A DNA stretch of 64,000 bases. Source: Bacteroidales bacterium. GTDB lineage: Bacteria > Bacteroidota > Bacteroidia > Bacteroidales > UBA932. Shown one piece after another: positions 1 to 64,000 of the stretch; positions within the stretch are counted from its first letter, which is position 1, and every line of letters begins with the position of its first letter. The notes beneath the pieces were generated by a model, which saw only the letters and a list, made by a program, of their open reading frames with translations, had not been told where the DNA came from and made no database searches. The position numbers were made by a program, and so were the translations under genes. Location of the stretch: NCBI GenBank assembly GCA_017634595.1, contig JAGBNC010000036.1:186001-250000 (forward strand), written 5' to 3'.

Positions 1-2249
1 TTGATGATATTGGCCAGAGGGAAAGTGTCATACCGCAGGATATGCGCGAATGTAACGGCCTTAGGCCCCTCTGCCATAGCCGAATCAACGATTCGGCCGT
101 TCTGAAGGTCAAATGTCGATGCCACCCGGGCAAACTCCTTGAAGCGTCCGCACTCACTGATAGGGATACGTTCCAGATTGACAGCATCGTCAACCGACGT
201 TTTAAACTTCCCCGGTTGAAGATTAAGGGCATACATGACCTGCTGAGTGTCCCTCATCGTAAGCTCGGGCGTAGAGGTCTGCACCACGTTGCGCGGGTGC
301 GAAGGCGAGAAGCGCAACACCTGCTCCCCGTCCACCACGGCCTTGCCAAGTCCGAATGCAATCTTGGCAATGCCCTCTTCCGGCTTCTCATACCCCACAG
401 GATAGAAATTAACCGACCTGGCCGTACCGGATACGGCAGGGAAATAGTATCCGCCGTCTTCCGTTCCTGAAAGTTCCTGAAGGAGAATGCCCATCTTCTC
501 CTCAGAAATCACGTTCGCAGTGGCGCTTATATACCCTCTTGATGCGGCAAAGTACACCGATGCATATACGCTCTTGATGGCATTGCCGAGCAGCCTCAGC
601 TGCTGATCCTCGTTTTCCGTACGTGGAATCATGTAGGTGGAGTAAACGCCGGCGAAAGGCTGGTAGTACGAATCTTCCAGCTTTGAAGACGAGCGGACTG
701 CCAGAGGCTTGTCCACCTGACGTATGAAGACACGCAGCGACGCCATCAGGTCGGCAGGGAGAGTGGACGATACGAACTGCGTCAGTAACTCGCTGTCGGT
801 CAAGTCGGAATTGATGACGTACTGAAGTCCGTTTTCAAGTATGAAGCGGTCAAAGTATTCGGTGGAGATAGCAAGCGTGCGCGGCACCAGGAGCCGCACG
901 TCCTTCCACTTGTTATACAGGTTGTACTTATAAAGAATATGGCTCAGGAAAGCCAGTCCCCTGGCCTTGCCACCCAGCGAGCCCTCCCCTATCCGGGCAA
1001 AGCCTATTGTGTCATTGTATGTGTCCGGGCTGAATCGAGCCACAACGCCAAGCCCCTGCGCCGTACGGTACTCATGGATCAATCTTACCACATCCTCACG
1101 CAGCGAGTCCATGTCGGGATATACGGTGTTCTTGATTTTATCTCCGATATCAAAAATACCTCTGGCAAGCAGCCAGCGCGAAATATAATTCTTGTTCCTG
1201 AGCTGCGCCAGATAGGCATCAGGCAAAGTGGCCAGAATCTTCTCCGCGCCTTGAAGATCGGATGCCCTCGCAACCTGCCTCAGATGACGGTCGGTCACCA
1301 CGAAGTCACCGAAGCCGAATTCCCTACCTATATACTCGCTCAGCTCGTGGGTAAGCATCTTGGACTGCTTAAGCAAGAATCCGGCACCTAGACCCTCTGC
1401 AACGCTGCGCATGCTCTCCTGCGACGACTGCATGAGCACGGGCATCTTGGGAGTCAATTTACGTATGTGCTTGCAAAGGTCCACTCCAGCGTCCAGTTTT
1501 TCGCTTTCAGGATTGTCACCATTATGGCGGACGAAGCCGATATCGGAGATGACTCCCAGCATTTGCTCCTTGTAGCGTTCAAACAGGGCCACCGCATCGT
1601 CATAATTAGTGGCCAGCAGAATCTTGGGACGAGCACGCTTTCTGAATATCTGCTGTTCTTCATTCAAGGCATCGTCAAGCGCAGCCACATTCTGCTGCAG
1701 CACCAATTTGTACAGCAGAGGCAGATAGCTGGAGTAATACCGCACCGAATCCTCCACCAGAAGTATGCACTGGACTCCTCCCGAAAGGATATCCTCCTCA
1801 GCATTCAGGCTGTCTTCCAACAGCTTGATAATGGCAATAATAAGGTCCGTGGAGCCACTCCAGCAGAAAGCATAGTCGATATTGCTGCTGTCGTGCATCC
1901 GGAGCTTGCGCCACACTTCACGAGAGTAGGATGCAAGCAGGACAATAGGTGTCTCCGGCGACACTTCTTTCATCTGTCTTGAGAACTCGAACACATCTAC
2001 CGCACCCGAATTGTACATTGCTATCACCAAGTCGAAGCGCTCACCGGCCGAAGTCATGGCAAGAGCTTCCGCACTCGTCTCAACTCGTTCAAATACAGGA
2101 GGATTGGATAGATTGAGGTCAGAATACTCCCTTGAAATCTTTACGTCAAGCCGGCCGTCCTCCTCTAGCGAGAAGTTGTCGTAATTGTTGCATACCAACA
2201 GTATCCTGTGGATGCGGCGGCTCATCAATGAATGCGGGTCAGACTGCAT
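1..2249 (-). CDS. PEP/pyruvate-binding domain protein with N-terminal receiver-like domains (3' part beyond window)
   Basis: About 749 codons are visible; the C-terminus lies beyond base 1. The N-terminal half looks like two response-regulator folds. The first is degenerate. The second has an acidic start (LLVEDS) and a candidate phospho-acceptor Asp (VISDIGF). The second half has motifs of the ATP-grasp domain of PEP synthase and pyruvate phosphate dikinase: GSLGGKARGLAFL near residue 410 and AVRSSSKLEDS near residue 540. The chosen ATG at 2249 gives MQSDPHSLMSRRIHR; an in-frame ATG at 2225 is the alternative. A TATCTTTG element lies 23 bases upstream. The family occurs in Bacteroidota with no established reaction. 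I infer a phosphotransfer or signalling enzyme acting on a PEP/pyruvate-type substrate. Confidence 0.75.
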   Translation of the reverse strand, partial: MQSDPHSLMSRRIHRILLVCNNYDNFSLEEDGRLDVKISREYSDLNLSNPPVFERVETSAEALAMTSAGERFDLVIAMYNSGAVDVFEFSRQMKEVSPETPIVLLASYSREVWRKLRMHDSSNIDYAFCWSGSTDLIIAIIKLLEDSLNAEEDILSGGVQCILLVEDSVRYYSSYLPLLYKLVLQQNVAALDDALNEEQQIFRKRARPKILLATNYDDAVALFERYKEQMLGVISDIGFVRHNGDNPESEKLDAGVDLCKHIRKLTPKMPVLMQSSQESMRSVAEGLGAGFLLKQSKMLTHELSEYIGREFGFGDFVVTDRHLRQVARASDLQGAEKILATLPDAYLAQLRNKNYISRWLLARGIFDIGDKIKNTVYPDMDSLREDVVRLIHEYRTAQGLGVVARFSPDTYNDTIGFARIGEGSLGGKARGLAFLSHILYKYNLYNKWKDVRLLVPRTLAISTEYFDRFILENGLQYVINSDLTDSELLTQFVSSTLPADLMASLRVFIRQVDKPLAVRSSSKLEDSYYQPFAGVYSTYMIPRTENEDQQLRLLGNAIKSVYASVYFAASRGYISATANVISEEKMGILLQELSGTEDGGYYFPAVSGTARSVNFYPVGYEKPEEGIAKIAFGLGKAVVDGEQVLRFSPSHPRNVVQTSTPELTMRDTQQVMYALNLQPGKFKTSVDDAVNLERIPISECGRFKEFARVASTFDLQNGRIVDSAMAEGPKAVTFAHILRYDTFPLANII

Positions 2250-2272
2250 ATATCGATTCAGAAAACAATATG

Positions 2273-2280
2273 CAAAGATA
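2273..2280 (-). promoter_or_regulatory. Bacteroidota -7 promoter element TATCTTTG
   Basis: Matches TAnnTTTG on the minus strand, 23 bases before the start of the PEP/pyruvate-binding protein gene. Confidence 0.6.
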
Positions 2281-2300
2281 TCGATTATTACTGATTCGCC

Positions 2301-2642
2301 TCAACTTTTTCCGCTTTTATCTTCAAGTTCTGCAATCTTCGCCCTCAGGGCTTCGTTTTCCGCTTTAATCCTCTCCAGCGCCTCCATGGCATCCTTGTAA
2401 TCCTTCTGGACGGAGGGCTTTTCTTCTATGGCATTGATATCGTCCAGTCGTTTGCAGAGTTTGGCGAAGCCGTTGGAGACTCGCCTGCGAATGGCCTGGA
2501 CCGTTGTGATGTTGTTCACCCTCAGCGGCATAGCGGCTACGCGCATATTGCTGCGCATGTACTCCACCATCACTTGAGTCATAGCGTCAGCAGGCGTTAA
2601 GATGCCTTCCTTCAAGGCAAAGGTAAGCAGTTTTCCGGCCAA
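2301..2642 (-). CDS. Small hypothetical protein with C-terminal coiled coil
   Basis: A 113-residue protein read from a TTG start (MAGKLLTFALKEG); an internal ATG at residue 21 (MTQVMVEYM) is an alternative. No signal peptide or membrane segment is visible. The first 75 residues are mixed hydrophobic and basic with several arginines (IRRRVSNGF). The last 35 are strongly heptad-like and charged (ALERIKAENEALRAKIAEL), predicting a coiled coil. I do not recognise the family. It is a separate unit upstream of the PEP-binding gene on the same strand, about 50 bases from that gene's start. The coding call rests on codon structure and the regular helix. The start is uncertain. Confidence 0.5.
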   Translation of the reverse strand: MAGKLLTFALKEGILTPADAMTQVMVEYMRSNMRVAAMPLRVNNITTVQAIRRRVSNGFAKLCKRLDDINAIEEKPSVQKDYKDAMEALERIKAENEALRAKIAELEDKSGKS

Positions 2643-2930
2643 GATAAAATATTTCGTTTAAATTTCGTAAATCGCACTGGTATCCTTTATGGACTCCTGC
2701 CTCGACTACGAATTCCTCCTCAGCCCAGCAGCAGAACCTGCCAAGCCTCTTCACAATGCTCAAATCGGTGGTTCTTTTTTTTATCTATATAGGAAGATAA
2801 TTCTCCCTCACAACCTTCGCATCCCTCACATCCCTCAATCAGAGGATGTGGGGGATACTTTTCTTTCTTATCTTGGCCGATAGAGACGGCTGCCGGGGCT
2901 TTTCCGCTTAGGGAAATCAAAAGAAATCGT
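2643..2930. other. Intergenic region with a short 9-bp tandem repeat and weak hairpin
   Basis: No convincing gene. At 2811-2837 a 9-base unit (consensus CATCCCTCA) occurs three times, the first copy diverged. It runs into an imperfect hairpin around 2829-2848 (CATCCCTC, GAGGATG). A 66-codon minus-strand frame (2720-2920) reads the repeat as Cys-Glu-Gly triplets but has no other support as a gene. Confidence 0.5.
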
Positions 2931-2938
2931 TACCTTTG
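2931..2938 (+). promoter_or_regulatory. Promoter element TACCTTTG of obgE
   Basis: Matches TAnnTTTG and ends only 7 bases before the obgE ATG, so the transcript is predicted to have almost no leader. Confidence 0.65.
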
Positions 2939-2945
2939 CACCGTT

Positions 2946-3938
2946 ATGGCCGAAAGTAATTTCATAGACTACGTGAAGATATACTGCGCTTCCGGGCACG
3001 GAGGGGCGGGATCGATGCACCTGCACAGGGCAAAGTATATTCCAAAGGGCGGTCCCGACGGGGGTGACGGAGGACGCGGAGGACATATCATCCTGCGTGC
3101 CAATGCTCAGTTCTGGACCCTTATACACTTGAAATACCGCAAGCACATCAAGGCCGATGACGGCGAGAAGGGCGGAGCCGCCTTGTGCAAAGGTAAGAAC
3201 GGCGCCGACATAATTCTGGACGTGCCGGTGGGCACCGTGGTCAAGGATGCAGAGTCCGGAGAACAATTGTTCGATCTTGCAGAAGACGGGCAGGAGCGCA
3301 TACTCTGCCGCGGCGGCAAGGGAGGCCTTGGCAACAACAACTTCAAATCCGCCACCAACCAGACACCGCGCTATGCTCAGCCCGGAGAAGATGGACAGGA
3401 AGGCGTTTACATTCTGGAGCTTAAGCTTCTGGCAGATGTGGGCCTGGTGGGATTTCCCAACGCAGGCAAGTCAACCCTGCTCTCTTCGGTCACTTCGGCC
3501 AAGCCCAAGATTGCATCTTACGCATTCACCACCCTGGAGCCCAATCTGGGGATAGTAAGATACCACGACGACAGATCCTTCGTTATGGCCGACATCCCGG
3601 GAATCATCGAGGGCGCCCATGAAGGGAAAGGCATAGGTACACGCTTCCTAAGGCACATCGAACGAAATTCGGTGCTTCTGTTCATGGTCAGCTGCGAAGA
3701 GGAAGACATAGCCGGCAGTTACAAGACCCTGCTCAGCGAATTGAAGCTCTACAACCCGGAGCTGCTGGCCAAGCAGAGAGTGCTGGCCATCACCAAATGT
3801 GACCTGATAGACAGCGACATAGAGAAAGAAATCGAAGCCCTGCTGCCGAAAAGAATCCCCCACGTTTTCATATCATCGGCCACAGGACAGGGCCTTGACA
3901 AACTCAAGGATCAGTTATGGAAGGCGCTTCAGAAATAA
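2946..3938 (+). CDS. obgE: Obg family GTPase (ribosome assembly, stress control)
   Basis: A 330-residue cytoplasmic GTPase, normal length for the Bacteroidota form. Residues 1-158 are the glycine-rich Obg fold ([25 protein letters not shown]). The G domain follows, with G1 GFPNAGKST, a switch region ending in TTLEPNLG, G3 DIPGIIEGA, and G4 TKCD in place of the commoner NKxD. It binds the 50S subunit and couples GTP and (p)ppGpp levels to late ribosome assembly; this role is from the family. The next gene overlaps its end by 22 bases, so the two are probably translationally coupled. Confidence 0.95.
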
Positions 3939-4558
3939 CCGACGCCTTGCGTTGGATGCACCACCTGGACAAGGACGTTACCCTTGCCATTAACGGGTGC
4001 AACTCCCCAGTGAGCGACGTCATATGGCAGGTCTTTTCCGACACTAACGATACCCATATATGGTTCGTGCTGTACATTGCCATAGCCGTCTTGATCATTG
4101 TCAGGCTCGGATGGAAACGGGGCCTCATGCTCATAGCCTGCTGCGTAATATGCGTAGTAGGAATCGACCAGCTGGACAATCTGGTCAAGGTAAGCGTACA
4201 GCGGCTGAGGCCGGTTCACGACGCTGACATGATGGCGCGCGGGCTTCACGTGCTGGAGGTCCCGGGCCGGCTGTACGGATTCTTCTCGGCACATGCCGCT
4301 ACTACCGCCAGCTTCGTCACATGCACTATGCTCGGACTCACATATTCCGACAAACGTCACTCCTACACCCTGCTAGGAATACTGCTGACAGTATGGGCAC
4401 TGCTGGTAAGCATCAGCCGCGTCTTCGTCGGCAAGCATTTCCTGGGCGACGTTCTAGTAGGTCTGCTTATAGGAACGCTGTTCGGTTATATATTCGCTGT
4501 GATATACCGTTCCCTTGCCAATACCGTCAAAGACAAGGGAGGACATTCTCCATCTTGA
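3917..4558 (+). CDS. PAP2-family membrane phosphatase
   Basis: A 213-residue integral membrane protein with about five or six hydrophobic segments. The three PAP2 motifs are present: KVSVQRLRP, the FSAH variant of PSGH ([13 protein letters not shown]), and [12 protein letters not shown] with the catalytic histidine. Members remove phosphate from undecaprenyl pyrophosphate, phosphatidylglycerol phosphate or lipid A 1-phosphate; the sequence does not decide between these. Its ATG lies inside the end of obgE. Its last 32 bases overlap the convergent murF gene, which fits a cell-envelope role but does not prove one. Confidence 0.85.
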
Positions 4559-5828
4559 TACCTCGGGAGCCCTTGACCAGAATGACTTTGCCCGATACCG
4601 GGTGCTCATTCATGAAAGCAGCCAGCGAATCTGAAGTATCGAAACAGCTAAAGTCTCCTAACGCAGCAATTGCCACCGCTTTACCGAACTCCTCACCAAC
4701 CAGGAATGCCGGAATGCCGATACGCTTGAGCAGCTCGAGTATCTTCACGTGTTCAGCTACCGATTCGGCGCCGAGTTCACGCATGTCACCGAGAAGAGCA
4801 AGCTTGTCGTCAGCCTGCACGGCGGCAAAATTCTCCAGCGCCGCAGTCATCGAAGAAGGGTTGGCATTATAAGCATCTACAATAAGCACGTTCCTTTCGG
4901 TCTTCACCATCTGGGAGCGCTGATTAGCCGGACAATATGCTTCTATCGCCTCTATAGCGGCTGCTCTCGGCACACCAAAGCGCTCGCCGACTGCAAGCGC
5001 AGCAAGCACATTGGCTGCATTGTAAGCCCCGACCAGCTGCGTATGCACCTCTTCCCCGCCAATCTTAAGCGCCAGGAAAGGAGATTCGGGAGTGGCCGGA
5101 AGAAGTTCGGCGCTCTGGTACTTCAAGCCATAGCCGTAGAAGTGACATGGCAGGCCGGCAGCCATGCCGCGGAGCTCTTCATCATCTTCGTTGAGGAAGA
5201 TGATGCTGTTCTCTCTGGAGGCAAGCCATCTGTACAATGCTCCCTTGGCTTGTTTCACACCCTCGAAAGAGCCGAAACCAAGCAGGTGCGCCCGGCCCAC
5301 ATTTGTGATAAGGCCGAAGTCGGGACGGCTCACCCGTACAAGCTTCTCGATGTCGTCGGGGTGGCTAGCGCCCATTTCGATGACCGCCAACTCAGTGTCA
5401 GGGGTAATCGAGAGCAAGCTCAGCGGGACGCCTATATCATTGTTCAGATTGCCTTTGGTGGCCGTAATTTTGTATTTCTTGGACAGCACGGCGGCAATAA
5501 GTTCCTTAGTCGTAGTCTTGCCGTTGGTGCCGGTAAGGCCGAATACAGGCAGTTTGCCGTCACGCACATGCTCCCGGTGCCATATAGCAAGGTCGCGGAG
5601 AGTGATGAAAGGATCTTCGACTTTGATAAGACGAGGATCATCTCCCAAAGGAGCGTCAGCATTTACCACCGCCCACGCCGCCCCGGCCTCAAGAGCCTTG
5701 AGGGCAAAATCATTTCCATCAAAATTGTCACCACGAAGGGCGAAGAACATTTCTCCGCCCTTTATAGTACGGCTGTCGGTGGTGACCCTGTATCCACAGC
5801 CGCAATACTTTTGATATAAGTCTTTCAT
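4527..5828 (-). CDS. murF: UDP-N-acetylmuramoyl-tripeptide--D-alanyl-D-alanine ligase
   Basis: A 433-residue cytoplasmic Mur ligase that adds D-Ala-D-Ala to UDP-MurNAc-tripeptide, the last cytoplasmic step of peptidoglycan precursor synthesis. It has the N-terminal substrate domain ([16 protein letters not shown]), the ATP loop [14 protein letters not shown] near residue 95, the EMGAS motif, and the C-terminal domain ([19 protein letters not shown]). The start is the ATG at 5828, which overlaps the dut stop as ATGA; the frame extends 23 codons further but that part lies inside dut. It is the last gene of the nucleoside transporter-dut-murF operon. Confidence 0.95.
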
Positions 5829-6259
5829 TTCGTACCAGTACTGCCGAAGCCTCCTTCTCCGCGCACGGATGAAGCAAGTGTATCGGCAACTTCCCATTCC
5901 AGCCGCTCATGACGTGCAAGCACCAGCTGGGCTATGCGCTCCCCCCTCTCTACCACGAAATCGTCGGCAGAGAGATTGACCAGAATCACACACACCTCGC
6001 CACGATAGTCGGCATCGATCGTCCCGGGCGCATTAAGCACCGTGACCCCTTTCTTGGCGGCAAGACCGCTGCGCGGACGCACCTGAACCTCACAGCCTGC
6101 CGGTATTTCAAGGAACAGGCCCGTGGGCACTATGGCACGACCGAGCGGCTTGAGCACAATGGGCTCACTGTTGTTTGCCCTCACGTCAAGACCGGCAGCC
6201 AGGTCTGTGGCATACTCCGGCAGAGGATTGGAACTGCGGTTGATTACCTTGACCTTCAT
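5825..6259 (-). CDS. dut: dUTP diphosphatase (dUTPase)
   Basis: A 144-residue trimeric dUTPase, standard length, converting dUTP to dUMP and pyrophosphate. The five motifs are visible: [27 protein letters not shown] with the catalytic Asp, RIAQLVL, and the C-terminal glycine-rich arm [10 protein letters not shown]. The start at 6259 gives MKVKVINRS; the longer open frame upstream is the end of the transporter gene. The transporter's TAA and this ATG share one base, and the stop overlaps the murF ATG. The pairing with a nucleoside transporter fits pyrimidine metabolism. Confidence 0.95.
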
Positions 6260-7536
6260 TACGCGGCAACCTTTTTCTGGGGGTCCTTGAAGAGTATCAT
6301 GAAGAGCACCGCCACCACAAATGCGTATCCGGCGAAGATATACCATGCTACAGGCCATTTGGCAGGATCCTGGAACACACCTACTGCATCCACCACGGCA
6401 CCTGCAGCAAGAGTTCCGACAGTAGCGCCTAAGCCATTGGTCATCAGCATGAAAACGCCCTGAGCGCTGGAACGTATATCAGTGGTTGTATTCTGCTCCA
6501 CATAAAGGGATCCGGAAATATTGAAGAAGTCAAATGCCACACCGTACACTATGCAGCTGAGGACAAACAGCAGCACGCCCGGCATGGCGGGATTGCCAAG
6601 GCCGAAGAAGCCGAAGCGGAACACCCAGGCGAACATGGCTATGAGCATCACCTTCTTAATTCCGAATTTCTTCATGCAGAACGGTATCAGAAGGATGCAG
6701 AGCGTCTCTGAGGCCTGGCTTATAGCTATCAGAGCGTTTGAATTCTTGACGGCGAATGTATCAGCAAGTGCCGGATCGGCGGCGAAGGAACCAAGGAAAG
6801 TATTGGCGTAGCCATTGGTGATCTGGAGCGCAGCGCCCAGCAGCATGGAGAAGATGAAGAAAACGGCGAACTGGCGGTCCTTGAACAGCGTGAACGCCTT
6901 GAGGCCGAAAGCCTCGACGAAGGACTGTTTGCCGGCGCCCTTGTTGACTGCACATGACGGCATCGTGAGGGCATAAGCGCAGAGAACCAGGGAGAGTATG
7001 CCGGAAGAGAGCAACTGAGTGTAGCTATCCTGCATTGCAACCCCGTCAATTTTGAGGAAGTTGGTCAGCAGCATACTGCAGATGAAACCGATGGTGCCGA
7101 ATACACGGATGGGAGGGAAAGCCTCCACCGGGTCCAGCCCGTCTTTAGCCAAGGCATTGTACGCCACGGAGTTGGCAATTGCAATAGTGGGCATGAAGAA
7201 TGCAACGCTAAGGCTGTACAGAATGAACAGGGGGCCGAATGCCACGAGGCCGCCTGCCTTCATGCAGTAAAGGCCTGCGCCAATCATGAACAGTCCGGCA
7301 GCTCCATGGCAGAGCGAAAGGACCTTCTGAGCCTCTATCTTGCGGTCTGCCACGATACCCATGAGGGTGGGCATGAAGATGGAGACAATACCCTGCATTG
7401 CAAAGAACCACTTAATTTGGGAACCAAGTCCGATGTTACCCAGATAGCGTCCCAGGGAGGTCAGATAAGCGCCCCAGACCGCAAATTCCAGAAAATTCAA
7501 CAAGATTAACTTGATGGTAATAGCTTTGATTTTCAT
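6259..7536 (-). CDS. MFS nucleoside:H+ symporter (NupG/XapB-like)
   Basis: A 425-residue major facilitator protein with about 12 hydrophobic segments spread over the full length, in the inner membrane. The N-terminus ([20 protein letters not shown]), the loop GIVADRK, and the [14 protein letters not shown] segment are typical of the nucleoside:H+ symporter family. Which nucleoside it carries is not visible. It is the first gene of an operon with dut and murF. A TATATTTG promoter element lies 43 bases upstream. Confidence 0.85.
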
Positions 7537-7579
7537 CTGTAATATGGTTAATTGTTACTCTATGCGCTAGGTTAACATA

Positions 7580-7587
7580 CAAATATA
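7580..7587 (-). promoter_or_regulatory. Promoter element TATATTTG of the transporter-dut-murF operon
   Basis: Minus-strand TAnnTTTG match 43 bases before the transporter ATG. It faces the tgt promoter at 7601-7608. Confidence 0.6.
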
Positions 7588-7600
7588 CGATTTTTTTCAG

Positions 7601-7608
7601 TATTTTTG
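7601..7608 (+). promoter_or_regulatory. Promoter element TATTTTTG of tgt
   Basis: Exact TAnnTTTG match ending 4 bases before the tgt ATG, which predicts a leaderless mRNA. Confidence 0.6.
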
Positions 7609-7612
7609 CATT

Positions 7613-8746
7613 ATGTTCTCATTCGCGAAGACAGCATCCGACCCCGGATCATCAGCCCGTACAGGAGTTATATATACCGACCACGGTCAGGTACAGACGC
7701 CTATCTTCATGCCCGTAGGTACAGTCGGCTCGGTGAAAGGGGTATATCACAGGGATCTTAAGGAAGATATCGGCGCCGAGATCATACTCGGCAACACATA
7801 CCACCTCTATCTGCGCCCAGGCCTCGACACGCTGCGCGCGGCTGGAGGATTGCACCTGTTTGAAAACTGGGACCGCCCCATCTTGACTGACAGCGGAGGC
7901 TTCCAGATATTCAGCTTGAGCAAAATCAGGAAGATTACCCCGGAGGGTTGTAAGTTCCAGTCGCACATCGACGGGTCCAGGCACATGTTCACACCAGAGA
8001 ACAACGTCGATACGCAGCGCATCATTGGCGCCGACATAATGATGGCCCTCGACGAGTGCTGCCCGGGTGACGCTGACAGGAGCTATGCCTCTAAATCACT
8101 TAAACTTACGCAGTCGTGGCTGGAGCGTTACTCCAAGCGCTTCAACGAGACGGAGCCCCTCTACGGATACGAGCAGACCTTCTTCCCCATAATCCAGGGA
8201 TGCACCTGGCCGGACCTCAGGATCGAGGCCGCCGAGCACGCTCTTGAGCACTCCAAGGTGGGCATTGCCATTGGCGGGCTTGCCGTGGGCGAACCGACCG
8301 AGGTTATGTACGAAATGCTGGAAGTGCTGGACCCGGTCATCCCGCAGGACAGGGCACGCTACCTTATGGGGGTGGGCACGCCGGCCAACATTCTGGAAGG
8401 CATTGCCCGCGGAGTTGACATGTTCGACTGCGTAATGCCTACACGCAATGGCCGCAACGCCATGCTGTTCACATGGAACGGCATAATGAACATGCGAAAC
8501 GCCAAGTGGGCAGACGATTTCTCCCCCATCGACCCCGACGGCACATCTTTTGTCGATCACACATACACCAAGGCCTATCTCCACCACCTCTTTATCGCCG
8601 GAGAGATGTTTGCAGCCATGCTGGCCAGCGAACACAACCTGGCGTTCTACCTCGACCTGGTGAGACAGGCCCGCAAGCACATCAAAGACGGCGATTTTAC
8701 GCCCTGGAAGCGTGAAGCCGTCAAACGCATCAGCCAAAGACTGTAA
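7613..8746 (+). CDS. tgt: tRNA-guanine(34) transglycosylase (queuosine insertion)
   Basis: A 377-residue TIM-barrel enzyme that exchanges guanine-34 for a queuosine precursor in GUN-anticodon tRNAs. The substrate loop LTDSGGFQIFSLS and the segment DMFDCVMPTRNGRNA, which carries the nucleophilic Asp, are intact, as are IGGLAVGE and the conserved GVGTP. The usual zinc site before YLHHL (CxCxxC) is absent: the segment reads SFVDHTYTKAYLHHL. I believe this occurs in other Bacteroidota but could not check. The stop overlaps the next ATG by one base. Confidence 0.93.
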   Translation: MFSFAKTASDPGSSARTGVIYTDHGQVQTPIFMPVGTVGSVKGVYHRDLKEDIGAEIILGNTYHLYLRPGLDTLRAAGGLHLFENWDRPILTDSGGFQIFSLSKIRKITPEGCKFQSHIDGSRHMFTPENNVDTQRIIGADIMMALDECCPGDADRSYASKSLKLTQSWLERYSKRFNETEPLYGYEQTFFPIIQGCTWPDLRIEAAEHALEHSKVGIAIGGLAVGEPTEVMYEMLEVLDPVIPQDRARYLMGVGTPANILEGIARGVDMFDCVMPTRNGRNAMLFTWNGIMNMRNAKWADDFSPIDPDGTSFVDHTYTKAYLHHLFIAGEMFAAMLASEHNLAFYLDLVRQARKHIKDGDFTPWKREAVKRISQRL

Positions 8747-9840
8747 TGACTCTCAAACCCAAAATACTTGACCGCTACATAATGAAGAAGTTCCTGACGA
8801 CCTTCTTCATAGCTCTGCTGGTCATAATAGTCATTGTCATTATTTTCGATATTTCCGAGAAGATCGAGAACTTCGTGGAACATGAAGTGCCGCTACAGTC
8901 CATCATTTTCGACTACTACGTCAACTTCATCCCATATTTTATAAACATGTTCTCACCTCTCTTCGTGTTTATTACCGTCATCTTCTTTACCTCGAGGATG
9001 GCGGCCAACTCGGAGATTGTCGCCATCTTGTCGGGAGGCGTGAGCTATGCCAGAATGATGGTGCCGTACATTGTGTCAGCTGCCATAATAGCGCTCCTCT
9101 CGCTCGGACTCAACTTGTTCGTCATTCCGCGTTCAAACGCGACCAGGGTGGAGTTCGAGACCAAGTACGTCGATCAGAATTACACCAAATACAGCCGCAA
9201 CAACGTCCATTACCAGATAGCACCGGGACAGTTCGTCTATGTGCAGTCGTTCAGCGCATATAACAACACTGCCTACAGATTCACCCTTGAATCGATCGAA
9301 GACAACAAGATGGTATCAAAGCTGACTGCTGAATCGGCCGTATGGGACAGCACCCTTGACGGATGGCACCTTAGGCGTTATTTCATACGCGACTACACCA
9401 AGGGGCTTGAAGACCATGTACGCTGCGGCGAAGCCATGGACACCGTGATTGCTCTCAAACTGAGCGATTTCTACCGCAACCAGAAGACGGTGGAGACTCT
9501 GCCCCAAAAGGACCTTAATGCCCTGATCGCAACCCAGAAGATGAGAGGCGATTCGAACGTGATGTACGCCCAGATCGAGAAAAACAGGCGTATGACTCTC
9601 CCCTTCTCGGCGTTCATTCTGACCATCATGGCAGTTGCCCTTACCAGCAAGAAGAAGCGCGGCGGCATCGGTTTCAACCTCGCACTCGGAATCGGTCTTG
9701 CATTCCTTTACATTCTGTTTCTCAAGTTCAGCGAGATGTTCGTATTCACCGGCACCTTGTCCGCCGGCCTCGCGTTGTGGCTTCCCAACTTCGTTTACAC
9801 CATAATCGCGGTGGTTTTGTACAGGCTGGCCCCGAAATAA
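8746..9840 (+). CDS. LptF/LptG-family permease (YjgP/YjgQ)
   Basis: A 364-residue inner-membrane protein with about three N-terminal and three C-terminal membrane segments around a periplasmic beta domain (residues ~130-270), the layout of LptF and LptG. N-terminal LDRYIMKKFL and the segment VAILSGGVSYARMM match the family. With LptB these proteins extract lipopolysaccharide from the inner membrane for export. LptF and LptG cannot be distinguished here. It is coupled to tgt by a TAATG junction and followed by a strong terminator. Confidence 0.88.
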   Translation: MTLKPKILDRYIMKKFLTTFFIALLVIIVIVIIFDISEKIENFVEHEVPLQSIIFDYYVNFIPYFINMFSPLFVFITVIFFTSRMAANSEIVAILSGGVSYARMMVPYIVSAAIIALLSLGLNLFVIPRSNATRVEFETKYVDQNYTKYSRNNVHYQIAPGQFVYVQSFSAYNNTAYRFTLESIEDNKMVSKLTAESAVWDSTLDGWHLRRYFIRDYTKGLEDHVRCGEAMDTVIALKLSDFYRNQKTVETLPQKDLNALIATQKMRGDSNVMYAQIEKNRRMTLPFSAFILTIMAVALTSKKKRGGIGFNLALGIGLAFLYILFLKFSEMFVFTGTLSAGLALWLPNFVYTIIAVVLYRLAPK

Positions 9841-9879
9841 GCTAAAGTAACACTTTTGTTAACCTTTTTAACAAAAAAG

Positions 9880-9915
9880 TTTCCCCTCTTGATTCTCAGA
9901 ATCATAGAGGGGAAA
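9880..9915. terminator. Strong bidirectional intrinsic terminator
   Basis: A long stem pairs TTTCCCCTCT with AGAGGGGAAA, with inner arms TGATTCT and AGAATCA around a one-base loop. It is flanked by T5 on the right and A6 on the left, so it can end both the tgt operon and the convergent polyamine operon. Confidence 0.85.
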
Positions 9916-9935
9916 TTTTTAATATGATATAGGCT

Positions 9936-11234
9936 CTATCGGCGATTCTTGCGACCAGCCTTCTTGCGGCGCTTGGAGACCCTTGTAAATACGGCCAGGG
10001 CCAGCAAAGCAAGCACAAAAACTGCCACCACGACCATCGTCATACCCGAGGCGCTGTCGCCTTTTACTCGCGACCACATCTCAACAAGCTGGGGAGTACG
10101 GTCGCCCCAGTCATGCTCCTGGGTACTGCGCTCGATGTCGGCGCGGTCAGGATAGAGCACCGGATTAGCACACACAGAGGATGCTTCGGGGCCAAAGAAG
10201 TAGGACAGGTCAATAGGCTCATATTCTTCGTCCGTGAAGGCTTCCATCACCTCGGGAGCACCGCTCACCGACACATAGCCGGTCACCTCCACATTGCGTA
10301 TCACAATATCGGGCCTGCTCATGAAATTGATCCAATACTTTGCGGCCTTGATGTTGCGGGCATACTTGGGGATCACCCAACCGTCAAACCACACCGTAAA
10401 GCCTTCCTTGGGGCATACATAGCGCAGATCCACACCCATCTCCTTGGCTTCTTCGATGGCCCATACGGCATCGCCGCTCCAGTTAAGGCTCAGCCATCCC
10501 CTCTCCTGGGTCATCTGGTCCTTGCCGAAATCAGCCTCCCAGCCGGCCACAAGGTCTTTGACCTGCTTCATGTAAGCCTCGACCTCAGCCATTGCCTCGT
10601 CGGAAGAATCGTGCATAAGCTCGTCAAGTGTCACCTTGCCTGCCGCTATATCGTCACGACGCAGGTAAAGAATAATCTGTGAGAACACGTCACGAGCAGA
10701 ATCCTTGATAAAAATCTTGTCGGCGAACTTGGGATTGCGGATCACATCCCAGCTGGAGGCCTCCTCGTCGGTGACATACTTGGCATTGTACAAAATACCG
10801 GTGGTTCCCCACATATAGCCTACGGAATAGTCATTGGCATTCTTGCCGCCGGCTTCCATCTTGTCGAAGCAACTGCGTATGTAGGGTGAAAGGTTATCGT
10901 CAATATAATTAGGAGTACTTCCGAAATCCCTGTCCAGAGGCAGCAGCATATCATTCTGGAGCATACGCTCAATGATATAATCGGAAGGGCATACCACGTC
11001 GTAATCCTCGTGTCCCTTCTCGATCTTGGAGAGCATGGTTTCATTGACGTCGAAGGTCTGGTAGATTACCTTTACCTTCTCACCCGTCTGCTCCTGGTAC
11101 CACTGTTCGAATTCGGGGATGACGGACTCGTCGATGTAGTCGGACCAGTTGTAAACCTTCAGGACCTGGTCCCTGTCCTGGGCGCATGAGCTCAGTAGAG
11201 CCGCAGCGGCCAAAAAGACAAACAATTTTTTCAT
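9936..11234 (-). CDS. potD: Spermidine/putrescine-binding lipoprotein PotD with a C-terminal membrane helix
   Basis: A 432-residue substrate-binding protein of the polyamine ABC transporter. The N-terminal lipoprotein signal has the lipobox LLSSC. The mature start LKVYNWSDYI and the segment YDVVCPSDYIIERM are characteristic of PotD/PotF. Unusually, the last 35 residues form a hydrophobic helix (about 398-420) and a basic tail (KRRKKAGRKNRR), as if the protein were anchored twice. Its ATG overlaps the potC stop as ATGA. It is the last gene of the porin-potABCD operon and converges on the terminator at 9880-9915. Confidence 0.92.
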   Translation of the reverse strand: MKKLFVFLAAAALLSSCAQDRDQVLKVYNWSDYIDESVIPEFEQWYQEQTGEKVKVIYQTFDVNETMLSKIEKGHEDYDVVCPSDYIIERMLQNDMLLPLDRDFGSTPNYIDDNLSPYIRSCFDKMEAGGKNANDYSVGYMWGTTGILYNAKYVTDEEASSWDVIRNPKFADKIFIKDSARDVFSQIILYLRRDDIAAGKVTLDELMHDSSDEAMAEVEAYMKQVKDLVAGWEADFGKDQMTQERGWLSLNWSGDAVWAIEEAKEMGVDLRYVCPKEGFTVWFDGWVIPKYARNIKAAKYWINFMSRPDIVIRNVEVTGYVSVSGAPEVMEAFTDEEYEPIDLSYFFGPEASSVCANPVLYPDRADIERSTQEHDWGDRTPQLVEMWSRVKGDSASGMTMVVVAVFVLALLALAVFTRVSKRRKKAGRKNRR

Positions 11235-12031
11235 TTAGCTTTGTTTTCCGCCCTTGCCGAGCGCAGGTTGATGATAAGGAGCAGGACAAGGACCAATAAA
11301 AAGATTAGCGTCATCAAAGGCCGCAGTTCGGGAGTGAGACCTCCCTTGCGGGCATCGGTGTAAATATAGGTTGACAAGGTGTCCAGGCCAATCGTGCCGC
11401 GGGTGAAGAAAGTCACCGCGAAGTCGTCCAGCGACATGGTAAAGGCCATTATGAAGCCCGAAATCATGCCGGGACGAAGCTCAGGTACGAGCACCTTGCG
11501 AAGAGCAGTGGAAGGGGTGGCCCCGAGGTCGAGAGCCGCTTCATAGATGTTAGGGTTCATCTGCGAGAGCTTTGGCATCACGCTGAGCACCACATAAGGC
11601 GTACAGAAAGTGATATGCGCCAGAATAACAGTCACATAGCCCTGAGAGAACTTGAGGAACACGAACAACAGGAAGAGCGACACACCGGTAATAATATCGG
11701 GATTGATCATAGGGATGTTGTTCAGGAACTGCATGGTCTGTCTCTTGCGACCCCTCAGGTTAAAGATGCCAATGGCTGCTACCGTACCAAGTATAGTGGA
11801 GAAAACGGCTGCGATCAGGGCAATGAGAAGGGTATTCTCAACCGCCGACATCAGCGAAGAACCGCCGTTAACGCCACCCGTGAAAAGGTTGGCGTAGAGC
11901 TTGGTGGAGAATCCGGTCCAGTTACCCAGCACCCTTGACTCCGTAAAAGAGAATACGGCTATGAACAGCAGCGGAGCGTACAGCATGGCCAGAAGCAGCC
12001 AGATGTAGCATTGTGCAAGAATCTTCTTCAT
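11231..12031 (-). CDS. potC: Polyamine ABC transporter permease PotC
   Basis: A 266-residue inner-membrane permease of the BPD_transp_1 family with about six membrane segments. The EAA loop that contacts the ATPase is visible (YEAALDLGATPSTALRKV), followed by PELRPGMISGF. The segment SLDDFAVTFF is typical of PotC. It overlaps potB and potD by four bases at each end, so the subunits are probably made in fixed ratio. Function is assigned from the family and the complete operon. Confidence 0.93.
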   Translation of the reverse strand: MKKILAQCYIWLLLAMLYAPLLFIAVFSFTESRVLGNWTGFSTKLYANLFTGGVNGGSSLMSAVENTLLIALIAAVFSTILGTVAAIGIFNLRGRKRQTMQFLNNIPMINPDIITGVSLFLLFVFLKFSQGYVTVILAHITFCTPYVVLSVMPKLSQMNPNIYEAALDLGATPSTALRKVLVPELRPGMISGFIMAFTMSLDDFAVTFFTRGTIGLDTLSTYIYTDARKGGLTPELRPLMTLIFLLVLVLLLIINLRSARAENKAK

Positions 12032-12798
12032 ATCAGCCCTCCTTCAGTCTCAGACTGCTTAGTCTCTCCAAGCATGGATGTTATACCAATGATTATCAGC
12101 ATGATAAATGCAAGCGCTGCACCATAATTCCACATGGAGGAATTGATGTTTTCCTGAATGATGGTACCGAAAAGCTTGATCTTGTTGTTGGTAAGGAATT
12201 CCGATATCGCAAAAGTGCTGACCGTAGGCATGAACACCATAAGGATACCGCTCATGACACCTGGGAAGGAAAGGGGTACAGTAACTTTCCAGAATACCTT
12301 CCATGGCGCTGCACCAAGGTCTTCCGCTGCCTCCGCATAAGAATTATCCATCTTCATCAATGTGTTGTAGATAGGATAAATCATGAACGGCAAGTAATCG
12401 TACACCATACCAAAGAGCAGCGTGCCCTTGCCAAGGGTGATACCCAGCATGCTGAATAACTCCGCAGTAGCAAGGGTTCTCATCAGAGCGTTGATCCACA
12501 TGGGCATGATGAACAGCACCACGGTAACCGCGCTCCGGTTAAGCTTGTGGTTGGATAATATCCATGCTGCAGGATAACCCAACAGTATGCAAATCAGCGT
12601 GTTTTCTATTGCCACCTCAATCGACAGTGCAAATGTCGAAAGGGAGTCGCTGTCCGTAAAGAAGCGCGTGATGTTGGACAAGGTGAAGTGACCCGATCCG
12701 TCCTGGAATGCATACAGTACAATCAGGAGCAGCGGGAGCACCACGAACACCACCATGAAGATGAGGTACGGCAGACTCCAGTAACTCCGCTTAACCAT
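12028..12798 (-). CDS. potB: Polyamine ABC transporter permease PotB
   Basis: A 256-residue permease with about six membrane segments and the EAA loop [20 protein letters not shown]. The N-terminal [21 protein letters not shown] is the first helix, and the segment [13 protein letters not shown] is where PotB/PotH proteins are conserved. It overlaps potA by eight bases and potC by four. With PotC it forms the membrane channel through which PotA drives polyamine uptake. Confidence 0.93.
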
Positions 12799-14176
12799 TG
12801 CGCCGCTTCAGCTTAATGTCCGCAGGAGCAATCTCGATACCCACAAGATCACCCTTGTCCCAGATGTCATTGGTATCGACCCACAGATGATCTCCATCGT
12901 CGGTCAGTATGGTAAGGTGGTAATGATCTCCCTTGTACAGGAGGAAATGCACTTCCCCACCCAGTTTACCGTCCTCGCGATTGTCAAGCAGTTCGACCTT
13001 TTCGAAATCAAACTCGGCAAGCACCTCATCGCCCGGAGTGAAGCCTTCCGGTACCTCGCACTCCCAGTTGCATCCAAGCATCTTTATATGCGATCCGTCC
13101 TCAACTACCGCTTCTACGGTATTGCAGGTACGTTCCTTGCGCATCACCTGGATGTCGCCGGGACGTATGAGCAACCCGACAGTCGAACCCGGCTCGAATG
13201 CATTGTAATCCTGCACCATGAGCTCGAATCCGTTGTCCGTCTCTACGAACATCTCGTAATGTACGCCCTTGAATATGCAGGACTTGACAACGCCGCTAAA
13301 CTGGGCGCCCTCAAGCTGGTTCATGATATATACGTCCTCCGGGCGCACCACCACATCAACGGGTACATTTTCTCCGAAGCCCTCGTCCACGCAGTCGAAC
13401 TCATGCCCCATGAATTCGACCCTCCGGTCACGTATCATGGTGCCGTTCAGAATGGTTGACTCGCCGATGAAGTCGGCCACGAAAGAATTGACCGGCTCGT
13501 TGTAAATATCGGCCGGAGTGCCTATCTGCTGTATGCGGCCTTCGTTGAAAACGACTATCGTATCCGACAGCGTGAGAGCCTCCTCCTGATCGTGGGTGAC
13601 ATAGATGAAGGTGATACCCATCTTACGATGTATCTCCTTGAGTTCCATCTGCATATCCTTGCGCATCTTAAGGTCAAGTGCAGCAAGAGGCTCGTCCAGC
13701 AGAAGCACCTTGGGATAATTGACAAGTGCCCTGGCTATGGCCACGCGCTGCTGCTGGCCGCCGGAAAGGGAGTCCACGGAACGGTCTTCATAGTCGGCCA
13801 TGGAAACCATCTTCAACATCTTGGTGACTCGGACCTCTATCTCCTTGCGCGGCACCTTCTGAAGCTTGAGACCGAAGGCCACGTTGTCAAACACATCGAG
13901 ATGAGGGAACAGAGCATAACGCTGAAAAACCGTATTAAGAGGACGCTTGTACGGAGGGATGCCGGAAATATCCTTACCCTCCAGCAGAATACGACCCTCG
14001 TCAGGAGCAATGAAGCCGGCAATCTGCCTCAGCAGCGTAGTCTTGCCGCAGCCGGATGGGCCAAGCAAGGTCACGAATTCTCCCTGACGCACATAGAAAT
14101 TAATATCATCCAGCACCTTGACGCCCCCGAAGGACTTGCTTAAGTGCTGTATATCAATAATATTGTCCTGTGTCAT
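12791..14176 (-). CDS. potA: Polyamine ABC transporter ATP-binding protein PotA, with long C-terminus
   Basis: A 461-residue ATPase. The nucleotide-binding domain is intact: Walker [11 protein letters not shown]-loop, signature [15 protein letters not shown], Walker [13 protein letters not shown], switch histidine VTHDQEEAL. PotA is usually about 370-380 residues; here the C-terminal part is extended and appears to hold two TOBE-type units (about 265-350 and 360-458), as in related Bacteroidota proteins I recall. It follows the porin gene in transcription order with a 3-base gap, making the ATPase the second gene of the operon. Confidence 0.93.
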
Positions 14177-14179
14177 CGG

Positions 14180-15229
14180 CTAACGCTGAAATATATGCAA
14201 ATTAACCTTCAAGCCCGCCATAGCGGCAAGGGCCCCTGTGTTCTTGTCCCATCCAAATGCTGCATGAAGCTGAATTGCCTGCAGAGGATAATAATGGAAG
14301 AAAGCTCCTGCGTTGAGATCATAAAGAGAGCCCATCCGGGTGTAAATATTGCAGGCGGCACCCATGTCAAACTTCTCCGAGGGAGCCCAGGCCATGCGCG
14401 GACGGAATGTGTTGCCCTTTATGAACTCGCAGGGAGTATCGTCTTCGGGACCGTAGTCCACATCTGCTATATTGTACCAGTCGAATCCAAGCACGAAGTC
14501 ACCGAGCTCCACCTGCTGCGCAAGGGCCACGAGCCACTCGAAGCCGCCGTCAGGACGCTGCACGGCAGAAGCGGACCACATATTCGCCACGGGACCGTAA
14601 TTGCCGTCCCATTTGGCGGAATAGCTGTACAGGCCGCTTGCAAAAGGACGCTCGCCGAAGGGAGAAGTGGTCATCTGCAAGCCGAACTGAGTGGTCTCGC
14701 CAAGCGCATAGCCCACTTTGGCACCCCATTGATACGAAGGGAGATTATTCCACAGGTATGATGCCAGGATAGGAGTGTCCCCTATCAGCATATAGTCCAC
14801 ATCGACGTCCCAGGCATCGTACTCAAAGCCGCCGGTCGCCATGCAATCCTTACCAAGGGTAAAGATCCAGTTGCCAAAGGTAAAATCCACCTTGGCGATA
14901 TCTACCCAGTTATTGGAATTAGAATAAAGAGTGGACTTATACAGAGCGGCTGTCTCCTCCCAACCTGTATGGGGAGTAGCAAGCCAGTGATTGCTTAATG
15001 TAAAAGAAACGTGGTCGGACAGAGTGGCCTCGACCAAAGTATATAATGAAGAATTGCCGAACGATGATCCGCTTGAACCGTCACCGGACTGCCCCGGTGT
15101 GAAGTAAGGATTAAACTCAAAACGCGGAATAATCTGAACATCGACGGACCTGCCGGTGCCGTCAGCCTCTTGCGAGAACGCAAGGAAGCAGGGCAGCAAT
15201 GCTGCGAAGAACAAAAGCAGTTTCTTCAT
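14180..15229 (-). CDS. Outer-membrane beta-barrel porin co-transcribed with the polyamine transporter
   Basis: A 349-residue protein with a signal peptide (KLLLFFAALLPCFLAFSQ). The rest is rich in alternating aromatic and hydrophobic strands (VDVQIIPRFEFNPYF, WVDIAKVDFTFGNWIFTLG), ending in VNLHIFQR. This is the pattern of an outer-membrane beta-barrel, similar to phosphate-selective-porin-like proteins. Its stop is 3 bases from the potA start. I infer that it lets polyamines cross the outer membrane for PotABCD. The substrate is inferred only from the operon. Confidence 0.75.
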   Translation of the reverse strand: MKKLLLFFAALLPCFLAFSQEADGTGRSVDVQIIPRFEFNPYFTPGQSGDGSSGSSFGNSSLYTLVEATLSDHVSFTLSNHWLATPHTGWEETAALYKSTLYSNSNNWVDIAKVDFTFGNWIFTLGKDCMATGGFEYDAWDVDVDYMLIGDTPILASYLWNNLPSYQWGAKVGYALGETTQFGLQMTTSPFGERPFASGLYSYSAKWDGNYGPVANMWSASAVQRPDGGFEWLVALAQQVELGDFVLGFDWYNIADVDYGPEDDTPCEFIKGNTFRPRMAWAPSEKFDMGAACNIYTRMGSLYDLNAGAFFHYYPLQAIQLHAAFGWDKNTGALAAMAGLKVNLHIFQR

Positions 15230-15266
15230 TTTTACCCATAAAAATATAATTAGTTCAACAAACGCG

Positions 15267-15274
15267 CAAAGATA
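15267..15274 (-). promoter_or_regulatory. Promoter element TATCTTTG of the porin-potABCD operon
   Basis: Minus-strand TAnnTTTG match 37 bases before the porin ATG and directly abutting the stop codon of the LysR-like gene. Confidence 0.6.
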
Positions 15275-15637
15275 CTAATTATTTGCAGATTTCAAATCGA
15301 TTTCTAATTTTCCTTCATTGACTGTGACTTCTGCCGTTCTGCCGTGTCCCAGATCAAGGCTGCACTTCTCCGGCAGGACCTCCGCGCCACGCATCTCGGC
15401 ATCGAGTTTGTCATAGAGCGACAAGATGCGTCTGGCATAGGCCAGAAAACGCAATCCGGCGGGGGTCGGAAGAATATTTTTCCCCCTGTTGAAAAGCTTG
15501 CACCCGACCTCGGATTCAAGCTGCGCAACATTTTGGCTTACAGACGGCTGACTACAGCCCATACGCCTTGCGGCAGCAGTGAAACTACCGCTCTCGCACA
15601 GCGCTACAAACAGTTTCAGTCGGTTGTCAGTGATCAT
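15275..15637 (-). CDS. LysR-type DNA-binding domain without effector domain
   Basis: A 120-residue protein. Residues 4-62 are a clear LysR winged helix-turn-helix (LKLFVALCESGSFTAAARRM, CSQPSVSQNVAQLE, LFNRG, TPAGLRF), followed by the linker helix. The roughly 200-residue periplasmic-binding-like effector domain of normal LysR proteins is missing; a short beta-rich tail (AEVTVNEGKLEIDLK) ends the protein. No frameshift is visible. It lies just upstream of the polyamine operon on the same strand, so it may regulate that operon. How it would sense a ligand is unclear. Confidence 0.8.
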   Translation of the reverse strand: MITDNRLKLFVALCESGSFTAAARRMGCSQPSVSQNVAQLESEVGCKLFNRGKNILPTPAGLRFLAYARRILSLYDKLDAEMRGAEVLPEKCSLDLGHGRTAEVTVNEGKLEIDLKSANN

Positions 15638-15645
15638 ATCTTCTA

Positions 15646-15653
15646 CAAATGTA
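15646..15653 (-). promoter_or_regulatory. Promoter element TACATTTG of the LysR-like gene
   Basis: Minus-strand TAnnTTTG match 8 bases before the LysR-like ATG, back to back with the rnpB promoter. Confidence 0.5.
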
Positions 15654-15665
15654 CAAAAAAATTGT

Positions 15666-15673
15666 TATATTTG
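15666..15673 (+). promoter_or_regulatory. Promoter element TATATTTG of rnpB
   Basis: TAnnTTTG match ending 7 bases before the predicted 5' end of the RNase P RNA. Confidence 0.7.
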
Positions 15674-15680
15674 TAAACTT

Positions 15681-15990
15681 AAGGCGGGACGGTCTGCCGC
15701 GGCAGAAATGCTGAGGAAAGTCCGGACAGAACAGGGCGCCCTGCTGCGGAAATCGCAGGTGGGGGTAACCTTACGCACGCCGTAACAGAAAACTACCGCC
15801 AGGCTTGCCTGGTAAGGGTGAAAACGCGAGGCAAGAGCTCACGACGCATTGTAGCGATATAATGCGGGTACGGCACCAGGGTCTGCAAGACCAAATATAC
15901 TGACAGTTGAGGGCGGCCCGCCTGATGTCAGGGGGTAGGTTGCGAAGATAAATGGCAGAATAAACAGAAACCGGCTTATGGTTCCGCCTT
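15681..15990 (+). ncRNA. rnpB: RNase P RNA (bacterial class A)
   Basis: The catalytic RNA that matures tRNA 5' ends. The universal core blocks are present: GAGGAAAGTCCGGAC at 15713-15727, ACAGAAAACTACCGCC at 15785-15800, and the 3' block from AGATAAATGGCAG to the CCGGCTTA segment at about 15949-15978. The ends close as helix P1: AAGGCGG at 15681-15687 pairs with CCGCCTT at 15984-15990, and the following T-run makes P1 act like a terminator. The exact ends are estimated from this pairing. Confidence 0.95.
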
Positions 15991-16020
15991 TTTTTGAAAG
16001 AGATTAAAACACAATACTAC

Positions 16021-17649
16021 ATGCCAGTTAAAAACGATTTTGACGTTATCATCATCGGAGGCGGCATCACAGGAGCAGGCACCGCGCGCGACTGCGCGAT
16101 GCGTGGGCTCAAAGTGCTGCTTATCGAACGTCATGACATTGCCACTGGAGCCACCGGCCGCAATCACGGCCTGCTCCACTCCGGCGCCCGCTATGCCGTG
16201 AAAGACAGCGAATCGGCGGAAGAATGCATAAGGGAGAACAAGATTCTGAGGTCTATCGCCTCCAACTGCGTAGAAGATACAGGCGGACTGTTCATCACGC
16301 TTCCGGAAGATGAAGACGCAGGATTCGGTCTTGATTACCAGAAGACGTTCATAGAGGCCTGCCAGAAAGCAGGTATTGACGCCAAGGCGATATCCCCCTC
16401 CGAGGCCCGCGAGATGGAGCCTTCTGTCAATCCGTCATTGATTGGCGCCGTGGTAGTTCCAGACGGATCTGTCGATCCGTTCAGGCTCTGCTCGGCAAAC
16501 GTCACAGATGCTGCGATGCACGGCGCCAAGGTGTTGGTTTACACCCAGTTCCTTGATTTCATCCGCGAAGGCGACACCATCCTCGGAGTCAAAGTGCTGG
16601 ACACCCGCACAGGGCAGGAAGCCGAATACAGGGCTCCTGTCACGGTGAATGCCGCAGGCATCTGGGGACACGGAGTGGCCGAGAAAGCCGGAGTGCACAT
16701 TGGCATGTATCCCGCCAAGGGAGCCCTGCTGGTATTCGGCCACAGGGTCAACAACGTGGTCATCAACCGCTGCCGCAAATCGGCCGACGGCGACATCCTC
16801 GTGCCCGGAGATTCCGTCACGGTGATCGGCACCACATCCACAAAAGTTCCGTTCGAGGAATGTGACAATATGGAAGTGACGCCGGAGGAGGTCAGCCTGT
16901 TGCTCCGCGAAGGCTGTGCCCTCTGCCCCGCTCTAGCCTCGACACGCATCCTGCGCGCATATGCGGGAGTGCGTCCCCTCGTTGCCGACGACAGCGACCC
17001 TACCGGCCGCAGCATCAGCCGCGGCATAGTCTGCCTCGACCATGAGAGCCGCGACGGTGTCAAGGGCCTGGTCAGCATCACCGGAGGCAAACTGATGACC
17101 TACCGTCTCATGGCTGAACTTGCCACTGACGCCGTGTGCCGCAAGCTGGGTGTCAATCAGGTGTGCACCACCGCCGAGACACCTCTCCCCGGCTCCGTGG
17201 ACGGCAGGATTGAGACAGTGAGCAAGCGCTTCGAGGGCAAGGTCAGCCTTGGCCAGAAAGGCGCTGCCGGCCGCCAGGGAGACCTGGTCGGCAAGATTAA
17301 CTTCACAACAGCCGAAGATAAGAAACTGGTCTGCGAGTGTGAAAATGTAACACTGGCAGAGATTAAATATGCCGTTGCCGAATTGGGAGTCCGCACGCTC
17401 GAAGACCTCAGGCGCCGGACCCGCGTCGGCATGGGCACATGTCAGGGCACCCTGTGCATCCGAAAGGCAGCAAAAGCGCTTGCGATAGCACTTGGAGACC
17501 CTTCACTTGAAGGAAAACTTGCGGCCGACTACCTCGACGAACGCTGGAAGGGCATGCGCGCCGTGGGCTGGGGAGACACCCTGAGGGAAATGGAATTCAT
17601 GCAGAGAGTTTATAAGTTTCAGAAACCCTATTCCTACGATGAGATTTGA
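16021..17649 (+). CDS. glpA: Anaerobic glycerol-3-phosphate dehydrogenase subunit A
   Basis: A 542-residue FAD flavoprotein, the catalytic subunit that oxidises glycerol-3-phosphate to dihydroxyacetone phosphate. FAD loop IIIGGGITGAGTARD at the N-terminus; GATGRNHGLLHSGARYAV is the family signature. A C-terminal BFD-like [2Fe-2S] domain has CECEN and GTCQGTLC. The start is the ATG giving MPVKNDFDV; a longer frame from a TTG at 15994 would begin inside the rnpB T-run. First gene of glpABC; no TAnnTTTG element was found in the 30 bases after rnpB. Confidence 0.94.
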   Translation: MPVKNDFDVIIIGGGITGAGTARDCAMRGLKVLLIERHDIATGATGRNHGLLHSGARYAVKDSESAEECIRENKILRSIASNCVEDTGGLFITLPEDEDAGFGLDYQKTFIEACQKAGIDAKAISPSEAREMEPSVNPSLIGAVVVPDGSVDPFRLCSANVTDAAMHGAKVLVYTQFLDFIREGDTILGVKVLDTRTGQEAEYRAPVTVNAAGIWGHGVAEKAGVHIGMYPAKGALLVFGHRVNNVVINRCRKSADGDILVPGDSVTVIGTTSTKVPFEECDNMEVTPEEVSLLLREGCALCPALASTRILRAYAGVRPLVADDSDPTGRSISRGIVCLDHESRDGVKGLVSITGGKLMTYRLMAELATDAVCRKLGVNQVCTTAETPLPGSVDGRIETVSKRFEGKVSLGQKGAAGRQGDLVGKINFTTAEDKKLVCECENVTLAEIKYAVAELGVRTLEDLRRRTRVGMGTCQGTLCIRKAAKALAIALGDPSLEGKLAADYLDERWKGMRAVGWGDTLREMEFMQRVYKFQKPYSYDEI

Positions 17650-18217
17650 TGTTGTCATTATAGGTGGCGGGCTGGCCGGTATGACAGCCGCCACCGAATT
17701 ACAGAGAAGCGGACTCCGCTGCGCAGTAGTGGCCGAAGGGTTGTCGCTGAACAATGTGTCCCGCAAAGAGTTCAAAGCCGCTGGCGGCACCCTGCTGCAG
17801 GGCGACAAAGTCACTGGCGGAGTGATTAAAGACGGGCGTCTGCTATGCGTTAACACCCAGAAGCTGGGCGATGTAGTGCTGGAAGCCGACAGCTTCATCC
17901 TTGCCACCGGGAAGTACTTCTCCCGCGGCCTTGTGGCCGACATGGACAAGGTTTACGAGCCTCTGTTTGGGCTTGACGTGGACTACGACCCCGACCGCAG
18001 CACCTGGTTCGACAGATCTTTTGCAGCGCCGCAGAAGTTCCTGGAGTTTGGAGTTAATACTCAGGACGGCGCCGCCCTCAAAGACGGAGAGCCCATAGTC
18101 AACCTGTATCCCGTAGGCGAAGTGCTCAAAGGGATCAGCAGCGCAGGCTCCGACGCCAGCAGGGCCATACTTGACAGCGCAGAGGCAGCAGTACAAGCCA
18201 TTAAAGGGAGGAATTAG
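17639..18217 (+). CDS. glpB: Anaerobic glycerol-3-phosphate dehydrogenase subunit B, compact form
   Basis: A 192-residue protein, against about 420 for E. coli GlpB. The N-terminal FAD loop (VVIIGGGLAGMTAATEL) and the C-terminal half (ADSFILATGKYFSRGLVADM, EPLFGLDVDYD, NLYPVGEVLKG) both align with GlpB. About 220 residues of the middle are missing. The frame is open without interruption and overlaps glpA by 11 bases, so this looks like a stable internal deletion and not a sequencing error or pseudogene. In the family, GlpB links GlpA to the membrane subunit GlpC. Confidence 0.85.
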   Translation: MRFDVVIIGGGLAGMTAATELQRSGLRCAVVAEGLSLNNVSRKEFKAAGGTLLQGDKVTGGVIKDGRLLCVNTQKLGDVVLEADSFILATGKYFSRGLVADMDKVYEPLFGLDVDYDPDRSTWFDRSFAAPQKFLEFGVNTQDGAALKDGEPIVNLYPVGEVLKGISSAGSDASRAILDSAEAAVQAIKGRN

Positions 18218-18219
18218 TT

Positions 18220-19461
18220 ATGCAGGAAAAGAATATAAGCGCAAACAATTTCGAGCAGTGCCAGAAGTGTTCGCTTTGCGAGACCGTATGCCCGGTAATG
18301 GCCAACAACCCCGACTACGGCGGTCCAAAACGCTCCGGCCCCGACGGTGAACGTTACCGTCTCAAAAACGGTATCTTCTTTGACGATTCCCTCAAATACT
18401 GCCTCAACTGCAAACGTTGCGAGGTAGCTTGTCCCTCGGGAGTGCGTATCGCCGACCTTATACAGCAGGCCCGTATCGACTTCAACAAGAAGTCGCCCAA
18501 GCTCCGTGACATGATGCTCGCCAGCACCGACCAGATGGGTCCCCTGGCAAGCACCTTCGCCCCTATCGTCAACTTCTCTCTCGGTCTCGGCCCTGTCAAG
18601 AGCGTGCTGGACGCGACAATAGGAATCGACCGCCACCGCACCATGCCAAAATACGCCTCCAAGACCTTCGTGCATTGGTTCAAGAAGAATGCGGCTGCCG
18701 CACAGGACGGATTCAAGAAGCACATCAGCTACTTCCATGGCTGCTATGCCAATTACAACTATCCCCAGCTGGCCAAAGACTTCGTGGCCGTGATGAACGC
18801 TTTCGGCTACGGCGTGCACCTCATGGACGGCGAGCGCTGCTGCGGTGTGGCCAAGATTGCCAACGGCATGATTCCCGCCGCTACTCGAGACGCCAAGATA
18901 AACATGGGAGCTTTCCGCAAGTCCATTGCAGAAGGCAGGGACATAGTGACCGTGTCCACCACCTGCACCATGACACTGCTGGAAGAATATCCTGAACTGC
19001 TGAAAGTTGACAACGATGATGTAAAGAATCACGTGAGCCTCGTGGAGCAGTTCCTGTACAAAGCGATTGCTTCCGGAGAAGTGAAGCCGGTATGGAAAGA
19101 AGGCTGGAAGGCCCGCGCCGCTTACCACTGTCCCTGCCATCAGGAGCGTCTGGGCTTGGGCATTTTCACCACGGAACTGCTGAAGATGATTCCGGGCATG
19201 GAACTCACCGAGCTTGAAAGCAACTGCTGCGGTATCGCCGGCACCTATGGTTTCAAGAAAGAGAACTATGCTGTATCTCAGAAGATAGGCAAGCCTCTCT
19301 TCGATGACATTAAAGCCGCCGCCCCTGAATTCGTCGCATGCGAATGCGAGACGTGCAAATGGCAGATCGAGATGTCAACGGGAGTCCCCGTCAAGAACCC
19401 CGTCAGCATACTCGCAGAAGCGCTGGATCTTGAAAAGACCTCAGAGCTGAACCGCCCTTAA
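18220..19461 (+). CDS. glpC: Anaerobic glycerol-3-phosphate dehydrogenase Fe-S subunit C
   Basis: A 413-residue Fe-S protein that passes electrons from GlpAB to menaquinone. Two [4Fe-4S] motifs near the N-terminus (CQKCSLCETVCP, CLNCKRCEVACP). Two CCG modules follow: HGCYANYN with ERCCGVA, and CPCHQERLG with SNCCGIAG, the latter followed by CECETC. The start 2 bases after the glpB stop shows one operon. Its last 21 bases overlap the convergent rimO gene. glpK and glpF are not in this window. Confidence 0.93.
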   Translation: MQEKNISANNFEQCQKCSLCETVCPVMANNPDYGGPKRSGPDGERYRLKNGIFFDDSLKYCLNCKRCEVACPSGVRIADLIQQARIDFNKKSPKLRDMMLASTDQMGPLASTFAPIVNFSLGLGPVKSVLDATIGIDRHRTMPKYASKTFVHWFKKNAAAAQDGFKKHISYFHGCYANYNYPQLAKDFVAVMNAFGYGVHLMDGERCCGVAKIANGMIPAATRDAKINMGAFRKSIAEGRDIVTVSTTCTMTLLEEYPELLKVDNDDVKNHVSLVEQFLYKAIASGEVKPVWKEGWKARAAYHCPCHQERLGLGIFTTELLKMIPGMELTELESNCCGIAGTYGFKKENYAVSQKIGKPLFDDIKAAAPEFVACECETCKWQIEMSTGVPVKNPVSILAEALDLEKTSELNRP

Positions 19462-20721
19462 GTCATATTCGTCCGCAGATGTTATGCGGACATCGATGTA
19501 GGAGCCGATGAGTTTTTCGTCGGCTCTTTCTGTTTTTACAAGTATTTCGCCGTCCACGTCGGGGCTCTCCCCTTCGCTGCGGCACACAAGTGTTCCGTCA
19601 ACTATGTCATCTACCAATACACGCACGACGGAGCCGACACGTGACTGGTTGAAAGACAATGAAATATCGGCCTGCAGCGACATAAGCGCATCAAGCCGGC
19701 GCCGCTTCTCTTCTTCAGGCACATCATCCTTCAGATGAGAGGCGCCCCATGTGCCCTCCTCTTCGGAATAGCAGAACGCACCAAGCCTCTCGAAACGGGC
19801 CCAGCGTACGAAGTCAAGCAACTCTTCAAATTCCTCCGGACCTTCACCCGGGTGCCCGACTATCATGGTAGTACGCAGTACGACTCCGGGGACCTTCTCG
19901 CGCAGACGCGCAATCAGGGCCCTGGTACGGGCACCGTCAATATGTCTGTGCATGTTGTCCAGGACCTTGTCTGAAATATGCTGCAGAGGTATATCCAAGT
20001 ACTTGCACACCTTGGGGTTGTCGGCCATCTGCTCAAGCACATCTTCAGGGAAGTCGCTGGGGTAGGAATAATGAATCCTTATCCGCTCCACCCCTTCTAT
20101 TGCCGAAAGCCGCTCAAGCAGAGCGGCAAGGGTACGCTTGCCGTAAATATCAAGGCCGTAGAATGTAGTATCCTGGGCTATCAGTATGAGTTCGCTCACC
20201 CCCTCGCCCACGAGCTGGCGGGCCTCTGCCTCGAGATCCTCGATAGGCACGGAACGATGAGCTCCCCTGATAAACGGAATGGCGCAGTAAGAGCAGCGCC
20301 GGTCACAGCCCTCAGATATTTTAAGATATGCATAGCCCTTATGCTGTTCCTGCCTGCGTGCGATAAAGCGTGACGGTGGTGCGCCGAGATAGCGGAGCAC
20401 AGGATTCAGGTCTCTTGCCCCGAACCATGCATCGACCTCAGGAATAAGCTCCGGCATCTGTGCCGCATATCTTTGGGACAGGCAGCCGAACACTGCAAGA
20501 TTGGTCACCTCTCCCCTTTTCTTGGCTTCCACGCCCTCAAAAACGGCTTGGATTGACTCCTCCTTGGCATCACCTATGAATCCGCAGGTGTTATAGAGCA
20601 GATAATCGACGGGAGCGTCCTGTACCACACAAAACTCTTCCGGCGGCAGAGCCGCCAGAAGATGTTCTGTATCCACGCTGTTCTTGGAACAGCCCAGGGT
20701 TATGATTTTAATTCTCTTCAA
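19441..20721 (-). CDS. rimO: Ribosomal protein S12 methylthiotransferase
   Basis: A radical SAM enzyme of about 426 residues that methylthiolates Asp-89 of ribosomal protein S12. It has the N-terminal MTTase domain (IITLGCSKNSVDTE), the radical SAM cluster CDRRCSYCAIP, and a C-terminal TRAM domain. HYSYPSDFP and LDIPLQHISDKVL are typical of RimO. I chose the TTG at 20721, giving MKRIKIITLGCSKN as in relatives. An ATG at 20766 is possible but lies 59 bases inside the upstream gene. Last gene of the nusB operon. Confidence 0.93.
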   Translation of the reverse strand: MKRIKIITLGCSKNSVDTEHLLAALPPEEFCVVQDAPVDYLLYNTCGFIGDAKEESIQAVFEGVEAKKRGEVTNLAVFGCLSQRYAAQMPELIPEVDAWFGARDLNPVLRYLGAPPSRFIARRQEQHKGYAYLKISEGCDRRCSYCAIPFIRGAHRSVPIEDLEAEARQLVGEGVSELILIAQDTTFYGLDIYGKRTLAALLERLSAIEGVERIRIHYSYPSDFPEDVLEQMADNPKVCKYLDIPLQHISDKVLDNMHRHIDGARTRALIARLREKVPGVVLRTTMIVGHPGEGPEEFEELLDFVRWARFERLGAFCYSEEEGTWGASHLKDDVPEEEKRRRLDALMSLQADISLSFNQSRVGSVVRVLVDDIVDGTLVCRSEGESPDVDGEILVKTERADEKLIGSYIDVRITSADEYDLRAVQL

Positions 20722-21139
20722 CTTCTTTTTCCCTTTCTTCGTCGGTGACGAAATCCAGTGAAGCATATTTCACCAGTTCATCATACCACTCGAGAATCTT
20801 TTTCATGTGAGACACATAGAAACGGTCTGCATCGTAATTGGGCACGGCCTTGCCGAAGAATTCCTTGATCTGCTCGGGAGATGCCTTTGTGCCGGGCACC
20901 TCTGCACCTTCGTCAGCGGCCTTTTTCATGGCTACAAATACATCGGCAAGACGCATTTCGCCCTCTGATGTGTAGATGGCTATATCAGAGAGGGTGGATA
21001 TACGGCTATGAGCATCAAAAGCTGTGCGTTTTTTATCGCTGAGAGCCTCGGCAATAGCGCCGGTACGCGATTGGGCCAGATACAGGAACAGCCCGTGGTG
21101 TCCGGAGACGGACAAGATTTTCGCCAAATCTGTTTTCAT
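20708..21139 (-). CDS. DUF5606 family protein
   Basis: A 143-residue Bacteroidota-specific protein of unknown function. The N-terminus ILSVSGHHGLFLYLAQSRTG and the middle (STLSDIAIYTSEGEMRLADV) match what I recall of the family, including the C-terminal helix HMKKILEWYDELVKYA. No signal or membrane segment. It sits between coaE and rimO with overlaps at both ends (ATGA with coaE, 14 bases with rimO). Its place in an operon of RNA and translation genes is suggestive only. Confidence 0.8.
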   Translation of the reverse strand: MKTDLAKILSVSGHHGLFLYLAQSRTGAIAEALSDKKRTAFDAHSRISTLSDIAIYTSEGEMRLADVFVAMKKAADEGAEVPGTKASPEQIKEFFGKAVPNYDADRFYVSHMKKILEWYDELVKYASLDFVTDEEREKEVEEN

Positions 21140-21660
21140 TGCTTATATTCTTTTAAATAATTATCAACTTTTAAATATAGATCGTCCAGAGTGGAATTGT
21201 TGCGTATAACGGCATCCGCTTTGGTCAGATCGAAGTTCTGCAGTCTGTCTCTCAAGCGTGCCTTGGGGTTTCGCGCGTAGCGGATAGCCTTGGAGGCAGT
21301 CACAATCAGCACTCTGTCGTACAAACCGTCGAATTCGTGCTTGTCCATGGCAATAGCCGATTCCACAAAGGCGAGCGGCCCTTCGACCGATGACAGCCAA
21401 GCCTTCATGTCCTGTACGAGCAGAGGATAGACCAAAGCTTCGAGTTTCAATCTCAATTCATCAGAGCTGAAGATCATACCCAACTCTGAAAAAGCTATAC
21501 CAAGTTCTTCCTCTATCCGGAGCTTCAGCCCGGGCACCTCGTCGTAGAGCATCTTGCAGCGGGAATCGCAGTCATATACAGGAAAGCCCTTTCCCGTCAG
21601 ATACTTGCATACGGCAGATTTGCCGCCCCCAATAGGGCCTGTCACCAGAACTACTGTCAT
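21136..21660 (-). CDS. coaE: Dephospho-CoA kinase
   Basis: A 174-residue P-loop kinase that phosphorylates dephospho-CoA, the last step of coenzyme A synthesis. The ATP loop is GPIGGGKSAV at residue 8, followed by the substrate motif YDCDSRCKMLY. The family segment PLAFVESAIAMD and the lid helix RLRDRLQ are present. It is somewhat shorter than the typical 200 residues. It overlaps the YbbR-like gene and the DUF5606 gene by four bases each. Confidence 0.9.
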   Translation of the reverse strand: MTVVLVTGPIGGGKSAVCKYLTGKGFPVYDCDSRCKMLYDEVPGLKLRIEEELGIAFSELGMIFSSDELRLKLEALVYPLLVQDMKAWLSSVEGPLAFVESAIAMDKHEFDGLYDRVLIVTASKAIRYARNPKARLRDRLQNFDLTKADAVIRNNSTLDDLYLKVDNYLKEYKQ

Positions 21661-22586
21661 TGCGCATCCTCCCTCACCATACAGTCAAAAAGCTCCGTCC
21701 CAAGCCGCCATTCAAGCACGTACGACGGGACATTGTCGGCCCGCGCCACACATCTTCCGGATTCGGACCTGAGGAACTCTTCATAGTCAACATAGAACTC
21801 GCATACGGCCGAAGGATCGTTGCGGGCAGGGAAAGCACAGAGGAAAACAACCTCCGTACGGGAAGGATACACTGAGAAATCCACGTCCGGCGGGACGTTG
21901 CGCACACCGATGCTGACTTCGGAACGCAATTCCACATAGCGTGTCACTTCCAGCGACCAGGTCACATCGCTGTCCGACATCCGAAGTCCCTGCACGGGAA
22001 CAAGCTTTACCACACCTCCCGCGCTCTTGGATATATCGTTGAAGCTCAGAGTCTTGGTCAGCACGGCATCAATCGATGCCAGCTTGGCGTCGTCACCATA
22101 CACCGTCACCGAATCAGGACTCAAGCTCATAGGACCGGCGGCCATGTATTGCGGCTTGAACGATGCTGAATAGACAGCCCTGACCGGTACGACCTTGTAA
22201 TTCTCGGGACCGAACTCGAATGTATAATTCTGATTGAGGAATGTTACCAGTTCCACCCCTTCTCCGAACAATTCGGAAGAATACTTGGCCATTTCGGCTG
22301 CCGACACTATGTAGCGGTCCCCTCCGGCAGGAACAAGATCTTCTTCATGCACATCCAGATGGACGTCGGCCTTCTGATGCTTCAGGCGTATGAGGCGGAA
22401 ACCGGTGGCAGAGCACCTGGCCCCCACCGACACGGCGGAACGCGATGCGGCAGCCCTGCCTTTAAGGCCGCTATGGGCCACAACGGACACATTCACAACC
22501 CCCGTATATGTTTGGGACAGGTTGTGAATCAGCCAAATGCTTCCGGAGAGCAAAAGGCAGAGTAAGAACTGTGTCCAAAGCTTCAA
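21657..22586 (-). CDS. YbbR/CdaR-like membrane-anchored protein
   Basis: A 309-residue protein with one N-terminal membrane helix (LWTQFLLCLLLSGSIWLIHN) and a long extracytoplasmic part made of YbbR-type beta repeats; one is visible around SLSPDSVTVYGDDAKL. In Firmicutes such proteins (CdaR) control the diadenylate cyclase, but here the gene sits between yajC and coaE, its common Bacteroidota context, so that role should not be assumed. It is 2 bases from yajC and overlaps coaE. Confidence 0.75.
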   Translation of the reverse strand: MKLWTQFLLCLLLSGSIWLIHNLSQTYTGVVNVSVVAHSGLKGRAAASRSAVSVGARCSATGFRLIRLKHQKADVHLDVHEEDLVPAGGDRYIVSAAEMAKYSSELFGEGVELVTFLNQNYTFEFGPENYKVVPVRAVYSASFKPQYMAAGPMSLSPDSVTVYGDDAKLASIDAVLTKTLSFNDISKSAGGVVKLVPVQGLRMSDSDVTWSLEVTRYVELRSEVSIGVRNVPPDVDFSVYPSRTEVVFLCAFPARNDPSAVCEFYVDYEEFLRSESGRCVARADNVPSYVLEWRLGTELFDCMVREDAQ

Positions 22587-22588
22587 AG

Positions 22589-22954
22589 CTACTTCTTCTC
22601 CTGATCGGCTTTAGTGTTTTCCGCTGCGGCGGGAGCAGATGGATCTCTCTGAAGAGAAGCCTTGTCAATGCGAAGCTTGACATCGCCGTCAACTCTCAGG
22701 AGAACGGTGTGCTCGTTAACCTCAGCTATAGTGCCGTAGATACCTCCTGCGGTCACGACTTTGTCTCCCTTTTTGAGGGAATTGCGGAACTGCTCCATCT
22801 CTTTCTGCTGCTTACGCTGGGGACGGATCATAAAAAGCCACATGATAGCGAAGATGGCTATAAGCATGAGCCACATAGTCCAGCCTCCGCTCTGCTGCTG
22901 AGCCTGGGCGCCTGCCGCCGGAGCAGCCTGAAGTACAAAAGTCAGAAAATGCAT
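22589..22954 (-). CDS. yajC: Sec translocase accessory subunit YajC
   Basis: A 121-residue inner-membrane protein of the SecDF-YajC complex. It has a single membrane helix (WLMLIAIFAIMWLFMIRPQR) with the conserved RPQRKQQKE turn, the KKGDKVVTAGGIYGTI segment, and a charged C-terminal tail. The length is normal. It is the second gene of the operon, 3 bases after the nusB stop. Confidence 0.93.
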   Translation of the reverse strand: MHFLTFVLQAAPAAGAQAQQQSGGWTMWLMLIAIFAIMWLFMIRPQRKQQKEMEQFRNSLKKGDKVVTAGGIYGTIAEVNEHTVLLRVDGDVKLRIDKASLQRDPSAPAAAENTKADQEKK

Positions 22955-22957
22955 AAT

Positions 22958-23875
22958 CTATTCTTTATTAATTAATTTGTCCAATACTCCGTTCACGAAC
23001 GCCCTGCTCTCAGGCGTACTGTAGTATTTTGATATTTCCACAAACTCGTTGATAGTGGTACGGTAGTCGATGTTTTTGAACGCATCGGCTTCAGCCAGGC
23101 CGCAGATTATCAGAGCCAGGTCCGTGGCGCAGATACGGCCGGTGTCCCACTTGGGAGTAACGTCCGACACCCTCTTAGAATACTCATCGAACTTCCGGTA
23201 GGCTGCACGTACCAGATTGAAAACGAATGCCTTGTCGCTCTCTTTACCTTCGGAGCCGGGCATCTCGCTCATGTACAGTTCGGGCAGGGACCATAGCCTG
23301 CCGCGCCCTATCTGTTCCAAGGAACGGCAGCACCAGCCCAGAGCATACTCCAATTCATCGTTCCAGTAAATGGACAGGTCTTCGAGAATGTCTTCCAGTT
23401 CTGCGTTATCAGGCAGCTCTTCTTCGAAGATACGGCAGAAAAGCGATGCATCTTCAGCGAGCGAGCTGTTATCCGATTCCAGATACTTCTTGAAATAATC
23501 CTTAGTGCGCACCGACTCGTAAAGATGACGCAGGAACATGTCGTCATTTTCCCAGCTTATCTTCTTTTTCTTGATAAGCTTGTTGAAGTCGGGGTCATCT
23601 GCAAACACGCGTGCGAGGGCGTTGTCAGCAAACTTCATATTGGGATTAAGTTCTTCAGAAGTAGGATTGAATTTCGATTTTGCGGCCTCGATACGAGCCC
23701 TGGCTTCCCCTGTCAGAGGGACAATAAGGGCAAGCAGGCGCAGATACAAGTCTCTGGTCGCCTCGCAGGACCTGTCGAGCTCGAACTCAATGTCAGACAA
23801 GGTCATAGCAGGATTTTCCACACGCGAATAAATGGCCTTGAATGCCTTTATCCGGAGGATTCTTCTGTTCAGCAT
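22958..23875 (-). CDS. nusB: Transcription antitermination factor NusB, long Bacteroidota form
   Basis: A 305-residue protein; classic NusB is about 140. The N-terminal 170 residues are a helical extension typical of Bacteroidota (MLNRRILRIKAFKAIY). The C-terminal part holds the NusB fold (DLALIICGLAEADAF, TTINEFVEISKYYSTPESRAFVNG). It binds boxA RNA with NusE during rRNA transcription. The start is the ATG at 23875, 22 bases after a TATCTTTG element; the frame extends upstream through that promoter, which rules out the longer start. It heads the nusB-yajC-ybbR-coaE-DUF5606-rimO operon. Confidence 0.9.
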   Translation of the reverse strand: MLNRRILRIKAFKAIYSRVENPAMTLSDIEFELDRSCEATRDLYLRLLALIVPLTGEARARIEAAKSKFNPTSEELNPNMKFADNALARVFADDPDFNKLIKKKKISWENDDMFLRHLYESVRTKDYFKKYLESDNSSLAEDASLFCRIFEEELPDNAELEDILEDLSIYWNDELEYALGWCCRSLEQIGRGRLWSLPELYMSEMPGSEGKESDKAFVFNLVRAAYRKFDEYSKRVSDVTPKWDTGRICATDLALIICGLAEADAFKNIDYRTTINEFVEISKYYSTPESRAFVNGVLDKLINKE

Positions 23876-23897
23876 AGATTTCAAACAAATTTTACTG

Positions 23898-23905
23898 CAA
23901 AGATA
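23898..23905 (-). promoter_or_regulatory. Promoter element TATCTTTG of the nusB operon
   Basis: Minus-strand TAnnTTTG match 22 bases upstream of nusB, divergent from the PUR-gene promoter. Confidence 0.65.
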
Positions 23906-23928
23906 ACACGTAATCTGAGAAAAAATTC

Positions 23929-23936
23929 TATTTTTG
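23929..23936 (+). promoter_or_regulatory. Promoter element TATTTTTG of the PUR-domain gene
   Basis: TAnnTTTG match 27 bases before the ATG at 23964. It is only 23 bases from the divergent nusB element. Confidence 0.65.
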
Positions 23937-23963
23937 CACAAATCATTATTATTTTTTGTTGTT

Positions 23964-24305
23964 ATGTACAGAGACGATTTCGATCCGGCGGGATTTCAGG
24001 AGCGCAATTCCGAGGATGTTTTTTCCAAACCCGTCAGGGCCGGCAAACGTACCTATTTCTTTGATGTAAAATCGACTAAGGGTAACAATGATTTCTTCCT
24101 CACCATAACCGAAAGCAAGCGCAGGAATAACCCGGACGGGTCTTACACCTACGACAAGCACAAGATCTTCCTGTACAAAGAAGATTTTGAGAAATTCAAA
24201 GAGGGTCTGGATGAAGTCATCACATACATCACCGACAAGTGCTTCGGTGGCGTAATCCCCCAAAGGGAACCCGAAGATAAGTCAGTTGAATTCGAAGACC
24301 TGTAG
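23964..24305 (+). CDS. PUR-domain (DUF3276) nucleic-acid-binding protein
   Basis: A 113-residue protein with the bacterial PUR-alpha-like fold: VRAGKRTYFFDVKSTKGNND, FLTITESKRR, and a helix ending in LDEVITYITDK. Bacterial PUR proteins bind single-stranded DNA or RNA; no cellular role is established. The start is the ATG giving MYRDDFDP, since the 10 extra upstream codons overlap the promoter. It is 4 bases from the amidohydrolase gene, so the two are probably co-transcribed. Confidence 0.85.
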   Translation: MYRDDFDPAGFQERNSEDVFSKPVRAGKRTYFFDVKSTKGNNDFFLTITESKRRNNPDGSYTYDKHKIFLYKEDFEKFKEGLDEVITYITDKCFGGVIPQREPEDKSVEFEDL

Positions 24306-24309
24306 CAAT

Positions 24310-25578
24310 ATGATATTGCTCAGGAACATAGAGATTGACGGTTCCGCCTGCGACGTCCTTATCGAGAAGGACTTAATATCAAAAATAGCCCCTGCCGGCA
24401 GCAGCCGCGCATGGGAACTTGCCGGAGACATCGAAATGATGGATTGCAGCGGCAAGGTTGCTGTACCCGGCTTCATCAACATGCATACCCACGCCGGAAT
24501 GTCCCTCATGAGGGGCATCGGAGAGGATATGATATTCCATGACTGGCTGCAGAAGATATGGGCCATTGAAGAGAGGTTCGATTCCGACTTCGTGTATTGG
24601 AGCACCAAGGTGGCTTGCATGGAGATGATACGGACCGGTACCACTACATTCAATGACCAGTATTGGTTTTTCCCTGCCGCCCACCAGGCGGCGGTGGAAA
24701 TGAGCGTACGCCACTCTCTTGGCTATGACATGATAGACAAGGGAGATGCAGAAGAAGCGGAACGTGAGAAGGACCAGTGCCTGCGCTGGTATGAGCAGGC
24801 TCATGACATATGGGAAAAAGGCAGCATCTACCAGGTTGCCTTTCATGCCGTGTATTCCGTAAGCGAAGGGCTTATCCGCTGGATCTCCGAATTCGCCCGG
24901 GAGAAGGATCTCAACCTCCACATTCACTTGTGCGAAACCCGCAAGGAGGTTGAAGACTGCAAGGCTGCACACGGGGGGCTGACCCCCGTCGAATATCTCG
25001 AAGAGCTTGGCGTGCTCGGCCCTAATCTGCTGGCAGCCCATACTTTATGGCTGTCCGAGCACGATATAGAGCTGCTGGCCAAACGCGGGGTGCACTGCAT
25101 CCACAACATCAACTCCAACGCCAAGTTGTCTTCGGGCTACAAGTTCTTGTACAATGAGATGCGTGATGCCGGGATCAACCTGTGCATAGGCACCGACGGA
25201 TGCGCTTCTTCCAACAACCTCGACTTGCTCGAGGCCATGAAAACTGCCGCTCTGTTCCAGAAGGCATGGAGGAACGACCCAAAGGCACTGCCGCTGGACG
25301 AGCTTTTGGCCATGGGCACTGTAAACGGAGCCAAGGCGCTGAAAATCAATGCTGGAGTACTTAAGGAAGGGGCACTTGCAGACATTAGCATTGTAGATAC
25401 CGACAATACTTTTTTCCTCTCTCCCGGAGGATTTCTTGCCAATTTTATATATTCCGCGCACTCCGACTGTATCGACTCCGTCATCTGCGGCGGGCGTTTC
25501 GTAATGCGCCACCGCGAAATAGAAGGAGAAAGGGAGATTATCGAGCAAGCGCGCAAGGAAATCAAACGAATGTTATAA
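24310..25578 (+). CDS. Amidohydrolase, probable SAH/MTA or related purine deaminase
   Basis: A 422-residue metal-dependent TIM-barrel hydrolase of the cytosine/adenosine deaminase group. Metal ligands are visible in PGFINMHTHAGMSLMRG, HIHLCET, the segment AHTLWLSEHD, and GTDGCASSNN. Overall similarity is to S-adenosylhomocysteine/methylthioadenosine deaminases (MtaD) and SsnA-like proteins. The next gene, 4 bases downstream, is purine nucleoside phosphorylase, so deamination of an adenosine-type nucleoside followed by phosphorolysis is a reasonable inference. The exact substrate is not shown. Confidence 0.85.
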   Translation: MILLRNIEIDGSACDVLIEKDLISKIAPAGSSRAWELAGDIEMMDCSGKVAVPGFINMHTHAGMSLMRGIGEDMIFHDWLQKIWAIEERFDSDFVYWSTKVACMEMIRTGTTTFNDQYWFFPAAHQAAVEMSVRHSLGYDMIDKGDAEEAEREKDQCLRWYEQAHDIWEKGSIYQVAFHAVYSVSEGLIRWISEFAREKDLNLHIHLCETRKEVEDCKAAHGGLTPVEYLEELGVLGPNLLAAHTLWLSEHDIELLAKRGVHCIHNINSNAKLSSGYKFLYNEMRDAGINLCIGTDGCASSNNLDLLEAMKTAALFQKAWRNDPKALPLDELLAMGTVNGAKALKINAGVLKEGALADISIVDTDNTFFLSPGGFLANFIYSAHSDCIDSVICGGRFVMRHREIEGEREIIEQARKEIKRML

Positions 25579-25582
25579 CACT

Positions 25583-26410
25583 ATGGACGAAAGAACCGAA
25601 AGAATCAACCACGCAGCACGCTATGTAAAATCCTGCATTGGCAATGAACTGCCAACTGTTGGCATCGTGCTCGGAAGCGGCCTCGGCAACCTCGCCGAAC
25701 AAATTGAGAATCAGGTAGTAATACCCTATCATGACATACCTGAGTTCCCTATGTCGACGGCGGTCGGGCACAAGGGCAATTTCATCTACGGAACCCTTGG
25801 CGGCAAGAAAGTCATCGCCATGCAGGGACGTCTGCACTTCTACGAGGGTTACCCCATGGAACTCGTTACCCTCGGCATCAGGGTCATGAAGCTCCTTGGC
25901 ATCGAATTCCTCTTCGTGTCCAATGCAGCGGGCGGCACCAACATCGAATACCATGTCGGTGACCTGGTAATCATAAAGGACCACATCAACATGATGCCCA
26001 ATCCTCTCATCGGCCCCAACCTGGCCGAATTCGGTCCCCGTTTCCCCGATATGACCTGCGCCTATGACCTTGAGCTTCAGAACCTTGCCGAAAAGATTGG
26101 TATCCAGCTCGGGCTCAATCTGCATCGCGGTGTCTATTTCGGCAGCACAGGTCCTACCTACGAGACTCCGGCCGAGATCCGTTTCTTCCGTGAAGTCGGC
26201 GCCGACCTGGTGGGCATGTCCACCATTCCCGAAGTCATCGTGGCGCGCCACTGTGGCATACGCGTATTCGGCATGTCGGTAGTAACCAACGAGGCCAACA
26301 GCCGCAACGTCCCCCGCAACTTCAACGATGGTGACGATGTGGTCAAGCAGGCCGGTATCGCCGCCGACGTCATGTCGGAGCTGTTCAGAAGGATGATCGA
26401 GGCTTTGTAG
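25583..26410 (+). CDS. punA: Purine nucleoside phosphorylase (trimeric type)
   Basis: A 275-residue PNP of the trimeric guanosine/inosine class, splitting purine nucleosides into base and ribose-1-phosphate. Motifs: phosphate loop IVLGSGLGNL, GRLHFYEGYP, SNAAGG, GPTYETPAEIR, and the base-binding region VTNEANS. The full family length is present. It is directly downstream of the amidohydrolase and 10 bases before ogt, forming a four-gene unit that starts with the PUR protein. Confidence 0.93.
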   Translation: MDERTERINHAARYVKSCIGNELPTVGIVLGSGLGNLAEQIENQVVIPYHDIPEFPMSTAVGHKGNFIYGTLGGKKVIAMQGRLHFYEGYPMELVTLGIRVMKLLGIEFLFVSNAAGGTNIEYHVGDLVIIKDHINMMPNPLIGPNLAEFGPRFPDMTCAYDLELQNLAEKIGIQLGLNLHRGVYFGSTGPTYETPAEIRFFREVGADLVGMSTIPEVIVARHCGIRVFGMSVVTNEANSRNVPRNFNDGDDVVKQAGIAADVMSELFRRMIEAL

Positions 26411-26420
26411 CCTTTTCCCC

Positions 26421-26930
26421 ATGCAGCACATTTGGCACTACGGTTCCCCGCTCGGAAGCATGACGATGTCCGGGGAAGGTAATGCTTTGACGGGGCTCTG
26501 GTTCGATGGGCAAAAGCATTACGCAGACATACTCTGCGACAACCGCCAGGAGTTTTTGATCCCTGTTTTCAAGGATACCATCCACTGGCTTGACCTCTAT
26601 TTCAACGGGGCGGATCCCGGTTTCACACCTGCGCTAAAACCTGCCGGCAGTTCTTTCCGCCGGCAGGTTTGGGATATCTTGCTGCAGATTCCTTTCGCCC
26701 ACACTATGACCTACGGCCAGATTGCCGCCAGGATTGCTAAAGAACAGGGGCTGACACAGATGTCGGCACAAGCCGTGGGTGGGGCGGTGGCACACAATCC
26801 CATTTCCCTCATCATCCCCTGCCACAGAGTAGTGGGCACTCACGGTTCCCTGACCGGTTATGCCGGCGGACTGGAGCGTAAAGCCCGGCTGCTGCAGCTG
26901 GAGGGCGCTCTTAGTCCTTCCAGACCTTAA
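26421..26930 (+). CDS. ogt: O6-methylguanine-DNA methyltransferase
   Basis: A 169-residue suicide repair protein that moves alkyl groups from O6-alkylguanine to its own cysteine. The active-site motif is IIPCHRVVG, with the DNA-binding helix region [15 protein letters not shown] and the conserved [13 protein letters not shown]. The N-terminal domain is short but present. Its last 20 bases overlap the convergent uvrB gene, so two DNA repair genes meet tail to tail. Confidence 0.93.
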
Positions 26931-29085
26931 GATACTGCTGTAAGGCCCACATTTCGTCACGGTAGCGGGCGGCTGCGGTGAAATCAAGCTCGGCGGCCGA
27001 TTTTTTCATCCTGGCGCGGTCATCTTCGACCATCTTTTCAATCTGGGCACGGGACATGGAGCGAATCACCGGGTCCTGAAGCACTGCCGCCAGATCTGCA
27101 CGTACAAAACCTTCTTCGGAGTAAGCAGCGCCCTTGTCCCGCAGCGCATCGTGACCAAAGCCCACGGATATGCTCCCGCGACCGTAGTCTGAAGGGTTGG
27201 GGATGTACTGAGGCGCATCGTAAGAATTGGCTGCGGACACACGTCCGGTTGTGCCTCCAGCAAGCCTTCCACCCACCGGCTTTACGCCTCCGAGCTCCGA
27301 CAGAAGCACGTTGCTGCGAGTCTGGACCTGCTGAGGCGTTATGTGATGCAACTTATTGTAGGCTATCTGCTTGGAACGCCGGCGCTCCGTCTCGCGTATG
27401 GTCTGGTCCATGGAGGGAGTAATGTGGTCGGCATACATTATCACCAGTCCGTTGACATTACGGGCGGCACGGCCGGCTGTCTGGGTCAAAGCCCTGCCTG
27501 TACGGAGGAAGCCCTCCTTGTCGGCATCCAGAATGGCCACCAGCGACACCGACGGGATATCCAGTCCCTCACGGAGCAAGTTTACACCCACCAGCACATC
27601 GAACAATCCATTCTTGAAATCTTCTATGATTTCCACGCGCTCGGAAGTATCGACGTCGGAGTGTATGTATCTCACTCTCACCCCAATACGCCTCAGATAT
27701 TCATCTAATTCTTCAGCCATCCGTTTGGTAAGTGTCGTCACCAGCACCCTCTCGTCATCTTCAGCACGCTTGCGTATTTCTTCCACAAGATCATCCACCT
27801 GTCCCTCTGTGGGGCGGACTTCAATCGGCGGATCAAGCAGTCCCGTAGGCCGCACAACTTGTTCTACCACAAGCCCTTCCGACTTTTCCAACTCGTAGTC
27901 GGCAGGCGTAGCGCTCACATATACAGTCTGTCCCGTAAGGGCTTCAAATTCTTCAAATTTCAGCGGCCTATTGTCCGAAGCGGCCGGCAGACGGAAGCCG
28001 TATTCCACAAGTACACTTTTACGCGAATGGTCACCGCCGTACATAGCACGCACCTGAGGCAGAGTCACATGGCTCTCGTCTATAAATGTAATAAAGTCCT
28101 TGGGGAAATAGTCCAGCAGGCAGAACGGCCTCTCCCCTTCCTTGCGGCCGTCGAAGTAGCGGGAATAATTCTCGATACCAGGACAATAGCCCATCTCTTT
28201 GATCATCTCAAGGTCATACTCTACCCGCTGCTTAAGGCGCTTGGCCTCAAGCCCCTTGCCTACCGACTCAAACCAGGCTATCTGCTTGACCAGATCGTCC
28301 TGGATAGCGCTTACGGCAGCTATCGAACGCTCACGTGTGGTCACGAAATTGGTTGCAGGGCAAATGCTCACGTGGTCAATTTCCTCGATATGGGCTCCTG
28401 TCACAGGGTCAATCAGGCTCAGCGAATCCACCTCGTCGCCGAAGAATTCCACCCGCACGGCTTCATCCGCCCCTCCGAGGAACACATCTATTATGTCGCC
28501 ATGTACGCGGAAAGTACCCCTTTTGAAATCCGTCTCAGTGCGGCTGTACAGGGCATCTACGAGCTTGTAAAGCAGCCCGGTAAGACTGCGGCGCTCCCCC
28601 TTTTTCACCTCTATCGTCTGGGCATAGAAATCTTCGGGATTGCCTATTCCGTACAGGCAGCTCACGCTGGAAATCACCACCACGTCGCGCCGCCCGCTCA
28701 TAAGAGCAGAAGCCGCAGAGAGCCTGAGTTTCTCTATCTGGTCGTTGATGCTCAGGTCCTTCTCTATGTACGTGTCCGTGGTCGGAAGATACGCTTCCGG
28801 CTGATAATAATCGTAATACGACACGAAATACTCCACCGCGTTGTCGGGGAAGAACGATTTGAACTCGCCGTAGAGCTGCGCCGCAAGAGTTTTATTGTGG
28901 CTAAGGATAAGTGCCGGACGCTGCAGGCGCTCTATCACATTGGCCATGGTGAAGGTTTTCCCTGAACCGGTAACGCCCAGCAGGGTAACGTCCGGTACGC
29001 CTTCCCGGAGCGCAGAACACAGTTGCTCAATGGCTTCGGGCTGGTCACCGGACGGAGAATAATCGGACTTGAGAACAAATTTCAT
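26911..29085 (-). CDS. uvrB: Excinuclease ABC subunit B
   Basis: A 724-residue nucleotide excision repair helicase-like subunit, slightly longer than the usual 670-690. Walker [16 protein letters not shown] at residue 39, the beta-hairpin region [21 protein letters not shown], helicase motifs [13 protein letters not shown] and QTAGRAARN, and a C-terminal UVR domain ([17 protein letters not shown]). The extra length is a linker of about 45 residues before the UVR domain. The promoter TACTTTTG ends 8 bases before the ATG. Divergent from relA. Confidence 0.96.
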
Positions 29086-29093
29086 TTGCTCTG

Positions 29094-29101
29094 CAAAAGT
29101 A
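29094..29101 (-). promoter_or_regulatory. Promoter element TACTTTTG of uvrB
   Basis: Minus-strand TAnnTTTG match, 8 bases from the uvrB ATG. The divergent relA element is only 12 bases away. Confidence 0.6.
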
Positions 29102-29113
29102 GCAATAAATGTT

Positions 29114-29121
29114 TATATTTG
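29114..29121 (+). promoter_or_regulatory. Promoter element TATATTTG of relA
   Basis: TAnnTTTG match ending 6 bases before the relA ATG, predicting a near-leaderless mRNA. Confidence 0.6.
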
Positions 29122-29127
29122 CATCTT

Positions 29128-31215
29128 ATGGAAGATACTCTGTCATCACAGGCAAGACAGATTGCGCTTGCCGCCCTCGAAGGCGAAACCCGTTACGACG
29201 GTTCGCCTTTCATCACTCATGCCGACGGAGTGGCATCCATCGTGACCGGCGAAATCGGCCTTCCGGATGCCTGCGCCGCCGCTGTTTATCTCCATGAGGC
29301 TACCCGGGAGCACCCCGACGTAGATATCAGTTCTTTCCCGAAAGACGTCAGGATGATGGTGGACGGACTCAACAAGATTTCTACCATCAAGCCCAAAGAT
29401 ACCAGGCTCGAAGCGGACAATTACAAAAAGCTTATTGTCCAGTACTCCACCGACCCCAGAGTCAGCGTCATCAAGATCGCCGACAGGCTGGAGGTCATGC
29501 GGAAGCTGAGCATTTTCCCCAAGCTCTCCAGGGACCAGAAGTTACTGGAGACCATGATGTTGTACATGCCTATCGCACACCAGCTCGGGCTCTACAAGAT
29601 CAACAGCGAACTGGGCGATATTTACTTCAGCTACGCCGAGCCGGAGCAGTACCGTGCCATCACCAACAAGCTCAAAGCCACGGAGAAAGACAGGGAGAGG
29701 CTTACACGCGAGTTCATCGAGCCCCTCAAGATCAAGCTGTCCCAGGCCGGCATCAACTACAAGCTGAAGATACGCACCAAGAGTGCATGGTCGATCTGGC
29801 GCAAGATGCAGGTCCAGAAGGTGCCTTTCGAGGGGGTGTACGATGTGTTCGCCATACGATTCATCATTGACTGCCCCGAAGATCCTGCCACGGAAAAAGA
29901 TCTCTGCTGGAAGGTGTATTCATACGTTACGGAAGAATATGAGCCCGACACCAAGCGTCTGCGCGACTGGATAAGTACCCCGCGTCCAAGCGGTTACGAA
30001 TCGCTGCACATTACCGTTAAGAACCGCCAGGGCTGTTATCTGGAGGTTCAGATACGTACTCGGCGCATGGACGACATGGCAGAAAACGGGCCGGCAGCAC
30101 ATTGGGCTTACAAAGGCATCAAAGGCGAGCAGAGCACCACTAAGTGGCTGCTCAGCGTACGCGATGCGCTGGAGCACCCTCTAAGCGCCAATCCTGAAGA
30201 CCTGCCCGCTCCACCGGACAAGGAGATTTTCGTATTTACGCCCACCGGCGAGCTGAGGATACTTCCCGCAGGCGCGTCAGTGCTTGATTTTGCATTCAAC
30301 ATACACTCCGGGCTGGGCGCGCGCTGCACGGGAGGACGGGTAAACGGCAAGGCGGTACAGCTCAAGGAGAAGCTTAAGACCGGCGACACCGTTGAGATCC
30401 AGACCCGCAAGGACCAGAAGCCCAACCGCGACTGGCTGAACTGGGTGGTCACTTCCAAGGCACGGTCCAAGATAAAGCTTGAGCTTGATGCCGATGAACG
30501 CAAGCGTGCGGCCGAAGGACGTGAGCTGCTGGAGAGGCGTCTGCGCAACTGGAAGCTGGAGTTCCCCGACGGCATGCAGACTGAATACATGAAGGCCCAC
30601 AAATACAGTTCCGTGCTTGCCTTCATGGCTGCTATTGCGTCCGGCGAAGTGGATATCAACGACATCAAGGCCTACATACAGGAAAAGGCAGTCAAGGAGA
30701 CCGAGGTCCAGCAGGAGCACATAGTCAAGGAAAAGATACAGGGCTACACCGGCGACGGTGAAGATATCCTCGTACTTAACGCCAAGGACGTCAAGGGTTT
30801 GGACTACAAGATGGCAGCTTGCTGCAACCCTGTGTTCGGCGACGACGTGTTCGGTTTCGTGACACGTAGCGCCGGTATCAAGATACACAGGATTTCATGC
30901 CCCAATGCGTCGCGCCTCATCGAGCGTTACCCTTACCGTATCCAGAAGGTCGTTTGGCAGGAGACCGCTTCTGCCGGCAGTTTCCTGGTATCGCTGGCCA
31001 TCACTGCCGATAAAGAGAATTCCGTCATGAGTTCTATCATGGATGTCGCAGGGCAGTTCCGGGTGTCGGTGCGTTCCATGAGCGTGAATGAGAATCATCG
31101 CAACGGCACGTATGAGATTCTGCTCCGTCTTCTTGTGCCTTCCAACCTCGAACTCGACAAAGTCATCTCACAGGTCGGCGCCCTTAAACAGGTTGTCAAA
31201 GTAAAACGGTTGTAA
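29128..31215 (+). CDS. relA: RelA/SpoT family (p)ppGpp synthetase with degenerate hydrolase domain
   Basis: A 695-residue long RSH protein. Domains in order: HD-type hydrolase (about 15-170), synthetase (about 215-340), TGS (about 370-430), and a C-terminal ACT-type domain. The hydrolase looks inactive: the HD pair is YLHEATREH and the usual DRLHNMRT reads DRLEVMRK. The synthetase is intact (TPRPSGYESLHITV, YLEVQIRTRRMDDMA, AAHWAYKG). I therefore call it a RelA-type synthetase. The ATG at 29128 follows the promoter by 6 bases; the upstream frame lies in uvrB and the promoters. Confidence 0.92.
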   Translation: MEDTLSSQARQIALAALEGETRYDGSPFITHADGVASIVTGEIGLPDACAAAVYLHEATREHPDVDISSFPKDVRMMVDGLNKISTIKPKDTRLEADNYKKLIVQYSTDPRVSVIKIADRLEVMRKLSIFPKLSRDQKLLETMMLYMPIAHQLGLYKINSELGDIYFSYAEPEQYRAITNKLKATEKDRERLTREFIEPLKIKLSQAGINYKLKIRTKSAWSIWRKMQVQKVPFEGVYDVFAIRFIIDCPEDPATEKDLCWKVYSYVTEEYEPDTKRLRDWISTPRPSGYESLHITVKNRQGCYLEVQIRTRRMDDMAENGPAAHWAYKGIKGEQSTTKWLLSVRDALEHPLSANPEDLPAPPDKEIFVFTPTGELRILPAGASVLDFAFNIHSGLGARCTGGRVNGKAVQLKEKLKTGDTVEIQTRKDQKPNRDWLNWVVTSKARSKIKLELDADERKRAAEGRELLERRLRNWKLEFPDGMQTEYMKAHKYSSVLAFMAAIASGEVDINDIKAYIQEKAVKETEVQQEHIVKEKIQGYTGDGEDILVLNAKDVKGLDYKMAACCNPVFGDDVFGFVTRSAGIKIHRISCPNASRLIERYPYRIQKVVWQETASAGSFLVSLAITADKENSVMSSIMDVAGQFRVSVRSMSVNENHRNGTYEILLRLLVPSNLELDKVISQVGALKQVVKVKRL

Positions 31216-31259
31216 GCCAGTGATCCTGCCGAAAATTTTTAACATTTGTCTTTTTTGAT

Positions 31260-31267
31260 TAACTTTG
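31260..31267 (+). promoter_or_regulatory. Promoter element TAACTTTG of parE
   Basis: TAnnTTTG match 22 bases before the parE ATG. Confidence 0.6.
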
Positions 31268-31289
31268 TCAGTTATCAAAGATCGGAGAT

Positions 31290-33191
31290 ATGGCAGAGCA
31301 GATTAATTACACCGACGACAACATAATCACCCTGGAAGGCGTAGAGCATATCCGGATGCGTCCGGGAATGTACATCGGACGTCTGGGCAACGGCAACAAT
31401 CCCGGCGACGGTATTTACGTTCTTCTGAAGGAAGTAGTGGACAACTCCATTGACGAGTTCGCAATGGGCTTCGGCAAGCAGGTGCAGATTACTGTCGAAA
31501 ACGGAGAAGTGACCGTGCGCGACTTCGGCCGCGGCATCCCTCTTGACTCGGTGGTCAAAGCCGTCAGCATCCTCAACACCGGAGGCAAATTCGACGATAA
31601 GGCTTTCAAGAAATCTGTCGGCCTCAACGGCGTGGGTACCAAAGCCGTCAACGCCCTCTCCGAGCGCTTCTACGTCTGCTCCCACCGCGACGGTGAATGC
31701 TCATGGGCTTCGTTCGAGCGCGGAGAACTCAAAGACAGCGGCAAGGGCGAGACAAAGGAGAAAAACGGCACCTTAGTGCGCTTCTACCCCGACACTATGA
31801 TGTTCGGCGACTTCCATTTCAACATGGACTACGTCGAGACCATGGTCAAGAACTACTCCTACCTCAAAAGGGGCCTCACGCTTACTCTCAACGGCACTTC
31901 GTACAAATCCGAGAACGGCCTCCTGGACCTGGTGAACGAGAACCTCAGCGAGGAGCCGCTCTACCCGCCCATCCACCTGGAAGGAGAAGACATAGAGATC
32001 GTACTCAGCCACGGCAACGCCTACGGCGAGAACATATCTTCATTCGTCAACGGACAGAACACCCGCGACGGAGGCACGCATCTAGCCGCCTACCGCGAGG
32101 CTATTGCCAAGACACTCAAGGAGTTCTTCAAGAAGAACTACGAGCCCGCCGACTGCCGTCAGGGCATCGTAGGCGCCATCAGCATACAGATCCAGGAGCC
32201 CAACTTCGAAGGCCAGACCAAGACCAAGCTCGGCTCCAACTACATGTGGGAGAAGCAGACGCGGGACGAGAAAGGCGCTCTCAAGACAGACATAGGTCCT
32301 ACTATCCGAAGTTTCGTCAACGACTTCGTATCCAAGAATCTGGACAACTACCTCCGCATACATAAAGAGATTGTTCCGGTAATTGAGGACAAGATAAAGG
32401 CCTCCCAGCAGGAACGCGAAGAGATAAGCGGCATTCAGAAGAAAACCCGCGAGCGCAACAAGCGCACCAACATCTACAATCGCAAGCTGCGCGACTGCCG
32501 CTACCATTTCAACGACAAAGTGACAGAGAAGACGCAGGAGAACATCGAGAAATCCAGCATCTTCATCACCGAGGGTGACTCTGCAAGCGGAACCATAACC
32601 AAGGCCCGCAACGCCAATTATCAGGCAGTGTTCAGCCTGCGCGGAAAGCCCATCAACTCCTACAAGGAAAGCCGCAAGAAAGTGGCTGAGAACGAAGAGC
32701 TTAACCTGCTCATCAACGCCCTCGGAGTGGAGGACGACCTGGACAACCTGCGCTACAACAACATCATCGTCGCAACCGATGCTGATGACGACGGCATGCA
32801 CATCCGCATGCTGGTTCTCACCTTCATCATGAAATACTACCCCGACCTTATCCGTCGCGGGCACGTGCATATCCTTCAGACTCCCCTATTCCGAGTCAAA
32901 AACAAGAAAGAGAACCGCTACTGCTACAATCAGGAAGAGAAGGAAAAAGCCATCAATGAACTCAAGACCGGTGTAGAAATCACACGCTTCAAAGGCCTCG
33001 GAGAGATCAGCTCCGACGAATTTACCGATTTCATTGGGGAGAACATGCGGCTCGACCAGGTCAGCCTCGCCGAAGAGGAATCAATCCACGATATCATGGA
33101 CTTCTACATGGGCGACAACACCGTTGACCGTCAGCGCTTTATCCGCGCCAACCTCCGCTCCGAGCAAGAGCTTGAGGACGTGGATATCTAG
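31290..33191 (+). CDS. parE: DNA topoisomerase IV subunit B
   Basis: A 633-residue GHKL ATPase subunit. ATP site: EVVDNSIDEF, RDFGRGIPLD, and the lid SVGLNGVGTKAVNALS. TOPRIM: EGDSASGTI and DADDDGMHIR. C-terminal RFKGLGEISSDEF. The EGDSASG form and the sequence after the ATP lid match Bacteroidota ParE better than GyrB. It decatenates replicated chromosomes with ParC, which is not in this window. It converges with the next gene, overlapping by 4 bases. Confidence 0.92.
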   Translation: MAEQINYTDDNIITLEGVEHIRMRPGMYIGRLGNGNNPGDGIYVLLKEVVDNSIDEFAMGFGKQVQITVENGEVTVRDFGRGIPLDSVVKAVSILNTGGKFDDKAFKKSVGLNGVGTKAVNALSERFYVCSHRDGECSWASFERGELKDSGKGETKEKNGTLVRFYPDTMMFGDFHFNMDYVETMVKNYSYLKRGLTLTLNGTSYKSENGLLDLVNENLSEEPLYPPIHLEGEDIEIVLSHGNAYGENISSFVNGQNTRDGGTHLAAYREAIAKTLKEFFKKNYEPADCRQGIVGAISIQIQEPNFEGQTKTKLGSNYMWEKQTRDEKGALKTDIGPTIRSFVNDFVSKNLDNYLRIHKEIVPVIEDKIKASQQEREEISGIQKKTRERNKRTNIYNRKLRDCRYHFNDKVTEKTQENIEKSSIFITEGDSASGTITKARNANYQAVFSLRGKPINSYKESRKKVAENEELNLLINALGVEDDLDNLRYNNIIVATDADDDGMHIRMLVLTFIMKYYPDLIRRGHVHILQTPLFRVKNKKENRYCYNQEEKEKAINELKTGVEITRFKGLGEISSDEFTDFIGENMRLDQVSLAEEESIHDIMDFYMGDNTVDRQRFIRANLRSEQELEDVDI

Positions 33192-33886
33192 TTTTTGTCA
33201 AACTCCAGGCTTAACCCTGTGAATCTCTGGCGGATATGACGCATGTCGAAATATCCGGCTATGGATATTATCGCTCCGCCGGCAAGATCCAGCATTAAAT
33301 CGTACATGGTGTCCTTGAGCGCCTCATGGCCGACGAGGGGCGTAGAGGCGTCGAAGGTGCCGGAACTCTCCAAGAACTGCTGGGAATTGAGGCCGAACCA
33401 TCCATCGACGCAATACTCGGCAATCTCCCAAAGGGCACCGCAGGACAGGGCGAAACATAGCACCCAGATGGACACAAAGACGGGAGAGAACCTGAGCCTC
33501 CCGCTTTGCTCCGGCGCATTGAAAGTATTGATTATGATGTACCCGAGAATGCCGAGGAGTATTCCGGATATACCGTGCTGCAAATCATCCCACCACGGGA
33601 AGCGCCCATAGAAGTCAGCTACATCGCCAAGCATCAAGGAACCGAAGCAGAACACGACGAATATAATTTCCATCGACGACGGAATACGCACGTGGATCAT
33701 ACGATTCAGTAGGATTGGCAGCAATATAAGGACTATCATCACAAGAGTCTCGAACATGGAGAACACTATGCGGCTGCGTGCCGCTTCGTCGTCAATCACG
33801 AATATCATCGACAATACCCCGACGATCAGCAGCAATACGCATAAGACCAGAATGACCTTCGATATCTTGGTCAGCTTAACCTTCAT
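33188..33886 (-). CDS. YjdF/DUF2238-like integral membrane protein
   Basis: A 232-residue protein with about six membrane segments. The segment FPWWDDLQHGISGILLGILG and later ALWEIAEYCVDGWFG, together with DTMYDLMLDLAGGAI, resemble DUF2238 (YjdF) proteins, whose function is unknown. The aspartates and histidine in these segments are probably the conserved ones. The start is the ATG giving MKVKLTKISKV; upstream codons would run through the TATATTTG promoter element, which ends 4 bases before this ATG. Monocistronic, convergent with parE. Confidence 0.75.
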   Translation of the reverse strand: MKVKLTKISKVILVLCVLLLIVGVLSMIFVIDDEAARSRIVFSMFETLVMIVLILLPILLNRMIHVRIPSSMEIIFVVFCFGSLMLGDVADFYGRFPWWDDLQHGISGILLGILGYIIINTFNAPEQSGRLRFSPVFVSIWVLCFALSCGALWEIAEYCVDGWFGLNSQQFLESSGTFDASTPLVGHEALKDTMYDLMLDLAGGAIISIAGYFDMRHIRQRFTGLSLEFDKN

Positions 33887-33890
33887 GGTA

Positions 33891-33898
33891 CAAATATA
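33891..33898 (-). promoter_or_regulatory. Promoter element TATATTTG of the YjdF-like gene
   Basis: Minus-strand TAnnTTTG match ending 4 bases before the ATG; leaderless transcription predicted. Confidence 0.55.
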
Positions 33899-33946
33899 AA
33901 TAAATAATGGAATTTCTCTAATGTTGCCAATTATCAGAAATAATCG

Positions 33947-33954
33947 TAATTTTG
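33947..33954 (+). promoter_or_regulatory. Promoter element TAATTTTG of the small peptide-FISUMP unit
   Basis: TAnnTTTG match 33 bases before the ATG of the 41-codon gene at 33988. Confidence 0.55.
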
Positions 33955-33987
33955 CATCCCACATTGTTGAGAAAGATAGCCACTGAT

Positions 33988-34113
33988 ATGTTAAACAAAC
34001 TCTACGTGCATCCAGAATGTGAAATTGAGGCCACATCTCTGGTGAGCATTATTTGTGTCAGCCCCGATGCCGGCGGACTTGAAGATGTCGAGTATGAAGA
34101 TTGGGTAGTATAG
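33988..34113 (+). CDS. 41-residue acidic peptide upstream of a surface lipoprotein
   Basis: A short reading frame beginning MLNKLYVHPECEIEA and ending GGLEDVEYEDWVV. It has two cysteines, a hydrophobic middle (SLVSIICVS), and an acidic tail ending in Trp. There is no ordinary signal peptide. It follows a TAATTTTG promoter element and lies 14 bases before the lipoprotein start, so both are probably on one mRNA. Peptides of this shape (K-Y-x-P-E start, Cys-Ser middle, Gly-Gly, E-x-x-E/D-W end) recur in Bacteroidales as far as I recall. The function is unknown. Confidence 0.6.
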   Translation: MLNKLYVHPECEIEATSLVSIICVSPDAGGLEDVEYEDWVV

Positions 34114-34127
34114 CTTTTATTCTGAAT

Positions 34128-36161
34128 ATGAAAACACGTTATATTTTACTTGCAGCAGCAACACTGATGATGGCTGCATGCTCCAAGATCAATGAGCAGC
34201 CTAAGTCCGAGGGAACACAAATGACTTTCCGCGCATATCAAGAAGGTGCTCAAGAGACCAAGACAACTGTTTTGGATGGTGGCACTCGAGTTTATTGGGA
34301 GCCTGCCGATGAGATCAAGGTATTCTTCAAGAGCTCCAGCGGCAGATTTGTTTCTCAGAATACAGGACTGGCCAGGGTCGCTGATTTTTCAGGAGTACTG
34401 AATATCCTCGTCGGTGCGAACGAAGGTGAAGATGCTGCAAATCAAACCTGGGGCCTTTATCCTTTTCGTTCAGATGCTAGCTTCGATGGTGAATACGTCA
34501 CGACAACGCTGCCTGCCGAACAAACGGGAAGGGCTGGAAGCTTTGCCAAGAATACACATATCTGCCTTGCAAAGTCTGGCGGCAATGACCTCACTTTTTA
34601 TAACGTCACCGGCGGACTTCGCTTTTCTCTAAGCAACGAAGGCATCAAAAGCGTGAGTTTTGAAGGCGCCAATGGCGAAGCCGTTGCCGGCACAGTTAAA
34701 CTCTCATTCGAAGACGGCATTCCCGTAGTAAAGGAAATCATAGAACCTAAGACGGTCATTACACTTACAGCGCCAGACAACGGCACATTTCAAACCGGCA
34801 AATGGTACTATTTAGAGGTGATTCCAGGCAATATTAATGGATTCAAGATTACTTTTGTTTCTGTTAGTGGCCACGCAATTCGAAAAACCAGCAACTTGGT
34901 AACTGTTCGCCGCGGCGTTTATGGTAACTTGCCCGATATTGACGCAGGATGTCCAGTATTCGATGAGCCTGAGGCTGTTGACCTTGGTTTGCCTTCCGGC
35001 ACCCTCTGGGCCTCAATGAACGTCGGTGCTATTTCACCAGAGGACATCGGTGGTCGTTATGCTTGGGGGGAAACTCTGACCAAATCGTATTACGATTGGG
35101 ATAACTACAAATGGTGTAATGGAAGTTATTCTTCATTGACCAAGTATTGTAATACTTCTTCATATGGAACTGTGGATAATAAGCTAACACTTGAAAATGA
35201 CGATGACGTCGCACAAGTATTGTTGGGCAACGAATGGCATATGCCAAACAACAATCAAATGCAAGAGCTTATAGATAAATGCAAGTGGCGTGATGAGGTT
35301 TTAAATGGAGTAACCGGATGCCGTGTGACGGGTCCTAATTCCAATTCTATCTTTATCCCCTGCAATGGACAATATGATGAAGGCGGGCTTGTGCACAACA
35401 GCGAGGTATTCTTATGGACTTCTGAGACCGATGGCTCATATAATGCTTATCGTTGCGAGTATTATGGCAAAGCCAATTTAAAATGTTGGAATCATAGGCA
35501 CGACGGTTTGTGCATTAGGCCGGTAAAGGGCCATTCGCCACAAACTAGTGTTGTTCCCGACGCCATTGATCTCGGTCTGAGCGTAAAATGGGCATCGTTT
35601 AACGTCGGAGCAACAAAGCCTGAGGAATCTGGTGATTATTTCGCGTGGGGTGAAACCGAGCCCAAAAACAAATACAGTTGGTCCACTTATAAATGGTGTT
35701 TAGGGCAGTCCACAACGCCAGATGCTGAAGATCTGACCAAGTATAACACTAATCCGGATTATGGAGAGGTGGATAATTTAACCATTCTGCAGCCTGAGGA
35801 TGACGCCGCAACGGCAGCATTTGGGAAAGACTGGCGTATGCCGACATTTGCTGAGATCAGGGAACTTGTGAACGGGTGTTCATGGACATATACACAACAG
35901 AATGGAGTAACTGGTTTTATCGTCACAAGCAATGTTGAAGGGTTTAAGAATAAATCAATATTCCTCCCAGCAGCAGGTTATCGTTTAGAGGACGGTTTAT
36001 ATCAAGTAGGAATTGATGGTAACTACGCATCTTCCACTCTTTATACTGACGATCCCGATAATGGCCTAGGTCTAGCTTTCTGGTCTTCAACCGTAATGTA
36101 CAGAAGCAGTTATGATGGAAGACGTTATGGCCGTTCAGTCAGAGCTGTGACAAAAGAATAG
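34128..36161 (+). CDS. Fimbrillin-like surface lipoprotein with two FISUMP domains
   Basis: A 677-residue lipoprotein (signal peptide, lipobox MAAC). Residues 30-270 resemble the fimbrillin/Mfa-like N-terminal fold (TKTTVLDGGTRVYWEPADEI). Two tandem FISUMP-type domains follow, each starting DLGLPSG or DLGLS with LWAS/KWAS, NVGA, AWGE and W-x-MP motifs, at about 295-475 and 490-677. Such proteins are exposed on the cell surface; ligands are unknown. Its base composition is visibly more AT-rich than the flanking genes, suggesting transfer. The start is the ATG giving MKTRYILL. Confidence 0.85.
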   Translation: MKTRYILLAAATLMMAACSKINEQPKSEGTQMTFRAYQEGAQETKTTVLDGGTRVYWEPADEIKVFFKSSSGRFVSQNTGLARVADFSGVLNILVGANEGEDAANQTWGLYPFRSDASFDGEYVTTTLPAEQTGRAGSFAKNTHICLAKSGGNDLTFYNVTGGLRFSLSNEGIKSVSFEGANGEAVAGTVKLSFEDGIPVVKEIIEPKTVITLTAPDNGTFQTGKWYYLEVIPGNINGFKITFVSVSGHAIRKTSNLVTVRRGVYGNLPDIDAGCPVFDEPEAVDLGLPSGTLWASMNVGAISPEDIGGRYAWGETLTKSYYDWDNYKWCNGSYSSLTKYCNTSSYGTVDNKLTLENDDDVAQVLLGNEWHMPNNNQMQELIDKCKWRDEVLNGVTGCRVTGPNSNSIFIPCNGQYDEGGLVHNSEVFLWTSETDGSYNAYRCEYYGKANLKCWNHRHDGLCIRPVKGHSPQTSVVPDAIDLGLSVKWASFNVGATKPEESGDYFAWGETEPKNKYSWSTYKWCLGQSTTPDAEDLTKYNTNPDYGEVDNLTILQPEDDAATAAFGKDWRMPTFAEIRELVNGCSWTYTQQNGVTGFIVTSNVEGFKNKSIFLPAAGYRLEDGLYQVGIDGNYASSTLYTDDPDNGLGLAFWSSTVMYRSSYDGRRYGRSVRAVTKE

Positions 36162-36182
36162 TAGAAAGTTATCATACATCGT

Positions 36183-36302
36183 TCAGCACCCATTTCGGCC
36201 GGGCCAATGGAATGCCAGCTCCTTGCTGGCAGTCAAATAGAAGCCCACACCGAAGTCCTTTCCAACCTCGGAGCGGCTCAGGTCAATCTCCTTGACTAGA
36301 AA
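36183..36302 (-). pseudogene. Remnant of a DUF3990 gene
   Basis: Reading the minus strand from 36296, an open stretch of 37 codons ends in TGA at 36183-36185. It reads VKEIDLSRSEVGKDFG, then VGFYLTASKELAFHW. DUF3990 proteins characteristically have DLS-x-x-K-DFG-x-GFYLT followed by an A-x-x-W helix, so I read this as a surviving core segment. There is no start codon (an in-frame TAA lies just upstream), and the rest of the protein (normally well over 100 residues) is absent. It lies between the FISUMP gene and tetR. Confidence 0.55.
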
Positions 36303-36911
36303 TTAGTCAGATACCGAGTATCTGGATTTAATGATGCGTAGCATTTCCTTGCGGTGCATCTCCAAATAGGAGTCAATCTGATGCTCATCCATCCTGGCCA
36401 CGTTTCTTAGCATTGGGATATGAAGGTACGGGGAAACGGCGAGGGTCAGGATGGTGTCATAGACGTCGTTCATAGTACATTGGGCTGTAGTACCGTTGCG
36501 GATTTGCTCGGCAAGCATTCGGGAATGCTTCTTAATACTCTCGGAGAAGAACGCCTCAACTTTTTTCCAATATTGCTCAAGAAATTCCGGATGAGTCCGG
36601 GACAAGTCTTGTATGATGAACGGGAACTCCCTTTTGGTGTTCAGACTGTCGAACAAGACTTCTGCAGCATGGCTGGCGACATCGGCAATCGTGCCCTCTG
36701 GATTCATGAGCGACATTATCTTGCCGATCAAGGCCCGGACATTATTGTCCAACACCTTGACAAACAACTGCTCCTTCGTCCTGAAGTAATAGTTCACCAT
36801 GGCGTGAGTGACGCCAGCCTTTTTGGCAATCACCGCTGTAGAAGTGGCATCGAATCCTTTAGTGAAAAACTCGTCTTCGGCGGCAGTTAGTATTTCCTGT
36901 TCTTTGGTCAT
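36303..36911 (-). CDS. TetR/AcrR family transcriptional regulator
   Basis: A 202-residue regulator. The N-terminal helix-turn-helix is clear (EILTAAEDEFFTKGFDATST, VIAKKAGVTHAMVNYYFRTK), followed by an all-helical ligand domain. It lies downstream of, and on the same strand as, the RND efflux genes, 9 bases after the pump gene, with its own TAAATTTG element 3 bases from the ATG. It probably represses the efflux operon through the repeat array at 42408-42451. The inducer is unknown. Confidence 0.9.
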   Translation of the reverse strand: MTKEQEILTAAEDEFFTKGFDATSTAVIAKKAGVTHAMVNYYFRTKEQLFVKVLDNNVRALIGKIMSLMNPEGTIADVASHAAEVLFDSLNTKREFPFIIQDLSRTHPEFLEQYWKKVEAFFSESIKKHSRMLAEQIRNGTTAQCTMNDVYDTILTLAVSPYLHIPMLRNVARMDEHQIDSYLEMHRKEMLRIIKSRYSVSD

Positions 36912-36914
36912 GTC

Positions 36915-36922
36915 ACAAATTT
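36915..36922 (-). promoter_or_regulatory. Possible promoter element TAAATTTG of tetR
   Basis: Minus-strand TAnnTTTG match overlapping the pump stop codon, 3 bases before the tetR ATG. It could give the regulator separate transcription. Confidence 0.4.
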
Positions 36923-39900
36923 AAGAATTTCTATGAAATAACCTGAAGATGACAGGTACAACCACCAGGTTGAGCAAGGTAGAGAGAAACATACCGCCTA
37001 TGATGACCCAGCCTATGCCGTTCCTGAGCTCTGCGCTTGATCCGGAAGCGAGCGCAACGGGTATCATGCCTATGATTGTCGAAAGTGCTGTCATCAGAAT
37101 CGGGCGGGTACGCATACGCACTGCACCCATCAACGCTTCATCCACAGAAAGCCCCGCAGCAAGCTGTTCGTTTGCGAAATCTACCAAAAGGATGGCATTC
37201 TTGGCAACCAACCCAATAAGCATGACGATTCCAAGCATTGCGAAGAGGTCCAGTGAGGAGCCGGACAAGGCAAGGGCCAGGATGGCTCCAAGTATCGAAA
37301 AAGGTATTGAGAGCATCACAACCAGAGGGTCAATCCACCCATTGTACAGCACAACAAGGGCCAGATACATCAATACAATAGACAAGAGTATAGCTATGCC
37401 CATAACGCGCATGGAATCTGACATTGCTTTCAAGTTTCCCATGCTTTCAATAGTGACTCCGGAGCTTCGGGCTCTCCCGGACACCTCGGAGAGGAAAAGA
37501 CTTGAAGCAGCACCCGGAGAGATTCCTACAACGTTTGAACTGATTGTAACTGAAGGATTTCGGTTGTAGCGTTCTATCCTGTTGGGGCCGGTTCCAAGTC
37601 TGACATCCGCAAACTGATCCAAGGTGATTCTGCTTCCCTGAGCATTCACAAAGGTCAAGGATGACACGTCGTCAATGCCACCGCGGAAGTGTTTGTCCGC
37701 CCTTACATTGATGTCATATTCATGTTCTCCTTTAACAAACTTCATTGAAGTATTACCTTGGAAAACCAGCTGGAGTGTGAGTCCCACATTGTCCAGAGTC
37801 AGGCCGAGTGCGGACATCTTGTCCCTATCCACCGACACCTTAACTTCCGGCATACCTGCACCTGTGGAGAGCTGTTGCTGGATAGTGCCGGGAATGGAGC
37901 GAAGGACATCCAGCGCATATTCTCCGAATACCGCCACGGAATCAGAATTGGTGCCGGAGATAATATACTCAACGGCAGAGCTGTTTCCAGAGCCGTGAAG
38001 CGCAGCAGCAAACATGCGGACTTTCGCATCGACCAGATAATCTGTAAGTTGCCTTCGCAAGGATGCTATATACAGCTTGACCGGTTTGTCGCGTTGTGAG
38101 GGCGGTACCATCTTGACGTCAAGCTGGGCGAGGTAGGGTGTGCCCTGAGTGCTTTCAGTATTGCTTCCGGTCTGGCCAACTACCGACACCACCTCAACTA
38201 TCTCTTTCTGGTTCTTCAGCCATCCTTCCGCACGGGAGACCTGAGCCGATGCTTCTTCAATAGAAATATCTTTAGGCATTTCAATGAGGACTGAGAACTG
38301 GCTCTTGTCTACGTCCGGCATGAATTCGAAGCCGATAAATCCGAGCGGGAACAGCAAACAGACAAGCACCGTTGCTGCCAGAACAATCAGCCCCACCCAT
38401 TTTTTATGCCCCAGAGCCCAATGCAGGATGCTGGCAATCCATTCGCTGAATCCAGTCATCATCTTGTCCCAAACATTGTTATTGTCAAGCCGCTCCAGCC
38501 GGCCATATCGGGATGTCAACAGCGGAACAAGGGTCAGTGCCGCCAGCAGACTGAACAGAATTGAGAATACGATGACTCCGCAGAACTGCCTCAATATGTC
38601 GGATACCAGGCTGTTTGTCAGCGCAATAGGAAGAAACACAATCACAAGTACAAGGGTAACTGTGATTACAGTCATTCCTATTTCGTTCATGGCGTCGCGT
38701 GTTGCCTGGACAGGATTCTTTCCCATTTCCATGTGCCGATAGACGTTCTCTATGACGACAATCGCATCATCTACAAGCACTCCGATAACCACAGAAAGCC
38801 CCAGAAGAGACATCAAGTTAAGCGAGAAATGGAACAGCTTCATCCCGATGAAGGTGCCGATCAGCGACATTGGCACTACCAGCATCACTATCAGAGCGTT
38901 TCTCCAGCTGTGAAGGAACAACAGGATTACAAGGGTGACCAGCAGGATTGCAATCATCAGGTCAAACAGGACAGATTTGATTGACTCGCGGGTGAACACA
39001 GAAGAGTCGCTGACTGTCGTAATCTTGAGGTTTGAATCTGAATAGGTGGCCTCAAGCTGCTGCACAACATCGGCCACAGCGTCGCTCAGATCGATGGCAT
39101 TGGCATCTCCCTGTTTGAATATGTGAAGCAGAACTGATTCCCTGCCGTTGACCCTGGCGATTTTGCTGACGTCCTTGGATGTTTCCAGCACTTCCGCTAC
39201 ATCACGCATACGGATCTGGGTACCGCTGGGCAATGTCATCAGGACAAGAGAGCGGATCTCATCGACAGAACTTAGCTTGCCTGAAAGGCGTATCGTCGTG
39301 TTAGTCTGCTCATTGCGCAGGCTGCCGGTAGGGACGTCCAAGTTGGCGCTCCTGATTACGCCAAGAACCTGCACCGGGCTTAATCCAAGAGCCTGCATAG
39401 CCTCCATGTCCAGATTGATTTGTATCTCTCGCCTGCGCTCGCCTGTGGCATTGATGCCTGCCATCCCGGGAATCCGCATGAGCTCAGGGATAATTTGCTC
39501 GTCAACCAAGTCGCTGAACTCCATGGATTCGAGGTCGGAACTTAACGACAGCGTCATTACCGCCTTGTCATCCACGGTGATCTTGTTGATGATTGGAGAG
39601 AGAACCGCAGGCGGCAGTTCGGCCTTCTTGGAGTTTATCTTGTTCTGCGCGTCAGTCATCGCCCTGTCGATATCTGTGCCGTAGATGAACGATACGAACA
39701 CCATGGACATACTTTCGAAGGAGAACGAGCGTATGGATTCCACTCCCTGCAATGAAGACAGGGCGTCCTCAAGCTTTCTGGTCAGCGAGCTCTCGACTTC
39801 GCCAGGAGATGCTCCCGGATAGATTACTTGGACGTTGAGCGTCGGTGGTGTGAATTTGGGCATCAGTTCCGACTGCATCGAGCTATAACCCAGCAAGCCA

Positions 39901-39971
39901 AGGATGGCGATAACCAGAAAAAGCACAATGACATAGACCGGGCGCCTTATAGATAGGTCAGAAATCTTCAT
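36921..39971 (-). CDS. RND efflux pump inner-membrane subunit (AcrB/MexB-type)
   Basis: A 1016-residue proton-driven pump of the HAE/hydrophobe type. It has a first membrane helix after MKISDLSIRRPVYV, two large periplasmic loops (about 35-330 and 555-850), and two clusters of membrane helices. The RND signature GVLVDDAIVVIENVYRHME, containing the essential Asp pair in helix 4, is present, as is the C-terminal MIGLVAKNAILLVDFANE. The third gene of the efflux operon, after the adaptor. Substrates cannot be read from sequence; multidrug or bile-acid export is typical. Confidence 0.93.
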   Translation of the reverse strand: MKISDLSIRRPVYVIVLFLVIAILGLLGYSSMQSELMPKFTPPTLNVQVIYPGASPGEVESSLTRKLEDALSSLQGVESIRSFSFESMSMVFVSFIYGTDIDRAMTDAQNKINSKKAELPPAVLSPIINKITVDDKAVMTLSLSSDLESMEFSDLVDEQIIPELMRIPGMAGINATGERRREIQINLDMEAMQALGLSPVQVLGVIRSANLDVPTGSLRNEQTNTTIRLSGKLSSVDEIRSLVLMTLPSGTQIRMRDVAEVLETSKDVSKIARVNGRESVLLHIFKQGDANAIDLSDAVADVVQQLEATYSDSNLKITTVSDSSVFTRESIKSVLFDLMIAILLVTLVILLFLHSWRNALIVMLVVPMSLIGTFIGMKLFHFSLNLMSLLGLSVVIGVLVDDAIVVIENVYRHMEMGKNPVQATRDAMNEIGMTVITVTLVLVIVFLPIALTNSLVSDILRQFCGVIVFSILFSLLAALTLVPLLTSRYGRLERLDNNNVWDKMMTGFSEWIASILHWALGHKKWVGLIVLAATVLVCLLFPLGFIGFEFMPDVDKSQFSVLIEMPKDISIEEASAQVSRAEGWLKNQKEIVEVVSVVGQTGSNTESTQGTPYLAQLDVKMVPPSQRDKPVKLYIASLRRQLTDYLVDAKVRMFAAALHGSGNSSAVEYIISGTNSDSVAVFGEYALDVLRSIPGTIQQQLSTGAGMPEVKVSVDRDKMSALGLTLDNVGLTLQLVFQGNTSMKFVKGEHEYDINVRADKHFRGGIDDVSSLTFVNAQGSRITLDQFADVRLGTGPNRIERYNRNPSVTISSNVVGISPGAASSLFLSEVSGRARSSGVTIESMGNLKAMSDSMRVMGIAILLSIVLMYLALVVLYNGWIDPLVVMLSIPFSILGAILALALSGSSLDLFAMLGIVMLIGLVAKNAILLVDFANEQLAAGLSVDEALMGAVRMRTRPILMTALSTIIGMIPVALASGSSAELRNGIGWVIIGGMFLSTLLNLVVVPVIFRLFHRNS

Positions 39972-39982
39972 GATAATACTAA

Positions 39983-41035
39983 TTACTTGTTAATAACCCT
40001 GACGGCAGCACCGTCGCCAACGTTCATAAGACCAGACTCTATAACTTGCTCACCCGCACTGATGCCGCTGAGCACTTCAATCCGGTCTCCTATCATCTCC
40101 CCAAGCTTGACTTCGCGACGCTGGGCCTTACCGTCCATAACCACAAACAGATTAGCAGCTTTGGCGCTGCCTACTATGCACTTGCGAGGAACCAGTATCC
40201 CTGTCCTCTCAGCAATTCCGGAGAAGTAAACTTTCAGATACATTCCGATATGAAGGTTGTCATTCGGGTCCAGAACTATCTCGACCGGGTAGTTAAGTCC
40301 TCTGTCTGTCTTTACGCCTATGTTGTTGATCTTTCCGGTGAATTCAGATCCCTGTACTTGATTGTCCGTTATCTTGACACGCATTCCTCTGGATATCAAC
40401 CTGATTCTTGATTCTGGGACATTGCAGATGAGTTTCAGAGCACTGTCGTCAACTATCTCGAACAGGGGGACGTTGGGAGCGAGCAGTGATCCTGGCTCAA
40501 CGAATCTGTTGTTGATAATCCCCGCCATTGGGGATTTGATGACGGAATTCTCATATTTCCAGCGGCTTGCAGTCATACGGCTTTCCGCAGCGACCAGCTG
40601 TGTGCGGATGTTGTCCATCTGCTGGTTGCTGACACCGCCGGCTGCGAATGAGCGTGCCAGGCGCTCCTCATCTTTCTTCAGAGCTTCGTACGCTGCCTTT
40701 GCCGCCTTGTAGTCGGCTTCGTAGAGTTCCGTGTCAATCATAAGCAGTGGCGTGCCTTTTCCAACGCGCTTGCCTTTATCAACATACACGCGATTCACAC
40801 GACCGGCAATATCCGAGACGTAATTAAGCTCATGAACTGCTTGGGTCATGCCGTTTGCACTGAACTCCAATCTGTAGTTTTCCTCTTCGGTGATGAACGT
40901 ACCTACCAGCTCTGTCTGGTCTGCTTGTTCAGCGTCAGCGTTCTGACGCTGCATTTTCCTTTTGTTGCTAAAAAGTAGAAGCAACATCCCGGCGATAATA
41001 AGCACGGCGATTATATATCCGACTATCTTTTTCAT
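39983..41035 (-). CDS. RND efflux periplasmic adaptor (membrane fusion protein)
   Basis: A 350-residue adaptor that bridges the RND pump and the outer-membrane channel. It has an N-terminal membrane anchor (YIIAVLIIAGMLLLLFS), a barrel-sandwich/lipoyl-like unit (DIAGRVNRVYVDKGKRVGKG, SPMAGIINNRFVEPG), a helical hairpin between them, and a beta-barrel (MRVKITDNQVQGSEFTGKI). It is 12 bases before the pump gene and 12 after the TolC-like gene, in one operon. Confidence 0.92.
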   Translation of the reverse strand: MKKIVGYIIAVLIIAGMLLLLFSNKRKMQRQNADAEQADQTELVGTFITEEENYRLEFSANGMTQAVHELNYVSDIAGRVNRVYVDKGKRVGKGTPLLMIDTELYEADYKAAKAAYEALKKDEERLARSFAAGGVSNQQMDNIRTQLVAAESRMTASRWKYENSVIKSPMAGIINNRFVEPGSLLAPNVPLFEIVDDSALKLICNVPESRIRLISRGMRVKITDNQVQGSEFTGKINNIGVKTDRGLNYPVEIVLDPNDNLHIGMYLKVYFSGIAERTGILVPRKCIVGSAKAANLFVVMDGKAQRREVKLGEMIGDRIEVLSGISAGEQVIESGLMNVGDGAAVRVINK

Positions 41036-41047
41036 ACTATACGTTGT

Positions 41048-42406
41048 TTAATGATTGATGTCCGTTATTGTCCCATCTGCCTTCTTGAGGTCGATGTGGG
41101 CCTTGATACAGTTGTTCAAGGCATTGATATAATTGACTTTAGACTTGATCAGCGAGGAGTTTGCATTGATAAGGTCCGCCAAGGAAGATATACCCTCATT
41201 GTAGTTTCTCTCCGTCACCTCATAAACCTCACGGGCAAGACCCATGTTCTCTTTTTGGGTAAGCATAGCCTTCCTGTTCTGTTCAAGTTGCATAAGGGCG
41301 TTTGAATAGGCCATATTCAGGGATTGTGTCAGCATCCTTCCGTCGTATTCAGCCTTTAGCTGCTCAATGTGAGCTTTCTTTATCTTGGCATTTTTCGACA
41401 TTCCGGAGAATATCGGCACCCTCATATTCACAGTGACCATGGACACAGGAAAACTATGGCAGCTTTTCCTGTAGAAGTCATCTCCCATGTAGTTCATTGA
41501 ATAATTAGCAGTCAGAGTGACCACAGGGAGTGTCTCGAACTTCGCTGACTTGTACTGCAAGTCGAGCATATTCTGCTGTTTCTGGAACAGCTTGTATGGA
41601 AGCTGCTCCGTAACCTCGTACCGGCCAATCCTGGATGAGAACACCATGTCTTCCAACATGCCGACATCGATGGGCTCTATTTCAATGTTTTCCTCCATCG
41701 GGAACCCCATCTGAAGCTTGAGAAGCTTCTTCTGAAATTCAATGGCATTGTTCATTGCCGCACGTTCGGTCTCGAGATTAGTCCTGGAGACTGATATTTG
41801 CTTGGCGTCAATTGGACGCACCAGACCAACGTCTCGATTGACTTCTATCATCTCAAGGGTCTTGTCCATCAGAGAGATACTCTCGTCGAACTGTTCAACT
41901 GCATAGCTGAGGATCTGGATACCATAGTAAAGACCGGCAGTCTGCGCAATAACATCCTCAGTGGATATTTCCAGCCCGAGTTCAGCCATTTCTCCTACGA
42001 TCTTTGTTATGCGCACTGCATTGAACAGAGACATATTCAGCAACTGCTGGCTAAGGTTCGCCCCCCAGTTCGCATTTAAATCCATGCCCATCGTGACCGT
42101 CATATACTTGTCGGCATCAGGGTCCATCATCGATTCCGGCATCATTGAGTTGATGAAGTTAGGCATGGCGATGGTCGTCTTCTGGATGTTCCTCGTCATC
42201 CCGACTGACGCGTTTATTTGTGGCAGCAAAGCGCCGACCACTTCTCGTCTTGATTGGATAGACGTCTCCAGACTTAGCCTGTCTTTTTTCAGGCTTTCGT
42301 TGTTTTCTACCGCATAATCCAAGCAGGATTTTAGGCTGTACTTCTCTTGCGCAGAAAGGACTAAAGGCAGGACAGTGAGAATTAATGTAAATAGTATTCT
42401 GATCAT
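41048..42406 (-). CDS. TolC-family outer-membrane efflux channel
   Basis: A 452-residue outer-membrane factor. A signal peptide (ILFTLILTVLPLVLSAQ) precedes the OEP repeat pattern of long helices and short strands. The conserved N-terminal SLKSCLDYAVENNESLK and the later YNEGISSLADLINANSSLIK are typical. First gene of the channel-adaptor-pump-tetR operon. A TACCTTTG promoter and an inverted/direct repeat array stand just upstream. Confidence 0.92.
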   Translation of the reverse strand: MIRILFTLILTVLPLVLSAQEKYSLKSCLDYAVENNESLKKDRLSLETSIQSRREVVGALLPQINASVGMTRNIQKTTIAMPNFINSMMPESMMDPDADKYMTVTMGMDLNANWGANLSQQLLNMSLFNAVRITKIVGEMAELGLEISTEDVIAQTAGLYYGIQILSYAVEQFDESISLMDKTLEMIEVNRDVGLVRPIDAKQISVSRTNLETERAAMNNAIEFQKKLLKLQMGFPMEENIEIEPIDVGMLEDMVFSSRIGRYEVTEQLPYKLFQKQQNMLDLQYKSAKFETLPVVTLTANYSMNYMGDDFYRKSCHSFPVSMVTVNMRVPIFSGMSKNAKIKKAHIEQLKAEYDGRMLTQSLNMAYSNALMQLEQNRKAMLTQKENMGLAREVYEVTERNYNEGISSLADLINANSSLIKSKVNYINALNNCIKAHIDLKKADGTITDINH

Positions 42407-42407
42407 G

Positions 42408-42451
42408 GCTAACGATTTTGTTTAACGTGTTTGTTTAACGTATTCGTTAGC
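42408..42451. promoter_or_regulatory. Candidate TetR operator array
   Basis: Four TAACG half-sites occur in 44 bases. GCTAACGA at 42408-42415 and TCGTTAGC at 42444-42451 are inverted. TTTGTTTAACGT repeats directly at 42417-42428 and 42430-42441 (13-base period). The right half forms the palindrome TAACG-TATT-CGTTA at 42436-42449. It overlaps the predicted transcription start of the efflux operon, where a repressor would block transcription. Confidence 0.6.
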
Positions 42452-42452
42452 A

Positions 42453-42460
42453 CAAAGGTA
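42453..42460 (-). promoter_or_regulatory. Promoter element TACCTTTG of the RND efflux operon
   Basis: Minus-strand TAnnTTTG match, 46 bases before the TolC-like ATG and immediately upstream of the repeat array. Confidence 0.65.
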
Positions 42461-42507
42461 ATTATTATTTTATTCTTTCCAAATTATTTGATTCAGAATG
42501 CTTTGAG

Positions 42508-44316
42508 CTATCCGCTGCAAGAAGCGTCGAGGACCTCGGCGAGGTCGCGGACGGGGCGCTCGGAATAGCGGCTGAAGGTGGTCAGACACAAGGGGCAGGC
42601 GGTAGCGATGGCATCGGCGCGGCTCTCATAGAGGTTCTTAAGAGCATTGCGCGTCATGGCTTCACGCTGGCTGAAGTCAAGCGTCAAACTGCCAAGCGAT
42701 CCGCCGCAGCAGATACTCTCTTCCCTTGTCTTGGGTGCTTCGGCTATACCGGCAGCCTGACCGATCAGCTTGCGGGGCGAGTCGTATATTCCGCAGCCGC
42801 GCCCGAGTTCACAAGGATCGTGATAGACGTAGCAGACATCGCCCTTGGTAAGATGGAGCCTCCCATGCTCAACCAGTTCGCTGAAATAGTCAGTATAGTT
42901 TACAACCCTCACGCCAGGGAGTGAATAACGCTCCGTGAATATCTTATAACAAATGGGGCAACTTAGCACAAGAGTGTCGGCCCCGCTTGAAAGGATTATC
43001 TCTTCATTCTTATGTATCAAGCCAATAGCCGCGTCGATCCGTCCTGCAGTCAGAAGCGGACGCCCACAGCAGAGGCCCTCATCCCGGTCCATCCACACAA
43101 AGTCCACACCGGCCTTGTGCATAAGCGAAGTTACAGCCTTCCCGATGGACGGAGTGAGCCTGGTCATGCAACCGGAGAAATACAGCACTTTGGAGCCCTT
43201 GGCAGCTGCAACAAGAGGAGCCACATCGATTCCGGAATAATCCGGTGTAAGTCCGTAACGGCGCGACGCCCTCTGGGCAATACGCAGTTTAGGCCCCTCC
43301 ACACCCACCTGACACACGGCCTCACATTTGCCGCAAAGCAAACATTTGTCGGAGATTTCCTCAATCCTCTTCTCGTTTCCGCGCCGGATCTGACGGTTCA
43401 GATAGACTGTGCAGTCTTTGATATTCACCTTCTTAACGCTCATCGGACAAGCGTCGATGCACACGCCGCAACCCGGGCAGCTCAGCACTTCCACCTTTGC
43501 GAATCCCTTGCGGGGATGGCGTATCTTTAGGCCGGCGTTGCGCATGGGGATGAGCATCATCTCGGCAGGAATATGCATGTAACGGGTAAACGGGAGCACA
43601 CACATAAACACGCCCAAGGCAATACTGTAGGCCCACCAGGTAGGAAGCATGTTGAGGTCGTTGCCCAGGAACTGCCGGAATACCCAGTTGGCTGGAATGG
43701 TGAGGAAAGAGCCACCGCTGATATGGGCGGTAAAGCTCTCGGCCAGAAGCCGGAGAGGGAAAATGGCCCAGAGAGAATAGAGGCCAACACGGTCGAGGGC
43801 GCTGGGGCGCGTTGTACGGCGCATTCCGAATATACGTGACCTCACCCTCTTGATCATAGCCAGCGCTATCCCGGTCAGTATGAGCAGGAGGAAGAAATCC
43901 ATCAGGAAAAACAGTACGGCCCCGCCTATGGTAGATTCATTCTCGGCGACAAAGTAGTTGAAGAAGATAGGATAATACAGCAGGCGCACACGCTCCGGGC
44001 AATATACCATCACTTCGATGTGCCCAAGAAGTATGATCATGAACCAGCCGAAAGCTATGCTCGAATGCATGAAGCCCAGCATGCGGTTACGTTTCCATAA
44101 CTTCACGTGCAGCAGGCAATTGGCAAATATATCCCAAATATTCTTAAGAGCCGTAGACGGAGTTATGAGCGAGAGAAGGAACTTCCTACGGTCCTGTCTT
44201 GAAAGCTGGAAAAGGATACGGAATATCCCGTACGCGCAGTAACCCAGCACGAAAATCATCCCGACAAGGAACGGCAGGACAAAGGGATCGAAACCAGTGG
44301 CAAACCTTTCTCTCAT
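42508..44316 (-). CDS. Membrane cytochrome-b-like/HdrD fusion of a heterodisulfide-reductase-like complex
   Basis: A 602-residue protein. Residues 1-240 hold about five membrane helices with several histidines (LLGHIEVMVYCP, FTAHISGG), resembling NarI/DsrM/HdrE heme-b subunits. Two [4Fe-4S] motifs follow (CPGCGVCIDACP, CLLCGKCEAVCQ). Then two complete CCG modules: FSGCM with LCCGRP and CPIC, and HDPCELG with ICCGGS and CPLC. This combines HdrE and HdrD in one chain, so electrons could pass between quinone and the Fe-S centres. I chose the ATG at 44316, which overlaps the upstream stop as ATGA; a start 8 codons earlier is possible. Confidence 0.85.
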   Translation of the reverse strand: MRERFATGFDPFVLPFLVGMIFVLGYCAYGIFRILFQLSRQDRRKFLLSLITPSTALKNIWDIFANCLLHVKLWKRNRMLGFMHSSIAFGWFMIILLGHIEVMVYCPERVRLLYYPIFFNYFVAENESTIGGAVLFFLMDFFLLLILTGIALAMIKRVRSRIFGMRRTTRPSALDRVGLYSLWAIFPLRLLAESFTAHISGGSFLTIPANWVFRQFLGNDLNMLPTWWAYSIALGVFMCVLPFTRYMHIPAEMMLIPMRNAGLKIRHPRKGFAKVEVLSCPGCGVCIDACPMSVKKVNIKDCTVYLNRQIRRGNEKRIEEISDKCLLCGKCEAVCQVGVEGPKLRIAQRASRRYGLTPDYSGIDVAPLVAAAKGSKVLYFSGCMTRLTPSIGKAVTSLMHKAGVDFVWMDRDEGLCCGRPLLTAGRIDAAIGLIHKNEEIILSSGADTLVLSCPICYKIFTERYSLPGVRVVNYTDYFSELVEHGRLHLTKGDVCYVYHDPCELGRGCGIYDSPRKLIGQAAGIAEAPKTREESICCGGSLGSLTLDFSQREAMTRNALKNLYESRADAIATACPLCLTTFSRYSERPVRDLAEVLDASCSG

Positions 44317-44660
44317 TTCTTCTCTTCGTATATGCGGCACAGACTAAGGATCAGATGCCTGGTATTAATGCCCCTGGGGCAGACCATGCTGCACTTCCCG
44401 CACAGCATACAAGCCGACAGCATTTTTCTCACTTCACCATGTCCTTCTGCGGAGGCTCTTTCCCGCTGCAGATCCAGAATGACTTTGCGGACACTCATGC
44501 CTGACCATGGCCCGGCAGTACAGGTCGCGGTGCAGGAACCGCAGGACATGCAAGTACGCACGCCGGGCTCCAGCTTCTCAAGCTTTCTGTACAGAGTCAA
44601 ATCCACCTCGTCAAGCCTGACGGCGGAACTCCTGGAAAGACCGAATCCGAAGTCAATCAT
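44313..44660 (-). CDS. HdrC-like ferredoxin subunit (second copy)
   Basis: A 115-residue protein with two [4Fe-4S] motifs, CMSCGSCTATCTAG and CMLCGKCSMVCPRG, the arrangement of HdrC. The N-terminal 35 residues are unlike ferredoxins. It overlaps the HdrA-like gene by 8 bases and the membrane subunit by 4. It is a natural electron wire between the HdrA-like flavoprotein and the membrane HdrD-like part; this is inference from order and family. Confidence 0.85.
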   Translation of the reverse strand: MIDFGFGLSRSSAVRLDEVDLTLYRKLEKLEPGVRTCMSCGSCTATCTAGPWSGMSVRKVILDLQRERASAEGHGEVRKMLSACMLCGKCSMVCPRGINTRHLILSLCRIYEEKK

Positions 44661-45672
44661 TACCGTTCAAATAGTTACGTATGTCAAGCGCAGCAGCGCG
44701 GGCTTCGGCCACCGTCTCCGGGACTGTCTTGGTGCCGGTGCAGGCGCCGGCGAAGAAAATGCCGGGACGGCTTGACTCATTGATACGGAAAATGTTGTCC
44801 CTGCTGCGCAGGAAGCCGTCGGAATCGACCTCGGCACGTACCATCGATGCCAGTCCTGCAGTGTCTTCGTTGCAAAGCATACCGGCCATGAGTACAAGCA
44901 AGTCGGCTTTGAGCTTGACCTGGCGGCCGGCAAGAGTATCTTCTGCCTTAAGTATCACCCGCCCGTCAATATCTTCACTTACCTCCGACACGCGGCCGCG
45001 GACAAAATGCACTCCGTAGTCTCGCTGGGCGTTGATGTAGAAGTCTTCGTACTTCTTCCCGAACAAGCGAAGGTCCATGTAGAAGCACCATATCTCAGCA
45101 TCGGGAAATCTCTCTTTCATCTCTATTGCCTGCTTGACAGCTGTCATGCAACAGACCTTGGAGCACTGCGGGTTGCCTGCCTTGAGGTCACGCGAGCCGA
45201 CACAGTGCACGAAAGCGATATTCGAAAGATTGTCGGGTATCCTGTCATCCTCTCCTGTATTGAACCAGTACTCCAGATCGGAATTCGTAATCACGCGATC
45301 ATATACGCCATAGCCGTATTCCTCCTTGCGCGAAGCTTCGAAAAGGCGGAAGCCGGATGCTATCAGCACGGCCCGGCAAAGAAGTCCGGTACCGTTGGTC
45401 AGCATCACACTGAATCCATCTTTGAGCCTGTTCATGGAGGCCACCTGTGTCTTGAGATACACCGTTATGCCGTCCAGACTCTCCGACATGCGCTCTATGA
45501 GCGATGAAGCGCTGAGCATATCAGGGAACAGCTTATGCCAGCCGGCCACATGACCGCCCAGATGATCCGATTTCTCTACAATTACCGGCTCACAGCCAAG
45601 CAGACGCAGCTGCCGCGCCGCTTCCATGCCGGCCACTCCCCCACCTATAATAAGTACGGTCTGACTATCCAT
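44653..45672 (-). CDS. HdrA/QmoA-like FAD protein
   Basis: A 339-residue flavoprotein. N-terminal FAD loop VLIIGGGVAGMEAARQLRLL, EKSDHLGGHVAGW, and the HdrA-type cluster motif HCVGSRD followed by CSKVCCMTA. A second binding segment ends in GIFFAGACTGTKTVPETVAE. It lacks the extra N- and C-terminal Fe-S domains of methanogen HdrA and is closer in size to QmoA-type proteins. Third gene of the operon, 3 bases after the HdrB-like gene. No hydrogenase or MvhD-like gene is nearby, so electron bifurcation is not supported by this locus. Confidence 0.85.
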   Translation of the reverse strand: MDSQTVLIIGGGVAGMEAARQLRLLGCEPVIVEKSDHLGGHVAGWHKLFPDMLSASSLIERMSESLDGITVYLKTQVASMNRLKDGFSVMLTNGTGLLCRAVLIASGFRLFEASRKEEYGYGVYDRVITNSDLEYWFNTGEDDRIPDNLSNIAFVHCVGSRDLKAGNPQCSKVCCMTAVKQAIEMKERFPDAEIWCFYMDLRLFGKKYEDFYINAQRDYGVHFVRGRVSEVSEDIDGRVILKAEDTLAGRQVKLKADLLVLMAGMLCNEDTAGLASMVRAEVDSDGFLRSRDNIFRINESSRPGIFFAGACTGTKTVPETVAEARAAALDIRNYLNGND

Positions 45673-45675
45673 AGA

Positions 45676-46746
45676 CTAAAAACATTTGAGGCAGCTCGGA
45701 AGCGCCGGTTTCATAAGCTTCTCTTTATTGATACCAAGGTACTTAGCATCGGGATCATATTCCACTCCCATCTTGTCCAGAAGGGGCTCGACAGCCACCT
45801 GGTGTATCTGCAGGCCAAGGTCCCAAGGGTCGTAACCCAGCACCAGACCTGCAAGTTCTTCGTAGGTAAACACAGGTATTCCGAAGCCATTTTGCCCATA
45901 GGTCTTGCCTGTCTGTTCGGAGATCACATACTGCCAGCGGTCAAGGAAATACGGGCAGCCGGGACAATTGGTTATAATGGCGTCAGGATGATATGGCTCC
46001 ATAGACTCGAACTTCTTGTAAGTGTTCGAGACACTGTAGCCCCGGTTGGCCTTCACCATGTACTGTCGGAAACCAAAACCGCAGCAATGCCGGCGCTCCG
46101 GATAGTCTATCACCTCGCCGCCCCATGAGTCAACCATACCGCTCAGGACGCAAGGGTACTCGGCACCGCCTATTCCCTTGTGAGGGAACATTTTAGAATA
46201 ATGGCAGCCAATATGTTCCACAATCTTCAGTGGCTTCCCGGTACGGACATCGACCAGCCTGTACTTGGCCCGTTCAGCAATTTCGTTGCGGAATTTGTAC
46301 ACAAGGTCGCTGGCATGGGCTACATATTCAGGCTTTTCAAACTCGCGCCTGGTGGCTTTCCAGAGATTCTCGCGTATGCGCGCTTCAAGCTCGGGGAACT
46401 CCCTCCAGGTCTCCAGTATCTCGGTATAATTGCCGAAGGACGTGATGCATGAGGTCACGAGGTTCTTGTATCCCGCTTCGGTCATAAGCGCAAACTGACG
46501 GGCTACAATGGTCATAGCCGTCTCCTGCGGTATGGTGTCGCAGTGGTAGGCTATGCCACCGCAGGTAGTATGGTGCTCGCTTTCATAGATATCCTTTCCC
46601 AGAAGGTCCCTGCAGATTGCGAGGAAGTACTTCTCCGATGCCGGGAAGAAGCTCTGACGGATACAGCTGCGCACATAAAACCAGCCGTCGGATGGTATCT
46701 CTTTCTGGTAATCGGACCAGATCTTCTGCTTGCCCTGATATATCAT
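45676..46746 (-). CDS. HdrB-like CCG-domain subunit
   Basis: A 356-residue protein with two CCG-type regions. The second is complete: HIGCHYS, RHCCGFGFRQ and NCPGCPYF, expected to bind a non-cubane [4Fe-4S] cluster where disulfides are reduced. The first is degenerate: it reads TTCGGIAYH where CCG is expected, and TSCITSF in place of CxxC. In Hdr complexes HdrB is the catalytic subunit. The natural disulfide here is unknown, since Bacteroidales do not make coenzyme M or B. Second gene of the operon. Confidence 0.85.
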   Translation of the reverse strand: MIYQGKQKIWSDYQKEIPSDGWFYVRSCIRQSFFPASEKYFLAICRDLLGKDIYESEHHTTCGGIAYHCDTIPQETAMTIVARQFALMTEAGYKNLVTSCITSFGNYTEILETWREFPELEARIRENLWKATRREFEKPEYVAHASDLVYKFRNEIAERAKYRLVDVRTGKPLKIVEHIGCHYSKMFPHKGIGGAEYPCVLSGMVDSWGGEVIDYPERRHCCGFGFRQYMVKANRGYSVSNTYKKFESMEPYHPDAIITNCPGCPYFLDRWQYVISEQTGKTYGQNGFGIPVFTYEELAGLVLGYDPWDLGLQIHQVAVEPLLDKMGVEYDPDAKYLGINKEKLMKPALPSCLKCF

Positions 46747-46749
46747 TAT

Positions 46750-47448
46750 CTATTCTTCGTTATTGAAATGACCGGGAGAACAATGGCTGAAAGTATATTC
46801 AGCATACTCATCCATATCCATCCCCATTTGCTCTGCCTTGGCCTTGGAATACTTTTCCACCAATTCCATACGTTCGGCTCCGCCGGTGACCTCGAATATT
46901 GCCTTAAGCTCGTCCAGGTCTTCTTGAGGGATATGCCGGAGCACCCCCGGGCCTTTTCCTTGATAGTTGGCTCCCAGACGGCCATAGACTTGCTTTTTAT
47001 TGTTCAGAACCCACTCGAATACGGGGCCAGATTCCGGATGATCGCTATAGGAAAACGTTTCAGGATGGACGCAGTAACCGTAGTTGAGGACATTGCCGTT
47101 AATGGCTTTTGTGAGCGGATAAATCTGACGTCCCTTTTCAGACTCGGTGAAAAAACCGAGGCGGATGCTCAAGTCTCTAAGGGCCATCACCACAAGCCCG
47201 GGGCCGTTTTTACGCGGGCAGCGGGTCACGCAGCTCATGCACTCGCCGCAGTACCATATCGTCTCGCTTTTAAGCAAAGCCTCGATAGCATCGTTATCCT
47301 TGGTCTGGACTATTGACACTATCTTCCGGGGGTCGTACCGGTAGAACTCAGCTGCAGGGCAAATGGCAGTACAGGTGCCACAGTTAATGCAGGTGTGGAA
47401 ACCTTCTTTAAAACGGTAGTCCTTATTTAGCTCCTCAAAGTAATTCAT
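46750..47448 (-). CDS. HdrC-like Fe-S subunit with C-terminal extension
   Basis: A 232-residue protein, the first gene of the hdr-like operon. Two [4Fe-4S] motifs, CINCGTCTAICPA and CGECMSCVTRCPR, lie in the first 85 residues, with the PRKIV and SIWYCGEC-type spacing of HdrC (here TIWYCGECM). The remaining 140 residues are not part of the ordinary HdrC domain (PLTKAINGNVLNYG and a charged helical end). It is 3 bases before the HdrB-like gene. The promoter TATCTTTG lies 47 bases upstream. Confidence 0.85.
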   Translation of the reverse strand: MNYFEELNKDYRFKEGFHTCINCGTCTAICPAAEFYRYDPRKIVSIVQTKDNDAIEALLKSETIWYCGECMSCVTRCPRKNGPGLVVMALRDLSIRLGFFTESEKGRQIYPLTKAINGNVLNYGYCVHPETFSYSDHPESGPVFEWVLNNKKQVYGRLGANYQGKGPGVLRHIPQEDLDELKAIFEVTGGAERMELVEKYSKAKAEQMGMDMDEYAEYTFSHCSPGHFNNEE

Positions 47449-47495
47449 TATCCGATAGCTGTGAACGGGCTCAAATCGCCGCTAAATTGTTGTCG

Positions 47496-47503
47496 CAAAG
47501 ATA
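47496..47503 (-). promoter_or_regulatory. Promoter element TATCTTTG of the hdr-like operon
   Basis: Minus-strand TAnnTTTG match 47 bases before the first HdrC-like ATG. Confidence 0.65.
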
Positions 47504-47758
47504 TAAAATTAATTTTAGGACTCATAGAGTTTCGGTTCGATGGGGTAAAAGATTCTTTCCAGGTCCCTACGCCATCCACTTTTCACCCGCACTGGGCACC
47601 ACAAAAGATATTGATAATCAATTTATTACACACTAGCACCCAGAGCACATAATCCACTTTAACGAAATGGATCCGCCCACCTACGCGCGTTAATCTATAA
47701 CTTTATAGCAGCGAGAACAAAGCGAACAACTAATAAACCAATTTTTAATATCCAGTCT
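47504..47758 (+). other. Non-coding region upstream of the polysaccharide utilisation locus
   Basis: About 255 bases with no gene. It contains a palindromic ATTGATAATCAAT near 47610 and an imperfect promoter-like TAACTTTA near 47698, followed by an AT-rich leader. No perfect TAnnTTTG was found for susC, as expected if a dedicated activator is needed. Confidence 0.4.
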
Positions 47759-50734
47759 ATGAAAAGAATCCTTGCATTCGTAATGATGCTTCTAAGCATA
47801 GCAGCCTATGCTCAGAAGCGCACCATAACGGGCACGGTAGTAGATGGGGCAGGTTACCCGGTCATCGGTTTGATGGTCCTGGAACATGGCACCCAGAACG
47901 GAGCCGTGACCGGTACAGACGGACAATATTCCATCAGTGTGAGCGGCCCTTCCGCCGTCCTGGTTTTCGATGCTCTTGGCTATACCACCGTGACCGAAAC
48001 CGTGGGAGACCGCTCCGTCATTAACGTTACGGTAGCCGAAGAGGCCCTGACACTGGATGCAGTCGTGGCCATAGGATATGGTTCGGTGAGAAAGAAAGAC
48101 CTCACCACCGCCGTTTCTATCGTCTCCACCGAAGATGTCAATTTGCGACCCGTGACGGAGGCATCCGGCCTTATCCAGGGCAAGGTGGCCGGTGTGCAGG
48201 TACAGCAGACTTCCGGCCAGCCCGGTTCCGGCATGACCGTCCGTGTCCGTGGCGCCAGCTCCATCTCCTCGTCCAATGACCCGCTCTATGTGGTGGACGG
48301 TGTCCCCGTGGGCGAAGGCGGCTATGCCATCGCCTACCTATCCCCCAACGACATTGAGAGCATGCAGATCTTGAAAGATGCATCCTCCGCTGCCATCTAC
48401 GGTTCCAGAGCCGCCAATGGTGTAGTGCTCATCAACACTAAACAGGGCTCCAGGAACCAAGCTCCACACATCAGCTTCTCCTGCTTCGTGGGCCTGAACT
48501 CGGTGCCCAAGACCTTCCGCGTGATGAACACCGAAGAATACCGAGAGTACGCCAAAGAGTTCAATATCAACGTCCCCGAGACGGAGACCGACAAGCATGA
48601 CTGGGCCAAGGAAACCTTCAAAGTGGGTGTGAACCAGAACTACCAGATCGGCGTTTCCGGAGGCACCGACAAGATCCGCTACTACCTGGGAGCAGGTTAC
48701 AACAACGAGTCCGGTGTGCTTCCGGTGTCCTTTGCCAAGCGTGTGAATACGCGCGCAAGCTTTGACGTAGATCTATACAAATGGCTCACCGTGGGCACCA
48801 ACATCGCCTACTCTTCCTACAAGAGCAACGGCATCATCTCGGGTACAGGTGCCAACCGCGCCGGTGTGGTCCTGTCGGTGGTGAACACCCCCACCTATGT
48901 CGAAATCTGGGCCGACGAAGCCCACACCATGTACAACTCCAATTTCTATGGCTTGGGCGGCTACACACACCCGCTGGAGAACCTGGCCCGCAGCGAGAAC
49001 AATTTCTCCTCCACCGACCGCGCCATCATGAGCGCCTTTGCCCAGATCAACTTCTCTAAACACCTGAATTTCAAGAGCACAGTTTCCATGGACCGCCGCT
49101 GGGTGCACAGCTACTCCTTCCTGGACCCGCTCAAGACCTCCTACGGCCGCACACAGCACGGCGAGGCCTCCGACAGCCGCAGCGACGACCGGCGCATGGT
49201 GTACGACAACATCCTTACCTACGCTAATACTTTTGCCGAAAAACACAATCTGGAAGTGATGGGCGGCACCTCCGCCACCACCTCTGACTGGCAGCAGCTG
49301 AGCGCTTCCCGCAGCCACTTCTCCCCGGAGTACGGCAATGCCATATGGGGCCTGAACGGCGGTAACAAAGGCGGTCTCCGCGGCCAGAGCACCGGCTGGG
49401 CCAAGTGGACAATCCTCTCCTTCCTGGGCCGCGCCGCGTACAACTTCGACAGCAGATACTACCTTACCGTCAACTTCCGCGCTGACGGCTCATCCAAGCT
49501 TGCACCCGGCCACAAATGGGGTTTCTTCCCCTCCGCATCGGCCGCCTGGCGCATTTCTGCCGAAGATTTCCTGAGCGACGCCGAATGGCTTACCGACCTT
49601 AAACTCCGCGTGGGTTGGGGCCAGCAAGGCAACCAGTCCGGACTGGGCGACTATGCCTGGGTGCAGACTTACAACACCAACTACTTCGACTGGACCAAAA
49701 CCGAGTTCGCCGACGCGGTGCCCACCATTGGCGACATTTCTTCCATGGGTAACAAGGACCTCACCTGGGAGACGACGACCCAGACAAACGTTGGTATTGA
49801 CTATTCCATGTTCGGAGGCCGCCTGTCCGGTACCATTGACGCTTATTACAAGAAGACCGACAACCTGCTCATGTGGGTTCCCATGCCTTCTCCCTATCCG
49901 TCCCTGTACCGCAATGAGGGCGCCATGAGCAACTGGGGTTTGGAATTCGCAGTATCCGCCACCCCCGTGGTAAAGAACGGCTTTGAGTGGCGCACCGACT
50001 TCAACATTTCCCTCAACCGCAACCGGCTGGAGAAACTGACCATACGCCCCGTCTATACCTACGGCAACGTGGGAGACCAGCTGGGAGACTCGGTAATCCG
50101 CCTGGAAGTAGGTCGTCCGCTGTCAAACTTCTACGGCTACCAGACCGAAGGCATTGATCCGGAGACCGGCCTGGTCATCTATAAGGACTTGGACAACAAC
50201 GCCGTAATCAACGACTCCGATAAGACATGGATAGGCGACGCCAACCCGTCATTCATCTTCGGCTGGACCAACAATCTCGCCTACAAGGGCCTAAGCCTCA
50301 ACCTGCTTTTCACCGGCAGCGTCGGCAACAAGATATTCAATGTGTCCAAGATTGACATGATAGGCATGCGCAATGGTGCCAACCAGTTGCACGATGCAGT
50401 GCGCCGCTGGAGGATCCCCGGCCAGATAACCGACATTCCCAAGGCAGGAGAGCCGGACAACGTGAAGGCCTCCGACATGTGGGTGGAAGACGGTTCATAC
50501 CTGAAACTCAAGAACATCACCCTCTCTTACGACATTACCGGCAAATGGCTCCGCAAAGCCAACATTGCCCGTATCCAGCCATATGTAACCCTGGCCAACT
50601 TCGTGACCTTCACCAAGTATAGCGGCTACGACCCCGAAGTGAGCCAGAACACCGACGCTACGTCAATGGGGCTGGACTTCGGTACCTATCCCAACAACCG
50701 CAACGTCACCTTTGGCGTAAATGTAGATTTCTAA
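47759..50734 (+). CDS. susC: SusC/RagA-type TonB-dependent outer-membrane transporter
   Basis: A 991-residue outer-membrane importer for oligosaccharides. A signal peptide (ILAFVMMLLSIAAYA) precedes a carboxypeptidase-regulatory-like domain (about 22-105, TITGTVVDGAGYPVIG) and a plug domain (PVTEASGLIQGKVAGVQVQQ, VRVRGASSISSSNDPLYVVD, SAAIYGSRAANGV). The rest is a 22-strand barrel ending in FGVNVDF. It pairs with the SusD lipoprotein 13 bases downstream, which acts as its lid. First gene of the locus. Confidence 0.95.
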   Translation: MKRILAFVMMLLSIAAYAQKRTITGTVVDGAGYPVIGLMVLEHGTQNGAVTGTDGQYSISVSGPSAVLVFDALGYTTVTETVGDRSVINVTVAEEALTLDAVVAIGYGSVRKKDLTTAVSIVSTEDVNLRPVTEASGLIQGKVAGVQVQQTSGQPGSGMTVRVRGASSISSSNDPLYVVDGVPVGEGGYAIAYLSPNDIESMQILKDASSAAIYGSRAANGVVLINTKQGSRNQAPHISFSCFVGLNSVPKTFRVMNTEEYREYAKEFNINVPETETDKHDWAKETFKVGVNQNYQIGVSGGTDKIRYYLGAGYNNESGVLPVSFAKRVNTRASFDVDLYKWLTVGTNIAYSSYKSNGIISGTGANRAGVVLSVVNTPTYVEIWADEAHTMYNSNFYGLGGYTHPLENLARSENNFSSTDRAIMSAFAQINFSKHLNFKSTVSMDRRWVHSYSFLDPLKTSYGRTQHGEASDSRSDDRRMVYDNILTYANTFAEKHNLEVMGGTSATTSDWQQLSASRSHFSPEYGNAIWGLNGGNKGGLRGQSTGWAKWTILSFLGRAAYNFDSRYYLTVNFRADGSSKLAPGHKWGFFPSASAAWRISAEDFLSDAEWLTDLKLRVGWGQQGNQSGLGDYAWVQTYNTNYFDWTKTEFADAVPTIGDISSMGNKDLTWETTTQTNVGIDYSMFGGRLSGTIDAYYKKTDNLLMWVPMPSPYPSLYRNEGAMSNWGLEFAVSATPVVKNGFEWRTDFNISLNRNRLEKLTIRPVYTYGNVGDQLGDSVIRLEVGRPLSNFYGYQTEGIDPETGLVIYKDLDNNAVINDSDKTWIGDANPSFIFGWTNNLAYKGLSLNLLFTGSVGNKIFNVSKIDMIGMRNGANQLHDAVRRWRIPGQITDIPKAGEPDNVKASDMWVEDGSYLKLKNITLSYDITGKWLRKANIARIQPYVTLANFVTFTKYSGYDPEVSQNTDATSMGLDFGTYPNNRNVTFGVNVDF

Positions 50735-50747
50735 ACATGGCAAGCTT

Positions 50748-52277
50748 ATGAAAAAGATATATATCGCATTTGCAAGCGTTCTCGTACTCTCTGCCTGCAC
50801 TTTGGACCTCTTCCCCATCACGGCCTACAACGAGGCCAATGTGGAACTTACCGGCGACGAATCAGGCAACACATCCCAGTATAACACCCGCTCCGATATG
50901 GAGGGTCTGCGCAATTCCTTGTACAATTCCTGGGTTAAGGACATTCAGGAAATGGGTCTGGAAGACTGGCTTGTTTACTCGGAAACGCGCGCCGACAACG
51001 CCTACTGCGGCACTTCCACCCCTGAAATCATGGCCCTGGAAGGCAACAAGCAGGACGGCACCAACAAGAACATCACCCGCGACTGGAACTGGTATCAGCG
51101 CCAGGTATCCAACGCCAACCAGATTATTTGCAATATAGACCGTATTGCCGAGACAGATGCCAGCTTGAGCAGCGCCGAACGCGACCAGTGGAAGGCGGAA
51201 GCCATGATCTGGCGCGCTTTCTGCTTTTTCCGCCTCACCCTGTTGTGGGGAGACGCACCCATGGTGCTCTCCATCCCGCCGGCCATTAACGCTGCCAACG
51301 TGGAAGAGGTGTATCCCCTCTACTTTCCTGACCGCGTGCCGCTGGAGCAGGTGTATGCCAAACTCGTAGAAGACCTGACCTGGGCTGCGCAGTTCGCGCC
51401 TAAGGTGAATGCCGCCAACAAGATGCTCATGTCCGATGCCTTTGCCAAGGGCTTGCTGGCCCGTGTATATGCGGAGAATACGCCCCTGCGCGACTGGGAC
51501 AAAGTAGCTCGTTACTGCTCAGATGTAGAGGGCATGGGCTTCTCGCTGGAACCAAAGTACGCCGACCTTTGGGCCTACGAGCCCGGTGACAATGGAGATG
51601 CCCGCCGCAACAGTCCCGAATCGATCTTCGAAGTCCAGTGGGTTTCCAAGTCCAGCGGAAACTGGGTGTACATGATGTACCACCGCAATGCCTACAATCC
51701 CAACGACAACTTCTCCTGGGCCAAATGGACCACCCCGTCCCGCAACCTGATCAAGGCCTACCAGGACGAGGGAGACTCGGAACGCCTAAACGCCTCCGTG
51801 ATTTGGGATTCCTGCAGCTGGAGCAACTATTATGAGTCGGACCATTACGCATTCATGCACAAGATGCCCACCAATGTGAGCAGCATCCTGGTAATGCGTC
51901 TGGCCGAAATCTACCTGCTGCATGCTGAAGCACTGGCCTGCACCAACGACCTTGCCGGTGCTGCCTCTTACGTGAACAAGGTTCGTGAACGCGTCCACCT
52001 GGATCCCATCGCCACGCCCGCGTCCCAAGACCAGGCCATCGACCTCATTCTCAAGGAGCGCCGGCTGGAACTGGCCTTCGAGGGCTTCCGTTTCTTTGAC
52101 CTGGTGCGCCATTCAACCCCGGAGAACGACCGCATCAAGAAGGTGCACGACGCTATGAATGCTGAAGACAGCTACTGGCAGAAGCGCATTCCGATGGATC
52201 CTACGCACTACCTGTTGCCGGTTCCCACCGAAGCTCTGGACAACAACCCCAACCTGTCCCAAAATGCCGGTTACTAG
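50748..52277 (+). CDS. susD: SusD/RagB-type surface glycan-binding lipoprotein
   Basis: A 509-residue lipoprotein (signal peptide and lipobox LSAC). The SusD N-terminal helical domain runs from about residue 20 to 230. The TPR-like region includes WRAFCFFRLTLLWGDAPMVL, and the C-terminal part carries RLAEIYLLHAEALA and the conserved LILKERRLELAFEGFRFFDL. It holds glycans at the cell surface for SusC. Its sequence places it with SusD proteins; the ligand is inferred from the adjacent GH30 enzyme. Confidence 0.94.
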   Translation: MKKIYIAFASVLVLSACTLDLFPITAYNEANVELTGDESGNTSQYNTRSDMEGLRNSLYNSWVKDIQEMGLEDWLVYSETRADNAYCGTSTPEIMALEGNKQDGTNKNITRDWNWYQRQVSNANQIICNIDRIAETDASLSSAERDQWKAEAMIWRAFCFFRLTLLWGDAPMVLSIPPAINAANVEEVYPLYFPDRVPLEQVYAKLVEDLTWAAQFAPKVNAANKMLMSDAFAKGLLARVYAENTPLRDWDKVARYCSDVEGMGFSLEPKYADLWAYEPGDNGDARRNSPESIFEVQWVSKSSGNWVYMMYHRNAYNPNDNFSWAKWTTPSRNLIKAYQDEGDSERLNASVIWDSCSWSNYYESDHYAFMHKMPTNVSSILVMRLAEIYLLHAEALACTNDLAGAASYVNKVRERVHLDPIATPASQDQAIDLILKERRLELAFEGFRFFDLVRHSTPENDRIKKVHDAMNAEDSYWQKRIPMDPTHYLLPVPTEALDNNPNLSQNAGY

Positions 52278-52278
52278 T

Positions 52279-53781
52279 ATGAAACGAATCATCCCCATAG
52301 CCCTCTCCTGCTTCCTGGCCTTCTGTTCCTGCTCTTGCAGAAACAAGGAGAATCAGCAGCCCGCACCTCCGGTGGATAATAAACCCGAGACGCCCGTCAA
52401 CTACGACGCCACCATCTGGACCACCACATTCGACCGCTCAAAGGCTTTCGAGCGCTCCGGCGTCAACTTTGGCAAGGCGGCCACCATGTCTCCAAACGTA
52501 GTGCGCCTGACCGGCGACCGTTACCAGACAATTGACGGATTCGGTCTGGCCATTACCCAGGCATCTTGCTACAACCTGCTCAAGATGAGCCCAAACGACC
52601 GTACTGCCATCCTTACTGAGTTGTTCAGCCCCACCGATGGTGCTGGGTCCTCCCTTATCCGCGTGTGCATCGGCGGTTCCGACTTTTCCATGGATGAGTA
52701 CACCTGGTGCGACACCAAGGGCATAGAAAACTTTGCCATTCATCCATCCGAGTACCAGTATCTCTTCCCCATCCTGGATGAGATTTACCGCATAAATCCA
52801 CAGGTAGAGATCATTGGATCGCCTTGGAGCTGTCCACGCTGGATGAAAATGGGCGTGGACAATTCAGGGGCATACGAAAGCTGGACCTCGGGCCGGCTGA
52901 ACCCTGCATATTATGCCGATTATGCCACTTATTTCGTGAAGTGGATACAGGCCATGCAGCAGCGCGGCTACAAGGTCATGGGCGTAACCCTGCAGAACGA
53001 GCCACTGAACCACGGCAACTCCATGAGCCTGTACATGCCCTGGCAAGACCAGTTGGCACTCCTGAAAGTGGTAGGCCCGGCCTTTGAAAACGCAGGGCTG
53101 GGAGATGTAAAAATCATGATCTTCGACCACAACTACAACTACGACAACGTGGACAGCCAGCGCCGTTATCCGCTGAATATCTTTTCAGACCCGGCAGCCT
53201 CCAAATATGCTGCCGGATCGGCCTGGCACAACTACGGCGGCTCCGTCAGCGAACTGGATGCCATCCACACTGCCGCTCCCGACAAGGGAATATGGTTTAC
53301 TGAGGCGTCGATCGGCGAATGGAATTACAAGAGACTTGGCTTCGGCGGCCAGTTGCAGGAAGACTTCCGCGAGATTATTCTGGGGACACTGAAGCGTTAC
53401 GGCAAAGGTGTCACCCTATGGAACATGATGTTGGACGATGAGGGCAAGCCATACCGTCCCGGCGGCTGCAGCACTTGCTACGGCGCCGTATCCGTAAGCC
53501 ACATCTCCTACGCCCTCAGCAGCCTTGACCGCAAGAGCCACTGGTATGACGTGTTGCACACATCGGCCGTAATCAAGAAAGGTGCTGTCCGTGTAGGGAC
53601 GGAGGGCTACACCGCCACCGGCGTCAGTTACCTGGCTTTCAGCAATCCAGACAATAGCACCGGCGTCATCTTTTTGAACGAGAGCAGCACCGACCAGCAG
53701 TTCGTCTTTGCCTCAAGTGCCCGCTCCGTTTCTGTCAAAGTACCGGCAAAGTCCGTTGTTTCAGCAATTTGGAATGATTAA
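52279..53781 (+). CDS. GH30 family glycoside hydrolase lipoprotein (probable beta-1,6-glucanase)
   Basis: A 500-residue surface lipoprotein (cysteine-rich lipobox region FCSCSC). The GH30 fold starts at QTIDGFGLAITQAS. The acid/base Glu is E241 in GVTLQNEPLN and the nucleophile is E342 in GIWFTEASIGEWNY. SPWSCPRWMKM is a family marker. The GH30 clan includes glucosylceramidases, xylanases and endo-beta-1,6-glucanases. The neighbouring SusCD and binding protein match loci for beta-1,6-glucan, which I infer as substrate. The start is the ATG 1 base after the susD stop; an upstream in-frame extension lies in susD. Confidence 0.88.
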   Translation: MKRIIPIALSCFLAFCSCSCRNKENQQPAPPVDNKPETPVNYDATIWTTTFDRSKAFERSGVNFGKAATMSPNVVRLTGDRYQTIDGFGLAITQASCYNLLKMSPNDRTAILTELFSPTDGAGSSLIRVCIGGSDFSMDEYTWCDTKGIENFAIHPSEYQYLFPILDEIYRINPQVEIIGSPWSCPRWMKMGVDNSGAYESWTSGRLNPAYYADYATYFVKWIQAMQQRGYKVMGVTLQNEPLNHGNSMSLYMPWQDQLALLKVVGPAFENAGLGDVKIMIFDHNYNYDNVDSQRRYPLNIFSDPAASKYAAGSAWHNYGGSVSELDAIHTAAPDKGIWFTEASIGEWNYKRLGFGGQLQEDFREIILGTLKRYGKGVTLWNMMLDDEGKPYRPGGCSTCYGAVSVSHISYALSSLDRKSHWYDVLHTSAVIKKGAVRVGTEGYTATGVSYLAFSNPDNSTGVIFLNESSTDQQFVFASSARSVSVKVPAKSVVSAIWND

Positions 53782-53785
53782 AGAT

Positions 53786-55771
53786 ATGAAAAGAATAGTT
53801 TATTCAATAGCGCTTATCCTCATCCTGGCCGCCTGCCAGAAGGAAAAGGAACTGGTCATTGCCGACCACGGCCCCAGCCAGACCATCACATGTGACCAGA
53901 GTGCCCTGATGGGCTCCATGGTGAGGTTTTCCGTGGACCTGCAGGACAATATTGACCTGTCCACGTTGAAAGTGTCGCTGCTGTTTGACGAGACCGTCGT
54001 GGCCGACACTACCATCCGTACCAAGACAGTGGGAACCTATGAAGGGATGCTCAAGGTTCCTTTTGAGAAGAATATCCCAGACGGAGAAGCTACCCTGCGT
54101 TTTGTCTCACAGAACATTCAGTTCGGCACCACCACCGATGAAAAGACAGTGGCCGTATCCCGCCCTGACTTCGAGTACCTTACGCTCTATTCCGGCGGCA
54201 ATGAATACCGCATGTCCCGGACGGGACGCAACGAATATGCCACCGAAGGCATGTTCAGCGGCTCCACGGACGCCACTATCGTCACAGCTCCTTTCGATGC
54301 CGACGGTCGGAAGATACATTTCGGTTTCAGCAGCAACACTGGCATCTCGCCTCTTGCCAACGGGCTGATTCCCTTCTCTGACACTACTCCCAATTACAGC
54401 ATTACTTTCAACACATTGAGCTGGAAAGGGGCGCCCTTTGTCACCATCGAATTCAACGGCGTAAGCGCCAATATGGCCGATGCCACTTCCTATGTGGCTG
54501 TCCTGAACATCACCAAGGGCCAGGAAACAACCCTGACGGGCGCCCCCTTCAGCCTTGAGGATGTAATGCTGGATCCCGACTTCTTCACCGACGATGGTAA
54601 ATTCGCAGCGATGGACGGCCTGTATAAAGTAACCATCCTGCTGGACCAGAAGTACTTCCTGGTAGAACGCATGGTTTCCGCCACCGAATATGCCGGCATC
54701 AATTCCGGAGCCGTCTGGATGATTGGAGAGGCCGGTCATTACGGCAAACCAGGCCCGGTGAGCGCCGGCTGGAATCCGGAGAAGGGCGGCATCTGCATGG
54801 CCGAGGTTGAGCCGGGTATCTTCCAGCTTACCCAGGAAGCCGGCAGCCAGATGGCCTTGAACGCCCTGAATGTAAAGCTCTTCCATCAGAAGAGCTGGGG
54901 CGGTGAGTTCGGAGGCGACAGCTATGCAGCCGTAAACAGCGACCTCATCTATGCCGGCGAAAGCGATGGCAACATACACCTCATTGAAGGCAAGAGCTTG
55001 GAAATGGGCGGTATTTACCGCTTTACCCTGGACATCACCGGAGGCGTGTCCGCGGCCATCTTGAGTTTCGAGAAAGTGGGTCAGAAGGAAATTGAGGTGG
55101 AGGCTATCTCCATCAACGGCGTTGAAGCCTCCATGGCGGGGGTCAATGTCTATACCGCCACCGTATTCTTGACAAAGGGTACGGACGTCACGATCACCGG
55201 TGTGGACAATGTGAACGCCTATTGGTGGGACCCCGACTTCTTTGACGAAGGCCGCCTCAACGTCGTGGACGGCCGTTATACAGTTACCATCGATCAGGCC
55301 CATCAGGTAATCTTGGCCCGCCGTGTAAACGACGACGACACGGCTCCCAACTTGGAGCAGGGCGGCTTGTACGTACAAGGCTGGGGCATCGCCGCCTATA
55401 TGATGGATGGAGGCCAGGTGGGCTGGCCCGGAACCGGCGGTTTCCAGCTGGCTCAGGTTGCCGACAAAGTGTACCAGATGACGGGCAAGGCCGTCAACGA
55501 GAACGACCCGCAGATTGGAGGACGTTTCCGCACCGACTACTGGAACGTGAAGTTCTTCTTCCAGGACGGCTGGGGCGGTGAGAGCAGCAAAGAACTGACC
55601 ATCCTTGGCAACGCCGCCGGCAATCTGTCCCAGGGCGGAGACGGCAACATCGGCCTCTCCTCCAACCTTGAAGAAGGCGCCACCTACCGCATCACCGTTG
55701 ACTTCAGCGGCGTTACTATAAGCGGGAACTCCATCGAGGGCAAGGAGACAGTCAGCTTCGACAAGCTGTAA
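53786..55771 (+). CDS. Surface glycan-binding lipoprotein (DUF5125/DUF5121-like, SusE/F role)
   Basis: A 661-residue lipoprotein (lipobox LAAC). After an N-terminal domain (about 20-140), two copies of a two-part unit follow. One part is marked by DPDFF near residues 265 and 485; the other by KSWGGEFGGDS or DGWGGESS near 370 and 595. The architecture is that of the surface glycan-binding proteins encoded after GH30 in beta-1,6-glucan loci. It probably captures glucan alongside SusD. The start is the ATG 4 bases after the GH30 stop. The 565-codon frame on the opposite strand is a shadow. Confidence 0.8.
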   Translation: MKRIVYSIALILILAACQKEKELVIADHGPSQTITCDQSALMGSMVRFSVDLQDNIDLSTLKVSLLFDETVVADTTIRTKTVGTYEGMLKVPFEKNIPDGEATLRFVSQNIQFGTTTDEKTVAVSRPDFEYLTLYSGGNEYRMSRTGRNEYATEGMFSGSTDATIVTAPFDADGRKIHFGFSSNTGISPLANGLIPFSDTTPNYSITFNTLSWKGAPFVTIEFNGVSANMADATSYVAVLNITKGQETTLTGAPFSLEDVMLDPDFFTDDGKFAAMDGLYKVTILLDQKYFLVERMVSATEYAGINSGAVWMIGEAGHYGKPGPVSAGWNPEKGGICMAEVEPGIFQLTQEAGSQMALNALNVKLFHQKSWGGEFGGDSYAAVNSDLIYAGESDGNIHLIEGKSLEMGGIYRFTLDITGGVSAAILSFEKVGQKEIEVEAISINGVEASMAGVNVYTATVFLTKGTDVTITGVDNVNAYWWDPDFFDEGRLNVVDGRYTVTIDQAHQVILARRVNDDDTAPNLEQGGLYVQGWGIAAYMMDGGQVGWPGTGGFQLAQVADKVYQMTGKAVNENDPQIGGRFRTDYWNVKFFFQDGWGGESSKELTILGNAAGNLSQGGDGNIGLSSNLEEGATYRITVDFSGVTISGNSIEGKETVSFDKL

Positions 55772-55789
55772 ACCACTGAAAATAAATGA

Positions 55790-55824
55790 AATCCGGGCTG
55801 CCAATTATCGGTAAAGCCCGGATT
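55790..55824 (+). terminator. Intrinsic terminator-like hairpin after the PUL structural genes
   Basis: Ten-base perfect stem: AATCCGGGCT pairs with AGCCCGGATT around a 15-base loop, followed by ATTTCTT. It separates susC-susD-GH30-binding protein from the regulator gene. Confidence 0.65.
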
Positions 55825-55842
55825 ATTTCTTACATTTACAGC

Positions 55843-57426
55843 ATGACTCACAAATTGATTATCATTGGATTAGCTGCATTCCTGCTGGCAGGCTGCGCAC
55901 AATCAGGAAGCACCGAAGAGATTCTTCGGGAGTTGGACCATGCACTGGCCATGGAGAACACATACCAGAAATATTTCCTGCAGCGGACGGAGGCCATCGG
56001 AGACCTTCTTCAAGGTAATCTTACCCTGGAACAGGAATACGAGATCCACCGTCGCCTCTCCGACGAATACCGTTTTTACAATCTGGATTCCACTATCAAC
56101 CATCTCAAGAGGAACAAAGCCATAGCCCTGCAACTTCAAGACCGTGTCCGCTTAACGGAAACGGATCTGGCTCTGGTAAGGGAATATGGCCTTGCCGGAT
56201 ATCATTCCGACGCTTTCGAACTGCTTCAGCAGTACTCCGAAGATACAGTCCCGGAGAAGCTCAGGATACAGTTTTACGACGCGGCCTGCTACTTGTATGG
56301 CGAAATGGGCGCCTATTCATCCAACAATGAAAGTTACTGGAAGAAAAGAGACCAGTACACAGCCGCCCTGCTGGGCTGCCTGGAAGAAGGCAGCTACGAA
56401 TGGAATAACCTCTGCCGCACACGGGCCGAGTCAAGGGGGGATCTGGCCGCAGCGCTGGAGTTTGCACGGAAAGCCGTAGAGGCCTCGTCAGAGAATTCCA
56501 GAGAGTTTGCAAGCGCCGCTTTCTTCCTGGCCACGCTCCAGACCGACAGAGATCAGAGGATATTCTGGCTGGCACGGTCGGCCATTGCCGATGTCATGAA
56601 TGCCACCAAGGACTATGCCTCGTTGAACGACCTCGCAGAGCTTCTGTACGAGGAAGGCGACATCAAAAGGGCCTTCAACTACGTAGCGGACCACTGCATG
56701 AGGGATGCGCTTTTTTTCAACGGAAAACTCCGCCCCTGGCAGATCAGCCATTTCTTCCCAGCGCTTGAAGAAGCCTATGCTAGACAGAAAGACAGGAGTA
56801 CCAGGATGATAATCCTTTTCATGGTGGTCTCTCTCCTTATGATGCTTGCCCTGGGCTCACTGCTGGTGAACCTTTCCCGGAGAAGGAAAGCCCTGGAAAA
56901 GATGACCCTGGACTTGCAAACTGAGAAAAAACGGGTAGAGCATAGGAATGCTGCATTGCATGAAGCAAACAAGGTGCGCCAGGAGTACATTGGCCTGTAC
57001 CTGCAGAACATGTCAGAGAACATTTCAAAAACCAGGAGATACAAGAATCACGTCCTTGCCTATATCCGCAGGGGCAACACCAAATACCTGGCCGACGAAA
57101 TAATGGCGCTTCCTCCCATCGAAGAAGACATTTCGCAGTTTAACCAGAAATTTGACGAAACCTTCATCAATCTGTATCCGGATTTTGTAGAAAAATTCAA
57201 TGCGCTTCTGCAGGAAGGGGAAGAAATCAAGCCCAAGGGAGATGACATCCTCACCCCTGAGCTCAGGGTTTTCGCCCTCATCAAGCTGGGTATTGTGGAA
57301 TCGTCCAAGATTGCGGCCCTTCTGCACTATTCAGCCAACACAGTGTATAACTACCGGGCTAAAATCAAAAACAAATGTCGGGGCGACAGAGAGAAGTTCG
57401 AAGCCGCCGTGCAGACTATTGAGTAA
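55843..57426 (+). CDS. Membrane-bound HTH regulator of the PUL (DUF6377-like, SusR-like layout)
   Basis: A 527-residue protein. Residues 1-18 are a lipoprotein-type signal (AAFLLAGC). A helical TPR-like periplasmic region runs to about 315. A membrane helix lies at 322-344 (IILFMVVSLLMMLALGSLLV), followed by a coiled coil and a C-terminal helix-turn-helix (LTPELRVFALIKLGI, SSKIAALLHYSANTVYNYRA). The layout, a periplasmic sensor and cytoplasmic DNA-binding end in one chain, is that of SusR-type PUL regulators. The start is the ATG giving MTHKLIIIG, since upstream codons are in the terminator. It probably activates the glucan locus. Confidence 0.8.
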   Translation: MTHKLIIIGLAAFLLAGCAQSGSTEEILRELDHALAMENTYQKYFLQRTEAIGDLLQGNLTLEQEYEIHRRLSDEYRFYNLDSTINHLKRNKAIALQLQDRVRLTETDLALVREYGLAGYHSDAFELLQQYSEDTVPEKLRIQFYDAACYLYGEMGAYSSNNESYWKKRDQYTAALLGCLEEGSYEWNNLCRTRAESRGDLAAALEFARKAVEASSENSREFASAAFFLATLQTDRDQRIFWLARSAIADVMNATKDYASLNDLAELLYEEGDIKRAFNYVADHCMRDALFFNGKLRPWQISHFFPALEEAYARQKDRSTRMIILFMVVSLLMMLALGSLLVNLSRRRKALEKMTLDLQTEKKRVEHRNAALHEANKVRQEYIGLYLQNMSENISKTRRYKNHVLAYIRRGNTKYLADEIMALPPIEEDISQFNQKFDETFINLYPDFVEKFNALLQEGEEIKPKGDDILTPELRVFALIKLGIVESSKIAALLHYSANTVYNYRAKIKNKCRGDREKFEAAVQTIE

Positions 57427-57463
57427 AAATCACAAAAAACTTGGTAATTCTCAAAAGAATAAC

Positions 57464-57471
57464 TATCTTTG
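57464..57471 (+). promoter_or_regulatory. Promoter element TATCTTTG of rpsF-rpsR-rplI
   Basis: TAnnTTTG match 40 bases before the rpsF ATG, in an AT-rich gap after the PUL regulator. Confidence 0.7.
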
Positions 57472-57511
57472 CACCCCTTTTTAGGGACAAACAATATTAT
57501 TAACAAACATT

Positions 57512-57916
57512 ATGATCAAACAGTACGAAACCGTTTTCATTGCAACTCCCGTTTTGTCTGACACCCAGATGAAGGAAGCGGTTGCCAAGTACACCGATCT
57601 CATCAAAGCCAACGGCGGCGAGATTGTGTACGAAGAGGATTGGGGGCTCAAGCAGCTCGCGTACCCGATCCAGCACAAGACTTCAGGTTTTTATTACCTG
57701 ATCCAGTTCAAGGCGGACCCTCAGTTCGTCAACGTTCTCGAGACCCAGTATCACCGTGACGAGCGCATCATCCGCTTCCTCACCGTGGCCCTGGACAAGA
57801 ATTCCATCGCTTATGCGGAGCACCGTCGCCAGAAAGGCGCAAGCAAGCCCGCAGCAGCAGCCGAGCAGGCTCCTGTAGAGCCCGAGGCAGAAACCGAAAC
57901 TAATGAGGAGGAATAA
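57512..57916 (+). CDS. rpsF: 30S ribosomal protein S6
   Basis: A 134-residue protein. S6 fold: YETVFIATPVLSDTQMKEAV, NGGEIVYEEDWGLKQLAYPI, GFYYLIQF and RDERIIRFLTVAL. A C-terminal alanine- and glutamate-rich tail of about 30 residues is typical of Bacteroidota S6. It binds 16S rRNA with S18, whose gene follows after 3 bases. First gene of the canonical rpsF-rpsR-rplI operon. Confidence 0.97.
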   Translation: MIKQYETVFIATPVLSDTQMKEAVAKYTDLIKANGGEIVYEEDWGLKQLAYPIQHKTSGFYYLIQFKADPQFVNVLETQYHRDERIIRFLTVALDKNSIAYAEHRRQKGASKPAAAAEQAPVEPEAETETNEEE

Positions 57917-57919
57917 GCT

Positions 57920-58192
57920 ATGGCAGCAGTAGAAAACAACGAAATCCGTTATCTGAACCCTCCCACCGTGGACGTTCGCAAAAAGAAGTATTGCCGTTTC
58001 AAGAAGGCAGGCATCAAGTACGTGGATTACAAAGATCCCGAGTTCCTCAAGAAGTTCCTCAACGAGCAGGGTAAGATACTTCCCCGCCGCATCACCGGTA
58101 CTTCACTCAAATTCCAGCGCAAGGTTGCACAGGCTATCAAGCGTGCACGTTCACTTGCTCTTCTCCCTTATGTGACTGACCTCCTTAAATAA
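57920..58192 (+). CDS. rpsR: 30S ribosomal protein S18
   Basis: A 90-residue protein with the S18 core: [40 protein letters not shown], and [13 protein letters not shown]. It pairs with S6 on the 30S platform. Normal length and operon position between rpsF and rplI. Confidence 0.97.
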
Positions 58193-58202
58193 TTGAAGCG
58201 TT

Positions 58203-58643
58203 ATGAAGATCATACTTAAGAAAGATGTTGCCAATCTCGGCGATGCCGGAGAGGTGGTAGAAGTAAAGACCGGTTACGCTCTCAATTATCTGGTTCCTCA
58301 GGGATTCGCCACTATCGGCACCCCTTCTGCTCTCAAGCAGCATGAGGAGACCATCCGTCAGAGGGCTCACAAAGAAGCCAAGAACATCGCCGAGGCTGAG
58401 GCCAAGGCAGCAAAACTCTCTGCAGAGCCCGTACAGGTGGCAGCGAAGGTCGGCGAGAGCGGAAAGCTCTACGGTGCCGTCACCGCAGCACAGGTCGCAG
58501 CAGCTCTCGAGGAGAAAGGCTTCGAAGTTGACAAGAAGAACGTCGAGGTTCCCGAGATCAAGGAGCTTGGCGAATTCGAGGCCAAGGTGAAATGCTACCG
58601 TGGCGTCTTCGCAACCGTGAAGATCAACGTCGTAGCGGAGTAA
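58203..58643 (+). CDS. rplI: 50S ribosomal protein L9
   Basis: A 146-residue protein, full length. The N-terminal L9 domain (KKDVANLGDAGEVVEVKTGY, ALNYLVPQGFA) is joined by a long alanine-rich helix to the C-terminal domain (VAAKVGESGKLYGAVTAAQV, KCYRGVFATVKINV). It binds 23S rRNA at the base of the L1 stalk. Last gene of the operon, followed by a strong terminator. Confidence 0.97.
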   Translation: MKIILKKDVANLGDAGEVVEVKTGYALNYLVPQGFATIGTPSALKQHEETIRQRAHKEAKNIAEAEAKAAKLSAEPVQVAAKVGESGKLYGAVTAAQVAAALEEKGFEVDKKNVEVPEIKELGEFEAKVKCYRGVFATVKINVVAE

Positions 58644-58662
58644 TCTCCTTACCCAAACATTT

Positions 58663-58711
58663 AAAGAGGATGACTCAAAAGTCTATATGACTTGAGGTCA
58701 TCCTCTTTTTT
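58663..58711 (+). terminator. Terminator of the rpsF operon
   Basis: Very long stem: AAAGAGGATGACTCAA pairs with TTGAGGTCATCCTCTTT (nearly perfect, one bulge) with an inner AGTC/GACT pair around TATAT, followed by TTTTTT. Its length exceeds what a terminator needs, so it may derive from a mobile-element end. Confidence 0.8.
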
Positions 58712-59149
58712 GTAGTATTTAAGCTGTTGGAATAGCCATCCCAAAATCTAAGTCATAACCACGGACCAAGTCTATAGGACGATGATGGTGCTCGGCATTC
58801 CTGGCTCGAATCTACCCAGCGAGGACAAAAAACCGGCAGCTTTTTGGTCTTCGCTACAGTCTTTAGCCATTCTTCCATCCATTCCACGTCCGCGAAGACT
58901 AAAAACGGACCTCTTTTTCGTCTTCAGAGAAGCCGAGTAGGATGGTCTGAAAGGCCGTTTTGCGTAAGTCATTGAGCAGGAGGCTTTTGCAGATTTCGGG
59001 TGCTCTGTTTGGAGCACCCGAAATACGTATAGTACTGACTTTCAAACAGCTACGGGAAACGCTGAGTGTCCTGTCCTCACCAGGGGCCGGATTTGAGGAC
59101 GGGTCGGGAGCCGTAAGGGTCATTATCCAATAAGTCTTCCACCTTTTTA
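58712..59149. other. Hairpin-rich region without intact gene; possible decayed coding sequence
   Basis: About 440 bases between rplI and the M28 peptidase gene. On the minus strand one frame reads SLLLNDLRKTAFQTILLGF then SEDEKEVRF and stops. A frame shift later, the same strand reads VEWMEEWLKTVAKTKKLPVF and continues to VDSSQEC. This suggests two pieces of one damaged reading frame, but I do not recognise a family and there is no start signal. It also contains a 13-base perfect hairpin (58993-59024). Confidence 0.4.
58993..59024. repeat. Perfect 13-bp inverted repeat (hairpin)
   Basis: ATTTCGGGTGCTC at 58993-59005 pairs exactly with GAGCACCCGAAAT at 59012-59024 across the loop TGTTTG. There is no T-run on the plus side and none on the minus side, so it is not an ordinary terminator. 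Confidence 0.75.
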
Positions 59150-60706
59150 TTAATTGGAATAGAGTCCGTCGCGTGAGAGCAGATGGTCGAGTCCGGCAAG
59201 TCCGTACAGCACAACGGCTGTGACCACTGCTGAATGTTCCATATACTCCGGTATTAGCTTGTTATAGATATCGCTTTCGGTGTGCCAGATCTCACGGTAG
59301 TCGAAGTTGTAGCCCTTGGGATCGGTCTCCGTGAAGGAAATCGTAGGAACTCCATTCATTGCAAAATAGGCGTGGTCGCTCCCCCCTGCCCTGGAAGAAC
59401 GGGGACCGGCAGGCCCCTGCCGCTTCTCGACAGAGAACGGCACTTCCCGATTGTAGTCCATCAGCGGTTTGCACACCTTCACATAATCGTCGTACATTGC
59501 CGCGGGTACGCTAACTCCCGTTGCCATGAGCGGGCCTCCGTCCCGGTTGATATAATTGGATATCGACTCGAGCGGCACCGTCCCGCTTTCGACAAAGTGC
59601 CTTGAGCCCAGCAGTCCGAATTCTTCGCCAGTCCAGATACAGAAAAGGATGGTTCGCTTAGGCCTGGCTCCGGCAGCGGCAAGAAGCCTTGCAGCCTCCA
59701 TGGTCACAGAAACGCCGTTGCCATCATCAACAGCCCCCGTGCCGCAATCGTACGAATCCAGGTGACCGCCGGCCATGACGTACTGCTTGGGATATTTGCT
59801 TCCCCGCATGATGCCGATGATGTTGTGGTAAGGCACCGGTCCGCGATAGAAATGATTGCGGATATCGAATTCAAGCTCAAAGCGTTCGCGCCTCTCCGCC
59901 TTTTTGCGTATGGTGGCAAACTGCGCCTCGTCAAGGCAGATGTCGCATACCTTGGGCAAAGTTTCCATGGTAAGATCGAAGCAGCCGGCCCTGTCGTACA
60001 TAAGCTGAAGAGGCACCTTTGTGGAACGGATGAACCCAAGCACGCCCGCTTCCACCATTTCCTTATAGAAAGGCGCCGTCACTTTTTCGTAAGGGAGCGG
60101 CTCTTTGGCCGTGCTGTCCCGGTGTTCCCAGTTCCAGCGCATACGCTCCATATTCTGACGGTCGATTTCCTCGTTGCGGGCAATCACTGCGGCCCGCTTC
60201 TCTTCGGCCTTGGCGCTGCGGTCTATCGCCATGCCGTTGGACTCCGCATCCAGCAGCACCCAGGCGCCTTTAAGCGCAGATTTCATCCGCTCAAGTTCGC
60301 GGCGGGAACGCGGCTCAATCAGCACGTGTCCTTTCTGCGCTCCGCGAGTGCCTGCTGTATAAGATGGGGTACCGAAGTGGAGAAACATGCCGTCTTCGCT
60401 TAGCATACGGCCAAACCAAGGGCCACGGTTGAAGCCGACATTGATAGCACCTGCCTCCTGGACAAGCACTTCTAAGCCCCATGACTCGAACTGTTCCTTT
60501 ACCCAGGCCTCGGCTTCGGTAAGTGCCGCCGAGCCCACTATACGGCCGCCTATCACATTGGACAAGTGATCGGCATGCTGCATGGTACGGTTGTCGCTAC
60601 GGCCGATTTCAAGCACCCGGGACGTGACTTTGTCCTGGGCCTGCAACCCAAAAGAAATACTGGCGGCCGCTATGGCCGCCAATATAGCTGTCAGAATCCT
60701 TTTCAT
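59150..60706 (-). CDS. Secreted M28-family zinc peptidase
   Basis: A 518-residue exported aminopeptidase-like protein (signal peptide ILAAIAAASISFGLQAQ). A PA-type insert (about 90-270) precedes the catalytic M28 domain. Zinc ligands and catalytic residues are visible: GGHLDSYD, GAVDDGNG, WTGEEFGLLG, YINRDGG, and the C-terminal HTESDIYNK. It probably releases N-terminal residues from periplasmic or surface peptides. It follows pepD by 6 bases, so a peptide-degrading operon with the acyltransferase gene at its head. Confidence 0.9.
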   Translation of the reverse strand: MKRILTAILAAIAAASISFGLQAQDKVTSRVLEIGRSDNRTMQHADHLSNVIGGRIVGSAALTEAEAWVKEQFESWGLEVLVQEAGAINVGFNRGPWFGRMLSEDGMFLHFGTPSYTAGTRGAQKGHVLIEPRSRRELERMKSALKGAWVLLDAESNGMAIDRSAKAEEKRAAVIARNEEIDRQNMERMRWNWEHRDSTAKEPLPYEKVTAPFYKEMVEAGVLGFIRSTKVPLQLMYDRAGCFDLTMETLPKVCDICLDEAQFATIRKKAERRERFELEFDIRNHFYRGPVPYHNIIGIMRGSKYPKQYVMAGGHLDSYDCGTGAVDDGNGVSVTMEAARLLAAAGARPKRTILFCIWTGEEFGLLGSRHFVESGTVPLESISNYINRDGGPLMATGVSVPAAMYDDYVKVCKPLMDYNREVPFSVEKRQGPAGPRSSRAGGSDHAYFAMNGVPTISFTETDPKGYNFDYREIWHTESDIYNKLIPEYMEHSAVVTAVVLYGLAGLDHLLSRDGLYSN

Positions 60707-60712
60707 ATAACT

Positions 60713-62194
60713 TTACTTGGAAGGAATGTTCACCAGCACTTCCTGCAGGAAATCCCAGACCTTCTGGACCGAAGGGATAAAAGCCCTTTCGTCGGGAGAA
60801 TGGGGGCTGAGCAGTGTAGGACCCATGGACACCATATCCCAGTGAGGATAGGCTCCTGCGAGAATACCGCATTCAAGTCCGGCATGGATTGCCATCACCT
60901 TCGGCTCCTCTCCGTACATCTTCTTGTACACCTTCTTCATGACCGCAAGAATCTCTGAAGAAGCATTGGGGGCCCATCCGCTGTAGCCTCCAGTGAAGCG
61001 TACACGCACACCTGCCAATTCAAAAACAGAGCGCATGCGGGCCGCGAGTGCGGCTTTGGCTGAATCCACGGAAGAACGCATCAGGCACTTGACGAAGAAC
61101 TCACCCCTGTAGGCCTTCACCATGGCGAGGTTATTGGATGTCTCCACCATACCGGGCATGTTGTCGCTCATTCGCTCAACTCCGTCCGGACAGGCCAGGA
61201 TGCAGCGGACGAAGCGGAGAGCGGCCTCCTCGCTCACATATTTGCAATCCTCAGGGTCGCATGTCTCGCCGGGAGCGGGTGCATAAGGCTCGAAAATCAC
61301 TTCCAGCTTGGGGTCGGTAGCTGCGTATTCTGCCTTCAGCTCCCTAGCCACACGTTTGACTATTCGTTCAGCTGCGGCAAGGCCCTTGGCGGGCACATAT
61401 ACAGTAGCGAAAGCTTCCCTCGGAATCGCATTCCTCAAGGTGCCGCCTTCAAGGTCGATGAGCTTCACTCCGGCACGTTCAAGAAGAGGGAGCAGCACTC
61501 TGGCTATCAGCCTGTTGGCATTGGCCCGGCAGAGAATGATATCCATGCCGGAATGGCCTCCCTGGCATCCCTTGACAGCAAGACTGTAGCACAGATGGCG
61601 GGCAGGCTCTTTCTTGCGGCGGTAACGGGCAGTGGCGGTAGCGTCAAGACCTCCGGCGCATCCCACATAGAGCTCGCCTTCGGTCTCGGAATCAAGATTG
61701 ATGAGAATGTCACCCTTAAGCAGGCCCGGCTTAAGCAGGTTGGCTCCAGTCATGCCTGTCTCTTCATCATAGGTGACCAGAATCTCTATCGGACCATGCT
61801 TGACCTTGGGTGACTCGGCCACGGACATGGCGAGTGCGACACCGAGTCCGTTGTCGGCACCGAGCGTCGTTCCTTTGGCACGCAGCCACTCGCCGTCAAC
61901 CACCGTCTCGATAGGATCCTTCAGAAAGTCGTGTTTCACATCAGCATTCTTCTGGGGCACCATATCCATGTGTCCCTGAAGCACTACGGTTTTGAGGTTC
62001 TCATAACCGGGAGTCGCCGGAATGCGCATTATAACATTGCCGGTATCGTCCGTCTGAGCCTCGATCTTGTGCTCTGCTGCCCAGTCAAGGAGGAACTTAC
62101 GGACCACTTCCTCATGCTTCGAAGGCCTGGGGCAACGTGTGAGGGAATAAAAGTTATTCCACACGATTGAAGGTTGTAAATCTTTGATTGTCAT
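60713..62194 (-). CDS. pepD: Aminoacyl-histidine dipeptidase (M20, PepD-like)
   Basis: A 493-residue cytosolic dipeptidase. The di-zinc site is intact: LQGHMDMVPQK, GTTLGADNGLGVA, TYDEETGMTGA with the general-base Glu, and NLDSETEGELYVGCAGG. The inserted dimerisation domain lies at about 200-400, with the last metal histidine in AIHAGLECG. PepD hydrolyses Xaa-His and other dipeptides. It is 12 bases after the acyltransferase gene and 6 before the M28 gene. Confidence 0.93.
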   Translation of the reverse strand: MTIKDLQPSIVWNNFYSLTRCPRPSKHEEVVRKFLLDWAAEHKIEAQTDDTGNVIMRIPATPGYENLKTVVLQGHMDMVPQKNADVKHDFLKDPIETVVDGEWLRAKGTTLGADNGLGVALAMSVAESPKVKHGPIEILVTYDEETGMTGANLLKPGLLKGDILINLDSETEGELYVGCAGGLDATATARYRRKKEPARHLCYSLAVKGCQGGHSGMDIILCRANANRLIARVLLPLLERAGVKLIDLEGGTLRNAIPREAFATVYVPAKGLAAAERIVKRVARELKAEYAATDPKLEVIFEPYAPAPGETCDPEDCKYVSEEAALRFVRCILACPDGVERMSDNMPGMVETSNNLAMVKAYRGEFFVKCLMRSSVDSAKAALAARMRSVFELAGVRVRFTGGYSGWAPNASSEILAVMKKVYKKMYGEEPKVMAIHAGLECGILAGAYPHWDMVSMGPTLLSPHSPDERAFIPSVQKVWDFLQEVLVNIPSK

Positions 62195-62206
62195 AATTGT
62201 ATGGAT

Positions 62207-63121
62207 TTATTTCGGAAATCTTTTCCAGCGATTGTGGGTCCAGAGGTAGTTCCAGGGCTGCGCCTCAATGTCCTGTTCCAGGAGCTTGTAATACTGCCTC
62301 ATAATATCGTCCGGATCAGCGCCGGATGCATTGTCGGCAATCGTTGTATATTTTATTTTATAATGTCCGCGCGACTCGACCGGCATACCCATATAGCATA
62401 CCGCCATTCCGAACTTACAGGCAAGTGCGGCCGCTCCCCTCATGGATTCACAGTCCCGGTGCATGAAATTCACTTCCAGGAAATCCTTCGACTTGAAATA
62501 TGGATGCTGGTCTGTTATGAAATTGTAAATCTTCTTCTCGTCCCGGTGCTCGAACACATAGCGTACCACCTCGCGGGACTCCAGATAACCGGGATAACCC
62601 TCGGGGTCAATGAGCGGCGCCGTACGGTTTTTGCGCAGGAACTCGCCCATGCCGGGATCGGACTGCTTGAGATACACTACGCAGAAATTGTCTTCCCGGA
62701 TAAAAGTCGGTCTGCCCGTGTAATCATAAGAGGCAATGCCTCCGATCAGTTCCCAGTTACCGGCATGGGACATAAGAACCATTATACTGGGAGCCTTGGC
62801 ATACAATCGGTTGATTTCCTGAGGATTATCCAGTTCTACCAAATGGGAGCGCCTCAGGCGGCGGGGGTTGCGGCAGCCGCCAAACCATATGGTCTCCGCA
62901 ATCACATCTGCGAAATGATTGTAGAACTTGTGTCTTATTTCCTTTATCTCAGCACCGCTCTTGGAGGGAAAACTATGGACAAGATTATCGTTTACGACAT
63001 CCACCCTGTAGCGGAACATCTTTTCCGCCAGGAAGGACAGCAGCCGCGACAGAGCATAATGCACTTTCAGCGGCAGCATAGCCAGGGGCCGTGTCAGACA
63101 CTGTATCAGAAAACTCATCAC
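62207..63121 (-). CDS. Lipid A biosynthesis lauroyl acyltransferase-like protein (LpxL/HtrB family)
   Basis: A 304-residue membrane-associated acyltransferase. N-terminal hydrophobic segment, then the catalytic HxxxxE motif in LMSHAGNWELIGG, ITDQHPY, VNFMHRDCESMRG and the C-terminal PWNYLWTHNRWKR, all in family positions. It probably adds a secondary acyl chain to lipid A at the inner membrane. Operon head with pepD and the M28 peptidase, an association with no obvious functional reason. TAATTTTG ends 5 bases before the ATG. Confidence 0.88.
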   Translation of the reverse strand: MMSFLIQCLTRPLAMLPLKVHYALSRLLSFLAEKMFRYRVDVVNDNLVHSFPSKSGAEIKEIRHKFYNHFADVIAETIWFGGCRNPRRLRRSHLVELDNPQEINRLYAKAPSIMVLMSHAGNWELIGGIASYDYTGRPTFIREDNFCVVYLKQSDPGMGEFLRKNRTAPLIDPEGYPGYLESREVVRYVFEHRDEKKIYNFITDQHPYFKSKDFLEVNFMHRDCESMRGAAALACKFGMAVCYMGMPVESRGHYKIKYTTIADNASGADPDDIMRQYYKLLEQDIEAQPWNYLWTHNRWKRFPK

Positions 63122-63126
63122 TTTTA

Positions 63127-63134
63127 CAAAATTA
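63127..63134 (-). promoter_or_regulatory. Promoter element TAATTTTG of the acyltransferase-pepD operon
   Basis: Minus-strand TAnnTTTG match, 5 bases before the acyltransferase ATG. Confidence 0.5.
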
Positions 63135-63167
63135 AAAAAAATACTTGAAGTTTACCGGGATATTGCG

Positions 63168-63175
63168 TATTTTTG
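63168..63175 (+). promoter_or_regulatory. Promoter element TATTTTTG upstream of the recombinase gene
   Basis: TAnnTTTG match about 160 bases before the recombinase ATG. A 43-codon frame in between (63197-63328) has no support as a gene. Confidence 0.5.
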
Positions 63176-63224
63176 AGAAATTAAACATTCAGATTTATGT
63201 TCAAAGGACGAGGAACCGAATTGA

Positions 63225-63256
63225 TTGATAATCAGCGTATTTACTTGATAATCAGC
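63225..63256 (+). repeat. Direct repeat TTGATAATCAGC upstream of the recombinase
   Basis: Two exact 12-base copies at 63225-63236 and 63245-63256, period 20, each containing the palindrome TGAT-A-ATCA. Candidate binding sites for the recombinase or its partner, or part of an attachment site. Confidence 0.5.
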
Positions 63257-63333
63257 TCGTTTTGTTCCTTGTGGTATCCCGAGCGAATCCCGTTTTTGCC
63301 CGATATTTTGTCCCTCCTATGTCCCTAAATATT

Positions 63334-64000
63334 ATGAAAGGAAAAGAACTTGTTACACTCCGCATCAAGCCTCTGAAAGACGGCGGAGGCTCCCTCTTTC
63401 TGGACTACTCACTGGACGGCGTGAGGTACAAAGATTACTTGAAGATGTACCTCGTTCCGGAGAGAAAGAAACTTGACAAGATTCAGAACGAACAGACACT
63501 GAAAACGGCGCAGGCAATCAAGGCAAAAAAAATAATTGCCATACAAGACGGACGCGCAGGATTTAGGCAGCAATCGGAAAAAGACCTGCTCCTTACAGAC
63601 TATATCAAGCAGCAGGCGGAGAGCTACCGCCGCCGAGGACATCGTGAGTATGCCCACACGCTTGAGAAGATAGGCACCTGGATAACGAAATTCAAGAAGC
63701 GCGTGTCCCTACGCGGAGTGACCAAGGAATACGTGCTGGACTTCGTTCAGTTCCTGCGGGACTCCCGCCTTGCCGACAGCACGATACACGTGTACTTTTC
63801 CAATCTCAACTCCCTTTTCAACTTTGCCTACCGCCAAGGGCTCATTGTAGAGAATCCGATGCACCGCATCGACCCCACGCTCAAGCCGCACCGCCCCGAA
63901 TCCACGCGGGAGTATCTGACGCTGGAAGAGGTCCGCACGCTGATGGCCACGCCCATTTCCTGCGAAGCCGTGCGCAACGCCTTTCTTTTCTCCTGCTTCA
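63334..64000 (+). CDS. Tyrosine recombinase/integrase, N-terminal part (cut by window end)
   Basis: 222 codons are visible before the window ends. The start is the ATG giving MKGKELVTLRIKPL. Residues 1-90 are the arm-binding domain typical of Bacteroidota integrases (GGSLFLDYSLDGVRYKDYL). Residues 95-185 are the SAM-like core-binding domain (RRGHREYAHTLEKIGTWI, STIHVYFSNLNSLFNFAYRQ, NPMHRI). The catalytic domain begins at YLTLEEVRTLMA; its Arg-His-Tyr residues lie outside the window. An integrated conjugative element or island probably starts here. Confidence 0.88.
   Translation, partial: MKGKELVTLRIKPLKDGGGSLFLDYSLDGVRYKDYLKMYLVPERKKLDKIQNEQTLKTAQAIKAKKIIAIQDGRAGFRQQSEKDLLLTDYIKQQAESYRRRGHREYAHTLEKIGTWITKFKKRVSLRGVTKEYVLDFVQFLRDSRLADSTIHVYFSNLNSLFNFAYRQGLIVENPMHRIDPTLKPHRPESTREYLTLEEVRTLMATPISCEAVRNAFLFSCF

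Follow-up and report, generated by a model that had tools for sequence, protein, structure and literature searches.

In the available parts of PMC6067878 and PMC11582611, the sHdr system of Hyphomicrobium denitrificans is encoded by hdrC1B1A-hyp-hdrC2B2 together with LbpA, a lipoate-binding protein to which the system is tied (PMC6067878), and it oxidizes sulfur to sulfite (PMC11582611). A set of Hdr genes has also been described in Black Sea isolates, where the available text of PMC11129491 associates it with possible sulfide detoxification; capnine lipids are described there as well, and in that text they are not linked to the Hdr set. Here we compare these and other Hdr-like systems with a five-gene block, hdrC1-B-A-C2-ED (hereafter Hdr5), that is encoded in the genome of a Bacteroidales bacterium.

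The window (the whole stretch of DNA that was analyzed, 64,000 nt) contains Hdr5 as five intact and co-directional open reading frames on the minus strand, which run from position 47448 to position 42508. The features of the locus and its surroundings are the following:

47496..47503, minus strand: TATCTTTG, a possible Bacteroidales -7 box (TAnnTTTG), motif match
46750..47448, minus strand: HdrC1-like protein, 232 aa, two [4Fe-4S] sites (Pfam/NCBIfam and residue conservation)
45676..46746, minus strand: HdrB-like protein, 356 aa, C-terminal noncubane site complete and N-terminal site degenerate
44653..45672, minus strand: short HdrA-like flavoprotein, 339 aa, HdrA/FAD-like domain with C157/C170/C174/C175
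44313..44660, minus strand: HdrC2-like protein, 115 aa, two [4Fe-4S] sites
42508..44340, minus strand: ED fusion, 610 aa, membrane cytochrome-b-like domain, two [4Fe-4S] sites and two complete CCG sites
36921-42406: RND-type efflux set, a window neighbour that looks unrelated (named by reading sequences)
47759-52277: SusC/SusD pair, a window neighbour that looks unrelated (named by reading sequences)

Gaps of 3 bases each separate C1 from B and B from A, and the A/C2 and C2/ED pairs overlap, so the tightly packed Hdr-like operon of the original prediction is indeed there. The ED frame is listed with a GTG start at 44340; its true start is likely the ATG at 44316, which is the consensus start among homologues and would make the ED start and the C2 stop share an ATGA. 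All five genes had been placed under one TAnnTTTG promoter, a motif that we take to be the Bacteroidales -7 box. The box TATCTTTG does lie 47 bases upstream of the C1 start, but the window has many copies of this motif (39 observed versus 23.4 expected) and its promoter function is for this reason only plausible. As had been claimed, no hydrogenase, Dsr or methanogenesis gene occurs among the operon neighbours seen in the window.

Domains were assigned with Pfam and NCBIfam models, and no NCBIfam Hdr model passes its curated cut-off for any subunit; the HdrA-like protein, for example, scores 246 bits against a curated Hdr model with a cut-off of 1100. Cofactor residues are retained among homologues. 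The eight cluster cysteines of C1 are found in 164 of 164 homologues (163 for C73), the eight of C2 are invariant in 145 of 145, and C157/C170/C174/C175 of the HdrA-like protein are present in 155 of 155. HdrB has a single Pfam CCG match, and the C28, C62 and C100 of its degenerate N-terminal site are kept in 168-169 of 169 homologues. The membrane domain of ED is followed by two matches to CCG and by matches to Fer4 (Pfam/NCBIfam), and the ten CCG cysteines occur in 114-115 of 115 homologues. Histidines 78, 92 and 256 of ED, putative heme ligands, are present in 115 of 115 homologues, and His 92 and His 256 are placed at the ends of long helices in the predicted model, which agrees with the helix-borne heme histidines expected originally. 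The N-terminal part of the same model aligns with NarI in fold comparison. The view of an Hdr-type set with a quinone-type membrane subunit is supported. The AlphaFold model of HdrB was poor (mean pLDDT 63.9, with residues 1-72 below 50) and was excluded from the fold search.

The comparison with known systems places the core of Hdr5 nearest to sHdr. The best solved relative of the HdrA-like protein is 6tjr (349 aa; 1e-60 and 208.6 bits over residues 5-330), which we take to be sHdrA; methanogen HdrA follows with a small deficit (202.5 bits), and only 6tjr gives a full-length match. Short HdrA is thus a feature common to both systems, as is the gene order C1-B1-A-C2-B2, with the B2 part fused here to a membrane domain. 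HdrB searches across the phylum returned 4 of 296 genomes, the source genome and three others at 29-31% identity. Two of the latter (L154 and L155) encode HdrC1-B-A and a 428-aa TfrB-like C2B2 protein, together with Etf-like, EtfD-like, DsrE-family and GcvH-like proteins (family scans for L154). These two loci represent an sHdr-type system and serve as comparators. The degenerate N-terminal site of HdrB is shared with both of their sHdrB1 proteins (two only), including C28, C62 and C100, whereas C261 of the second site is present in Hdr5 B and absent from the comparators. The two systems also differ in that the hyp gene found between A and C2 of sHdr is missing here, where A and C2 overlap, in that B2 gives way to a membrane fusion carrying two complete CCG sites, and in that sHdr is found with sulfur-oxidation genes and Hdr5 with sulfonolipid genes. 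Furthermore, the Hdr5 operon is without LbpA: each of 10 genomes searched has a single GcvH-type protein over the cut-off, none of them at the operon.

Other systems share fewer features. CCG noncubane sites and relatives of HdrC and HdrA connect Hdr5 with the methanogen HdrDE and HdrABC enzymes, and the two complete CCG sites and b-type membrane part (predicted heme) of HdrDE appear in ED as one chain, but methanogen HdrA has 643-671 aa and extra ferredoxin domains that the 339-aa protein lacks. QmoABC likewise has an HdrA-like flavoprotein and a quinone-side membrane subunit; however, only C1 matches the qmoC model (47.5 bits versus a cut-off of 300) and no AprAB context was seen. The best full-length fold for the ED model is EtfD of Mycobacterium smegmatis (9ojn, about 19% identity), yet the Hdr5 operon has no Etf genes and the partners of ED would here be the Hdr subunits. 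The proposed union of HdrABC with HdrDE therefore needs revision, since A is 6tjr-like, B is sHdrB1-like and ED folds like EtfD. The original prediction as a whole is partly supported.

A contig scan with HdrB retrieved 533 relatives, and we analyzed the best 80 of these 533 loci, which as nearest relatives make up an uneven sample. The order and direction of all five genes are kept in 75 of these 80, a few of them cut at a contig end, and the remaining 5 are truncated by the contig end behind A or C2. The block is therefore conserved as a unit, and the statement that a similar cluster exists in Alistipes is supported, as two of the loci that bear it (L072 and L077) are titled Alistipes sp. 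An even sample of 247 genomes from across the Bacteroidales contains HdrB in 79 cases and ED in 77; presence of Hdr5 in the genome counts below was scored by ED.

In a number of relatives the block is embedded among genes of capnine (sulfonolipid) synthesis. The names CFAT, CapA and CapC follow the available parts of PMC10191378, PMC11211663 and PMC9304779. CFAT was assigned by family (serine palmitoyltransferase-like, below the cut-off of that model) and by neighbouring genes, and the CapA-like synthase is a relative of threonine synthase that falls under the TIGR03844 cut-off. CFAT, SDR, CapA and/or cysteate synthase flank the block in 19 of the best 80 of 533 loci, a count that excludes three further loci where the only neighbour of this kind is a weakly matching SDR (26-34%), and in 6 of 60 additional loci (L114-L173). 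At least six different arrangements were found. Nine loci (L064, L066, L070-L072 and L076-L079) read CFAT-SDR-Hdr5-cysteate synthase with short gaps; others read CFAT-CapA-SDR-Hdr5 (L026), CFAT-CapA-Hdr5-SDR (L168), Hdr5-CFAT (L157), CFAT-CapA-Hdr5-OsmC, in which an OsmC-family gene closes the operon (L163), and CFAT-CapA-SDR-VOC followed by the block in the order C1-C2-ED-B-A (L150). Two representatives of the flanking synthases (from L114 and L131) were checked and scored 465 and 443 bits with TIGR03844 (cut-off 325). When the capnine-linked label was traced on a tree of HdrB (92 rows), 7 changes were needed, gains and losses pooled, 6 of which are forced by well supported branches; note that L156 has a very long branch in this tree and carried the label of the five-gene rows though it is not a five-gene locus. 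In the even sample, the block lies within 10 kb of capnine genes in 7 of the 77 ED genomes (G303, G517, G375, G478, G402, G336 and G435), against about 0.9 genomes expected by chance according to our own estimate. The available text of PMC11211663 describes the reductase genes of Alistipes finegoldii as not clustered with the cfat and cys genes, and capnine clustering is therefore not general in Alistipes.

In other Bacteroidales capnine clusters the slot of Hdr5 is occupied by CysH, the APS/PAPS reductase. CysH is an unrelated protein whose substrate is activated sulfate, and it would share with Hdr5 the product sulfite if our reading given below is right. Ten such loci were picked for the closeness of CapA and CysH out of 36 genomes with both; CysH was identified with NF002537, and CysD, CysN and the transporter were named by reading. 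Three of these loci (L209, L211 and L212) read CFAT-CysH-CapA, L210 is the same with two extra genes before CapA, L215 reads CapA-transporter-CysH-CFAT, and in five (L213, L214, L216, L217 and L218) a CysH-CysD-CysN run occurs together with CapA. Hdr5 is present at another place in two of the ten genomes (G317 and G460). Several CapA-CysH clusters include a VOC-family gene like the one close to C1 in L150.

Production of sulfite is indicated both by the linkage to capnine genes in relatives and by the way in which Hdr5 and CysH take each other's slot, and the position of the block among sulfonolipid genes in several relatives suggests a way of making sulfite without oxygen or sulfate. The donor and function that the original prediction had left open are thereby sharpened. 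The best explanation, and on balance a probable one, is that Hdr5 is a membrane-anchored sHdr-like complex that makes sulfite for cysteate and sulfonolipids, linked to menaquinone and independent of sulfate. The five proteins would form one complex in which a carrier-bound or small-molecule persulfide (sulfane or thiol-level sulfur) would be oxidized to sulfite in the cytoplasm by the CCG sites of B, ED or both, while electrons would travel from A (FAD) and the HdrC clusters through the membrane part of ED to menaquinone. Sulfite would then enter cysteate synthase, which uses phosphoserine and sulfite as substrates, and CFAT and SDR would carry the product on to capnine and sulfonolipid. This would take place in anaerobic Bacteroidales in which sulfate does not serve as the source of sulfite. 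We infer the oxidative direction purely from resemblance. The potentials of the sulfite/sulfide couple (about -116 mV) and of menaquinone (about -74 mV) are close, so the reaction would be close to equilibrium, and consumption of sulfite would draw it forward.

The source genome fits this picture. It encodes a cysteate synthase (410 bits, above cut-off) and a CFAT at 55% identity with an adjoining SDR, and no CysH, CysD or PF01507 match was found in it. None of its capnine genes shares a contig with the Hdr operon. In a genus-mate (L131) the block has an RNA-methyltransferase-like gene on one side and cysteate synthase on the other. Relatives of these two genes still lie near one another in the source genome, where they enclose a transporter-like gene and Hdr5 is missing (methyltransferase-like and transporter-like neighbours were named by reading). 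Hdr5 may therefore have left this site.

Of the 247 genomes, 156 have a recognized CysH (NF002537, E<=1e-30; 154 above cut-off), 67 a cysteate synthase of archaeal type (66 above cut-off), 46 the CapA type and 175 CFAT. Over all 247 genomes there was no significant association of Hdr5 with any synthase (41/77 versus 72/170, p 0.13), and a split by CysH was added post hoc after this weak result. Hdr5 occurs in 21 of the 29 genomes that have a synthase but lack CysH, in 20 of 84 with both, in 32 of 72 with CysH and no recognized synthase, and in 4 of 62 with neither. Among synthase-bearing genomes the contrast by CysH has a Fisher p of 9e-6, uncorrected for phylogeny, and with genomes merged by family and CysH state the contrast is 13/20 versus 15/52 (p 0.007). 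Contrasts within families are mixed, about 3-4 for and 4 against: f96, f121 and f164 agree, f68 agrees partly, f54, f70, f108 and f165 are opposite, and three are flat. Hdr5 is absent from 8 genomes with synthase and no CysH, some of them fragmented assemblies (G298 and G494 are not). In the 21 genomes with synthase and Hdr5 and no CysH, a search with PF01507 gave no match at 1e-8 in 17, matches of 42-49 bits in longer frames in three, and a CysD-grade match of 149 bits in G450, leaving 20 without a match of CysD or CysH grade; three control genomes had two or three matches each, the best at 162-187 bits. A recognized synthase is absent from 36 of the 77 Hdr5 genomes, 35 of which have a CFAT-like gene, and no recurring candidate for a third cysteate synthase emerged near CFAT in 18 loci (L178-L195) of Hdr5 genomes that lack both types. 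In these loci CFAT is often near a conserved rpoZ/coaBC/recN-like run (names by reading). Given that 52 of the 77 Hdr5 genomes carry CysH and 36 have no recognized synthase, either sulfite is not the sole role of Hdr5 everywhere or a further source of cysteate was missed. These two counts speak against the proposal, and so do the weak overall association, the 8 genomes named above, the mixed family contrasts, the scarcity of capnine genes near the block and the lack of LbpA in the 10 genomes searched.

The same numbers bear on a more general role, in which the complex would pass electrons from thiols, NADH or ferredoxin to menaquinone and the capnine neighbourhood would be incidental or a habit of lineages. 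CysH in so many Hdr5 genomes is what such a conduit would lead one to expect, as is the finding that 70 of the 77 showed no capnine gene at a distance of up to 10 kb from the block, and EtfD, which ED resembles, is itself a general quinone-side protein. Several independent capnine arrangements and the 7 label changes on the HdrB tree argue against an incidental association, however, and so does the near absence of Hdr5 where synthase and CysH are both missing; we regard this role as unlikely. Still less likely is a reductive release of sulfite for cysteate, with menaquinol or NADH providing electrons to split an S-sulfonate (thiosulfate, S-sulfocysteine or polythionate). It accommodates gene context and CysH exchange equally well, CysH being itself a reductive sulfite former, and the two complete CCG sites of ED resemble those of disulfide-cleaving Hdr. 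However, the sHdr to which the core is nearest is an oxidizing system, no recurring gene for the handling of thiosulfate or S-sulfonates lies beside the block among the neighbours examined, and menaquinol is a weak reductant for thiosulfate. Finally, that the complex acts on the lipid itself after 3-ketocapnine, as its linkage to CFAT and SDR besides the synthase and the presence of CFAT in 73 of 77 Hdr5 genomes versus 102 of 170 others could suggest, is very improbable because the slot is held elsewhere by CysH, no lipid enzyme, and Hdr5 is negatively associated with CysH among synthase-bearing genomes.

Sulfite production for cysteate is thus the reading we retain. We give even chances to its broader form, that anaerobic Bacteroidales have their own menaquinone-linked sulfite synthase, an sHdr-type core rewired onto an EtfD-like quinone subunit, which is biosynthetic and has no part in energy metabolism, and which supplies the sulfonate group of sulfonolipids in place of sulfate activation. 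To our knowledge, there is no earlier sHdr-type system in biosynthesis. A search of the openly licensed PMC literature, which is no proof of novelty, found no paper linking sulfonolipids with heterodisulfide reductases and none joining sulfonolipid, cysteate synthase and sulfite, and its papers on heterodisulfide and Alistipes include none on sulfonolipids by title. The available parts of PMC10191378, PMC11211663 and PMC9304779 do not state the source of sulfite for cysteate in strict anaerobes. Immune effects have been reported for the gut sulfonolipids of Alistipes and Odoribacter. If our proposal is true, Hdr5 would be a candidate enzyme for the supply of sulfite to cysteate in strict anaerobes, and a function would be at hand for a redox operon present in 77 of 247 sampled Bacteroidales genomes.

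At locus L145, positions 1-13155, the five-gene Hdr block is immediately preceded by two HdrA-like genes and one HdrC-containing gene, which on reading of their sequences appear to be Qmo-like, and on its downstream side it is adjoined by the gene of a Cys/Met PLP-type enzyme. Within the window itself, the TAnnTTTG motif occurs 39 times vs 23.4 expected from shuffles, an excess that is in line with Bacteroidales promoter use.

A second, paralogous type of locus in Bacteroidales carries the C1-B pair with no A, C2 or ED gene adjoining (L115, L117, L119, L121, L123, L125, L129, L161, L165 and L169). The neighbours of the pair at several of these loci (e.g., L119, L121, L123, L129 and L165) are genes for Nitro_FeMo-Co, DUF134, CGGC and OsmC proteins, a ferredoxin-bearing MinD-type ATPase, and a Cys/Met PLP enzyme; the L169 locus may be a split operon. 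A cluster of the sHdr type is present in L154 and L155 (family f16, same phylum as the Bacteroidales block), where DsrE, GcvH/LbpA-like, HdrC1-B1-A, TfrB-like C2B2, EtfBA-like and EtfD-like genes lie together.

Capnine (sulfonolipid) clusters of two kinds, those bearing the five-gene block and those bearing CysH, the APS/PAPS reductase, repeatedly include a gene for a VOC/glyoxalase-fold protein, about 350-370 aa long (L150, L211, L213, L214, L215 and L218). In two fairly complete genomes, G494 and G298, cysteate synthase was found, and searches for CysH and the five-gene block recovered neither. Thirty-five genomes (e.g., those of loci L178-L195) possess the block and the capnine gene CFAT but neither known type of cysteate synthase, archaeal (TIGR03844) or CapA, and their CFAT gene often lies near an rpoZ/coaBC/recN-like run. 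These 35 genomes possibly have a third source of cysteate, or a CFAT that uses another substrate.
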